A stretch of DNA of 64,000 nucleotides. Source: Hydra vulgaris. Taxonomy: Eukaryota > Cnidaria > Hydrozoa > Anthoathecata > Hydridae. This document shows, piece after piece, positions 1 to 64,000 of the stretch; position 1 is the first letter of the stretch; each line of letters opens with the position of its first letter. A model generated the notes under the pieces. It saw nothing but the letters and a program-made list of their open reading frames with translations. It was not told where the DNA came from and did not search any database. The position numbers and the translations under genes are program-made. The stretch covers positions 38,982,501-39,046,500 of the forward strand of contig NC_088927.1 in NCBI RefSeq assembly GCF_038396675.1. The letters are read 5' to 3'.

Positions 1-178
1 ATTTAAATAATTCAGTTAAATAATCAACTTAGCTACAACCGTGGCCAAAATTTGATCTAAAATTTTTCTATTATTTTGGATAAAAAAAAATATTTATATA
101 TGTATGTAGAAAATAAAAATAAGTTTCGTCCGAGTTGACTGTAGCAATTGCTTCACTTGCTGCACCCTAGATTCGCCC

Positions 179-184
179 ATTATA

Positions 185-268
<84 letters not shown>
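179..268. repeat. (TA)n microsatellite
   Basis: Almost pure TA dinucleotide run with one TG interruption. It lies directly before the polypyrimidine tract and AG of the exon at 280, so it forms the 3' end of that gene's last intron. Open frames over it encode only YIYIYI and are artefacts. Confidence 0.95.
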
Positions 269-273
<5 letters not shown>

Positions 274-279
274 TTTTAG

Positions 280-393
280 GCTGTTCAAGATTTGTTAGAG
301 AGTAATCAACCGTACAAAGAGGCTGTACGAAGCTTCCAATCGATGAAGAATAACTTAACATATTTAAGAGAAAATATTCCATGCGCTGCTTAA
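280..393 (+). CDS. Terminal exon of a gene paralogous to the five-exon gene at 51.3-53.6 kb
   Basis: A run of T followed by AG at 278-279 makes a good splice acceptor. The frame is then open for 37 codons from AVQDLLESNQPYK to RENIPCAA, with stop TAA at 391-393. The peptide matches the last exon of the minus-strand gene at 51,452-51,336 (AVQNLLVSDD... RENIPCAA): 24 of 37 aligned residues are identical, and the start phase (0) and the stop position are the same. An AATAAA follows 14 bases after the stop. Upstream exons lie outside the window, so the gene enters from the left. The family is not recognised; the segment looks like a charged amphipathic helix. The exon call is firm, the function unknown. 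Confidence 0.75.
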   Translation, partial: AVQDLLESNQPYKEAVRSFQSMKNNLTYLRENIPCAA

Positions 394-406
394 AAATGTT
401 TGATTA

Positions 407-412
407 AATAAA
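407..412 (+). promoter_or_regulatory. Poly(A) signal AATAAA
   Basis: Canonical AATAAA hexamer just downstream of the stop codon at 391-393, in the expected place for the 3' UTR of the gene ending here. The sequence is AT-rich, so chance occurrence is possible; position supports it. Confidence 0.5.
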
Positions 413-503
413 TACAATAATATTTAATTTATGCAAAAGCAATGTAATATCTAATACATAAGTTATTATTATTATTTTCTTTTAACATTTTATTTGTTTC
501 CAT

Positions 504-505
<2 letters not shown>

Positions 506-567
<62 letters not shown>
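506..567. repeat. (TA)n microsatellite
   Basis: Pure TA run in the flank of the first gene. No coding content. Confidence 0.95.
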
Positions 568-571
<4 letters not shown>

Positions 572-640
572 TGGTTTTAAATACAAGTGAGCAGTAAAGT
601 CAAGAAGTCAATTTTCTTTGTTAAATATGCATATATATAC

Positions 641-821
641 GAGCAGCCGTGGTGCAGTGGTTAGAGTTCTGGCTCAGAACCCAGAGGTCCGAGGTTCGAC
701 GCCGGCTCTAGCTCAATAAGCGACATTGGTAAGGAAGGAGGCGTGAACCTCTAGTTAAATGCTCCGTGATAAGACCGTAAGGACTTCTCACGGGAGCACC
801 TAAATAACCTTAAAAAAAATT
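641..821 (+). mobile_element. tRNA-derived SINE, copy 1
   Basis: The head resembles a tRNA gene: an A-box-like TGGTGCAGTGG at 650-660 and a B-box GGTTCGACGCC at 693-703, 43 bases apart, as for an internal pol III promoter. A body follows containing GCGACATTG, AAGGAAGGAGGC and GATAAGACCGTAAGGA, then an A-rich end running into (TA)n. The body words recur in a second copy at 1,207-1,377, so this is a dispersed repeat and not a functional tRNA. SINEs are mobilised by a partner LINE; which one is not clear here. Confidence 0.8.
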
Positions 822-987
<166 letters not shown>

Positions 988-1206
988 AAACTAGCCCTGT
1001 AGGGCCCCGTCAAACGCGGTATTCCCTCAATATAATGATGCAATACAATGCTCAAAATAATTAAATTGCCAATTTAAAGGTGAAAAAATCCCATACTTCA
1101 AATTAAGTTTGCCAAATTAAAGTTTAGCAATAATTCTAAAAATTATTGAAAATTAATTATTTTTAAAAACTAATAAAAAAATAACATAAAAAACTCTAAT
1201 TTATTA

Positions 1207-1377
1207 AGTAGCAGTTGTGGCGCACTTGTCTAAGAAACAAAGGAAACCCCACCTCTGGGCAAGTTTTGCGACATTGTTTAGGAAGGAGGCTTGAACTTTC
1301 TATTAAATTCTATTATGCGGTGCTCTGTGATAAGACCGTAAGGATTTTATGGGGAAACTAAATTAAATTAAAAAAAG
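1207..1377 (+). mobile_element. tRNA-derived SINE, degenerate copy 2
   Basis: The body matches copy 1 (GCGACATTG, AGGAAGGAGGCTTGAAC, GATAAGACCGTAAGGA) and ends in an A-rich stretch. The head is decayed: TTGTGGCGCACTTG stands where the A box should be, and the B box is lost. The pol III promoter is therefore probably dead. Same strand as copy 1. Confidence 0.75.
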
Positions 1378-2853
1378 AAAAAAAATGTGTAAAACTTGGA
1401 ATAAAATCGCTGTTATTGGTATAACTACGCGATTGCATAACGCCAGAAATGTCTCTTGGAAAAAACATCTTAAGAATTGGAAATTTCCCAGCGATTTTTG
1501 GAATTTTTGTTGAAACTTGCTTGTAAAATTCATTTCTCAAAATTTGCAAATAATTTTTTGCACTGCGTTCTAACAGCAAATATTATTTAAAAAAGTTAGC
1601 AAGAAATAGAGTACAATAAAAAAAAATAACAAACTTGTTTGGTTAAACACCCGCAAAAGCAATTTTTGAAAAGTTTTGCCTTTTTTGGCTAAAAAGTTAA
1701 ATAACTTATTAAATCATACTGCAAACTCTATTTCAAGTAGTAAATGTGCTTTGTTAACAAAAGTATTGAGAAGCCGCCTACGTCAGATACGTTCGAAATT
1801 TTGATCAACGGGATATTAAGTCTTTTAGTTGTTTATCTTTTTTGTTTGGTAATTTATATTAACTGAATTACGTGATCACATTGACTAAAATCATTTTTTA
1901 CTCATCTACTATCTTTTCTCGACTAACTTTTTTAAAAGACCACCTCTGAAACATAAGTTAAATACAAAAAATGTTTTATGATTATAACAAACTGGTACTA
2001 GAAATTTATTTAACAAAGAAAATTGATTTCTTTACTTTACTGCTCGCTTGTTTTTAAAACATAAATTAAATACGTTTAAAAACAAAAATACTTTTACTAT
2101 TATGATAAACTGGTACTAGAAATTTAAAAATCAAGAAAACTGGATTCACTGCTTGCTTGGATTTAAAACGTAAAAGCAAATATAGAATGTTTGAATGAAC
2201 CATTGTCGTAATAACATTTTATGACTATGACTATGAATGAAAAAATAATTGTATGCATTCTTCGTTTCCGCGATAGTGTGCAAGCGCTTGTGATCAATAT
2301 TTTTTTTTTTTGTAATTAAACGATGCTGCTGTTATTGCTGAGATTTTGTATTTTTGTACTTAAATCGCTATATTACTTTAAAAATCGCCATTTAATGCCC
2401 ACCATTAAAAAAGAAATATTCAAAAGAATGCTCTTAAAATGAAAGCTACAATGATATATTAAGATTAAAAATAAATCAAATATATTATTCTTAATAATAA
2501 TTAATTAATATACACTGATTATTTTATAATGTAAAAATATATAATTCTTTATATATCTTTGGAAATCGGAGCTCAATTAGCCATGTCGTTGTGAAACTAT
2601 GTCTAATTTTGTGTTGATGTCATATTCATCTTCAATATATGTTACTGACGTTATTTTATTTTATTTTTGGAGCTGTCCAATAAATGTATGCAGCGCTGCA
2701 GTGGAGTCGAAGAAGAAAAAATGTATAAAAAGAGGACCCCCACACAATTCCGGAACACATTTTAATCTCAGGGGTGGGAGAGGGGGAAATATTTTGACAA
2801 GTTCCCAAATTCGTCAAAACGCTGTATCAAATTTATTCTTGGCTTACACCCTG
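1378..2853. other. No recognisable gene
   Basis: AT-rich sequence with only short chance open frames. Two related stretches (around 1,925-2,020 and 2,040-2,130) share words such as AACTGGTACTAGAAATTTA and ACATAAATTAAATAC, suggesting a decayed local duplication of about 120 bases. Nothing else supported. Confidence 0.5.
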
Positions 2854-3315
<462 letters not shown>

Positions 3316-3500
3316 TTTATTATTGCTCTGTTCTTTAAGAACATTGAGCATTCTATTTGTAGAATACACTGACATAATTTATATATTTTTTGATTATAGC
3401 TGTATTATACTATAAAATGTTTATCTTGCTAAACCTCTTAAAAATCTGTTTTCTTTATCATTATTTGTTTGAATAACTTAAAAAAAAATCTATATTATTT

Positions 3501-3613
3501 TGAAGCAATATGTGATTACAATTACATTCTCACTCAACATTACAATTACATTCTCATTTTAAAGCAATATGTGATTTTCGTGACTATAGTCATGTAAATC
3601 ACATATTGCTTCA
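3501..3613. repeat. Inverted repeat, MITE-like
   Basis: Left arm TGAAGCAATATGTGATTACA (3,501-3,520) pairs with TGTAAATCACATATTGCTTCA (3,593-3,613). A second direct copy of AAGCAATATGTGATT lies inside at about 3,561-3,575. Noncoding; probably a short palindromic element or its remnant. Confidence 0.6.
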
Positions 3614-3842
3614 CCAGTATTTTGAAATGAACAAAAATAAAATAAACATAAGTTCTACATTTTAAACATTAACTCCACTTCTTTTGCAGCCTTACTCCAT
3701 TATCCATTAAAAACATAACATTCCAGGTCTTCAACACTTAAATTTTTATCCCTTTCCTAATGCACATTTATTTTCTATTTTTTGTTCTTTTAACTTTTTT
3801 GATTTTTCAAAGGATTCTGATAGTGATTTTCTGTAATGTGAA

Positions 3843-4000
3843 GTTGTTATTATCTGTGATTCTTCTCCCTTTCTTTGTGGTAAATAGTGATTTTCTGTAT
3901 GTGGTGTTATTATTGGTAATTCTTCTCCCTTTCTTGGTGGTAAATAGTGATTTTCTGTATGTGGTGTTATTATCGGTATTTCTTCTCCCTTTCTTTGTAA
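3843..4000. repeat. 60-bp tandem repeat, about 2.6 copies
   Basis: Units contain TTCTTCTCCCTTTCTT and AATAGTGATTTTCTGTATGT with period 60. Sixty is a multiple of three, so a long open frame spans the array on the plus strand, but it has no homologue I recognise and is probably not a gene. Confidence 0.85.
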
Positions 4001-4089
4001 AAGTAATCTTTAGAATAGCTAAAATATTAGAAAAGCAGAAATTAAAAAAGATGTTTCTGTATTAAAATCGATATTTTCTGAACACTTTG

Positions 4090-4960
4090 ACCACAATAGT
4101 TATAAGTTGCTTGAATTAACTTGTGATTCAATTTTATCAGGTTTAAGCATGATGACATTAGAACTTTTGTCATTATTAAACTCAATGTCTGGAATTATAT
4201 TTCCACACAAAGGGTAAATTCCAGATATACAAAAGTCAGAACAGGCAATTTCTGCAGAGGTAGCTTTATGATAGGCTAGCAGAATATAACCCCAAGTTCG
4301 TCATTTGTTATTTTTCCTCCATGATGCTCACGCAACCATGATCCACATTCTATATTATAAAAAGTTTTGAGCGGTTTAAAAAAATTTCATTTGCTTTCAT
4401 TACAGTCGTAATGATTCATCACAGTTAAAAATTTGATGAGGTTCAAACTTGTACTTTTTTATAACAATTTATTATTGAAATAAATGTTCACAGAACTGCT
4501 GTTTAAACTACAAACACGTTTTAAAGACAACCATTGAGGCTTTCTTTATGAAAGGTCTGGATGTCTCCTCAAAAATTCACTTACAAAATCTCTTCTTGCA
4601 ACGCCATTGCATTTATTAAATGTGAAAAGTACATAGGTGACCTATGTACTTTTCGACATGCTGGAAAACAATTCGTTGAATGTCACTTATGGACAATCCA
4701 TAATAAACTGAATCCATTTCTTTTATGCAATTAGTTAACTAATTGAATTTTAATATCATCTGGCAATACTTTTTTTAATGATCCAAGTGATCTTTTATGT
4801 ATATTAATAGAGTCAACATTCTTTAATTTTCTTTGTATCCTTCTGTGTAAAGCATCTTTATATACGATAAATTACAAAGCTTCTTTTTTAAATGACAACA
4901 TTTTTACTGAGTCGATTGCTAATAACATGCTCTGCTCAAAAAAATTGCGACGAATCTTTT
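4090..4960 (-). pseudogene. Degenerate pogo/Tigger-like (DDE_1) transposase
   Basis: Read on the minus strand in shifting frames, the order of motifs fits a pogo/Tigger transposase. Near 4,680-4,790 is a segment like the N-terminal DNA-binding region (LPDDIKIQLVN, then EMDSVYYGLSISDIQRIV). Next comes FVSEFLRRHPDLS followed by RKPQWLSL (about 4,545-4,620), matching the family's 'FLKRHPxLSLRKPE' block. A late block is LREHHGGKITNDELG, then AEIACSDFCISGIYPLCG (about 4,180-4,330), matching the C-terminal 'FRxxGIYPxNxN' region. Numerous stops and frameshifts break it, and the catalytic core between about 4,380 and 4,540 is poorly preserved. A 15-bp hairpin at 4,624-4,654 interrupts the N-terminal part. 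Family call is from memory of conserved blocks. Confidence 0.6.
4624..4654. repeat. Perfect hairpin, 15-bp arms, 1-base spacer
   Basis: GAAAAGTACATAGGT, one G, then its exact reverse complement. It lies inside the decayed pogo-like transposase and is not part of its coding logic. One of many near-zero-spacer palindromes in the window. Confidence 0.9.
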
Positions 4961-6536
4961 ATAGTTTCTAACCATATTTAATTGAATTAACAACTAAACA
5001 TAGCAAATATTAAAACATATATTATATAAACCTATAGTATGTAAATCATAATAAAATTACTCTAATACTTCAAATATTAGAGGAAACATTGTTATTTACA
5101 AATATATTATTATAAATTTATTATATTTGTTATGTTAATGTAAAACATATAATAACCACGGTTGATATCGGCAAAACAAATAAAATCAAAACTTCTCGTT
5201 TTGCTCTGCAACATGTTGGCATTGAAATTTTTTCCGCCAATTTTGTAATAGTAACAAAATATCGACGTATGGAAATGATAATAAAAGATAGAACAAATGA
5301 TAAGGAAAGATAGAACAATTCTTAAAGATGATAATAAAACACAAACTTTGAATATAAAAATATTTCTAACTCCGTGAGATTAAAAACACTAAGAAAAATT
5401 AAAACAACAACGCATCAAAATTCGTAATTGTTACATAGCCAAGAAATGAAGTAATTGTCCTTCTCTTCATGTTCTTTATTTCAAAATGACTCAAGATAAT
5501 TTTTGTAGCAATTAATTATTTTAGGAACTAAATTTTTAAAAATCATCAACCAATAAATTGCGAGTTTGGGATCATTATATATGCGATCTGTCTCATTTTG
5601 TTCCTTCTTACACTAAATTGTTTTTCATTTATACCCATAGTTTTTATGTGCATTACATTTTAAAAAGAACAAAACTATTTAGACGGTTCCCAATGAAAAA
5701 ATGATTCTCTGTGAGCTTTCACTTTTATCAAATAAAGTTAGCTGAGTTATAAAATAAGATTTTTTTTAAATATTTTTTAAAGCCCTGAAAACACAGATAC
5801 GAAACCGTTTTGTGTTAAATCAGTGATACACATATCTTTGCAAAATTTATTAATTTTAGTCCATTATGGCTGAAAAAATACATAAAACTGAGTAACTTGG
5901 AAGCTTTTTTGCGACAGCATAACTTCAGACAGTATAAGCAATTTCAAATGGTTTTTGGTAGGGCTATAGTATATAGCCTTTATATGGTTTTTGGTAAGGC
6001 TAAATTGTTCTATCTTTCTTTATTATAGTATTTAGCCTTACCAAAAACCTTTCCCCGCCCGTTGTTAACTGACCAGGTAGCATTTTCAAATGACGGGTAA
6101 CCGTCATTTTATAAGTTTAAACCTTGTTTCATTCATTTTTATACTTTAAAATCATTAATCATAATATAAAAGTTTAACAAAATTAATTTGGTGAATGAAG
6201 ATCTTGAACACTAAAAAATTGCTAAAAATTTTATAAGTTACAATTTCTTATTCACCATCAGAATTTCTGAAAACATTCAACTCAAACATTTCAAACTTTC
6301 TAACTTTCGGAAAATTATATGAGTTTCTGATTCAGATACCTACTTATTATTTCTTAATGATTAGTATTATTCCTAATGTGTATAATGTTTTCCTTAACTT
6401 AAAACAGAAAATTTTCAACTTGTTTACTAATTTAACTCTCGGACAAAAATCTTTTAAAACCTGGAAGATAGAGAGATGAATATGTTATTTATGCAAACAC
6501 AAGAACACGTGCAGACATAAAAAGTAAATACCATCA
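4961..6536. other. No recognisable gene
   Basis: AT-rich sequence with short chance frames. A near-repeated word (GGTTTTTGGTA followed by GGCTA and ATAGCCTT) occurs around 5,950-6,050, with an inverted partner CTTACCAAAAACC, suggesting a decayed element end. Nothing more supported. Confidence 0.45.
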
Positions 6537-6623
6537 GAATACGCTTTCTCGACTGCTGCACAAGTTATCAATCGAAGGCGTGCATCTTTGGGACCCGAAA
6601 CAGTGGAGACACTAGTTTTTTAA
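6537..6623 (+). pseudogene. hAT transposase C-terminal (dimerisation) remnant
   Basis: An open stretch reads EYAFSTAAQVINRRRASLGP then ETVETLVF and a stop. This matches the conserved hAT C-terminal dimerisation motif (consensus near 'ER.FSTAG.i...RR..L.pe.v..L.fLk'). Only this ~29-residue tail survives; no catalytic domain is visible upstream. About 190 bases downstream, GACAGCCCTAG (6,785-6,796) could be a decayed hAT terminus (hAT ends are typically CAGGG), but no opposite end was found. Confidence 0.7.
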
Positions 6624-7395
6624 AAACCGTAAAACACAGTAAAAATATAAATAGCAGGGGCTGGAAGAAGAAATAATTTGTTTTATTACAAAACTCCTTA
6701 AGCCACCTAAAGTAAAATCATTGAGGTGGAAGTGGACCCACTTGTTCGTTAAACGGGTATCCGGGAAAAAGTTTCTTAATTTTTGACAGCCCTAGTGTTT
6801 GCTAGTATTAGTTGCCATCGTTATGTGAACGATTTATCAGTAGGATATTTTTTGCGATATTATACTTTTATGTTTATGGCAAATATTTTATACAACACAT
6901 TTTATATAACATTATTTTATATTTTATACCATGCTTTCAAAAACACTTTAAAATTTGAACTGAACTGCATAAATTTTAAAAGATTTGATATTTAAGTAAA
7001 AGATTTTAACAAAACTGGCGTATGTGAATACATGTTGAGACGTTTTAATACATATTTTACAGTTTTTAAACTCAATCGAACACGCAGGATTATATCGCAG
7101 ATAAAAAGCATGATTCTTTTGATAAAATGCAGTTTGTACTAGAAACGTTGTAGAACTAACCAAACTGTTCTACACTGTTAATAAAATTTTTACTTTAAAT
7201 GAAAAAGTCACTAATAATACAAAATCATGAACCATAAGACTGAAAGAAAAAAAAACGTTTTTTTTATATATAAAAAGTTACGAATTGTATAAACTAACGT
7301 CATCAGCAACGTTGACTTATCTAAATGGATAAAATATATTTGCATAAGTACATATATACGATTACATGTGCGTATAAGTATATAATATGTAATGC

Positions 7396-7396
<1 letters not shown>
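6624..7396. other. No recognisable gene
   Basis: Flank of the hAT remnant followed by AT-rich sequence. Opposed open frames around 6,783-7,163 show no family features. Confidence 0.4.

Positions 7397-7488
<92 letters not shown>
7397..7488. repeat. (TA)n microsatellite
   Basis: Pure TA run upstream of the MITE at 7,585. Confidence 0.95.
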
Positions 7489-7493
<5 letters not shown>

Positions 7494-7584
7494 TAGTGTA
7501 TATATATTAATAAAGAAAATATCTTTATATTATCATGTATAATATTGTATACTTGAAAGAGTGCTCAATAGATAAACTAGAGCT

Positions 7585-7869
<285 letters not shown>

Positions 7870-7909
7870 AAAATATAAAACAATTTTAATTCCATTAAAA
7901 ATTAAATAT

Positions 7910-8166
7910 AACGTTTAATCAACGTAAAATATAACGTTGAATCAACTTAAAATACAACGTTTTGCCAATGTAAAATACAAAGTTGAATCAACGTAAGCTA
8001 CGAAATGCCGACTTAAAATATGTTGAGCCAGCGTTGCTTTTTGGTTGTTGGCGACGTCGTATTTGTAACTAAAATGATATAAAAACAACGGTGGCGGTTG
8101 ATGTTGGGTCAACGCATGGCGCAACATTGTTCTAAAGTTTTATTTAAGTACGAATGCTAGCTGGGT
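7910..8166 (-). mobile_element. Subterminal repeat block of a CCCAGC/T-ended element, inverted
   Basis: Repeated words related to AACGTTGAATCAACGTAAAATA (around 7,912-8,000), then further CAACG/CGTTG words up to 8,125, ending in GCTAGCTGGGT (the inverse of a CCCAG start). The words are self-complementary (AACGTT, CAACG/CGTTG). It faces the block starting at 8,174 across a 7-base spacer. Noncoding. The overlapping minus-strand open frame is a by-product. Confidence 0.5.
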
Positions 8167-8173
8167 GACACAA

Positions 8174-8398
8174 CCCAGTAAAAATTGAACAGTTGATAAG
8201 TAGATGGCCCGATCCTAATAACCAACTATTAGCTACAGTTGGGCCAACAGTCGGCTCTTTAGTTGGTACCGTGAAAAAAACGTAACGCTTTTACCAACAC
8301 TTAGCCAACTGTTTTAAAAATTGTTGGTACCATTAACGGCCCAACAGTAATAAAACAGTTAGCTAACAGTTGGTACCATTACGGGCCCAACTATATAA
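8174..8398 (+). mobile_element. Subterminal repeat block of a CCCAGT-ended element
   Basis: It begins CCCAGTAAAAATTGAACAGT and then carries many words around CCAACTGTT/AACAGTTGG, GGTACC and GGGCCCAAC, several in both orientations. The architecture (CCCAGT end plus arrays of short palindromic words) is the same as blocks at 10,871, 18,157 (inverted), 26,879 and 33,582 (inverted), but the word is different. No coding sequence. Confidence 0.5.
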
Positions 8399-8689
8399 CT
8401 TTTTTCGCTTTTATTTAAATTCGCTTTTGCTTTTTAATTGGAAGTGCAAATGTTATAAATGTTTACAACTTGACGTTATGTTGAAAAATGAGTTGCATAT
8501 TTGAAATCAAAAGAGAAATGCTATACAAAAAAGAAATTGTTTGCTCCGCACCAGAAAAAAAATTTTTTTTCTGTTGACCTGAGTAATAATACAGTAATAA
8601 TCATTGTAACAACAGTAGTAATAACAATAACACTACGATTATATTAATAACAGCAGTAATTTATAACAGTAACAATAATAAAAAACTAG
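8399..8689. other. No recognisable feature
   Basis: AT-rich, with AATAATAACAGTAATAA-type simple sequence between the CCCAGT block and repeat unit U. Confidence 0.4.
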
Positions 8690-10868
8690 CAGTAAGCAAC
8701 CCCTAATACGGGTTATGAGCAATGAAGTCATTAATAACAAAAACACATTAATAACTTGATATATTATCTAAAAAATTTAAATCAAATTTATCTATAAATG
8801 GTATTTTAACTATGACTCTCTATCAGCAATGTCATTGTTTATAGTTAACGACATAAAGACCATTAAGATCAGTCAAGTTCTTTTTAAAATCTGTCAAAAC
8901 ACAAGTACCAGAAAAAGAAAGTCAAGTAAAGCCTGCAAATACCTAAAAAATGAAATGAAAAAAAAATTACAACTTTTAATTTAAAAAGTATTATTTACAT
9001 TTTATTGTTAGTACAATTAGGATAACAATTTTACAGAAAATATAAAGAATTGAAAAATATCTATAACAGCCCAAGTCTATCAAAACAAAACACAGCAAAA
9101 ATAGCGCATAGCACAAAATATTTGTAAGCACACATTACTGTGTCTCCAGAGTAATTAAAAAAGAAAAGATTATAAAAAGGCTAGGCAACACAATGTAGTA
9201 ACACTAGCATATAACACCACCGCCTTTTTAAGATATTTTATCAAATAAAATGGACTAAAAAGATTTTATTTATTACAATATTTGAACAATCAAGGGACAA
9301 TTAAAGTTGAACAATTTGAACAATTATACCATATAATAGCAAGCAACTCAAGAAATATTTTTTATAAATGGTCATTATCAATTGAGATATTAAGAAATAT
9401 GTAAGAACTCAGTAATTACATAAGTTTTATTAATTCTCCCTCTGATCTAAAAGAGAGTGGGAGAGAAAGAAAGTTTCCGAAGCAGCTTGTGAAAAAAAGT
9501 AAAAAAACACGCAATAAATAGTAGTAACTGGTTTTATTATGTTACCAGTAAACAAAATTATATTTACCTTGATTTAATTTCCAGCATTTCTTAATTAAGC
9601 TCCAGCTTCTCTCTAACTGTTGAATAATGATTTATAGAGTAAATTTTACATCATGTTAAATTTACAAAATTAAAACCATGTTTCAACTTAAAAAAAAAAA
9701 AAAACATAATTATGTTTGAAATTATAAAAAAGTTTTAAAATCATTTAAATTTAAAACTATTATTAAATGTTACTATAAATAGTAAAATTCATACTTTGTT
9801 CTAAATTGTCTAAAGTAAAATCAAATTAACAAACATTAACACTGCTTGACACTGAATTCTGGCAAGTAAGCTTTCTGCTCGCTGAGCAGTATCTCTTAGA
9901 TTTCAACAATGATTAATCTCATCTTGCCTAGATCTATCTCTTTCACTTGAAAAGAACAATTTTCAAGTTGCCTATTAGCATTTACTTTAATAACTTCTCT
10001 GAACCTAATATCATCCATTTCAATTTCACAATATCATTAAACATATTACCAGAAATATTACTATTGTTACAACTGAATAATAAAAAAATGTAAAAGAATC
10101 TTAAAAATTGTGATCTTTTCTAATCAAAGACTATATTTAAACTTAAGATTTATTGAAACCCATATCTTTTTATGTTTATATGCATAAGTTGATTATTAAA
10201 AATATTAAACAATATTTATTTACATCAATTATTTTTAGTTTAACAAAATATCTAGATTACAATCCACACAATTATTTAGGTGATCAACAAATTACTGACT
10301 GTAAATTTTGATCACTTTCATGTCAACAAATTACAGTCAGTTTTTCATGTTAAATAGATAAAATATATATTTAATATAAATAAATCTAATATAAAATAAA
10401 AAAAAATTAGTAATTTACTGAAATCTGTACCAGTTATACTGTGTGAAGTGACTAAAAAACTTCTGTTCTTTCCAATTGCACTAAAAAATAGCTTTCAGCT
10501 CTTACCAATTGCACTAAAAAATAAAACAAAACTTGCTTAGCTTAGTTGCCTAGTTCTTAAGAATCTGAAAACAAATAAGTAAAAAACCAAGAACAAACAA
10601 ACATTTATTTACTAAAACTACTATATATAAACAAATTAAAGTAAACAAAGAACAACATCAATTCTCCTTAAAGGCTAAGAAAAAAATTTCAACTCAAATT
10701 TGTTTGCAGACCTTGCTTGTAAAACAATGTGAATAATAAACACATTTAGAAAAGCTAAGAAACTACTTAAAAATGACAGATGCAACATTAAAGTTTAGAC
10801 GTTGACTGGACTAATTATTAGTAGATCCTTATAAAAAATTCACACAAATTTACAATATTTTGTTCTCC
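8690..10868 (+). repeat. Repeat unit U, copy 1 (main part)
   Basis: This stretch reappears inverted at 28,690-33,115. Anchors include the GCAACCC..TACGGGTTATGAG word (8,697 versus 33,100), a CTCCCTCT..AGAGAG stretch (9,435 versus 32,440), CCAGCATTTCTTAATTAAGC (9,581 versus 32,285), AAGATTTATTGAAA-CCATATC (10,146 versus 30,930) and GTTTGCAGACCTTGCTTGTA (10,702 versus 28,825). It continues after the 7.3-kb insertion as 18,160-18,262. No open frames of note, so U is a noncoding repeat or the noncoding part of a larger element. Copies differ by many substitutions and small indels, so the duplication is old. Confidence 0.8.
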
Positions 10869-10870
10869 TA

Positions 10871-11098
10871 CCCAGTGAAAAATAAAACCGCGTCCCACAT
10901 GGGTTCCGCGTGGGTTCCGTATGGGATTGATGGGATTTACGTGGGACGGATTTTCCCATGTGGTATCCGTATGGAAATTTGTCACCTTAAACCCATGTGG
11001 GTAATCCCACATGGGTTACTTGTGGGAACCATATGGTATTTACACACATGGGAAATCCCACGTGGGTTTCCTGTGGGATTTGCATGGGAATTAATTTG
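10871..11098 (+). repeat. Left subterminal word array of element B
   Basis: It carries repeated CCCACATGGG, CCCATATGG and CCACGTGGG words spaced at roughly 15-30 bases, in both orientations because the words are self-complementary. Long opposed open frames here are a by-product of the palindromic words. A fragment with the same start (CCCAGTGAAAAATAAAACCG) lies at 12,374-12,432. Confidence 0.75.
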
Positions 11099-11287
11099 AA
11101 AGCTGGAAACTAAAAAAAAAAATTTAAATCGACATGGCATTGCGTTACGTTTATATTGTGTGAAAATATTTTATATTAAAATAGAGAATGGCAAGCAAGT
11201 ATGTAAGTACCACGAATAATGTTTATCTCTCTTTATAGAAATAAGATTAAGATTTGTTTAAATAGACGTATTATTAGGATAATATAA

Positions 11288-12125
11288 TATTTATTTGAAT
11301 ATAGATCTTGAGTAAATTATTTGCAAACAATTGACTGATGCAAGTTCAAATGTTGTCAAAAACCAATCTTGCATGCATGAGACACTGCAGTGTCCCACAA
11401 AGAAATGCAGGTTTGAAAGTCAGAATTCCCAATTTTCTTTATTAAAAAAAGAAAAAAATAGGATGGAGATGGGTTTCTGTAACTTTTTTTATGCTCCAAA
11501 ACTCCTTAAGACTTATGGGACTTACGAACTGTATTGAGGAACAAAAACAGGATATTTTACAGAAACTTTTCAATTTTTAATCTGGAGTACCACAGTGTTA
11601 TTGAGAATAAAGCCTCTGGGTCCAGTTTTCAAAGTAATATGATCTAAACTAATGTTTAAATAAAATATTATGCTTTGAAATGCATATAGTTATACATATA
11701 ACTGATAGTTAACTATATGTATAACTGGTTATACATATAATTTGTTATAAAAACTTATTTTATAAAGTTATACATGAACAAATTAGTACCAATTAATTCA
11801 AATTCAAGATTAGAGTTCAAGTTGAAATTCTTATTTATTCATTAATTGTGTTAATTTTATATTTATTTGTTCAAATTTATCAGTTATTACTATTTTTTAC
11901 TACAGTAAGAATGTTTATCATTGTTGAATGTGATTTTATTAAAAACCTAATTTTATTTTCAACATATTTTGACAACACCCTTTATATTTTAAATAATGAC
12001 AGCTTTACTTTTCTATTGATGTTAAATTTATTACGTTTCAGTAACTCAGATTAAATCTTAACTGAGTTATTGTAAGCTTTGTAGGGGGTTGTATATCAAA
12101 TGGTGTTGTAAATAAAGTAAAAATT
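11288..12125. repeat. Left arm of a ~0.83-kb inverted repeat (partner 12,545-13,360)
   Basis: Sequence from ATTTGAATATAGATCTTGAG through GCAAACAATTGACTGATGCA, a CACTGCAGTGTCCCACAAAG word, and AATGGTGTTGTAAATAAAG is repeated in reverse complement at 12,545-13,360. The arms differ by scattered substitutions and small gaps. No convincing coding content in either arm. Confidence 0.8.
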
Positions 12126-12373
12126 ATATGTATATATACATATATATATAGATATATATATATATATAAAACAAACATCTAAATTTCTATAAGTAAATTT
12201 ATTCTTTGATCATTGCCTTCATATCCTATCTTATTTTTATATCATAATCTATTATGGAATTATTTATATAACATATCACAACAATATTATTAAATATAAA
12301 CATCTTTATTGTCAGCTAAAGCATGTAGCACGTCTTATTATATATTTTATAGATCGTTATACTCATGCTAAGC

Positions 12374-12432
12374 CCCAGTGAAAAATAAAACCGCGTCCCA
12401 CATGGGTTCCACGTGGGTTCCCATGGGTTCAC
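12374..12432 (+). repeat. Extra copy of an element B terminus
   Basis: It starts CCCAGTGAAAAATAAAACCG and has two copies of the GGGTTCC word, then stops abruptly before ACAACAATATTATT. It duplicates the first ~55 bases of element B and lies between the arms of the inverted repeat. Confidence 0.8.
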
Positions 12433-12439
12433 AACAATA

Positions 12440-12445
<6 letters not shown>

Positions 12446-12525
<80 letters not shown>
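12446..12525. repeat. (TA)n microsatellite
   Basis: Pure TA run in the spacer between the two inverted-repeat arms. Confidence 0.95.
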
Positions 12526-12529
<4 letters not shown>

Positions 12530-12544
12530 TGATTACTTATTATT

Positions 12545-13360
12545 ACTTTATTTACAACACCATTTGATATACAACTAACCCTTACAAAGCTTACAATAAT
12601 TCAGTTAAAATTCAATCTGAGTTATTGAAACGTAATAAATTTAACATCAATAGAAAAGTAAAGCTGTCATTATTTAAAATGTAAAGGGTGTTGTCAAAAT
12701 ATGTTGATAGTAAAATTAAGTTACTAATAAATTCACGTTCAACAATAATTTATATTCTTACTGTCGTAAGAATTAGTACTAGTTAACAAATTTGAACAAA
12801 TAAGTATAAAATAGTGAAAAAACAATGAACAAATAACTTGAACTTGAACTAAATCTTGAATTTAAATTAATTGGTACTAATTTGTTCAAGCATAACCTTA
12901 AAAAAGTTATATGTATTATAAAGGAGTTATATGTATAACTGCATGCATTTTAAAGCATTTTATTTAATTTATATATTACTTTAGATCATATTTCTTTGAA
13001 TACTGGACCCAGAGACTTTATTCCCAATTACACTGTGGTACTCCAGATTAAAAATTGAAAAGTTTCTGTATATATCCTGTTTTTGTTCCTCAATGTACTT
13101 CGTAAGTCCTTTAAGTTTTATGAACCTTATTACATATAAAGTTAAAAGTTTTGGCCCCTAAAAAAAGTTACAGAAACCTCCCTATCTCCCCCCTATTTTA
13201 ATTTTTTTTTTCAATAAAGAAAATTTGACTTTCAAACCTGCATTTCTTTGTGGGACACTGCAGTGTCCCATGCATGCATACTTGGTTTTTGACAACATTT
13301 GAACTTGCATCAGTCAATTGTTTGCAGATAATATACTCAAGAACTATATTCAAATATCAT
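12545..13360. repeat. Right arm of the ~0.83-kb inverted repeat
   Basis: Reverse complement of 11,288-12,125. Just beyond it, 13,400-13,525 is in turn the inverse of 12,165-12,300, giving the order L1-L2-R1-R2, which a single foldback event would not produce. Confidence 0.8.
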
Positions 13361-13394
13361 ATGAACATTTTAGAGAATGTTCATATGATATTTG
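13351..13394. repeat. Perfect hairpin, 19-bp arms, 6-base loop
   Basis: CAAATATCATATGAACATT, loop TTAGAG, exact reverse complement. It sits at the outer edge of the right arm. Confidence 0.95.
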
Positions 13395-13562
13395 AACATC
13401 ACAAATTTAATAATATTGTTGTGATATGTTATATAAATAATTCCATAATAGATTATGATATGAAAATAAGATAGGATATGAAGGCAATGATCAAAGAATA
13501 AATTTACTTATAGAAATTTAGATGTTTGTTTATTAGTTTCAGAATATTATGTTATGTGTGAC

Positions 13563-16500
13563 CGCGGCCTTCTATAATAAAAGGCCTTGACATCGCGCAA
13601 CAAAGTTGTTAAACTGAAGGCCAATTCCTAATACTTTGTTTACATTTTCATCTTTTAACATTAGACGAAAGTTTGTGTTCGCGCTTTTTTAATAAATCTC
13701 TAAAATGTGATTGGTTTATAAATTAGATAGCCCAACATCAAGACGATAACGTTGTAAGGTTCAAGGCGTTAACATTGTAAGGTAATAATATTGTCAAACT
13801 AACGATAAGTTTTTTTAATAATTAAAATGCCTTAAAAATGCCTTTAAAATGCTGTGTATCTCTTTGCAAGTCGAACTATCTCAACTACAACAAAAGTATC
13901 AATTTATACAACTACAATTACAATATCAATTACAACTACAACTACAACAAAAATATCAATACTCAACTACAACAAAAATATCAATTTATAAATTCCCGAA
14001 GAATCTAGAGGAGAGAAAAAGATGTAGTGAAGCTATCCCAAGAACTGGTTTTATTGTTACAGACTATACAGCAGTATGTCAACTGCATTGGCCAAATGAA
14101 GCACCTTTTGAAAGCAAATATGGGAAGCAACGACCTTTAAGCCTACCATCTGTTTTTAAAAATGTTCCGCCTAGTTGTTTAGCCACACCAGCAAGTGAAG
14201 TTAGAAAAACTGTAACTTCAAGTGGTTTTCGAAGCATTTTACCAGATGAGTTAAATGATTTTCTAAAAGAGGATGAACTTATATTTGACGATATTCAATC
14301 TTTGTTAAGTGATAATAACGATGTTATTGTTTTCCAGCTTATTAAAAAAAGTTTACACGTACTATCAAAAATGTACAAACTTGGTGCTCCATTATTTATT
14401 TTAGTAATTTTCAATGATTATTGATTTGTAGCTAACCATAATGGCACAACTTGTAATATTTCATCTTTAGCTGTAAACAAATTAAAGTTAATAAAAACAA
14501 AATCAGCTTTATTTGAAGCAGTTAGATTTTTAAAAGATAAAGAAAGTTCACTTTAGTCAAATATTCTATTCGAACACCTTAATGCTATGAGAAAAGTTAA
14601 TGTCGGTGAAGTTTTATATACTTCAGATATTGTATGTAGAGCATATGAGTATTTTGCTATGCGACGAAGTTTATATGATTGTTTGCGTATTGACTACAAG
14701 TTGCCAAGTATAAGGATTTTAACACGATTGACTTCAAAAATAAGCTCAATGGAGGACCTAAGTTTCATAAATAGTATTATTATGAATTTAAATCCATTGA
14801 AAAGAACTTCCATACTACTAATTGATGAGGTCTATGTCAAAGCTTCATTACTTTACCAAAGAGGTGCTTTGTTTGGTCAAGCAGTAAACTACCCTGAAAA
14901 GTTAGCTAAAACAATTTTATCATTTATGATTAAATGTCTTTTTGGAGGTCCAGAATTTATATGTAGAGCTCAACCTGTTGCAAATCTTTCCTCTGAATTT
15001 CAGTTTGCTTAATGTCAACAAATTGTTGATACGATAAATAATATTGAAAATAGTAATAATTACTGATGGTAACCGTGTAAATCAAAGATTTTTTCGGAAT
15101 GTTTAAAACAGTTGATAGTAAACCATGGTTAACAATATCAGGTATATATTTATTGTATGATTATGTGCATCTCTTAAAATCTATACGAAACAATTGGTTG
15201 ACAAAAAAAAGACTGGGGAACTTCAATTTTTGAACAATAAAGAACTGGCTTTGGCTAAGTGGAGTGATTTAGAAACTTTATATAAAACTGAGTGCAATAG
15301 TCTTTTTAAACTCTCTAAACTTACAGCTAAATCAGTTTATCCAAAACCAATAGAGAGACAATCTGTAAAGTTTTGTTTGCCTGTTTTTTGCGAAGAAACA
15401 GTAGATGCATTAAGAACGCATCCAGAGATTGAAAATAAAGCATTTGAAGGTACTGCTGTATTTATTGAAAAAATACTTTTTTTTTAGAATGTTGTTAATG
15501 TCAAAGCACCTGGTGCTGGCATTCGGTTTAGAAATGAATTATGCGGAGAAATCCACTCAGTTGGTGATCAACAGTTACAACTGCTATGAGATATTGCTGA
15601 ACTGTCAAATTTTATGAAACCTTCAGGTAAGCGTGTAAAACAGCTTATGCTAGATACTAGCAATGCTGTAGCACATTCATGTTATGGCTTTATTGATCTC
15701 GTAGAAACTTTGTTGAGTAATGGAGCAAAGTATGTCTTATTAGGTTGGTTTTCAACAGATCCACTTGAAAAAGCTTTTTCTAAGCTTCGACAGGGATCTG
15801 GAGGTACTTACTTTATAAACGCTAAATCTGTAATTGAAAAAATTAATATTAAACATACTAAATTGATATTACAACTTGACATTCCTGTTGATGGTATCGA
15901 TGGTCATACTTGTGACATATGTTTTAGAGATATTTCTACTGATGAAAAAGAACTTCTGGATAATATACATGATCTTGAAAGCTCAGTTAATAAATCTACA
16001 TTAGTGGCTATAGTTTACATAGCTGGCTATGTGCAAAAAAGCGAAATAAAAATTTATGATGATTCTACCAATTATTATTATAAATATGGAAGTTATCTGT
16101 ATAGTCTAAACAGAGGCGGACTTGAAATTCCTTCTGATACTCTTTTCTAATGGTCAATATTTTGCTTTTTTTTTTTTCAAGGTGCTACTGACCCTTTATG
16201 CAGAACATTTTGTGTTACTTTGTTTCAGTTCATTGCTGCTAAATATTAATTTAAAATCACAAAAAAACGATGCAGAGTATATTCTAATATTCTGCTAAAG
16301 AATTACTCACTAATTACCACTCCCAAAATACTAAAGCTATCATAATTTATGTGAAAATTAGTTTTGTAATTTATTATGCTATTTACTAGTTATGTTTTTT
16401 ATTTTCTCATTAGCCTATATGTCTCGCAATATGTTTGGATTTGTAAATATTTACCCTGTTGAGATATATTGATAAAACTTTTTTTTTGCTTGAATCAATT

Positions 16501-16875
16501 TTTGTTGGTGTTTTTTATTGTTGGTGATTTTTATTGTTACCATTTTTAGCAAAAAAAATTAACAATACAGTTATCTTTCTAATATATAGATATATACTTT
16601 GTTATGGTTCTGCTTGTTATTGATAATATTTAACATTACATAAATATTCTTAATGAAATTTGAAATACGAAAAACATGATTATCTTTTAACAATTTTTTG
16701 GTTTTCTTTTTATATTTCCGTCTTTACTAGAGATTATTATTAGAAATCATAGACTGCCATTACACCCTACCTAATATAAAAATATATCAATATAAGTAAA
16801 AGTGAAAGTTTAATCGGCCTTCAGTTTTTACGGCATTTTGCGCGATGTCAAGGCCTGTTATTATAGAAGGCCGTG
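13563..16875 (+). mobile_element. P1: P-type transposon, 3.3 kb, with 8-bp target duplication
   Basis: The left end is CGCGGCCTTCTATAATAAAA and the right end, inverted, is CACGGCCTTCTATAATAACA; both continue into AGGCCTTGACATCGCGCAA. The flanks carry TGTGTGAC on both sides (13,555-13,562 and 16,876-16,883), an 8-bp duplication typical of P elements. Inside is a broken THAP-type transposase in the plus direction. Non-autonomous today because of stops and a frameshift. A second family (P2, 34.1-43.8 kb) has related ends. Confidence 0.9.
13838..16150 (+). pseudogene. P element transposase with THAP domain, broken
   Basis: Starts MPLKCCVSLCKSNY, giving the first zinc-ligand cysteines of a THAP finger. 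A (CAACTA)n-type expansion (about 13,877-13,985) follows, after which the frame changes. The finger then resumes with KFPKNLEERKRC, RTGFIVTDYTAVCQLHWP (the Cys-x2-His pair) and a KYGKQRPLSLPSVF tail. After a stop at 14,422 come the catalytic parts. SILLIDEVYVK has the first Asp, then GALFGQAVNYPEKLAK and FGGPEFICR. TDGNRVNQRFF at about 15,063 is out of the main frame. YDYVHLLKSIRNNW ends at about 15,200. The end piece has STDPLEKAFSKLRQGSGG (D-x2-E) at about 15,748-15,800. Breaks: the frameshift at the repeat, stops at 14,422, 14,556 and 15,010, and further shifts near 15,060 and 15,480. In an active element this enzyme excises and reinserts the transposon in the nucleus. Confidence 0.85.
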
Positions 16876-17015
16876 TGTGTGACGAAAAAGTAAAGATACT
16901 TTTGCATTCAGTGGCTATTACACCTAAGGTTTATATCATTGAAAAAGTAGGTTTTTACATTTTTGCTTTTGTTTTTTTGTTTAACTACTTATCCTAATTG
17001 ATCACTTTTTTTCAG

Positions 17016-17084
17016 GATTCTCCTCATGGGTTCAAGGTCATTACGCATAATATGTGTTCAATTACCCATAATACGTTAGTCATT
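17016..17084 (+). pseudogene. Second exon-like segment of element B
   Basis: TTTTTTTCAG precedes it and GTAAGT follows at 17,085. The 69 bases are open for 23 codons (DSPHGFKVITHNMCSI, then THNTLVI) and join in phase 0 to the split exon ending at 16,946. No family recognised and no further exons found, so it is speculative. Confidence 0.35.
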
Positions 17085-17229
17085 GTAAGTAATAAATTAG
17101 GAAATAATTATTTGTGAAATATTGTAGTCATTAATGACTTCAACCTGGCTAATAATTAAAATTGCACGACTAACAAGGTTCCTTATTAAAATTGCTCTCT
17201 TAAAATATCTCTCTCTCTTTCTCTCTCTC

Positions 17230-17366
<137 letters not shown>

Positions 17367-17617
17367 TTATATATATTTGTATTTATTTTTTTTTTTTAGA
17401 AAATGTTTGAAGAAAGTTAGAAGATACTAAAAACCTTGGTATTATACAAGCCGAAGCGATTTAATTAATTCAATCGATAAAAAACGGCGTGTAAATCGCA
17501 AAAGATAATATTTTTAATATTCATTTTGGATGTATTGCTTAATAGCATTTTTTTAAAAATAAATTCATTTTGCAACACGTTTTTTAATTTTATAAAATTT
17601 TGTCATAATAGTTAAGG

Positions 17618-18157
17618 TAAATCCCACATAGGTTATAGGTGGAAAACATCACATTTAAAAGATCAAAAATGCTACACATTTTGAATACCAAATGGGATAA
17701 AGTAGCAAATACCAGATTAAGTTAAGCCTCTCTGAAAGCTTCGATGATTAATTTTAAATTACTATTTAAGTAATTTTTAAATTAAAAGAATTTTAAAAAT
17801 TATCATAGAAGCATTCGGACTTTCATTTGTCTAGTATTGACTACTTTTATACCATTTGGATAAAAATATGTGGCATTTAAGATCTATAACATGTAGTATT
17901 TTCCGCCTATATCCCATGTAGGATTTACCACATAAAACCCATGTGGGATTTACCATATGAAACCCACATGGGACAAAATAATAATCCCCATATGGGTTAC
18001 ATATGGTAAAAACCCACGCGTATCCCATATGGGATTTACCATATGGAATCCATGTGGGATTTACCATATGAAACCCACATGGGACAAAATAATAATCCCC
18101 ACATGGGTTACATGTGGACAAAATCCACGCGTATCCCATGTGCGCTTTTTCACTGGG
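17618..18157 (-). repeat. Right subterminal word array of element B
   Basis: Mirror of the left end, with many CCCATGTGGGATTTACCATA-type units. An ~125-base unit is repeated twice (about 17,950 and 18,060), ending in CTTTTTCACTGGG. The opposed open frames follow from the self-complementary words. Sequence at 17,620-17,660 (CCCACATAGGTTATAGGTGG) begins the array. Confidence 0.75.
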
Positions 18158-18159
18158 TA

Positions 18160-18262
18160 TATCGCATAAATCCATTATATGATAAATCTGAAATGAAAAA
18201 ATGTAACAAATAAGTAAATACAAAGAAAAACATCATATATGAATCGAAAATCAATGTTTTGA
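18160..18262 (+). repeat. Repeat unit U, copy 1 (continuation)
   Basis: CATAAATC..ATATGATAAATCTGAAATG and the following ~80 bases are the inverse of 28,560-28,665. This is the far side of the element B insertion. Confidence 0.8.
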
Positions 18263-18402
18263 TAGATTATTGTCAATAACAATATGGGCATAGAAGTAGT
18301 CGTTTAGGGAAGTGCTAAATTAATACCATATAAACTATACCTACATTTATTGATTCAGTCACTCTCAAACACAAAATGCATACATATAAGTTGTTATATT
18401 AT

Positions 18403-19184
<782 letters not shown>

Positions 19185-19353
19185 AAGTAGTGGTAAAATC
19201 ATTTTAATTAAATGATATTACCACTACTTTTGTTGAATCATTCTAAATTCCAAATCATTTATTTGAATCATACTTAATATGATTCAAATAAATTACCATT
19301 CAATGAATGGTAATTTATTTGAATCATATTAAGTATGATTCAAATAAATGATT
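19185..19353. repeat. Two palindromes, the second perfect over 101 bases and nested
   Basis: AAAGTAGTGGTAA...TTACCACTACTTT forms a ~21-bp-arm hairpin at about 19,186-19,233. At 19,253-19,353 a perfect palindrome has 50-bp arms around a single base (19,303). Each arm is itself a hairpin (TTTATTTGAATCATA, CTTAA, then its complement), so one strand can fold into a long stem or a three-hairpin form. Confidence 0.95.
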
Positions 19354-20398
19354 TAGCTAATTTCACTTTTTATAAGTTTTTATGCTAAGTATTGAGACAG
19401 TTCAATTATAAAACTCTTATATTTTTAATTACAGTTTAATTTTAGATAGAGCTCTTAAAATTAATAAAGAAGTATAATTAACTTTATTATTAGCACATAG
19501 TTTTTTTAACTTAATAAAAGTTAATATTACTACAGAAATATGACAGAAGACACTGTTAAAATGATTAAAAAAAGTTACAATGCTTATCTATTATTCAGTT
19601 ATGACTTTGGTTTGATTTATTTAAACTTGAAAAGTTTATTTAATTCATTTCTTCATGATTGTATTCAAAAAAAAAAAAATTTCATTATATATTTTCATTT
19701 CTTTTATAATTTGCTATTAATTAATAATTTTTCAATTAAAACAGTTAATTTGCAATTTTAAATAGTTCTTTAACCAATTTTTGTTTAACTTTTTTTTAAT
19801 ATGCAGTTAATAGGATTAAAATTGGTTTTATATTATAAATTCAATAATACATTTTTTTTGCTCAGTCCAATCATATTAAATTTTTAAAAAGTTTTATATC
19901 ATATAATAATATAATATACTGCTTTTTTTATGTATTTGAATGAATAATGAATTTTTATGTATTTGAATGAATAATGAATATATCATCTATGAGTAATATA
20001 CTAATACTTGTCTGAAAATATATAGACATATATAATTTATTTATAGTATATTAAATTTAATATACTATTTATAGTATATTATATTTATAATATACTATAT
20101 ATTTAATATATACTATAATATATACTATATTATAGTATATATTAAATATATACTATAAGATAATATATACTTAATACATACTATATCAATAATAATTATG
20201 AATGATATGATTCCGATACAGCAATGACAGTCTTCCACAATAGTAGAGTAGAAAAACTTAAAAAAACACAGAAAGGCTATTACTATTTCTTACTGGACTA
20301 GAAAAGATAATGATTCTGATGCTGTTGATTATTATATGAAAAAGTTCCAGCTAGTTGCTGACATTGTATCCTGTGAGTTGATGTTTTCCTAATGTGAA
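19354..20398. other. No gene; TA-rich palindromic patch
   Basis: Around 20,040-20,165 there are overlapping TATAGTATATTAAATTTAAT-type inverted words. The rest is AT-rich with only short chance frames. Confidence 0.4.
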
Positions 20399-21970
<1,572 letters not shown>

Positions 21971-23559
21971 GTATTTTTTCGAATCTCATTAAAAATATAT
22001 TTTTTTTAGGTTGTAAAAAAGGAGGGGGGGGGGTGATGATACGCCCCCTTTCCCATCTACACCACTTGAAACAAAGGGTGCGCTGCTAGTGATGTTGTAA
22101 AGTAGTAAAATATAATTTTTAATTTGATACTAGATTTCTTTTTAATTATAAAGACAAATATTTATAAAAAAAAAGAGTCTTTTTTGATAATAGGGTGTTT
22201 GAAACCATCACCCTTACATCCACCTAAAGACAATGATGAAACTTCTATATTTGACTGTGGTCTGATAGCTAATTACAAAACATGTTGTATATAAAAATTT
22301 ACATTTTCATTAAAAAAACACTTTTATATATATATAGTATAGTTAGTCTTTATTGCCGGTATGAATGGTGGTTTTGTGCCCCCTCTTTCCCCCGGATGCG
22401 CCTGTAATCTAGAGACCTTTATAAATTTGTAGATAACTCTTGTGTCTATCTTTTGATACCAAGATATAAAATTTTGGATAAGAATTGATTAAGTTATAAT
22501 AGTTTTAGTTTATAAAAACTTTATTTTGACCACAGTTTCTTCAACAAATCCTAATATCAAAAAATCGGTACTTAAAACGTCATAACTTTTTGTAATTACG
22601 CTTATAAAAATGTTGCAAACCAGTAAATTAAAATAAGCTAAATTCTTCTTTGCATAATTTTACCTATGTTTTTTTTATTGCCAAGACGTAATTCTGCGTT
22701 GAGTTAAACAAAAGCCACAGATTTCAATGAAGAAGCATTTCCCAAATAATCTTTTTTTAAAAGATTGCGCTTATGAATAGAATAATGGTATGTATTAGAC
22801 CAAAGTAGTTAGTTGCTCAAAAAAGAATTTCGTGATTTATTTCATTTTAGTTTCCATATCAAGTTAGAAAGCTGAAAAGTATAAATGTTATCTCTTTTTT
22901 CTCTCGTAAATCCAAAACAATGTTTTAATTTCACTTCGTTGTCAATACACCTATCTTCAAATATTGTTCTCTATGCAATAAGTAGTTTCTACTTTACGTC
23001 AGTTGAAACAAAAAGCTTATTATTACTGTCAACATCAAGACTAGACAAATGCTTTCTTTCAGAGCTAGATTAATCATTCAAAAAAATTATAAATACAATA
23101 TATTGCACTAAAATTCATGAAACTTTAGTACTATTAATTGTGTAACTAGGTAAACATTTAGTCTAAACAAATAGAAATATCACCATAATAAACTTTGTGC
23201 AAAGCATGGCTCAAAACTTTTTGCATAACTCTCATATGCAAATGAAAGTTACTAAGGATTTTTTTATTTGGGTGATCGTGATACCTGCAATACTTGGCAA
23301 CGATTCATTTTGCAAAGTTACTAGCTTAAATTTTTTAAAGCATCAAAGTTATGAACAAGACTAATGTTAATGTTTTATTCTGATTGAAAATACTTTATAC
23401 ATTTAAAAAAATAAACATATTTCCAATACTAATATTAGGTGTTTTTATGCAGTTCTATGGCTTTTTTTTATATTTCATGACACTACTACATAATCCATAT
23501 AAAAAAGAGCCTAGAGCTTAAACCTTTATGTATATATAATAGTATAATATCTATTTATT
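21971..23559. other. No recognisable gene
   Basis: It includes a G-rich stretch (GGAGGGGGGGGGGTGATG, about 22,021) and AT-rich sequence. The CGCCCCC..CCCCC words near 22,045 and 22,380 may be decayed element sequence. A 62-codon frame at 22,885 has no family features. Confidence 0.4.
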
Positions 23560-24033
23560 TAAAACTATTGTTGATACCAAAACTCATATATTCTGATAAT
23601 TGTAAAGCAGCTTTAGCTTCTTTTTCTTTGCTATCTTGGCACAAACTACAATCCGATGCAAACAATGGTTCAGAAGATAAAAAAGATGCAACTAAAGGCG
23701 CCAATCTTCTTTTCTTGGTTTTATTACTGGAAATATCATAATTCACCTGAGGTCTGTCAGACACTACAGTCGAAAAAGAGGAGAGTTATTCTTATTATCA
23801 ATTACAAAATGAACCGATATTGGTTCATTTTGTAACCATAGTTTGTTATTCACTTCGAAACAAATTTTAGAGCTTTTGCATAAATTCTACCTTTGTCGAA
23901 CATGCTTTAATAAATTAGACGAGTTATTACTTGCAGATAAGCTCGTGCCGTTTATAACTGCATCCAAAATATTAGGATTAACTAACTTCAAGATTTCTTG
24001 TGTTATATATGAATAAACATCAATATTTTTCAT
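23556..24033 (-). pseudogene. Unrecognised coding-like remnant
   Basis: On the minus strand, two blocks look protein-like. From about 24,032 down to 23,890: MKNIDVYSYITQEILKLVNP, then NILDAVINGTSL...LLKHVRQR, then a stop. From 23,764 to 23,556: SDRPQVNYDISSNKTKKRR...EKEAKAALQLSEYMSF. Between them a hairpin (23,802-23,835, 14-bp arms) breaks the frame. The composition is more codon-like than its surroundings. The second block loosely resembles the linker before a hAT C-terminus, but I cannot assign it. Confidence 0.3.
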
Positions 24034-25432
24034 GTTTTAAATATTTAAAAACATGAATTACATTAACAAAATCTTATAAATAAATATTTTAAGATGTATT
24101 AATATTAAAACAAGCTTATAACATCTAACATCTGGACTCACTGAAACCCAATTATTACATAACCATTTAAAATAAAATACATTTAGTGTTTTCGACACAC
24201 AATATAAGCGGATACATCAGTTCACTTGTAAAAACCATTATTTATAACCAGGCACACATCCACGGATTATAAACCAAATTTATATTGACAATATACACAT
24301 TGAACTATGTATTTCAAGCCTCAAATTACTGAACCGTAAAAGCATTGCATTATATACATATTATTATGTAAGTGAAATTTTAACTAAAAAAAGTACTTCA
24401 AATACGCCATCATCTGAAATCATTTTATTTGACATAACTTACGTGCAAAATAGTGTTGCAATAATTCATTTGAAAGACAATACTTGATTTTATTATATTA
24501 TGCAATAAAAAGAGAGGTTTACAAATTAACAACTGTTTTATGCTTATTAGTAACACAAAAAAAATTTTAAAATAAAAAATAAAATGCAAAATTTTTTTTT
24601 TTCAAAAAAAAAGGCTTTTTATTATTCAGCTTGGAAGCATACAGCAAGATAATTATACAAAAATATATATAATTTTAGCTGAATGTTTAAGCTATAAAAT
24701 GGTATACAAAAATGTTATTTTTTAGAACGTATTTTTTTACTTTTGTCCAGCACCTGACCCACTGTGCGCTGTAGTAAATAATGGCGTACTATAAAAGCAA
24801 TATTTTTATTGACTCAATGAATGTATACAGTAAACGTAGTACACACAAAAAAACTACAACGTTTATTTAAAACCAAACTTATTTTTTAAACAAGAGCTTA
24901 TATCGTTTGTTATCAATACCAAACATACCAACAAATTTATCTATAAAGTCCTTTTTTTTTATGCAATTTATTTTGTTTCTGTGTACGCTTTACTACACAA
25001 ACCAGACAAACGGTCATTTGATGTCGTTGACCTTTTTTTTACACAACATAATCTTTTAAACGATTGTACGGTGAAGCAATATTCTAAACGAGTGCTTCAC
25101 CGTACATTTTGTTGCTGGTAAAGTTAACACTTGCGAGGCATACCTAATACCTGGATAAAATTGTGTAAAAGGTAATAAGTTGATGAAATCTTCGCTACTG
25201 TTGTATTATCAAGCGTTCAAAAATCAAACTAACTCAGGGCCTCAGTTACAAAACTATCTATGCTGTATACGTTATTAGTCATAGAAACTTTGTCTTAAAA
25301 TGTTTGAACAATCTAGACAAATGGAAGTGGAACATTAACTTTGTTAGATAAAAACGGAAATCTCTCTGAAAAACTTAAAAAGAAACTTAAAAACAAAAAA
25401 AATAGCTATTCATTATCAAGCAAGTAGGACTA
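24034..25432. other. No gene; one hairpin at 25,065-25,106
   Basis: AT-rich. TGTACGGTGAAGCA at 25,065-25,078 pairs exactly with 25,093-25,106 around a 14-base loop. Confidence 0.5.
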
Positions 25433-25575
25433 TTTGGTTGAGTTGCTCGGCCTTTGTTTGGGTTGAGTTGCTTAGCCCTTGTTTTAGTTGAGTTGCTAGG
25501 CCATTATTTTGGTTGAGTTGTTCGGCCATTTTTTTTTATTTGGTTGACTTGCTCGGCCATTGTTTTCATTGGGCT
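25433..25575. repeat. ~33-bp tandem repeat (GGTTGAGTTGCTCGGCC)
   Basis: About four to five units of GGTTGAGTTGCTCGGCCATT followed by a T-rich tail, with substitutions. Noncoding. Confidence 0.85.
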
Positions 25576-26164
25576 TAAACTAATTGAAAATTTATGATAC
25601 GTGCTAAAAAACAAAGTAAAGAAATATCATTAAAAAATTAAAAATCTAAAAATGAATTAAATGACAATGTGGGGCACAACTCAATTAGTCTAAATGAATT
25701 ATTAATTGAAAGCAAAAATTGTGGTTACGGCTCTGACCTGTATACAATTATTTTTTAATGATACGTACATGTTTCTTTAAAAAGTTCTATATATGTGGTT
25801 TATTTATTTATTTTATTTACTTCTTTTTTGCTTTGAAGATTATGTCTGATAAACGGGCTTGGGCTTCATTTATTACAAAACGAAACAAATTGTATTATAT
25901 GTTTTAAAAAATTTTGTTTAGATAATCTAGAGTTGATGGTCATTTAATATTAAGTCTTCCTATTTGTAAGTTATTAGATGTTGTTTTTGCTTCTTCAAAT
26001 CATGCCACCAATTGGCGAACAGTTGTTGAAAAAAATGGGTATTTTCTATAAAAATGTTCGTGTTTCTTTAAAATAATTTATTTAGTGTTTTGTGCACATA
26101 TTAAGACTATTTAAGCACATTGTTGCTATCTATTACAAAGATTTTATATTTATCTTAAACTATT

Positions 26165-26878
26165 TGTAAATAAAATGCCGAAAAAGTGATTAATAGAAAA
26201 AGTAAATAAAATGCCAAAAAAGTGATTCGTTTAAAAAGTAAATAAAATGCCGAAAAAGCGATTAGTTTAAAAAGTAAATAAAACGCCGAAAAAGCGATTA
26301 GTTTAAAAAGTAAATAAAATGACGAATAGTCATTTTGAATAGTCATTTAGTTTTTAAACTGACCACAAAAAGTGGTCAGTTTAAAAACTAAATAAAATGA
26401 CGAAAAGCGATTAAATTAAAAAGTAAATAAAATAACAAAAACATTACCTTTAAAAGGTAAATAAAATCACGAAAAAGTGATTAGTTTAAAAAGAAAACAA
26501 AATGACAAAAAAAATGGTATGTTTTTTTAACATTTAATTTACTTTTTTAGTTTTTTAACATTTTAATTTACTTTTTTAACATTTTAATTTACTTTTTTAG
26601 TAAATAATATTTACAAAAAAGTGATTGGTTTAAAAAGTAAAGAAAATGACGAAAAAAACGATTAGTTTAAAAAGTAAATAAAATGACGAAAAAGTGATAA
26701 GTTTAAAAAGTAAATAAAACGACAACAAGCGAATAAATTCAAAAGTAAATAAAATGACGAAAAAGTGATTGGTTTGAAAAGTAAATAAAATAGCAAAAAA
26801 GTGATTGGTGTAAAAAGTAAATAAAATGACGAAACAGTGATTAGTTTAGAAATTAAATAAAATGACAAAAATGTGATT
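26165..26878. repeat. 36-bp satellite array, left part
   Basis: Unit of 36 bases containing GTAAATAAAATGACGAAAAA and GTGATTAGTTTAAA. About 18 units with mutations and a 21-bp-arm hairpin at 26,346-26,392. The same array resumes at 33,583 in the same orientation, so block E2 interrupts it. Because 36 is a multiple of three, open frames persist on the minus strand; they are not genes. Confidence 0.9.
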
Positions 26879-27225
26879 CCCAGTCGGCATATCTAGTATT
26901 GTAAATACTCGGAGTATTGATCGCGTATAACATACCGCCGTTGATACCAGAAAAATACGCATTTAGTTTTAAGTTTCGAATTCGAGTTCAATACCACTTA
27001 TTTATCAAAAATACGTATTATTTAATATTTGATCAAAATCGGATACGATATCCCAGTCGGCATATCTAGTATTGTAAATACTCAGAGTATTGATCACGTA
27101 TAACATACCGCCGTTGATACCAGAAAAATGCGCATTTAGTTTTAAGTTTCGAATTCGAGTTCAATACCACTTATTTATCAAAAATACGTATTATTTAATA
27201 TTTGATCAAAATCGGATACGATATC
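26879..27225 (+). repeat. Left subterminal tandem duplication of E2
   Basis: Two copies of a ~173-base unit starting CCCAGTCGGCATATCTAGTA, differing at only a few positions (CTCGGAG/CTCAGAG, GATCGCG/GATCACG, ATACGC/ATGCGC). It contains palindromic words such as AATACGTATTATT. Confidence 0.9.
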
Positions 27226-28554
27226 GTACCAGATCTCGATCAAATATCAACATATAACGGAAAAACGAAAATCTTTGCTATAAAGCGCATGCTTAAACTG
27301 AAATTGTGAAAGCAAAATTTAAATAAAAAAGTTTTCATTTGAAATATTTAGTAAAAAGTTTGTCTGGAATGAAAAGGAATAGTCAGGAATACATGAAAAG
27401 TTGTATGAAGAGATATCGTTCTGCTAAAGTAGTATCGCATATCTCCAATACAGTTACAGTACTTTTTTGTACTAAAAAAGTTATTAAAACTTTATCATAA
27501 AAATATTTATTACTACTTTTAAACTTATTTTGTTTTGTTCTAATTTTTTATTATATTTTTATTTTCTTATTATCTTTATTTTATTTATTAAGTCCTAAAT
27601 TAATATAATTCAAATATATTATAAATCCTATCATTTCATACCTTGCTTATTCTATTATGTTGATTATTATTTTATTGACATTTCTGTTATGCTATTACCT
27701 TTTTTTTGTACTGTTTTAAAAAATTTAGAAAAAGAAATTAAAATTTCGAGCCAACACTGACATTTTATTGTTGCTAAACGTTAAATTTTGTTATAAGGAT
27801 TGCAGTTCTTCTATCTGTTTTTTGCTCTTTATTCAATAAGTATTTGATTTAAATTAAATAAAATTATAATTTGATATTTTATTACGAGAAGTATGTTTTT
27901 ATATATATATTCATATATATGAATATATATATGAATCTTTTTAGATTTTTTCATGTTATTTTTAAATTTTTTGTTCGCGCAATTCAAGTTATATATGTTT
28001 ATAGTTTGCATATATGTTTATGTTATGTTCAAAGTTAAAATTTTTTTGATAAACATATGTATGTGGTAATATGTGTTCTGTAATCGTTTTATAAATGTGT
28101 CATTAAAATAGTATAAAATGTATCTATTGTGTATATAAATATTATATGAGGTGTTTATATATGTTATATAAAGTTAAATAAATGTATTATGTTTTATAGT
28201 TATTATATATGTTTATATTATGTTGTTTCCATATTTTCAAAGTGTGTGACTTGGCAAACGTGTTGAGCAAGATTTTGCGTAAAGTTGTTATTTATGTTAC
28301 TAATGTTGTTACATTTGGCTTACCTTTATGTTGGTGTCTATTGTTAAAAATTATAAGTGGTTTTATTATTGAAACTCACTGCTTTTAATCATTCACTAAA
28401 AGCCACTCAAGAAAAATCATTTTGCCGTATATACATTTTGTTTATATCTCAATTTGAATTTTTAGAACCATGACGTACCAACATGATTTGTTTTCTTAAA
28501 GCTAACATGAAATAACAATATTTAACTACTACTACTCTCTTATCATGACATCTT
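27226..28554. other. E2 interior, no gene
   Basis: AT-rich sequence without convincing coding. Small TA/CATATG palindromes around 27,900-27,940. Confidence 0.4.
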
Positions 28555-29186
28555 ATCTCTATCTGATATATTGATTTTCGATTCATATATGATGTTTTTC
28601 TTTGTATTTACTTATCCATTACATTTTTTCATTTCAGATTTATCATATGATTGATTTATGCAATATAAAAGACCAAATGTATGTAAATTTTTATGAATTT
28701 TTGAAAAACATCTGCTAATAATTAGTCCAGTCAATGTTCAAACTTCAATGTTGCATATGTCATTTTTAAGTAGTTTCTAGGCTTTTCTAAATGTGTTTTT
28801 TATTCACATGGTTTTACAAGCAAGGTCTGCAAGCAAATTTGAGCTAAAATTTTTTTTTTAGCTTTTAAAGAGAATTGGTGTTATTTTTTGTTTAATTTAA
28901 TTTGTTTAAATGTAGTAGTTCTAACAAATAAATGTTTGTTTGTTCTTGGTTTTTTACTTATCTGTTTTCAGATTCTTATAAACTAGGCAACTCAACTAAG
29001 CAAGTTTTGTTTTATTTTTTAGTGCTATTGGAAAGAGCTAAAAGTTATTTTTTTCGAGCAATTGAAAAGAACTGAAGTGTTTTTTAGTTACTTCACACGG
29101 TGTAACTGATACTGGTTTGAGTAAGTTTACTATTTTGTTTTATTTTATATTGGATTTATTTTATATTTGATATATATTATATTAGA

Positions 29187-29583
29187 TAGTAAACGACCGG
29201 GGCTATGGCCGGGGCCAGGTTTGATAACACATAGCCACAACCAGGGATGAGTTTATGATCAGTGCTGCATTAATATTGATAGATCCTATGAAAATGTTAT
29301 TTTTAATTGAAATTTATGATATGAGTTATAATTAAAAACAATACTTTTATAGGATCTATCAATATAAATGCAACCCCGGTCATAAACCCGGCCGGGGCTG
29401 CATTAAAATTGATAGATCCTATAAAATATTGTTTTTAAATAAAATTCATATCATAAATTTTAATTAAAGATAACATTTTTATATGATCTATCAATATTAA
29501 TGCAGCCCTGATCATAAACCTGGCCCTGGTCATGGCTATGTGTTATCAAACCTAGCCCCGGCCATAGCCCCCGTCGTTTACTA
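29187..29583. mobile_element. 397-bp MITE with 8-bp target duplication
   Basis: It starts TAGTAAACGACCGGGGCTAT and ends with the near-inverse CGTCGTTTACTA; the arms continue for well over 100 bases. Flanking ATATTAGA is duplicated at 29,179-29,186 and 29,584-29,591. Inside, nested inverted words (GATAGATCCTAT, GGCCGGGGC) give several hairpins. GC-rich compared with its surroundings. Eight-base duplications are made by hAT and P transposases; which one moved it is unknown. Confidence 0.85.
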
Positions 29584-29673
29584 ATATTAGATATATATTT
29601 TATGTATTTAACATGGAAAACTGACTGTAATTTGTTGACACAAAAGTTTATAAACTTAAATCTGCCTACATTT

Positions 29674-30719
<1,046 letters not shown>

Positions 30720-31073
30720 TATATATATAATTACTTTAGAGTAAATTATACTGACTGACATTGCTTCAATTTTTTATTCAAGATTGTGCATTTATTATTT
30801 TTGTTTATTAAGGTAAAAATAATTTTGTGCATTAAAGATTCTTTGTTAAATTAAAAATAATTGATGTAAATAAATATTGTTTAATATTTTTGATAAACGA
30901 CTTATGTATATAAACATATAAAAAGATATGGATTTCAATAAATCTTAAGTTTAAATATAGTCTTTGATTAGAAAAGATCACAATTTGTGAGATTCTTTTA
31001 CTTTCATTTATTCAATTATAACAATAGTAAGATTACTGGTAATATGTTTAATGATAACAGTGAAATTGAAATA

Positions 31074-31820
31074 ACATGTGATTCCAAAAAATCTGGACAA
31101 ACTTCCCGCCAATTTTTTCTCCGCGTAAATTTATCAATTTTGATTGGCTCGCACACCATTTTGTAGAGAATTAAATTCTCTACAAAACTCATTAATTTTA
31201 TACTGAGCAACAAATTTGAAATGATGAAAAAAGTTACTTCGAAACAAGATGACGTAAGAAAGCGAGTGTACGAGTTTATTGAAATTAACCCAGAACTTTC
31301 CAAAAACGGAATTGTAAAACATTTTATGATGGAAAGTATTTCAAGATCTAGGCTCTACAATATTCTAAAACGAAAAGACAACAACATATTACCCAAATGA
31401 CAAGTTGGAAGCGGTAGGAAAGCAGTTAAGATGACAAAAAAGAAGATCAAACAATTGGAAAAAAAAATCGACCATCAACATGGAATCAGTCAACGTTCTC
31501 TTGCTAAAAAATTCCTTGTCAATCAATCATACTTATGCAAAACGATAAAGCAGAAGACAATCATTCATTATCATTAAAAAATTAAGGCTCCAAAAAGAAC
31601 TTCTGAACAACAATCTCTTGTTCGTCCAAAGTGCTCTAAATTGGTTGAAATTTTTTGAAAAAAACAGTTTGCAGACAAGGAATGGAAAATTTGTAATTTT
31701 TTGTAATATTACTCTTCGAACATTGCTCTTTTTGAAACATCGTTCAAAACTTAAAAAATAAGTCATCTTTCTAAAAATATTTTAGAATTTAATTTGTCCA
31801 GATTTTTTGGAATCACATGT
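31074..31820 (+). mobile_element. mariner-type element, 747 bp, decayed
   Basis: Ends ACATGTGATTCCAAAAAATC and its exact inverse, with TA on both sides (31,072-31,073; 31,821-31,822). A long open stretch from about 31,221 reads MKKVTSKQDDVRKRVYEFIE and SRSRLYNILKRKDNN, helix-turn-helix-like, followed by a stop and a KMTKKKIKQLEKKI, GISQRSLAKKF block. The catalytic part is missing or scrambled (31,600-31,760). A 14-bp perfect hairpin lies at 31,159-31,187. Copy 1 of unit U has the empty site. Confidence 0.8.
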
Positions 31821-33159
31821 TAGATAGTATTAGGCTCAACGAAGTTATTAATGTAAATGCTAATAGGCAACTTGAAAATAGTTGTCAAATGAAAAAAATA
31901 GATCTAGGTAGGATGAAATTAATCGTTGTTGAAATGTAAGAAATGCAACTTGGTGTGCAGAAAACTTACTTGACAGAATTCAGTATCAAGCAGTGTTAAT
32001 GTCCGTTAATTTGATTTTACTTTAGACACTTTAGAACAAAGCAAAGTATGAGTTTAACTATTTATAGTAACAATTAACACTTTTAAATCTAAATAATTTT
32101 TTTTTTTTTTTTATAATTTCTATCATAATGCTCTTTTTTCATTTTTTTTTTTAGTTTGTCTTCCCTTTGTCATCTTTTGATTAGTTAGCTAACTGTTGAA
32201 ACATGGTTTTAATTTTGTAAATTTAGTATGATGTGAAATTTACTCTATTAATCATTAGTCAACACTTAGAGAGAAGCTGGAGCTTAATTAAGAAATGCTG
32301 GAAATTAGCTTTTAATCAAGGTAAAAATAATTTTGTTTACTGGTAACATAATAAAACCAGTTACTACTATTTATTCCGTGCTTTTTTACATTTGTTAACA
32401 TGCTGCTTTGGAAACACTTTCTCTCTCTCCCTCTCTCTTAGATGAGAGGGAGATTTAATAAAACTTATGTAATTACTGAGCTCTTACGTAATACCACAAA
32501 TGATAATGACCATTTGTAAGAAATATTTTACGAGTTGCTTTCTATTTTATGATATAGTTGCTCAAATTGTTAAACTATAATTGTCCCTTGATTGTTCAAA
32601 TATTGTAATAAATAAAATCTTTTTAGTCCAAGTATTTAAGTTAATAAAATATCTTATTAAGTTGTGGTGTTATTTGCCAGCGTTACTATAGTAACAATGT
32701 ATACATTGTGTTGTCTAGCCTTTTTATAATCTTTTTAAATTATTCTGTAGACAGAATATATATTTTCTGTTATTATTATCCTAATTCTACTAAAAATAAA
32801 ATGTAAATAGTACTTTTGTAATTAAAAATTGTAATTTTTTTTTCATATCTTTTTTTAGGTATTTGTAGGCTTTACTTGACTTTTCTTATGTGGTACTTGA
32901 CAGATTTAAAAAAAAACTCAACTGATGTTAATGCGGTCTTTATGTCGTTACCTATAAGCAATGAAGTTGCTGATACGGAGTCAAAGTTAAAATATTTATA
33001 GATAAATTTGTATGTAATATTTTAGATAATATATCAAGTTATTAATGTGTTTTTATTGTTATTAATGATTTAATAACTCATAACCCGTATTACGGGTTGC
33101 TTACTGCTAGTCATTATCATTATGTTATGAATTCTTATTAGTTAATAAAATTGTACTGA

Positions 33160-33582
33160 ATATTCTCTGGTTGTCATGTTTTAGACGTGTTTAAATGCGA
33201 GTTTGATTCTCAGTAGGCGTCGTATTGTATACCTGTCTTTATACGCATCGGATGTCTAATTTTAATGCGCGTTTGACACGACAAAATGGCTAACATATAT
33301 TCGTTAATAATGCGTATTCTGGAAAGTTTCAAATGCGCATGTAATACCAGGAAAATATCGTATTAAATATTCTCTGGTTATCGTGTTTTATACGTGTTTA
33401 CAAGAGTTTTAAATGCGAGTTTGATACTCAGTAGGCGTCGTATTGTATACCTGTCTTTATACGCATCTAATGCGTATTTCTAATGCGTGTTCGACACGAT
33501 AAAATGGCTAACATACATACCACATCGATACGTATTTAAACGAGTTTCTAATGCGCATTTACAACTAAATTTGCCGACTGGG
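33160..33582 (-). repeat. Right subterminal tandem duplication of E2
   Basis: A ~215-base unit repeated twice (AATATTCTCTGGTT..CGTGTTTTA..GACACGA..AAAATGGCTAACAT) with many ATGCGCATT, AATGCGTATT and ATACGTATT words, ending TGCCGACTGGG. Confidence 0.85.
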
Positions 33583-34093
33583 AAATGACGAAATGTGATT
33601 AATTTAAAAAGTTAATAAAATGACGAAAAAGTAATTAGTTTGAAAAGTAAACAAAATGACAAAAAAGTAATATGTTTAAAAAGTAAATAAAATGAAGATA
33701 AAGTGACGGGTTTAAAAAGTAAATAAAATGACGAAATAGTGATTAGTTTAAAAAGTAAATAAAAGGACAAAAATGTGATTAGTTTAAATAGTAAATAAAA
33801 TGACAAAAAAGTGATTGGTTTCAAACGTAAATAAAATGTCGAAAAGTGATTAATTTAAAAAGTAAACAAAATGACAAAAAAGTAATAAGTTTAAAAAGTA
33901 AATTAAACGACGAAAAAGTGATCGGTTTAAAAAGAAAATAAACTGAGGAAAAAAGCGATAAGTTTTAAAAGTAACTAAAATGACTAAATAGTGGTTAGTT
34001 TAAAACTAAAATAAAATGACGAAAAAGTGATTGGTTTAAAAAGTAAATAAAATGACAAAAAACTGACTTGTTTAAAATGTAAGTAAATTTGAC
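33583..34093. repeat. 36-bp satellite array, right part
   Basis: Continuation of the array at 26,165-26,878, same unit and orientation. It ends abruptly at the left edge of the P2 palindrome arm (34,099). Confidence 0.9.
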
Positions 34094-34098
34094 AAATG

Positions 34099-36019
34099 GA
34101 CTCCACATCCCTGAAAACTGTTGGGTAATGTAATTGGCAAACAATAGTGTTATCTGAAACTTTCAGATGAAACTGTTATTTGCTAATTACATTGGACAAC
34201 AGTTTTCAAAAAAGTTACAGTTCAAGAGAAACAAAGACATCATCTGTATGGCCAGGAATACCTTCAAGTCAAACACCTACTCCATTATCACGTCAACACG
34301 CAAATCTTTGAGCGTTGATTGAAATGTTAGAACTGATGAACTTAGCACTTTTTTATTGGCTGATATAGCAACATATATTGATTTTTAAAATGTTTTATCA
34401 AATAATATCAGGGCTTTTTCAGTTTCAGTAATAACATTTATGATTGAAAAAACACTTAATGTTCAATCTATTACGTTTTATGATGGTATTCATTTATTTC
34501 TTGTAAAAAATTTGTGAGAATTTACATTTTGAAACATTTCATTGTGGAATAAAATGTTTTATAAAAAGTTTGTGCAAAAATCATATAAATATTGTTGATT
34601 CTTGGTCAAAGTTTGAGAAAATACTACATTTTTAAATGTCAAGGATCATAATAAAAACATTATTCAGCAACAAATATCAGTTATGCCTGCAACGTTTATT
34701 TGAAGAAAAAAAAAGGAATCAGACACAATTATAAGTAGTTTTGAATATTTTTCAACATCTAGTGCTTTACACAATAAACTAAGAAGCGATTTTCAATTGT
34801 CATCAGTTAGTACTTTGACACGCATAACATCAAAAGTTTGCAAAATTGATGATGCTTGTTTCTTAGACTCAGTTTTCGAAAACATTGAAGAAAAACAAAA
34901 AATTTGTATAATTATTCATGACGAAGTATATGTCAAAAAAAATGATGCTTTACTATGGTGGAACATTGTTTGGTAAATCTTGGCTAAAACTGTGTTGGGA
35001 ATTATGATAGTATGTCTCAAAGTGGTTCTAAATTTCTGTATAAGAAGATTCCAATTTAAAAATTAAATTCAAATTTTCTGATTGAACAAATAGACTCCAG
35101 CATAAAACTTATAAAATCATCATCTGGTGATGCAAAATTTGTTATCTGTGATGGTAATTGTGTAAACCAAGCATTTTTTAAATTATATCATACTATTCCA
35201 GAAAAACCTTGGTAAACGGAAGATAGGATGTATTTACTGTTTGACTTTGTTCACCTTTTGAAAAACATTAAGAATCTATGGCTTACAAAAAAACTGGGGA
35301 ACTAGTGTACATTGATAATGGTATTCAAAGAACAGCTAAATGGGAGTACCTTAAATGCTTATATCAATTAGAATCAGAAAAGTTAGTCGAATTGTCAGAC
35401 TTGAAAGAAATTGCAATAGCTCCCAAGCCAATTGAAAGACAAAATGTATCTACTTGCCTTAAAGTTTTTTCAGATAAGACATATCATGCCTTGCTGACCT
35501 ATTCTCAAATAATTTTAAATTCTAAGGATACAACAATATTTATAAATAAAGTAATAACCTGGTGGAAAATTTTGAATGTGAATGTGTCATGATTATGTTC
35601 TTCGTGCTATGTTTACAAGTAATCACTTAGAAAGAGAATTTGGGAAATTGAAACAAGTTTCTGGGAGTGCCTACTTTATAAATGTTCAACAAATTGTAGA
35701 AAAATTGCATATAAATCACACATCACTGTTATCTTTAAATATTGACGTAGTTTCTTTTAATTTTAGTTCAGGTCATGAGTGTGCTTCTTGTACATATGTT
35801 TTATGTGAAGTAGGTTGTGAAATATTTGATAATTTAGAAAAACTAGAGTCATCAATTTCTGATACTACCAAAATGTCTTTGATTTATATTGCTGGTTATG
35901 TAGCTAGAAATAAATATAATGAAAACATTTTGTTCAATCAAACATTACTTTATTATGAAAATTTTGGTGAGTACCTCAAGTCTATAGATCGTGGTGGTCT
36001 TAAAATTCCAACAGATAAT
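34099..36019 (+). pseudogene. P2 transposase, left palindrome arm, truncated copy
   Basis: Almost identical, inverted, to 41,453-43,365. It carries P-type transposase pieces: IIIHDEVYVKK (about 34,910), VICDGNCVNQ..FF (about 35,145), FDFVHLLKNIKNLW (about 35,240), KKTGELVYIDNG, APKPIERQN and, after a gap, SNHLEREFGKLKQVSGSAYF (about 35,610-35,670). The D-x2-E site seen in P1 is N-x2-E here (NHLE). Stops and shifts break it, and the SW..DPLE-region connection at 35,580 is disrupted. It is cut at 34,099 on the left and at 36,019 on the right, so both P ends are missing. A ~45-bp-arm hairpin lies at 34,110-34,205. Confidence 0.85.
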
Positions 36020-36084
36020 GTTGACTATAATTGATCTTTATCGTTACACTAAAATAGATGATAAGAGAATGTTGTGTACGTATA

Positions 36085-36850
<766 letters not shown>

Positions 36851-36929
36851 ATTTGAGTTTAGACATCGTGTAAAAGAGTGTATGTTATCTTAATAAGAAA
36901 ACATCAAACAATACGAATTCTCTTAATAC

Positions 36930-37793
36930 AAATAATAATTTATTTTGAGAAATTTACACTGGGTTATGGACACCAGCATCATCAGCTCGTAAAATATTAC
37001 AAAATTTTTTGAACTTTAAAAAACAGTTTAATAAAAAAAAACTTTAACTGACGTCAGCAGTTGAATGGGTTCTTTTTTCGTTACGCAAGAATATAAAAAA
37101 TAGAGTCCAAAATTTAGTTTTGACAAATTGCTCATTATCGAGATATATTCCGCCATTCAATGGGAAACATTGGCGCCTCTGTATTTCGAGGGCTTCTCGT
37201 ACTTTACGGTCGAATTTTTTTATTTAAACTTTAAGAGTTTTAGTTTTCTCCCAATTTACTTTTTCGGAGCAAAACTTGCTATGTGTTGCAATTGCTGACT
37301 GATAATGTTTGCCATCACTTAAACTTTTTTGGTGTTGTTGAATTCTTGTTCTAATTTGTAATTTTGTTTCTCCTACATATATTTTTGAGCAATTTCGTTC
37401 AACTAAATTTGTACCAGGCTGGCTATTTTGGGGCAATCTAGATTTGTTTTTACATGTTAATATTGTTCTTAAATTAGGATTTGATTTAAAAACCACTCTA
37501 TAGCCAACTTTTCTAAATATTTTCCGTAATTTTGGAGATAGTAAAGGTATCCATGATAATGATACTGTTGGGAAAGCATTGTTCTCGGATTGAATTCTAT
37601 TGTTCTTTACGGACAGGTTTTTCCTAATTTCATTTGCAATGCTTTTTAGTTGGCTTTCGGTGTATCCATTTTCATTAAAAACTTGAATAAGAAAGTTTAT
37701 CTCATTTTTTAAATGTGTAACACTGCATATGGAGTATGCCCAGTGAATATAACCTTTGAATATTGCGCATAAAATTTTGGGGTCATGGTTCGA
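36930..37793 (-). pseudogene. Penelope-like element, 3' half with GIY-YIG endonuclease
   Basis: On the minus strand, with some frame changes, it reads HDPKILCAIFKGYIHWAYSI, then LKNEINFLIQVFNENGY, SWIPLLSPKLRKIFRKVGY, NPNLRTILTCKNKSRLPQNS and the nuclease core CSKIYVGETKLQIRTRIQQH. This is the C-terminal RT thumb plus GIY-YIG domain order of Penelope-like elements, in which the nuclease nicks target DNA. The frame is open for 90 codons (37,496-37,224) and then stops at KTKTLKV. The 3' end lies at about 36,930, where the palindrome arm resumes. It faces a separate plus-strand RT fragment of the same family. Confidence 0.85.
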
Positions 37794-37844
37794 GTATGAC
37801 AGTATATATCTGTATATATTCGAGTATATATATGACAGTATATA

Positions 37845-38697
37845 TTCAAGTGATCCAATCCAACCTCGTACGTATGGTCTAATTAAGGCTCACAAGCCTG
37901 AAAAATATCAACTATCGAAACACCTAATTATAGAATATCTAACTACTTAGTTAAAGCAATACAACCTATCTTAAATAAAAATAAAACACGTTTGAAAAAT
38001 TCTTTTGGTTTTATTAACAAAGCAAACTCATGGAATGTAGACGAAAACGAAGTTCAAGTTTCATTCAATGTAATAAACTTTTATTCATCAATTCCACTTA
38101 AAGAAGCTACTTTGATTCTTATAGATCAATTAAATAAAGATGTTTCTACAGATGTTTTACCAAGCTTACTATATCAGAAACAAAAACACTTATAGAGCTT
38201 TGTTTACATCGTTGCCATTTTTTGTGGAACAACGAGATCCATGAATTGGAGAATTTCGGTCCTATTGGTCTCTCATCCATGGTTATATTGGCAGAATCTT
38301 TTCTGCAACATCACGAAGAAAATGCCTTAAAAATTGCAAAGACATTAAATCCTCCTCTAGACTTAAAATCCTATTTAAGATACGTCGATGATAGCCATGC
38401 TAGATTTTCACACATCCAAGAAGCAGAGAAATTTCAAATAATCTTAAATAAACAATAATAATAAAATACACAATTGAGACAGAAAACCATAGCAAAACTC
38501 TGAATATCCTAGATATAACAATAATAAATAACAGCAAAGGTAAGTATGAGTTTAAAGTCTACAGAAAAGAAGCCATAACAAATATTCAAATAAAACCGCA
38601 ATCGAATCATGACCCCAAAACTTTTATGCACAATATTCAAAGGTTATGTTCACAGGGCATACTTCATATGCAGTGTTACACATTTTAAAAATGTGTA
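37845..38697 (+). pseudogene. Penelope-like element, reverse transcriptase fragment
   Basis: Plus-strand pieces RTYGLIKAHKP, NSFGFINKANSW, VSFNVINFYSSIPLKEA, GPIGLSSMVILAESFLQ and LRYVDDSHARF follow the order of Penelope-type RT motifs. YVDD is intact. The motif that normally has Asp (SFDV) reads SFNV, so a catalytic residue is lost. A stop follows at 38,193 and another at 38,458. It ends with the [12 protein letters not shown] region, the same segment with which the minus-strand half begins. The two halves therefore overlap in element coordinates but are inverted. Confidence 0.85.
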
Positions 38698-38758
38698 TTA
38701 AGAGAACTCGTATTGTTTGATGTTTTCTTATTAATATTACATACACTCTTACACACGA

Positions 38759-39117
<359 letters not shown>

Positions 39118-39351
39118 TATGTATATACTGTGCATATATACATATACGTACACAACATTCTTTTATCATCCATTTTAGTGTATAAGTGTTAAGTGATCCG
39201 TTAAGAAAACTAAGATTAATTCAAAATAGGCTTTATTGTTGCCAATATTAAGCTTTTTAAATTAAAACTAATTTTCGAACTTTTTTGAATGTAACTAGTT
39301 TACCAAACAAGTAAAGTTCAATTTCTCGCAAAATTCCTAATAGCCAACTCC

Positions 39352-39400
39352 AAATCGGAGAAACGTTCTTGACTCATGGTCAAGAACGTTTCTCCGATTT
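39352..39400. repeat. Perfect hairpin, 22-bp arms, 5-base loop
   Basis: AAATCGGAGAAACGTTCTTG then AC, loop TCATG, exact reverse complement. Not terminator-like for a nuclear gene; no nearby gene. Confidence 0.95.
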
Positions 39401-39681
39401 AAATATATAATATTTAAAATATGTTGTCTAAAAAGAATAAAATATCTTTTATTAGCTCTACTCAATGTTGTTTTTTCTAATAAATTTAAATTATTATTAT
39501 CAGAATAATGACTTATCATACGATAACAATTTTTTTCTTCGAAGTTTAGACATTTAATCTTAGACAATAAAGATCAATAAAACAAGAGAAAACGTGTTCA
39601 ATCTTCTAAGAATAATAATTACATCATAAGTTAAATTATAAATTCTATAAATGTAAATTAAATTATAAATTCTCAATATCC

Positions 39682-39816
39682 AGCAGAGGACCCCAATTGT
39701 GGAACTCATTTCTAACAAACAAAATAAAAACGATAAACTCATTCCAACATTTTAAATGCGTTGTAAAACAACAGCTACTAGACCTCAACATTAATGAAAC
39801 AATCTCTTATTTTTAA
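39682..39816 (+). pseudogene. LINE reverse-transcriptase C-terminal tail
   Basis: Open stretch SRGPQLWNSFLTNKIKTINS, then FQHFKCVVKQQLL and a stop. This matches the conserved C-terminal tail of CR1/Jockey-clade LINE proteins (RGPxLWNSLP..IK...S...FK..LK..LL). Only the tail is present (3'-end retention after 5' truncation is usual for LINEs). It lies between the P2 3' end and the palindrome spacer. Confidence 0.65.
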
Positions 39817-40464
39817 AATTTTTTCTTATTTTTAAAATTTTTCCTTTTTCAATTTAAATCTTCACTTTTTCTTGAAATTCTATTATATTACTTGCTTGGT
39901 TATTTAATGATGTTCATTGTAAAAGAAGTAAAAAAAAAAAAAAAAAAATTTATATGTATTATAAATATTTCATTATATTTGTATTTGGTTTATATTTCGT
40001 TATATTTTGTCAACGACAAAAATGGGGCAAGATGATAAGACTATTGTCTTCTACTTGCTCCAGTCATATATTTCGCGGTAAAATGTTGTACAAACTTGTA
40101 TTAATAATGACGACTATATATAAACTCATCATAAATGGAAAAATTAATGTAAACTCTGTCCTGGACATTTCAGGGAAAGTTGCAAAACAGTAAGGGGGGA
40201 CTAACTATATGGAATTTTTTACTAGCCATTGTTCATCAGTTACTCAAAACTTGCATGATATTTTACCTCGTATCAAACATTTTGCCGAACTAAAATTCGA
40301 GTTAGTGGAAAGGTTCTTGGTGCGAAAAAAATTCTTGGATTAACCTTTGATGAATATTTAACTGGAAAAATCAAATAAAGTCATTTAAAAATAAAATTTC
40401 AAATACTCTGGGGGTTTCATGTAAGACAAAACATCTTTTAAACAAAATGTACTTTAAAAACTTA

Positions 40465-40805
40465 TACAACTCATTTGTACATTTGCGTTATTATTTATTG
40501 TAACAGTTAATATAGCTATGTACAAATGAGTTGTATATTATACATAAATTATGAATGATTTTTATATTATACATATTACTTTTTTATATTATACATAGTC
40601 GTATTAATACAACTACGTATAATATAAAAAAGTAATTTGTATAATATAAAAATCATTTATCTCCCCTAGAAAAAGTTTGCCAAACAAAAGCAAGCAAGTT
40701 GATTATTTTTGCCGCAGATGGGTACGAAATTTTCAAGTCGATATTTTGGGGTCATTTGTTCGTAAATTATTAACATTAACAAGTTAATGTTAATAATTTA
40801 CGAAC
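40465..40805. repeat. Cluster of three palindromes
   Basis: (1) ATACAACTCATTTGTACAT and its inverse, 40,465-40,538. (2) A 104-base palindrome at 40,554-40,657 with ~45-bp imperfect arms (AATGATTTTTATATTATACA...). (3) 23-bp perfect arms GTTCGTAAATTATTAACATT+AAC at 40,758-40,805 with a 2-base spacer. None overlaps coding sequence. Confidence 0.9.
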
Positions 40806-40978
40806 TAAATTATTAACATTAACTTGTTATTTATGTTTCTCAAAATAAAATAACTACAAAATATTTTAATAACAATTTCTGCCTAATTAACCACAAATAC
40901 GAGACATTCGATCAGTAATTACAATAATCCATAAACGTCACCTAAAAAACATTCTTAATTACATGTCGGCAAGGCAAT

Positions 40979-43826
40979 CTATACTGAAGGCCTATTCATC
41001 ACGCAAACCGTGACTGGGGGCTTATCATTTTTACGGATTATCAGCAACTCTGATATAAAACTATATTTTGGAGTCAAAATATGACTCTTAATGAGTTTAA
41101 TTAGTTAATTTAGAAATATTTATATTCAAATGTAATAAAAAGTTAAAATTTTATATTAAAAAAAAAAATTAAAACAAAGAAAATATTTGCATATATTTTA
41201 ACAACAACATATACAAATCATTCTTTTCTAAACAAATTTATGATAACTTTAAAACTTTCAATGCACGTTCTTTATTAGATCTTGGTGTAATTTGTATACA
41301 AAAATATATTAGCAAGTGTGTTGCAATGTTTTTGATTAAACTCAAAATAGTAAAATTCAAAAACCAGCAAAAAGATGTCACTTAAGGACTTACGACAAAC
41401 TATTTTTGTATCGAATGAAATAAGACAAAGCAAAAAAATATTGTCTGTTAGAATTTTAAGACCACCACGATCTATAGACTTGAGGTACTCACCAAAATTT
41501 TCATAATAAAGTAATGTTTGATTGAACAAAATGTTTTCATTATATTTATTTCTAGCTACATAACCAGCAATATAAATCAAAGACATTTTGGTAGTATCAG
41601 AAATTGATGACTCTAGTTTTTCTAAATTATCAAATATTTCACAACCTACTTCACATAAAACATATGTACAAGAAGCACACTCATGACCTGAACTAAAATT
41701 AAAAGAAACTACGTCAATATTTAAAGATAACAGTGATGTGTGATTTATATGCAATTTTTCTACAATTTGTTGAACATTTATAAAGTAGGCACTCCCAGAA
41801 ACTTGTTTCAATTTCCCAAATTCTCTTTCTAAGTGATTACTTGTAAACATAGCACGAAGAACATAATCATGACACATTCACATTCAAAATTTTCCACCAG
41901 GTTATTACTTTATTTATAAATATTGTTGTATCCTTAGAATTTAAAATTATTTGAGAATAGGTCAGCAAGGCATGATATGTCTTATCTGAAAAAACTTTAA
42001 GGCAAGTAGATACATTTTGTCTTTCAATTGGCTTGGGAGCTATTGCAATTTCTTTCAAGTCTGACAATTCGACTAACTTTTCTGATTCTAATTGATATAA
42101 GCATTTAAGGTACTCCCATTTAGCTGTTCTTTGAATACCATTATCAATGTACACTAGTTCCCCAGTTTTTTTGTAAGCCATAGATTCTTAATGTTTTTCA
42201 AAAGGTGAACAAAGTCAAACAGTAAATACATCCTATCTTCCGTTTACCAAGGTTTTTCTGGAATAGTATGATATAATTTAAAAAATGCTTGGTTTACACA
42301 ATTACCATCACAGATAACAAATTTTGCATCACCAGATGATGATTTTATAAGTTTTATGCTGGAGTCTATTTGTTCAATCAGAAAATTTGAATTTAATTTT
42401 TAAATTGGAATCTTCTTATACAGAAATTTAGAACCACTTTGAGACATACTATCATAATTCCCAACACAGTTTTAGCCAAGATTTACCAAACAATGTTCCA
42501 CCATAGTAAAGCATCATTTTTTTTGACATATACTTCGTCATGAATAATTATACAAATTTTTTGTTTTTCTTCAATGTTTTCGAAAACTGAGTCTAAGAAA
42601 CAAGCATCATCAATTTTGCAAACTTTTGATGTTATGCGTGTCAAAGTACTAACTGATGACAATTGAAAATCGCTTCTTAGTTTATTGTGTAAAGCACTAG
42701 ATGTTGAAAAATATTCAAAACTACTTATAATTGTGTCTGATTCCTTTTTTTTTCTTCAAATAAACGTTGCAGGCATAACTGATATTTGTTGCTGAATAAT
42801 GTTTTTATTATGATCCTTGACATTTAAAAATGTAGTATTTTCTCAAACTTTGACCAAGAATCAACAATATTTATATGATTTTTGCACAAACTTTTTATAA
42901 AACATTTTATTCCACAATGAAATGTTTCAAAATGTAAATTCTCACAAATTTTTTACAAGAAATAAATGAATACCATCATAAAACGTAATAGATTGAACAT
43001 TAAGTGTTTTTTCAATCATAAATGTTATTACTGAAACTGAAAAAGCCCTGATATTATTTGATAAAACATTTTAAAAATCAATATATGTTGCTATATCAGC
43101 CAATAAAAAAGTGCTAAGTTCATCAGTTCTAACATTTCAATCAACGCTCAAAGATTTGCGTGTTGACGTGATAATGGAGTAGGTGTTTGACTTGAAGGTA
43201 TTCCTGGCCATACAGATGATGTCTTTGTTTCTCTTGAACTGTAACTTTTTTGAAAACTGTTGTCCAATGTAATTAGCAAATAACAGTTTCATCTGAAAGT
43301 TTCAGATAACACTATTGTTTGCCAATTACATTACCCAACAGTTTTCAGGGATGCGGAGTCCCAAAATGGACTCAGGATTTGAAAGTCACAAAAAGATTAC
43401 TTTATCCTAGTTTTTGGTATCTAGGAGGTCACAACACTTTTTTAGCATCTATAAAGTATAATTATTTAAGGGAAATATAAAAATATGTAAACTATAACAT
43501 AAGATTTTCAAACACTTTTTTGTCAAATATAATAGATCACTATAAAAATAATATAATAAAAATATAATAGATCACCCATATTAGTCATAATGAATATTAG
43601 TAAAAATATAGTGTTAGAAAATTATTTACTAAAATTTATAATTTAAAAAACATTAATAATACAAAGTAATTGGAAATATAAAAGAATAAACAATATTAAT
43701 TTGAAATAGTTAAAAAAATTCTCTGGCAAGTTTTCCAACGTGAGCTTTTCATCTTCGCAATTTTTAGAATTTTTAAATAGGCCCACTCACACCTTACGGT
43801 TGCGCGATGAGTAGGCCTTCAGTATA
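40979..43826 (-). mobile_element. P2: P-type transposon, 2.85 kb, right palindrome arm
   Basis: The ends are CTATACTGAAGGCCTATTCA..CACGCAA and the inverse of TTGCGCGATGAGTAGGCCTTCAGTATAG. The AGGCCT..CATCGCGCAA core is shared with P1. Flanking 8-mers (AAGGCAAT/AGCGCCAT) match only partly, so the target duplication is decayed. It encodes a minus-strand transposase (see next entry). Part of it (41,453-43,365) is duplicated inverted at 34,099-36,019. Confidence 0.8.
41275..43365 (-). pseudogene. P2 transposase, broken
   Basis: Same pieces as the 34.1-36.0 kb copy: HDEVYVKK, VICDGNCVNQ, FDFVHLLKNI, KKTGELVYIDNG (ORF 42,181-41,867) and SNHLEREFGKLKQVSGSAYF (ORF 41,877-41,275). Unlike the left copy, this one runs on past GLKILTDN to a natural end (KHCNTLANIFLYTNYTKI). 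Only one or two residue differences from the left copy are seen in the shared ORFs (KILTDN versus KIPTDN). A THAP finger is not visible upstream. Stops at several points make it inactive. Confidence 0.85.
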
Positions 43827-44268
43827 GAGCGCCATGCATGTTGGGGACCATGTTTGTAATATCGACTTCTGATGATAATATGAAAAACATAACATCGGGG
43901 TTTGGTGACAAATTGTGTGTTCTTCTTGTCGCGGCCAAACGTATTTATATTGAAATATTAGTTGTATCTATATTAGGGGTATGACTAAAAAAAAAATTTA
44001 AGAGTTTTTTATTCCCCATGTAACCATGAGTGGAGAAATTATATTCATAAACATAAAATATATTTTTTTATGTAAATTGTCAAAAAAGATCACCCCTCAA
44101 ACTGAAAATAATTTTTCCTATCTTTTTAGTGAGTTATAAATTAGAAATATAATAGAGAACCCAATCTTACTCAATATACGACTGTGATCACAAACATCAT
44201 AAATTCTACAGATTTCTTTACGAGATAACTGAAACTTTTAATAACTGCAATTATCGATTTGAACCCTG

Positions 44269-45234
44269 TTGGACCGCGCGGAAGTGCTTCAGCATTTTAT
44301 AATTGGTTTTTTGTATATAACCGGAATTGTCTTCTTTAACTTTGTCAAACTGTTATATTGTGTTTTGAACATTATGTCCAAAAATAGAGTTGCTTCAAAC
44401 AAGAATAAGAAAGTTTGGGAATCAAATTTAGTAAGGTTTGAAAAAGCTAAAACTTCCAGAAAATGTACTACTGTTGTTAAAAGTATTAGTGAAATGAACA
44501 AGATGCCAACAGAACAGCGTATCATTGATCGATTTAAAAGTTTGTCATCAAATGTGAAAAGTAGAAAGGAGAGAATTGCAATTGTGGCTGAAGAAACTAA
44601 ATTGCTATGGAGAAAGCTAAATATTCCTATTCAACAAGGGAAATCGGCAGCAGAAAGAAAAATAGAAAATGTATTGAAAAAACTTGGCAAAGATAGTCGA
44701 AAACCCGTAACTCAAAATTTTACACGATTGTTTGACATAACCGATGAGAAAGGTGAATGGTTGTGTCAGGAAGATAAAGAATTTTATTGTCTTCAAAAGT
44801 CAACAAATGGAAGAGCTGGATATTGTACCACAATTAAAGATGCTGAAGGTATTCATCCAAGAAAATTAGTGTTGATAAAGAAACAAATGTCCATCAGTCA
44901 AGGACAAGATTTTGTTGAATCAGCTAGTGAAGGAGAACCTTCAGAAAGTGAAGAGCAGTGTTCCAGCAGTGATATTGAAGCTGAAGGTCCTTCATCATCA
45001 CCTAAAAAACAAAAAACAAGTTCAGCAGTAAATTTAGTGATTTCTGCTAAGATTAGTACCAAAAAAGCACATAAAGTCTGTAAAACTCTTTCAGAAAGTG
45101 GTATTTCTATTCATACTCCAACGCAAAGTGGTATCTACAAAGGTGTTATGAAAGAAGGAGAAAAGTTGAAAGCAAATTATATGGAAAACCTAAAAAATGA
45201 AAAGTGGTCTTTGCACTTTGATGAAAACAATTAA
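44269..45234 (+). CDS. hAT-like element protein, N-terminal frame
   Basis: 321 codons. The likely true start is the internal Met at MSKNRVASNKNKKVWESN (about 44,374), since the first ~35 residues are hydrophobic and upstream of the conserved part. Features: a Lys/Ser-rich N-terminus, a conserved-looking LLWRKLNIPIQQGKSAAERK helix, a short Cys pair (EWLCQEDKEFYC), an acidic Ser-rich linker (SEGEPSESEEQCSSSDIEAE) and a KKQK stretch that could be a nuclear signal. It ends SLHFDENN at a stop, where the related copy at 56 kb continues FFEGKPIS. The break is therefore a frameshift, and this is the first half of one protein with the next frame. Confidence 0.7.
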   Translation: MDRAEVLQHFIIGFLYITGIVFFNFVKLLYCVLNIMSKNRVASNKNKKVWESNLVRFEKAKTSRKCTTVVKSISEMNKMPTEQRIIDRFKSLSSNVKSRKERIAIVAEETKLLWRKLNIPIQQGKSAAERKIENVLKKLGKDSRKPVTQNFTRLFDITDEKGEWLCQEDKEFYCLQKSTNGRAGYCTTIKDAEGIHPRKLVLIKKQMSISQGQDFVESASEGEPSESEEQCSSSDIEAEGPSSSPKKQKTSSAVNLVISAKISTKKAHKVCKTLSESGISIHTPTQSGIYKGVMKEGEKLKANYMENLKNEKWSLHFDENN

Positions 45235-45239
45235 AGAAA

Positions 45240-46145
45240 ATGGAACATCAAGTAGTTGTTTTGAAAAATGAAAATAGAGAGGTTAGGCTTGCTGTTCTGG
45301 AAATGATGAATGGAAAAAGTGAAACAATATATAATGGGATAAAGCATGTGCTAGATGAGTATGAGCTGTGGCCAGCCATAAAAATGATTGTATCTGACAC
45401 AACATCTACAAATACAGGATTAAGAAATGGTGTAGTTACACGGTTACAGAAACATTTTAAAACCATTGGACTAGAAAAGCCTGTTTTTATTGGATGCCAA
45501 CACCATATTCTAGATACTCTTTTGAAACATGTCATGAATGATCTTTTTGAAGGATCGACAATTTCACCATATCTCCATTACCCTTTTGTGACAAGGTTGC
45601 AGCAAGATTACGAGAACTTGAAGCTATTGTTTAGTAATATTGGAAATCCTTTGACGAAAGTGAAGCGAACTCGCTGGAGAGATGACATGGATTTCCTGAA
45701 TCACTTAATAGCATGTTATAGAAAGTTTAAAAGCACAGGTAACTTTCCAAAAGTTAATTTCAAATCACTTCCTGCTATAAGCAATGCAAGGTGGAATTCG
45801 AGAGCCATTTTTATTCTACTTGCTTACATTTTAGTACCAGAATACCAAGAATCAGAATCAGCTCAAGCAGCATGTGACTTCATCTGTGGTTCATGGGGTG
45901 ATATATGGTTTGGGAGTCACTACTTCAATCCTGCAGACTTTGTTAATCTATTAGAAGCATGCAATGAGCATCCTAAAGCATTGAAATCATTGAAAAGGTT
46001 TTTGTCCACTGAGCCAACACCAATACCAACACAACGTTCAAATATATGTGCAGAACGTGCTGTGAAAGTGATGCAAGACTTAATGCCATTATGCCATAGC
46101 ATAGAAAAACTAAATATTAAATACTTATTGTCAAATACACAGTAG
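45240..46145 (+). CDS. hAT-like transposase catalytic frame
   Basis: 301 codons, in a different frame from the preceding ORF. Motifs in order: MIVSDTTSTNTG with a candidate first catalytic Asp (about residue 56); FIGCQHHILDTLLKHVMND, resembling the hAT CxxH motif; ISNARWNSRAIF, resembling the hAT 'RWNS' block; and CAERAVKVMQDL near the end with a candidate catalytic Glu. The usual hAT C-terminal dimerisation motif is not visible. The 8-bp target duplication agrees with hAT. Predicted role: cutting and joining of the element's ends in the nucleus. The CQHH variant points to a divergent hAT lineage. A different RNase-H-fold superfamily with 8-bp duplications is the alternative. Confidence 0.7.
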   Translation: MEHQVVVLKNENREVRLAVLEMMNGKSETIYNGIKHVLDEYELWPAIKMIVSDTTSTNTGLRNGVVTRLQKHFKTIGLEKPVFIGCQHHILDTLLKHVMNDLFEGSTISPYLHYPFVTRLQQDYENLKLLFSNIGNPLTKVKRTRWRDDMDFLNHLIACYRKFKSTGNFPKVNFKSLPAISNARWNSRAIFILLAYILVPEYQESESAQAACDFICGSWGDIWFGSHYFNPADFVNLLEACNEHPKALKSLKRFLSTEPTPIPTQRSNICAERAVKVMQDLMPLCHSIEKLNIKYLLSNTQ

Positions 46146-46509
46146 ACAAATTTTAATTATACATGTTTATTGGTTTCTATAAAGTAGTGGAAGATGTGTT
46201 GCAAAACTACATTTTTTTAAAAAAATTTACAAATATTTTTTAATTGGGGGGTGAACTGTTTTGACATATAGTAAAAATGTTTGTTATTTTTCTGATTTTT
46301 GCACAAAATCTCCACTAAATTTAGTATGTGGATATAGGGTTGCAAAATTGTCATATCCCTAATCTATATATTTAAAAAAAAACATTTTTTAAGTTCAAAT
46401 AATACATTTTTTTTAAAGAAAATGTGTAAATTTTTCTTTTGATTATATTGTTTATAATATAAACAAAATTAAATTCTGCACAAAGCAACAAAAGTCTCAT
46501 GATTTAATA

Positions 46510-46806
46510 GGATTACGACATGGTGAAAGGTGTCGGCGTCTCGATTTTACTACTTGAAAAACTCGCAGGAGAAGTGGCGACTTGATCCAACAGTTTAAAC
46601 TAGAAAACGGTTTTGAAATTATCAATTGGCATAATCCACCAAGTTGCAAATCACCTTCCAACGTCCTAATGCGTGAATTCACATATAGTAATGCTTGTCA
46701 CAATTTTTTTACAAATCGTATTGTCAATGATTGGAATAACTTGCCGTTAACATGTAAAAAGGCTCCGTCAGTTAACGCATTTAAGAATAGAATTGACAAG
46801 TAATTT
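46510..46806 (+). pseudogene. LINE reverse-transcriptase C-terminal fragment
   Basis: Reads GLRHGERCRRLDFTT, an in-frame stop, KTRRRSGDLIQQFKLENGFE, then HNFFTNRIVNDWNNLPLTCK and SVNAFKNRIDK with a stop. This is the conserved tail of a LINE RT (RR..GDLI..FK.iNG; FF.NR...WN.LP; S...FK..ID). It begins about 150 bases after the hAT-like element. 5'-truncated insertion. Confidence 0.8.
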
Positions 46807-47610
46807 TTTTTTCTTCAGCTGCTAATAATAGATCTTTTACGGAAGATGAGCTGCACGTTTATTAATTAGTTCGTGCTTTAGCAGCTACAAGTATTGGCTT
46901 TTTAGACACTACTTGTTATAGACGTAAACTTTTATAGTAGTATAGATAAACTTGTTATAGACGTAAACTTAAATGAATGCAATCTTTTTACTCTTTTTCT
47001 CAATTTCGATATCAACTTACTTGCTTTGAAATAAATGTTTTTTTTTTACTTAAAGTTTATAATTCACAAACTATAAATAAATTGAATAATTTGTTGGTTT
47101 TGTTTGTTTGTTTTTTAATTATTTTTCAAGTTCTCTAAAAAGACTTATTTAAATAAATTACTATTTAAATATGTTATTACAAAATGAAATTTATTATTAC
47201 TTATTTAAATATGTTACTACATAATGAAAAATTATATTGTAATATAGTAATATATTTAAAAAATTTTAAATATAATTAAAAAAATAATTATATTTTATGA
47301 CATTTTTGCTATGCGTTTTATTCAAACTTTTGTTAGTTTGTTTTGATTCAGCACGGTGGTAAATATGCTATGAGTTTTCTCCCATATAATGATTTATCCT
47401 TAAAAACGACCGGCTGTCGATAATTCAGCTCATTAATTTAAACATATTAAGGATAGAGATATTAGCAATTTGTTTTAAACATCGTCCCGCATTTATATAT
47501 CATAATATCAATTTTCTATTCAAATTGGCACCCTCCAATTCCAGATATAATTAATACATAAATGGTGAAAAAACCTGGCTATTTTTATAGCTGCACAACC
47601 TTTTAAAAGC
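46807..47610. other. No gene
   Basis: AT-rich 3' flank of the LINE fragment, with small duplicated words (CTTGTTATAGACGTAAACTT twice near 46,912 and 46,950). Confidence 0.4.
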
Positions 47611-47912
47611 CGCACAACCTTTTATCAGGCGTAAAATAATATGAAAATAACTGTATCAACCTTTTATCAGGCGTAAAATAATATGAAAATAACTGTATCA
47701 ACCTTTTATCAGGCGTAAAATAATATGAAAATAACTGTATCAACCTTTTATCAGGCGTAAAGTAATATGAAAATAACTGTATCAACCTTTTATCAGGCGT
47801 AAAATAATATGAAAATAATGGTATCAACCTTTTATCAGGCGTAAAATAATATGAAAATAACTGTATCAACCTTTTATCAGGCGTAAAATAATATGAAAAT
47901 AACTGTATCAAT
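47611..47912. repeat. 42-bp minisatellite, about 7 copies
   Basis: Unit TATCAACCTTTTATCAGGCG plus TAAAATAATATGAAAATAAC, almost invariant. Forty-two is divisible by three, so the minus strand is open for 130 codons as a 14-residue repeat LIQLFSYYFTPDKR. Copy-to-copy changes are one or two bases, so the array is young. Coding status unproven. Confidence 0.9.
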
Positions 47913-47995
47913 TCGTTTGTATAAGAATGTGGAATATTGAGGTAAATATTTTTTATGTGAGAGAAATTTTTTCTCTTTATTTTGATGATTAACAA

Positions 47996-50900
47996 ATAAA
48001 TTTTGGTTTAATAGAAATGAAATAAAAATATGCTTAACTTAACGTTAAGAACTAATTGCATTCATTTTGAGATTCTTCTCCTAAACTGGGTAAATATTCT
48101 GATATTATTATATGTTTTTTTTTAAATTTGTGTCAATCAAAATAACCGTTTATACGAAGCTTAATTTAAGCTACTCATTGTGTCTCAGTTATTTTAATTC
48201 ATCTGTTCTTCTATCCTAAATCAAAAGAAATTCAAAAAAATATCAACACAAGTTGAAATACAGTTTAAAAGTTTTAAATAAGTTCACAATATTTACCAAT
48301 TAAAAAATGAACTGAAAGCTTGTTTGCAAGTAAATAATAGGTTTTGTAAAAAAGATTTTACTATTTTTTTTGTTTTTGCGAGTTGATGTTTTTATGAAAA
48401 TAAAAATTAATAACAATTCAATAATAAATTTTAAAATAAAAAAAAAAAAAGCTTTTACTTTATTTCTTAACGGATATTTAGGGAATGCGTGCGGAATAAG
48501 TTTACTTATAACTTGATTGAATTTATTTTTTGCAGTGTGTTTATTTAAAGATTCAAAGATTATTATGCATCTGTAAATCTACATTTTTAAATGCATGAGA
48601 ACATTTTTGCTACATTTTTTGTATTTCACAGACTTTATTATAAATAAAATATCCGTCAAATATTTCTTTATTATAAATAAAATATCCGTAAAATATTTCT
48701 TCTGAACACAGTCTAGATTTGGAACAGACTTGTTGCAAACTTGATATAATAGCTCAGATAGTAATAAACGTAAATAGTGACAGCATTCTTTGTCTGTAAT
48801 AGATTTACGAGGTCAAAATGCAGAATGATACATTGATATCAGAAAATGATAAGCAGGTAATTTTGTACATAGCTTGGCTGTATAATTCAATATCATTTCT
48901 GTCTTTTGTAAATTTGTTTTTAATTCTAGTTTAATGAATGAATGTTTAATTTCTTTTCCTTACATAGAAAGAATCACATAATCAACTCTTTAACCCTGGG
49001 AAATTTCTCCCGCATAAAATAGAGCAACATAACTAATTGTACAAACTACAGCTACAAGCTACAGTTTGGAGTGCAAAAAAGTGAAAGAAAAAAAAATATC
49101 TTTGACAAACAGCAGTAATATTTATCAATAAATTTTTTTTCAATAACATCTAAAATTTTGTGCAAATGCATTGTGTGTATAAAGCATTCAACAGGTAAAG
49201 TTTTCCAAAATAATAATGGTTGATGATTATTTAAAACAGACCCTATTCTTAATACATAACCTAAAGATTAGTTTGTATTTAGATAATTTTAAGTAAATAA
49301 CTAAAATAACTTATAAAAAAAATCATCAAACACATACTTTGTATTAGTCGCTTATTGATCTGCTGTTTGAGCCATATATGGCTCATAAAGCAGATCAATA
49401 AGCGATAAAATTTCAACTTTCAATACTTATTCAAAGTTTCGACTTCTCATATTTTAAAACTAGATTATTAAATAACTAAAAATTCCTATTTTTGAAGTCA
49501 ATTTTATAATATACTTCAAAATTGACTTCAAAAATACGAATTTTTTTTTTCACATTTTTTTTTTTATGTGGATAGTTACACTATCCCTTTTATTTAAATA
49601 ATATTTCCTACAACTAAAGAAAGATACAGGATTTAAAGTTTCAAGTCAGATTTTTTTTATGTGGATAAACTATCCACATAAAAGTTAAACTGTCCCTTTT
49701 ATTTTGATGTTTAGTTTTACAAATGTTAAAATTTTATTTTAATGTTTAGTTTTACTAGTGTTAAACTTTATTTTAATGTTTAGATTTACCTTTTTAGTTA
49801 AACTTAAAAAAGTTTTGAGTTACGTTTCATCATAAGAAAAAATGTGAAATAAAATTTTTAATAAGTTTATTTTTCATCTATTTTATTTCAAACATGAGTG
49901 TGTAAAAATTAAAAAAAAAAAAACAATAAATTATGTTAAAGCTAAAAATAAATTAAAATAACATTTTTGAAAAGTAAACCTTTTTTATTTCAATTGAGGG
50001 TCAAAAACTACATTCTCTATATTTTTAAAACGCCCCCACGCTCTCCACCCTATATTCTCAGTCTCAGTGAAGTAGTATAAATAGAAAATATGTAAAAAAA
50101 AAAAGTATATGGCTAAAGATGCAACATTTTTTTAATTTTTATATCATTCGAATAAATATGTTGTAAAGACTTTTTTTTAAAAAAAAAAAATCAAACTTTG
50201 TTACTGTTTATATAAAAAGTTGCGAAAATCCATAAGGGGCGCAAAGCTTTTATCTTTGCATGAAACACAACAGTGGGAATCAAAATGCATATTAGTACAT
50301 AGTAAATAGGCTATCAACCATATCCTAAAATACTTGGAGAATGACTAGTATATACTCAAAACTACATTTTGAGTTTACAACAAGGTATTTATTGTTTTTC
50401 AAATGCATATTTTATAATGAAAACATCAAAAAGTACATGTTTTTTGATTTTTTGAGAATCTTAGCTTCTTATTAATAGTTAAAAATAGTTGTAAACTCAA
50501 AACACGTACCTTTACAGCCATTAAGACACGTACCTTTACAATCTAGAAGTTTTAAACTTTTTCGTTGAAAGAATCTGAGCAACAAATACCACATTTGATC
50601 CCAAAATTGATAAATTTTTGAATGAAATTACGTTATATCTGTCTAAGCCATATCTTTAAAGCAATCTTATTTTTTTGAATATTTTTACTAAGTTTCAATA
50701 AAAGTGGGAAAAATTTTGCGGGAGGCATGTTATTTTGGATAATGGAGTGGGAGATTATGAACGAAAACTTTCCACCGTACTGCATTAAAAAAATATATAT
50801 TAATAATAATAATAAATCTTTTTAAGTTCTAAATCTTCTTAAATTAAAGTCTTAATATTTTTTTTATTGTTATCAAATTGTAAAAGCTTTACGAATTTCA

Positions 50901-51270
50901 GTTTATTTTATACATTTATTTTTAATTTTTAACTCGAAGGATAAAACTTTGTATAAGAATAAAAAAATATTTTTTCTATTTTTCAAAGGGGCATATGATA
51001 AAACATTTTTTTTTTCAGGATTAGAAAGAAAATAATAAATTAAAATATGACAAATATGTTTAAATAGGATCCTAAAGATTAACAAAATTCATTGTAATTA
51101 TAATGATATAATTTTGATTTGATGTTGATTAAGAATGAAGGAATTTAAGTTAAAAAATGTTGATTAAGAATGAAGAATTTAAGTTAAGAAGGAATTTAAG
51201 TTTAAAAAAGAAAAAAAATTGACGTTTTTTATAACTTTTTACAATACAATATATTATAACTATTACATGT
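47996..51270. other. Gene-poor stretch with hairpins
   Basis: AT-rich. Hairpins: 49,349-49,404 (CGCTTATTGATCTGCT arms with an inner TGAGCC/GGCTCA stem), about 49,480-49,543 (TTTTTGAAGTCAATTTT pair) and 49,670-49,682 (GGATAA..TATCC). One weak two-exon candidate is listed separately. Confidence 0.5.
48818..49036 (+). CDS. Weak candidate: two-exon 35-residue peptide
   Basis: ATG at 48,818 opens 13 codons (MQNDTLISENDKQ) up to a donor GTAATT at 48,857. An acceptor ..CTTACATAG at 48,967 joins in phase 0 to KESHNQLFNPGKFLPHKIEQ, then HN and a stop at 49,034. An AATAAA lies about 90 bases downstream. No family recognised; chance is a real possibility in this sequence. Confidence 0.2.
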
Positions 51271-51277
51271 ATACTTT

Positions 51278-51287
51278 TTTATTTATT
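51278..51287 (-). promoter_or_regulatory. Poly(A) signals, minus strand
   Basis: Two overlapping AATAAA hexamers (read as TTTATT on the plus strand) about 50 bases after the stop codon at 51,336-51,338 of the minus-strand gene. Confidence 0.5.
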
Positions 51288-51335
51288 TATATTTTTTGCT
51301 TATATCGTGTAATAAATTATAAAATTAGTTTTGCA

Positions 51336-53649
51336 TTAAGCAGCGCATGGAATGTTTTCTCTTATGAAAGCCAAATCGCTTTTCATCGACTGGAAACTTA
51401 GTGCAACACTCTTGTAAGGTAGGTCATCACTCACTAAAAGATTTTGAACAGCCTAAAAATAGGGGGAAAAAATAATTAATTTCATAAGAATATACATAAG
51501 TAACAACTACACATCATAGGTCTTTCAAAAAAATTCATATAAAATAAGTAACAACTACACATCATAGGTTTTTTAAATAGTTTCACATAAAATAAGTAAC
51601 AACTACACATCATAGGTCTTTTAAAAAGTTTCAGAAAACAACACAACTTTAAAAGTTACTCTGTTATAAATATTCATAATAGTTAAAATTAGTTTAAATA
51701 GTTATAAATAATAACTAAATCTTAAAATTAGATAAACAAAAGATATATCAATATATAATATAAGCTTATATTTTTCAAATGAATATGAATAAACATTTTC
51801 GTAAGTTTACCTCAAAACTAATTTTTTTACTTGACATAATAATTGATAGCCAACAAAAAACACAATATTTAAAAAGTTAATATAAAAAAATGTATTGATT
51901 GCAGAAACCTTGTAATAAAAAAATTAAAACTAGCTGTATTTAGTCAACTACACAGCACAAAATAATTCTTTGAATTCTAATAAACTTTACAAAATATATC
52001 AGAAATTTTAATATTTACTTCAGAAATTTGTTTAAGAATAGCTATAAAGTATTTTTCAATATAAATTTATTTCTGCACATGTTTATAAATATATATATAT
52101 ATTTTAAATATATTTATAAATATATATATATATATATATATATCTAAATTTTTTTAACAACTCTTATAATTTCTGCAGAAATTAATAGAATAAAAATAAT
52201 TAGAATTACTATAGATAAAAGTGTATATTAAGTAAAGGAAAATTTTTGTGACTCATAAATCAAACACAGTTTAAGATTCAAGAAATATAAACTTACTGTA
52301 AATGATGCATTTAAACGTGATCTGTATTCATCAGTTTTACTAGGAATTAGAGAAGCAGTTTCAGTAGAATACTTTAGTTTAGACAAAAATGTTTCCAAGG
52401 TCATACCACTCGAATCAATGTTACGAGCCATTGCCTCTTTCTCGCTTTGGACGAATCTTTTACCAATTGCTTCAAAGTCTTCATCCAATTTTTTAGCGCG
52501 AGTCACATGAGCTTAAAGTTTAAGCATAATAGATAAACTAAATTTTTCACAAATGACTAAATCATGACCATCATCATGATCATCATCATTATTTCAACAA
52601 ACTAAAAAATTCCAAGTAAAAAGAAATACCATGAGTAAGACTGTGAGCCAAGAAAACTAACTTTTGGCGCTGTATTTTATTACATTTTGCATGCTTACCT
52701 ATAAAATAAAAAAATCTGTAAAACATTTTAATATTCATAATAAAAATAATTTAATCATTAAAATCAAATGAATGATTATTGGGAATTAAAATTTATACAA
52801 ATATAAATAGACTAACATTTTTTAATTGCAACTCTCTCCAAACTGTTAAACTTGTGGTCAAAATCTAAACATTGCTTTTTATGTAATTGCTTTTGATTCT
52901 CCAGAAAAGAAAGCATTTCGTTCAATTGATTTGATATTTTCTCATAATTTCGCACAAGTCCTTGTGCCAGTTCGCATTTATTTTTTTCACCTACTATTTG
53001 TTGTGCTAAATCATTAACGTCTGAAAAAAAAAGAGAAAAATAATTAATGTCATATTTACAATTCCAAAAAGGAAAAACAAAGTTACTTGACACTTGAGTT
53101 AGTCTTGCTTTATATTATTTTTTAATTTTTTAAAGAAAATTCATACATTTAAAACTTGTGATGTAGTAAACAAAGTTTACTACATCACAAGTGTTAAATT
53201 TGAAAGGTTATAAATGCAATTGTCCAAATAGGAAAATTTGTTCCCAATTGCAAACAAGGTTTGCAAATACAGGAAGTTATTTTGAATAAGAAGCCAATTT
53301 GGTGAAAATTTTCAAAAAAACAATATATCTAGTATACTTATAATTATAAACACCACAGGTTAAATTTAAATTGAAAAAGTATATAAAATATTCAATGCAA
53401 ATATAAATATTGGAGGAACTGAAGTTTGTATATAAATTGTTTTTGTTAAAATCGTAAGCTTTTCAAATTTGAAACAATTTTAATTGTTATTTCTTCCATA
53501 TGCCTGCAAAGATGAATTTAAAAATTATACCAGACCTTTATAACATCAAGAAAAGCCTATTGCAGAATACTTGGAAAAGGTTGAACTGGTTTGTAAGGTG
53601 GTTTAAGTTGTTCTATCAATTGTTGTCTTTTTGCGAATAGTGCATTCAT
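51336..53649 (-). CDS. Five-exon gene for a ~227-residue, mainly helical protein of unknown family
   Basis: Exons on the minus strand: 53,649-53,571, 53,020-52,817, 52,698-52,630, 52,511-52,297 and 51,452-51,336. All four introns have GT..AG, and the junction phases agree (1, 1, 1, 0), giving one frame of 227 residues. The start MNALFAKRQQLIEQLKPPYK has in-frame stops upstream. Exon 2 is coiled-coil-like (QQIVGEKNKCELAQ, NYEKISNQLNEMLSFLENQK). Exon 3 is short and basic. Exon 4 is charged and helical (RAKKLDEDFEAIGKRFVQSE). Exon 5 ends RENIPCAA. No signal peptide or membrane segment is seen, suggesting an intracellular protein. The last exon has a paralogue at 280-393. I do not recognise the family; a BAR-like or scaffold helical protein is only a guess. 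The intact frame argues for a live host gene. Confidence 0.75.
51498..51640. repeat. 48-bp tandem repeat, 3 copies, in the last intron
   Basis: Units share AAGTAACAACTACACATCAT then AGG and a T/A-rich tail. It lies within intron 4 of the five-exon gene. Confidence 0.85.
53154..53192. repeat. Perfect hairpin, 18-bp arms, 3-base loop
   Basis: ACTTGTGATGTAGTAAAC, AAA, exact reverse complement. It lies in intron 1 of the five-exon gene, so it will be transcribed as RNA. Confidence 0.95.
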
Positions 53650-53740
53650 AGTTTATCAACAGATTGAAGAGACTAATAAAAGGGAGGAAATAAAAGAAGC
53701 CTATAAAATAATATAATAAAAGAAGATCAAAGTCTCTAAA

Positions 53741-55297
53741 GCATTTATAGCATATGAATTGTTTGCAAGAAAACTAAAGCAAAATGAAAAGTATTTATAG
53801 CATTTATAGCATATGAATTGTTTGCAAGAAAACTAAAGCAAAATGAAAAGTATTTATAGCATTTATAGCATATGAATTGTTTGCAAGAAAACTAAAGCAA
53901 AATGAAAAGTATTTATAGCATTTATAGCATATGAATTGTTTGCAAGAAAACTAAAGCAAAATGAAAAGTATTTATAGCATTTATAGCATATGAATTGTTT
54001 GCAAGAAAACTAAAGCAAAATGAAAAGTATTTATAGCATTTATAGCATATGAATTGTTTGCAAGAAAACTAAAGCAAAATGAAAAGTATTTATAGCATTT
54101 ATAGCATATGAATTGTTTGCAAGAAAACTAAAGCAAAATGAAAAGTATTTATAGCATTTATAGCATATGAATTGTTTGCAAGAAAACTAAAGCAAAATAA
54201 AAAGTATTTATAGCATATAAATTGTTTGCAAGAAAACTAAAGCAAAATGAAAAGTATTTATAGCATATAAATTGTTTGCAAGAAAACTAAAGCAAAATGA
54301 AAAGTATTTATAGCATATGAATTGTTTGCAAGAAAACTAAAGCAAAATGAAAAGTATTTATAGCATATAAATTGTTTGCAAGAAAACTAAAGCAAAATGA
54401 AAAGTATAGCATATAAATTGTTTGCAAGAAAACTAAAGCAAAATGAAAAGTATTTATAGCATATGAATTGTTTGCAAGAAAACTAAAGCAAAATGAAAAG
54501 TATTTATAGCATATAAATTGTTTGCAAGAAAACTAAAGCAAAATGAAAAGTATTTATAGCATATAAATTGTTTGCAAGAAAACTAAAGCAAAATGAAAAG
54601 TATTTATAGCATATGAATTGTTTGCAAGAAAACTAAAGCAAAATGAAAAGTATTTATAGCATATAAATTGTTTGCAAGAAAACTAAAGCAAAATGAAAAG
54701 TATTTATAGCATATGAATTGTTTGCAAGAAAACTAAAGCAAAATGAAAAGTATTTATAGCATATAAATTGTTTGCAAGAAAACTAAAGCAAAATGAAAAG
54801 TATTTATAGCATATAAATTGTTTGCAAGAAAACTAAAGCAAAATGAAAAGTATTTATAGCATATGAATTGTTTGCAAGAAAACTAAAGCAAAATGAAAAG
54901 TATTTATAGCATATAAATTGTTTGCAAGAAAACTAAAGCAAAATGAAAAGTATTTATAGCATATAAATTGTTTGCAAGAAAACTAAAGCAAAATGAAAAG
55001 TATTTATAGCATATAAATTGTTTGCAAGAAAACTAAAGCAAAATGAAAAGTATTTATAGCATATGAATTGTTTGCAAGAAAACTAAAGCAAAATGAAAAG
55101 TATTTATAGCATATAAATTGTTTGCAAGAAAACTAAAGCAAAATGAAAAGTATTTATAGCATATGAATTGTTTGCAAGAAAACTAAAGCAAAATGAAAAG
55201 TATTTATAGCATATAAATTGTTTGCAAGAAAATAAAGCAAAATGAAAAGTATTTATAGCATATAAATTGTTTGCAAGAAAATAAAGCAAAATGAAAA
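53741..55297. repeat. Satellite array with 59-bp and 50-bp unit types
   Basis: Common core ATTGTTTGCAAGAAAACTAA+AGCAAAATGAAAAGTATTTA. About 8 units of 59 bp (with a duplicated 9-mer, CATTTATAG) are followed by about 22 units of 50 bp without it. Within the 50-bp part, two variants (TATGAATTG and TATAAATTG) alternate irregularly. One unit is short (about 54,400) and the last two have AAATAAAGC. It begins right after the five-exon gene's start region. Confidence 0.95.
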
Positions 55298-56079
55298 ACA
55301 GCAGTTTTTCAGAAGACCGCTACATAAAAGGAGGGTATTTAATAGTGATTATACTCTCTCTCAACTCTATAACTCTGAAACACAAACCTTGACAAACAAG
55401 GCCACTGCGCGGAGAAAAAAGTTAAGCGTGGTACTACCAGGGAATTAGTGGAGATCGAACTTGGAAATTTTAAAAAATTAAAAAAAAAAGTATATTTTTA
55501 TTATTAATCCAAGATGATGTACGAAAAGAGTGTAATTTTGCACATGTCATTGTATGTGCTTGATGCATCAATCAATCAATGGAATGTGCTTGCTGCATCA
55601 ATCAATAACTATGATGTGCTTGTTGCATCAATTATTCACTGGGATATGGTGGCTGCATTAATTTCAAAATCTTTATGATAACGATGATAAGAAAAAAAAT
55701 TACATAACTAATTGACAAAATACAGAAAATGTGAAAGAATTTTTAGTCAATTTTAAGCTTTAAGAATATTTTTTAGTTTTAATGGGTATAAGGACAAAGT
55801 AGTAATAACAATAACAAAGTAATAACAAAGGCTCTAAGTAGCACATAAATCACAAGATGGTGGCCAATCAACATTGCCATTAAATTAAATAACGCAACCC
55901 AGAAACTTGGATCTCAGTAAAGCCATTATTTCTCAAGCTGAATAGCATGTGACACAACCCTGCTGAAAAAATGTGTTTTCTAGTTACATATCACAAGCAA
56001 TAGGCCATAAAAGGAATTCAAACATATGTCGATAGCAATAAATAGTCACTACAACTGTTTGTCTGGCATCATTTTCAAC
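55298..56079. other. No gene; short ~34-bp repeat at 55,550-55,660
   Basis: Three to four degenerate units of GTGCTTG.TGCATCAATCAAT. The rest is AT-rich without support for coding. Confidence 0.6.
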
Positions 56080-56900
56080 AAAATATGGACCAATCTTTTA
56101 TAAAACGCACCAAGCATCACTCACAACCTTGGTTTACACCCATTCAAGGTTCAGTAACTCAAGAACATTATGAAAAAAAACCATCACTAGCATTGGAAAG
56201 CGCTTTAACTACTGAAAGAAATAAGACAATCTGGATGAAGAATCTCATACGATTTTATGAGTCACATAGGAAAAAAGAAACTGTTCCACTAGAAGAACAA
56301 TCACTCGAAGAAAACAGCAGGATACCACGTAAAATCTAAGTTATTGGTCGCAATCTGTTTCCGGGAGAATTCAACAAAGAGAGGCAAGAACACATAAAGC
56401 ACATTGAGAAAGAAGTAACAAGTTTATGGCAAAAGAAATTAAAATTTCCACATTTATCAATTCAAGTTGTACAGGCAAAAGTGGATCAATAGCTGAAGAC
56501 ATACAGATTCAGAAGAACAGCCCACAAGTATAAGCAAGAACTACAGCAAAACCAAAACTGCCGCCAAATTAGTAACATCTTTAAAGTTATCAACCAACAA
56601 AGCAGCAATCGTATGTCAATAGTTATCTCAAGATGGGATCAACATTCAGAAACCTTCACAGTATATTTAGATCAACTATTAAAGCTGTTAAACTTAAAGA
56701 AATGAAGAAAACACTACGTTTAGAAAGCTGGTTACTGTTCTTTGAAGGTAAACCTATTAGTGTTGTTAGGTTACAAGCTCTTGATCTACCACAGTTGTTG
56801 TTAATGTGATAATAGCTCTTCTTGAGGAATACAGTTTATGGACAAGTATAAAGATGATTTTATCTGACGCTATGAATATTAGTTCATGCCAGAACTTTTA
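56080..56900 (+). pseudogene. Second, decayed copy of the hAT-like element protein
   Basis: Pieces align in order with the element at 44.3-45.4 kb. First is ERNKTIWMKNLIRFYESHRK (cf. NKKVWESNLVRFEKAKTSRK), then HIKHIEKEVTSLWQKKLKFP (cf. ERIAIVAEETKLLWRKLNIP) and QAKVDQ..LKTYRFRR (cf. ERKIENVLKKLGK). LRLESWLLFFEGKPIS (cf. MKNEKWSLHFDENN) and LLEEYSLWTSIKMILSD (cf. LDEYELWPAIKMIVSD) follow. Many stops and frameshifts. It runs into BEL/Pao sequence at about 57,080. Confidence 0.7.
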
Positions 56901-57079
56901 AAGAACCAAAAATGCCTAAGAAGAGTTAAACTCAGGAAAAATGTTTTGGAATCAGGAACCATCAAGACATTTAAAATTTCATCAACTCAGAAACACATAA
57001 AAATGTCTAATGAAAAACAAAAGTCTTGGAGATGAGTATGATAATATTATTATATAGTATCAAGAAAAAAGATATTTGG

Positions 57080-58315
57080 AAAAATTGATAATAAGAATCT
57101 AGGCATTGGTTGGTACTTACCACACTTTTTAATTCTCTGTCCCAATAAATCAACTACAAAAGTCAAAATTGTGTTTGATGGATCTGCAAAATACAATGGT
57201 AAATCAAATGACGTTATTTATCAAGATCCAAAACTTCAACAAGACCTTGTAACAGATTACTTCAATTTTTAATGTATATGAGAATCAGAATACATAAAGA
57301 TGATCAAAGATATCAACAAATTTAATGGAGAAATCTGGATCCAACTAAAGAAACTAATGTATTCCAGTTTAACCACCTAGTATTTGGAATCAACTCATTG
57401 CATTTTATGGCACAACTTTTAACAAAGAGCATACAATAAATTACACACATAAATTTCAACTGGCTTCTGAAGCTGCTTTTGAAGCAAGGTACATACATGA
57501 TACAATAGTTTCTGTAGTTAATGAGAAGACAGGAATTCGATTATACAAAAAACTCATGCTACTAAGAATTCAGCAGGAATGTTAGCACAACAAATGGATT
57601 TTAAATTCCATTGAAGTTCTTGAAGCAACACCTGAAAAACTTGCAATTAAAGTTGTCTGGAAAGGAAAACCTGATTTAATTACTTTTCATTCTGTTGCCA
57701 CCAAAGAAAATACACTATATATAAAATGATTTTTGTTTAAAAAGATCGACAACGTAATTCAATTCAATAGAATTTTTTATCACCCTGCATCATTTGCATC
57801 AAATGATTATACAAGAATTGTGGATTGACAAAATTAATTGGGATGATGAAATTCCAGATAAAGTTATCAATCATTTTGATCAATGATTTCAAGATTTAAA
57901 AGATCTCTCAATATCCCAAGACCTCAATCATAACAATTCGATAAGTACATGTTTTTAAAGATGCATCTTGCAAAGCGTATGGGGCTTTTACTTATCAACA
58001 ATGTTTATATGACATAGGAGAAGTGACCTATTGAAAGCTTGTGTGAGACTACTACAATCTATCAGTATACCAAGACTTGAGTTAATTGGAACTGTCCTCA
58101 GTTTACAACTTGCAGAAAAGATTTTTAAAACCTTGAAGCTTGAAATCAAAGACATAACTATATGCTGTGATAGTTTTAACATTTTCTAGTGGATTAGAAA
58201 TCAAAGCCAAAAGTAAAAACCATTTGTTGCCAACAGCGCTGGATACATTCAATCAAAGACTGAATTAAAACAATTAAAGTACATACCAACAAAGATTATA
58301 TAAACAATTAATAAT
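57080..58315 (+). pseudogene. BEL/Pao-type LTR retrotransposon pol remnant (RT-RNase H)
   Basis: In several frames the order fits BEL/Pao pol: WYLPHFLILCPNKSTTKVKI, VFDGSAKYNGKS, IYQDPKLQQDL, an EARYIHD segment where the YMDD-region block is expected, YKKLMLLRIQQ, KKIDNVIQF then an IGFxxP-like region lost, and the RNase H-side SLVPRLELIGTVL-like block (read IPRLELIGTVLSLQLAEKIF with gaps). It ends YIPTKII. Frameshifts and stops throughout; no LTRs, gag, protease or integrase were identified. Inactive. Confidence 0.7.
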
Positions 58316-58985
58316 AATTTTTAATACAAAAAATATTAACTTTTACGAGTTAATGGTCTCCAATTTCAAATTTGTACTTATTACTCTTTGGAAACGAATA
58401 TTAATTTTCTGAAATTTTTTCCACCCATCTCAAGGCTCTTAAGCCCCCCCTCCCCCCTCGATTTAATAATTTTTAATTGCCATCAACAACAACAAAGAAA
58501 AAAATCTCAAAAATAAAAAAATCAGAATATGTATATTTATATGTATATCAGGGCTCGAATTAAGCGTATTGCAGTTGCTTTTCACACCTTCACAATCAGT
58601 TTTTTATAAAAAAAACTGATTATGAAGGTTTTTGAGCATTCTTTAAAAGTAAAGTTTTTGTCTGAGTTTTTTATTCATAAATTTTTTATTCGTAAGGTCA
58701 TAAAGTGTCATGCTAATTTTTGAATAAAAGTATTTATATCTTTACTCTCTTGCGCTGAGATTTTATTCAACATAAAGCGCTTTTAAATTTGAATTTTTTT
58801 AAATCTCATTGTAGAATATTGTTTTAAAGTTATATTTAGTATGATTTACTGAGTGGTTAAAGTACATCCCAGTAAATTTAACTATAAATTAAATCGAAAC
58901 GATCAGTTAAGTTACTGAAGTAACTTACAGTTACTCAACTATTAAATTTACTTTTAAAACTTCTTTTTAAACATCTTCGCTTCTA
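58316..58985. other. No gene
   Basis: AT-rich, with a C-rich patch (CCCCCCCTCCCCCC, about 58,446) and an imperfect hairpin (AACTGATTATGAAGG) near 58,590-58,630. Confidence 0.4.
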
Positions 58986-61430
58986 GCAAGGCTGCAAGCC
59001 ACCACTAACTAAAGTTGGAAGTTACTGGAAGAGAAAAGATGAAGATTGTAGAGCAAGATAACGATTGATAGACAACTTTAAGGATTGCAAATTATATGTA
59101 TCAGGAAAGCAAGATAAAGGAAGCAAATTCCAAAGAACTGATGTTCGAGGAAAAAAACTAGACGAATAAGAGTTTTTGGAACACTTAGGAACAGTCACAG
59201 AAAAAGGATGAGATTGAATTGAATGACGAGTAACACGAGAATGAATTTTAGTAGATGGCACAAGAGACACTAGCTCTTTAGAGCAGTGCCCATAGTCTTT
59301 ATAGTATTTGTAGAAAAGAGAAAGAGAAGCAATATTACGAAGATGTGATAATGGTTGGAGGTTGGCTGCAAGAGCAGGTCCAACTATGTTTACAATGCGT
59401 TTTTGCATCTTGTCTAAAAGAGAAAGGGCATCATTAGAGGATCCGCCCCAGAAATGTCAACAGTATTCCATACAAGACCGAATTTGAGATTTATAGAGAT
59501 AGAGAATAGAATCTGAAGTAAGAAAGTGTCGAGCTCGATAAAGAGATGCAACCTTAGCAGATGACAATTTTGCAACAGATTTAATACATGGTTTCCAAGT
59601 AAGATCGGAAGTAAGAGTTAATACTAGAAGGTGAAGAGTGGATGACTCATCGAAAAAATTACCATTCATAAATATAGGAAGACCTAAATTATTGCAAAAA
59701 CATTTGGCTGAAAAAAATCGAGTTTTATCTTAATTGAAGTTCACCAGCCACTGTGAGCCCCATGCTGTAGCAGAAGTGAGATCCTTTTCAAGCAGGGATG
59801 CCCCCTCCAAGCAATCAGAGAGTGTTAGCTTCCTATCATGACAAGAATAAATGGTAGTATCATAAGAAAACAATGCCAATTTGTAAGAATATCAGGAAGA
59901 TTGTTAATGTAAATTAAAATAAGTATAGGGCCAAGGATTGAACCTCGAGGAACCCCTGAAATGACAGGATATGAAGAAGAGTGCTGTCCATTGAGGACAA
60001 CTTTTATATTAGAATTGGAAAGGAAGGATTCAATAATTTTAAAAATGTTACCAGATACAATGTATGAAGAAAGCTTATGGAGAAGAAAACAGCATGCCAA
60101 ACTTTATCAAAAGCTTTAGAAATGTCAAGAGCCTTGATATTTCTAAATGGCTTTAACTTCTCCACCTTTATCTAATGCACAATAAAACCTATCAGTTATT
60201 TCTGTTAGCAAATCAGCTTTAGAACGAGAAGATCGAAATCCAATCTTGATGGTCAGAAAGAAAAAACAACTCTGGAGAACAATTGTGTAAGACTATAACA
60301 GGTATGTTGTCCGGGGCACAAGCTATAGAAGAGTCTAAGCAGGATCACTTTAGATACAGAAGCTGGAGTGATACAAATGTCAGGCAATGGAGCAACCTGC
60401 TTGTTGGCTATATCAGGTAGAATGCAACTAGTGGAATCAAGAAATGATATTGATGAAAAGTTTTTAGCAAACAATTCAGCTTTATCTTTAGGTGAGGTGA
60501 CAAAGTCTGAATCATACAAGAGAGGTGGAATTACAGATTTGCCCTTATTATTGATACTATTAAAGATTCTCCAGTAGTCATGAGAGCCTAATTTTTGAGA
60601 TGAGATATGAGATTTCATGACCTGAGACTAGCGGGCTTTGGCATTAGACAAAACCTTTTTACAATGGTTTCTAGAAGTAATAAACAGACGTCTGTTTTCT
60701 GAAGAATTGTTTTGCTGATAGATATGGAAGTAATGGTTTCGACTGGCAATCGCAGCAGCACAAAGTGAGGAAAACAATGGAGGAGAGTGAGGCTTGACCT
60801 GGTATCGTTGAGAGGGAATAAAAGATTCCATGCCAGCCTGAATCCGAGAAGTTTTGTAAGAAGCACATTTGTCAACAGGAAGACGAAAGATTTCTACCCA
60901 AGAGCCATCGCGAAGAAAATCACAGAAACAATCCCAGTCAGCTTTAAGGTAGTTGTAAGAGGTACAATGATAGGGGGATTCAGATGATAAAGAAAAATGA
61001 GATATTATTCTTAGAGAGATCAAACTGTGATCAGAAGCACCTAAGGGTTAAGAAACTGAGCACTGACTAGGATCAGAAAAAAGACATAAATCGAGTAGAT
61101 TTATGAGAAGATAAATGATTCGGGTTGTCTAGAAAGCGAGTTGGAAAGTTGACTAATTTAAGTTAAGGATTGAGAAAGGCAAAAATTGTGGCTTTATAAT
61201 AAAAATGCCTGCAGAGTCACTTACACTTGTGCCAAGTCAAACAATATTGGCTGATGGATAAAGAGAGAGGACTTGGTCAATATGATCAGAAATAACATCA
61301 AAAAGAGTGCAGTCTTGAGATCAAGAGAGATGAGCCATATAGAACAAAGAGAAAGGCAATAGAGTGAATTAGTGCTAATTGAAAGCACATGAAAGAATAG
61401 TCTAAAGAGCACATGCGGGATTTTTATTAA
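58986..61430 (-). pseudogene. CR1-type LINE, ORF2 central and 3' part, broken
   Basis: Reading right to left on the minus strand: an endonuclease-side piece (FLFVLYGS, LFIHQPILFD; 61,412-61,221), then the linker ESPYHCTSYNYLKADWDCF and SSQKLGSHDYWRIFNSINNK. RT blocks follow: KAFDKVWHA (about 60,105), KIIESFLSN, SGVPRGSILGPILILIYINN (about 59,955). The FADD-type motif is altered to LFSYDTTIYS (about 59,850). The tail is KSQIRSCMEYC, VQKRIVNIVGP and PRTSVLWNLLPLSCFPDTYN, ending at the stop near 59,022. Frameshifts separate six open pieces. The catalytic Asp pair is damaged and frames are broken, so it is dead. CR1 clade assigned from the tail and linker; LINEs of this type copy themselves by target-primed reverse transcription. 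Confidence 0.85.
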
Positions 61431-61496
61431 AAGGCCTATATATGCAGTATTTTACCATATATGCTTGATGTAAAGGCCCATACGAAAAAAAAAATG

Positions 61497-61575
<79 letters not shown>
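61497..61575. repeat. (TA)n microsatellite
   Basis: TA run between the two LINE pieces. A TGACCTTATTCTAATAA word is duplicated right after it. Confidence 0.95.
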
Positions 61576-63177
61576 TGACCTTATTCTAATAACTGACCTT
61601 ATTCTAATAAATCATCAATACAAACTAGCAAGTTGAGATAACACTTGTAATTATTAATAATGTTTGTAATACATTTGTAATTATTAAAATTGTAATTATT
61701 AATCATTGTATTTGTGATTTGTAATTATTAATACTGTTTGTAATACTTCAAAATAAAAAAGGTAACAATACAATGCAGCGACCATGTTTTTGTTCTGATT
61801 TTCTTAAAACACAATTTACCGCAAGCAAATATGATTAGTATTTTATTGTTTGAAGAACATAGCCTAACACAAAACTAAAAATTTTAATTTTTTTATTACT
61901 ATATATTTTATTGTATAGTAATATAAATTTTTTTAAAATATTATGATTTTTTTTCTAAAATAAATATTTAAAATCTTCAAAAATAAGAAATTCTTTTTAT
62001 AGATAGTTAATGCTTTTGTTTAATTCGGTTTTTATTTTCTCATCAATTCACAACAGCAAAAATGCCGCTCTAAAAATGGCGCCATTATTGACATAATTTA
62101 AAATAAAAGTTTTTATGACATAGTTTCATTTAGCAGTTACTTGATTGAAAGTATTTCATATTTTTTCCAAAAATGCTATTTTTTTGTTTTTTCATTTCAA
62201 AAATAAAACAAAATTAAAATAATGAAATAAAAAAATTTAAAGCTATGGAATCTTTATAATTTATTTTAAACTTACCTATAATTAGTAGTAATAAAAATGT
62301 GTCATAGATAAAAATTGTTAAGGTGTAATATCAAATTGTATTTGAAAATATTTGCGGTACTCCCACACCTTAATTAAAATAAATTTGTTAAATAATATGG
62401 TTCTACGCTATTTTTAAAAAGTTTTATTTGTGTATTAATATAGTTCATAATTCAAAGTTTGCATAAAACATATCTTCTTTAAATGTACTTTTTGCACAGC
62501 CATCATCCTTTTTTTAATCTGTCTGAGGACAGGATATTACAGAGTGATTTGTTTATTTACATACAATAATATGAACTATATAAAAATAAAAAACTTTATT
62601 TATTATAAAACAAGTTTGTATCTGTTTCGAAACATTACAAAAATGCAAAACATAAGTTCGATACTTATTTATAAAAAACTTAATTTAAAATTTAACACAA
62701 AACATTTTTCTTAAATGAATTAAAACGCAATACAATTACTATATAGTAATTGTATTGCGTTTTAAATCATTTAAAAAAACATTTTGGGGTTAAATTTTAA
62801 ATTAAGTTAATTTAAGTCCAACAATAATAATATGGGTCTGTGGACTTTTTGAAATTTATTTTGTCAACATTACGATTGTTAAAAACCGTTTATGGGTTCA
62901 TAATTTTTCTTATGAAAAAATATCATAATACGTCTTAAAATATCTACTTTGTTTTCAGAGCAATTAATAATATGCAAAATACTATTATAATTGCGCTCAA
63001 AGTTGAAGACTTAAAATCAAGGGATTAATAAAAGTTAATTTGTGCAAACATAAATATTGTAAATGATTGCGGAATTTCTTTAAAATGTAGAAAAAATTAA
63101 AATATGCAAAAGGCTCATATTTAGATGAAAAAGTGTAAAAGCCCATGTGGGAATCCCCCATAACCTCTGGGGCCACC
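61576..63177. other. Non-LINE sequence separating the two LINE pieces, with a 128-bp palindrome
   Basis: AT-rich with no gene. At 62,679-62,806 a zero-spacer palindrome (arms ~64 bp, a few mismatches, centre ACTATATAGT at 62,742) stands out. A CCCATGTGGGAATCCCCC word at 63,141 abuts the LINE fragment. Confidence 0.6.
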
Positions 63178-63905
63178 ACGCCTCTGCCAGGCCAAGCATG
63201 TGACTATTGGAGTCTTTACGAATTAAAGGAAGATTACCATCAACACTAAGATCACAAGATTAGACAGCTGAACTCAAATTGGTCTCACAAAGAGCAAGTA
63301 GGTCTGGTAAACTTTGCAAGAGATAAGACTCAATAGAAGAAAAGTTACTTTGAAGACCACGAATATTAGTGAATGATAGGTTTAGAAAACTTGGTGATGA
63401 CAATGATTTTTTGTGTTTTATAGTTTTCGGTACTTTATTCATTTTTAATTTTGTTAAAGAACTTGACTCAAAGCATAGATAGTACTCAGTACACTGTTTA
63501 ATAGCCCAAGCAATTGCCTCATTACTACTAATAAACCCTGAGCCATAACAAGGACTCCAAATGTGGCCTTGGCAATGCACACCAAAAGTACAAACAGGGA
63601 CACCATCCATGCGCAACATACCACTGTTAGTACTCTGATATTTTTTAGCTGTTGATGGAATCAGCCTCTCTGAGAGCTACCACAGAGTTCGGGAAACCTG
63701 ACTACCAGCCGGCCTCAGAACTGAGTTTTAGAGCTGTATCTTCATTAGGAGAAAATAGAATGAGTAGTCATAAAAAAAGAGACACAAGCAAAACCCATGC
63801 ATTGAGTCAAGAAAATCCAGCATTTAACATCCTAAACTGGAAACAATGTATTAAAAATACATCTGCGCCAGCCTAATAGATGAAGAAGGGGTGTGAGGCT
63901 GATCA
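63178..63905 (-). pseudogene. CR1-type LINE, 5' part (5' UTR and start of ORF2 endonuclease)
   Basis: The minus-strand frame at 63,619-63,260 includes GVHCQGHIWSPCYGSGFIS, then SFTNIRGLQSNFSSIESYL and LPDLLALCETNLSSAV, the start of an AP-type endonuclease (normally 'N-x-RG-L' and 'ET.L'). It continues in another frame as DLSVDGNLPLIRKDSNSHML to GLA and then stops matching, exactly where unrelated sequence begins (about 63,178). Upstream to about 63,905 is probably the 5' UTR. The next expected ~20 residues are missing from both pieces, so insertion plus a small deletion, or two different copies, are both possible. Confidence 0.75.
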
Positions 63906-64000
63906 ACAACTTAATATATTTGCAAAAATTAGCTATATAAATGCATCTATTTATATCTTATATGTTGTTAACACATAATATAAGCTTCTAACTGAAAATG
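63906..64000. other. Flank, no feature
   Basis: Short AT-rich stretch to the window edge. Confidence 0.4.

Follow-up and report, generated by a model that had tools for sequence, protein, structure and literature searches.

Candidate TRC-type transposon families with constant CCCAGY ends and family-specific word arrays in a 64-kb window of the Hydra vulgaris genome

Blocks of short recurring words that adjoin a constant CCCAGT or CCCAGC end are found repeatedly in a 64,000-nucleotide stretch of Hydra vulgaris DNA (hereafter the window). With a probability of about 0.85, we attribute these blocks to the ends of four Hydra families of cut-and-paste transposons of the CACTA/EnSpm TRC type, and the copies that were read look non-autonomous. 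More unusual is that two of these families have one body in common, framed by unrelated ends. The window itself is AT-rich animal DNA, packed with nested transposons, and a protein piece from it shows 96% identity to a Hydra vulgaris protein; its relevant features are collected in Table 1.

Table 1. Positions of transposon ends, arrays, bodies and two-orientation islands in the window.
Feature	Position	Strand	Details
Family A end	7904..8165	-	CCCAGCTAGC..., word CAACGTTG; truncated; complete relative L067:33-1047
Family B end	8174..8410	+	CCCAGTAAAAATTG..., words CCAACWGT and TTGGTACC
Body X (part) of B element	8686..10870	-	CTAG end 8686-8689; resumes after E1 at 18158 to ~18265
E1 transposon	10871..18157	+	CCCAGTGAAAAA...TTTTTCACTGGG, TA duplication; inserted in X of B element
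E1 left array (C)	10871..11095	+	word CCCAYRTGGG
Piece of E1-type left end, within E1	12374..12430	+	
P-like element nested in E1	13562..16874	+	inverted ends of its own; flanked by an 8-bp repeat
E1 right array (D)	17905..18157	-	word CCCAYRTGGG
E3 element	26879..33582	+	CCCAGTCGGC ends; inserted in 36-bp minisatellite
E3 left array (E)	26879..27228	+	173-bp tandem pair, word AATRCGYATT
Body X of E3	28560..33110	+	two Tc1-like insertions; hairpin and CTAG 33082-33110
E3 right array (F)	33140..33582	-	word AATRCGYATT
CCCAGY-adjoining island	7876..8500		score 42
CCCAGY-adjoining island	10776..11225		score 63
CCCAGY-adjoining island	17776..18275		score 97
CCCAGY-adjoining island	26851..27250		score 29

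A sequence-only reading of the window had placed CCCAGT or CCCAGC at six block ends, and all six coordinates match. CCCAGY occurs 19 times in the window compared to 9.85 ± 3.33 times in 100 shuffles; eight occurrences adjoin arrays (8165, 8174, 10871, 12374, 18157, 26879, 27052 and 33582), and the remaining eleven are close to the chance expectation. In blocks B, C, D and F, repeated 6-mers were more frequent than in any of 500 shuffles. The effect was weaker in block A (7885–8165), where 54 of 500 shuffles reached the observed level, and block E showed no excess of repeated 6-mers (500 of 500). The arrays had also been described as palindromic. Exact palindromes, however, were not in excess, either in the whole window (212 vs. 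228.1 in 20 controls) or in blocks A and F. A single short self-complementary word that recurs in both orientations is a better description of the arrays.

A scan of the window for two-orientation arrays, run blind to CCCAGT, returned 15 islands, seven of them within 60 bp of a CCCAGY. Four of the top five adjoin CCCAGY arrays (Table 1) and the fifth (38676–38975, score 42) corresponds to a microsatellite. The F island scores just 10, within the control maxima of 9–26. Comparison of word spectra gave a cosine of 0.64 for C and D and of 0.37 for E and F (background 99th percentile 0.35, maximum 0.991), and at most 0.17 for the remaining block pairs. C thus pairs with D and E with F, resulting in four word families, the arrays of which extend for 200–500 bp behind the ends. 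The two ends of one element carry matching words, and the words differ between elements. A family-specific subterminal motif in both orientations, i.e. the layout of CACTA/EnSpm elements, is therefore present, being weakest at end E.

The boundary of the ends was addressed across the Hydra vulgaris genome (911 Mb, 15 contigs; window at G000:C8:38982501-39046500), using as queries single ends plus some flank (A 8165, B 8174, C 10871, F 33582). The copies scored were the best 40 of 783 (C), 514 (A), 254 (B) and 414 (F) first-look candidates and hence represent the closest copies. Among the best-scoring non-self copies, matches began on CCC or up to three bases outside in 33/39 (C), 33/39 (A), 29/39 (B) and 36/39 (F), and within seven bases of CCCAGC/CCCAGT in 37/39 (A), 39/39 (B), 39/39 (C) and 38/39 (F); the tally for F omits one more row, C1:729321, which likewise begins on CCC. 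When 20 A boundaries were read by eye, 18 showed CCCAGC and the other two CCCAAC and CCAGC, respectively; the adjoining flanks looked unrelated. Twelve F stretches comprised nine single ends, all with CCCAGTCGGC and unrelated flanks, two back-to-back pairs, and one end downstream of E-like sequence. These sharp match starts confirm CCCAGT/CCCAGC as an element boundary for ends A, B, C and F. For these four ends the termini are constant and the arrays family-specific, as the sequence-only reading had supposed, and their copies begin with CCC, as do the terminal inverted repeats (TIRs) of TRC elements.

The E1 transposon allowed the target site to be analysed in a set of copies. Of 20 fetched C-end copies, 16 had both ends properly oriented, giving 17 with the window copy; L026, L027, L028 and L035 were left out, as both ends were not properly placed in the fetched stretch. 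An exact 2-bp target duplication, as in TRC elements, flanks 15 of the 17 copies, L016 and L019 being the two exceptions, and no 3-bp duplication was seen among them. Moreover, an uninterrupted relative of the repeat that the window copy splits represents the empty site. Tc1/mariner elements insert strictly at TA. Assigning the CCC-ended elements to this superfamily would agree with TA being the most frequent among the exact duplications (8 of 15), yet the other seven are AA (3), AT, TT, CT and CA (one each), despite a query that included the TA of the window and thereby favoured TA-flanked copies. These non-TA duplications largely refute a Tc1/mariner origin, to which we give only a minimal chance. 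A short duplication as anticipated for these termini is found in E1, at 2 bp, but TA is not obligatory. ISL2EU elements were set aside as well, as the Hydra ends start with CCC and the duplications are mixed; the accessible text of PMC4482050 gives an AT target duplication and a TIR that usually starts with GG.

A large, imperfect inverted repeat makes up the interior of E1 (11292–13531), and in its middle lie 55 bp of the E1 left end. L016 carries the same left-end piece as the window copy at 12374, and L019 has its left end in a context equal to that of this piece. All 17 E1 copies show one or both edges of the P-like segment (Table 1), at a position that is consistent by alignment. The segment includes a broken THAP/P-like transposase gene with weak Pfam matches to THAP and TNP-like RNase H, both under the curated cut-offs, and one among 120 listed relatives bears the name P transposase. 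These observations would suit an E1 that belongs to the P superfamily and is moved by the gene it carries. However, the P-like segment is bounded by inverted ends of its own, CRCGGCCTTCTATAATAA..., and flanked by the 8-bp repeat TGTGTGAC, and the duplications of E1 are 2 bp and not the 8 bp of P elements. We consider a P-type E1 highly improbable and, because of the 2-bp target duplication, read the P-like element as a putative nested passenger of the E1 family rather than its driver. Elsewhere in the window, 34098–36022 and 41437–43361 are inverted copies (99.8% identity) of an element with an open frame that, by eye, looks similar to the P-like gene.

A complete element of family A was found in L067 (33–1047). 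It spans 1,015 bp, has CCCAGCTAGC at either end and TA at both sides, i.e. a 2-bp duplication in the one complete A element at hand, and its seven CAACGTTG words are spread over both halves. The A and B ends of the window stand back to back with an 8-bp spacer (8166–8173). Back-to-back F pairs exist elsewhere in the genome, with spacers of 2 bp (L070:37-38) and 15 bp (L071:35-49). Such pairs may reflect either a target preference or rearrangement. As for E3, both units of the tandem pair at its E end (26879–27225) begin at CCCAGT, and no clear 2-bp duplication was discernible for the window copy in the surrounding minisatellite. In L072, an F-type end comes after a unit sequence similar to that of E.

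The B and E/F elements have the body X in common. Comparison of 8686–10870 plus 18158 to ~18265 with ~28560–33110 revealed 80–90% identity in pieces, and unrelated terminal regions. Within X of E3, 29780–30730 holds a Tc3-type helix-turn-helix gene piece, and 31085–31825 was called Tc1-like by eye. The junction between X and F was spanned by 39/39 best-scoring non-self copies at 96–98% identity (of 1,366 first-look candidates), and that between X and B by 39/39 at 89–94% identity (of 1,161), identities being to the window copy over the junction. As both lists hold the best-scoring copies, X copies with other neighbours would be missing from them; among the listed copies, seven loci are common to the B-end list and the X-to-B junction list. 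Family B homology continues through X in L068, where B end and X form one piece at 91% identity. It extends to 8570 in L066, a B copy without a match to the window beyond this point, which thus lacks X. L066 was also considered as a complete B element and rejected, as it represents an inverted duplication taking in its flanks. L069, which was read for the far end of the B element in L068, departs from X early, and no B-type end was seen in it.

The presence of X in both families can be explained by an exchange of ends or by the entry of a Helitron-like X into both. Helitrons are recognized by a 3′ hairpin followed by CTRR, a 5′ TC and an A/T target. X terminates in the hairpin AACCCGTATTACGGGTT, eight bases and CTAG followed by T, and in the window B copy it starts with TCTATC after A. 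In addition, the match between L068 and the window F copy reaches no further than 17 bp outside the CTAG. For the B/F question, we give about even odds to X being a Helitron nested in two unrelated CCC-ended families after separate entries, with no exchange of ends. Conversely, weak similarity seems to extend beyond the CTAG by about 50 bp (score 34 vs. 20.0 ± 3.7; 1 of 200 single-base shuffles reaches it), X has the same orientation and a similar distance to the end in B and F (512 and 472 bp), and, judged by the best-scoring copies, each of the two high-copy families has its junction fixed. These features could instead point to the replacement of whole terminal arrays, in which one body X, about 2.3 kb long, came to be multiplied with B ends and, probably later, with F ends, the array being exchangeable and CCCAGY fixed; we propose this tentatively, as the less probable course. 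The sequence-only reading had each family switching its word. Two families with a common body and unrelated ends are in line with this idea, but a nested Helitron-like body fits the same data.

The attribution of all four families to CACTA is based on ends, duplication and layout, because none of the CCC-ended copies fetched turned out to contain a CACTA transposase. A profile search of the Hydra genome for Transposase_21 (PF02992) gave six matches, with 13 of 13 candidates scored, and none of the six falls in any fetched CCC-ended copy. The 15.5-kb surroundings of two of these loci contain one element that by eye starts CACTCTTACG (CAC, not CCC). In this element (L036 with L042/L043; L039 with L044/L045), a two-orientation AAACC/GGTTT array is located about 5 kb from the gene. 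For one Transposase_21 protein, 48 homologues were found and aligned. Pattern scans of viral contigs returned zero matches in each, and an analogous scan of prokaryote contigs returned seven loci that, on reading, resembled chance matches in bacterial DNA.

In the available part of PMC2613891, the conserved TIR of CACTA elements is thought to be used by the transposase, and the family-specific subterminal repeats are bound by a divergent DNA-binding protein. The sequence-only reading, with its constant end and changing word, comes close to this published model. By analogy, a CACTA-type transposase encoded elsewhere would cut at the constant CCCAGY end of the Hydra elements, and a family-specific DNA-binding protein or domain would bind the word array and bring the ends together. 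As the word is self-complementary, a dimeric binder would suit. It is plausible on the same analogy that the arrays are putative binding sites (PMC2613891). In the 17 E1 copies, however, words were not better conserved than spacers (variant cells per site 0.140 vs. 0.067 at end C, 0.770 vs. 0.784 at end D), a comparison that is weak because the copies were picked by similarity.

If the two families with one body indeed arose by an exchange of ends, they would represent a natural experiment in gaining new recognition sites with the cleavage site unchanged, and many copies would be available for dating the switch. Even as ordinary CACTA elements, the CCC-ended elements of this animal show that, as in plants, a constant end is combined with a separate subterminal array that is specific to the family.

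The sequence-only reading had regarded these blocks as the least conventional system in the window. This is not supported, as TIRs that start with CCC and duplications of 2 bp are already described for animal TRC elements, which belong to the CACTA superfamily, e.g. in Aedes with the TIR CCCAGTCAAC (PMC1636069, in part). A CCC-starting end with a 2-bp duplication has been given for Hydra itself, CCCAGCCAAC (PMC4298943, in part), so that the CCC-ended Hydra families, with their CACTA layout, are of a known kind. Against the attribution, the relatives of CACTA grouped as CMCT mostly start with CA in the text available. Like the Hydra families, SmTRC1 of Schistosoma and the TRC elements of Aedes and Tribolium combine a CCC-starting TIR with a length of several kb, and SmTRC1 resembles E1 in its 2-bp duplication, reported for 7 of 14 copies (PMC1636069). 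In contrast to the Hydra CCC-ended copies, in which none was found, SmTRC1 has a Transposase_21 domain. The accessible portion of its description mentions a repeat inside the TIR and no palindromic word array, whereas the Hydra families have arrays (PMC1636069).

The closest described relative by genus is Spongebob_HMa/EnSpm-4N1_HM from Hydra magnipapillata, classed under TRC, with a 2-bp duplication and the TIR CCCAGCCAACATTGAC, which is close to CCCAGCTAGCATTCG of the window A end (PMC4298943, excerpt). In the same excerpt it is without intact transposase and has 441 copies; the comparison with family A is by description and TIR (PMC4298943). Body X has a parallel in the CMITEs of Acropora, in which the inner region is better conserved between families than the ends, although CMITEs are small and tied to piggyBac-like elements, unlike the Hydra elements (PMC2872659, in part). 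Among plant elements, En/Spm, Tam1 and soybean Tgm share with Hydra the combination of a conserved TIR and a family-specific subterminal motif in direct and inverted orientation, whereas their ends start with CACTA and the soybean element has a 3-bp duplication (PMC2613891). For En/Spm, binding of the subterminal motif by TNPA is reported in the part of the source available (PMC2613891), whereas for the Hydra arrays such binding is a prediction.
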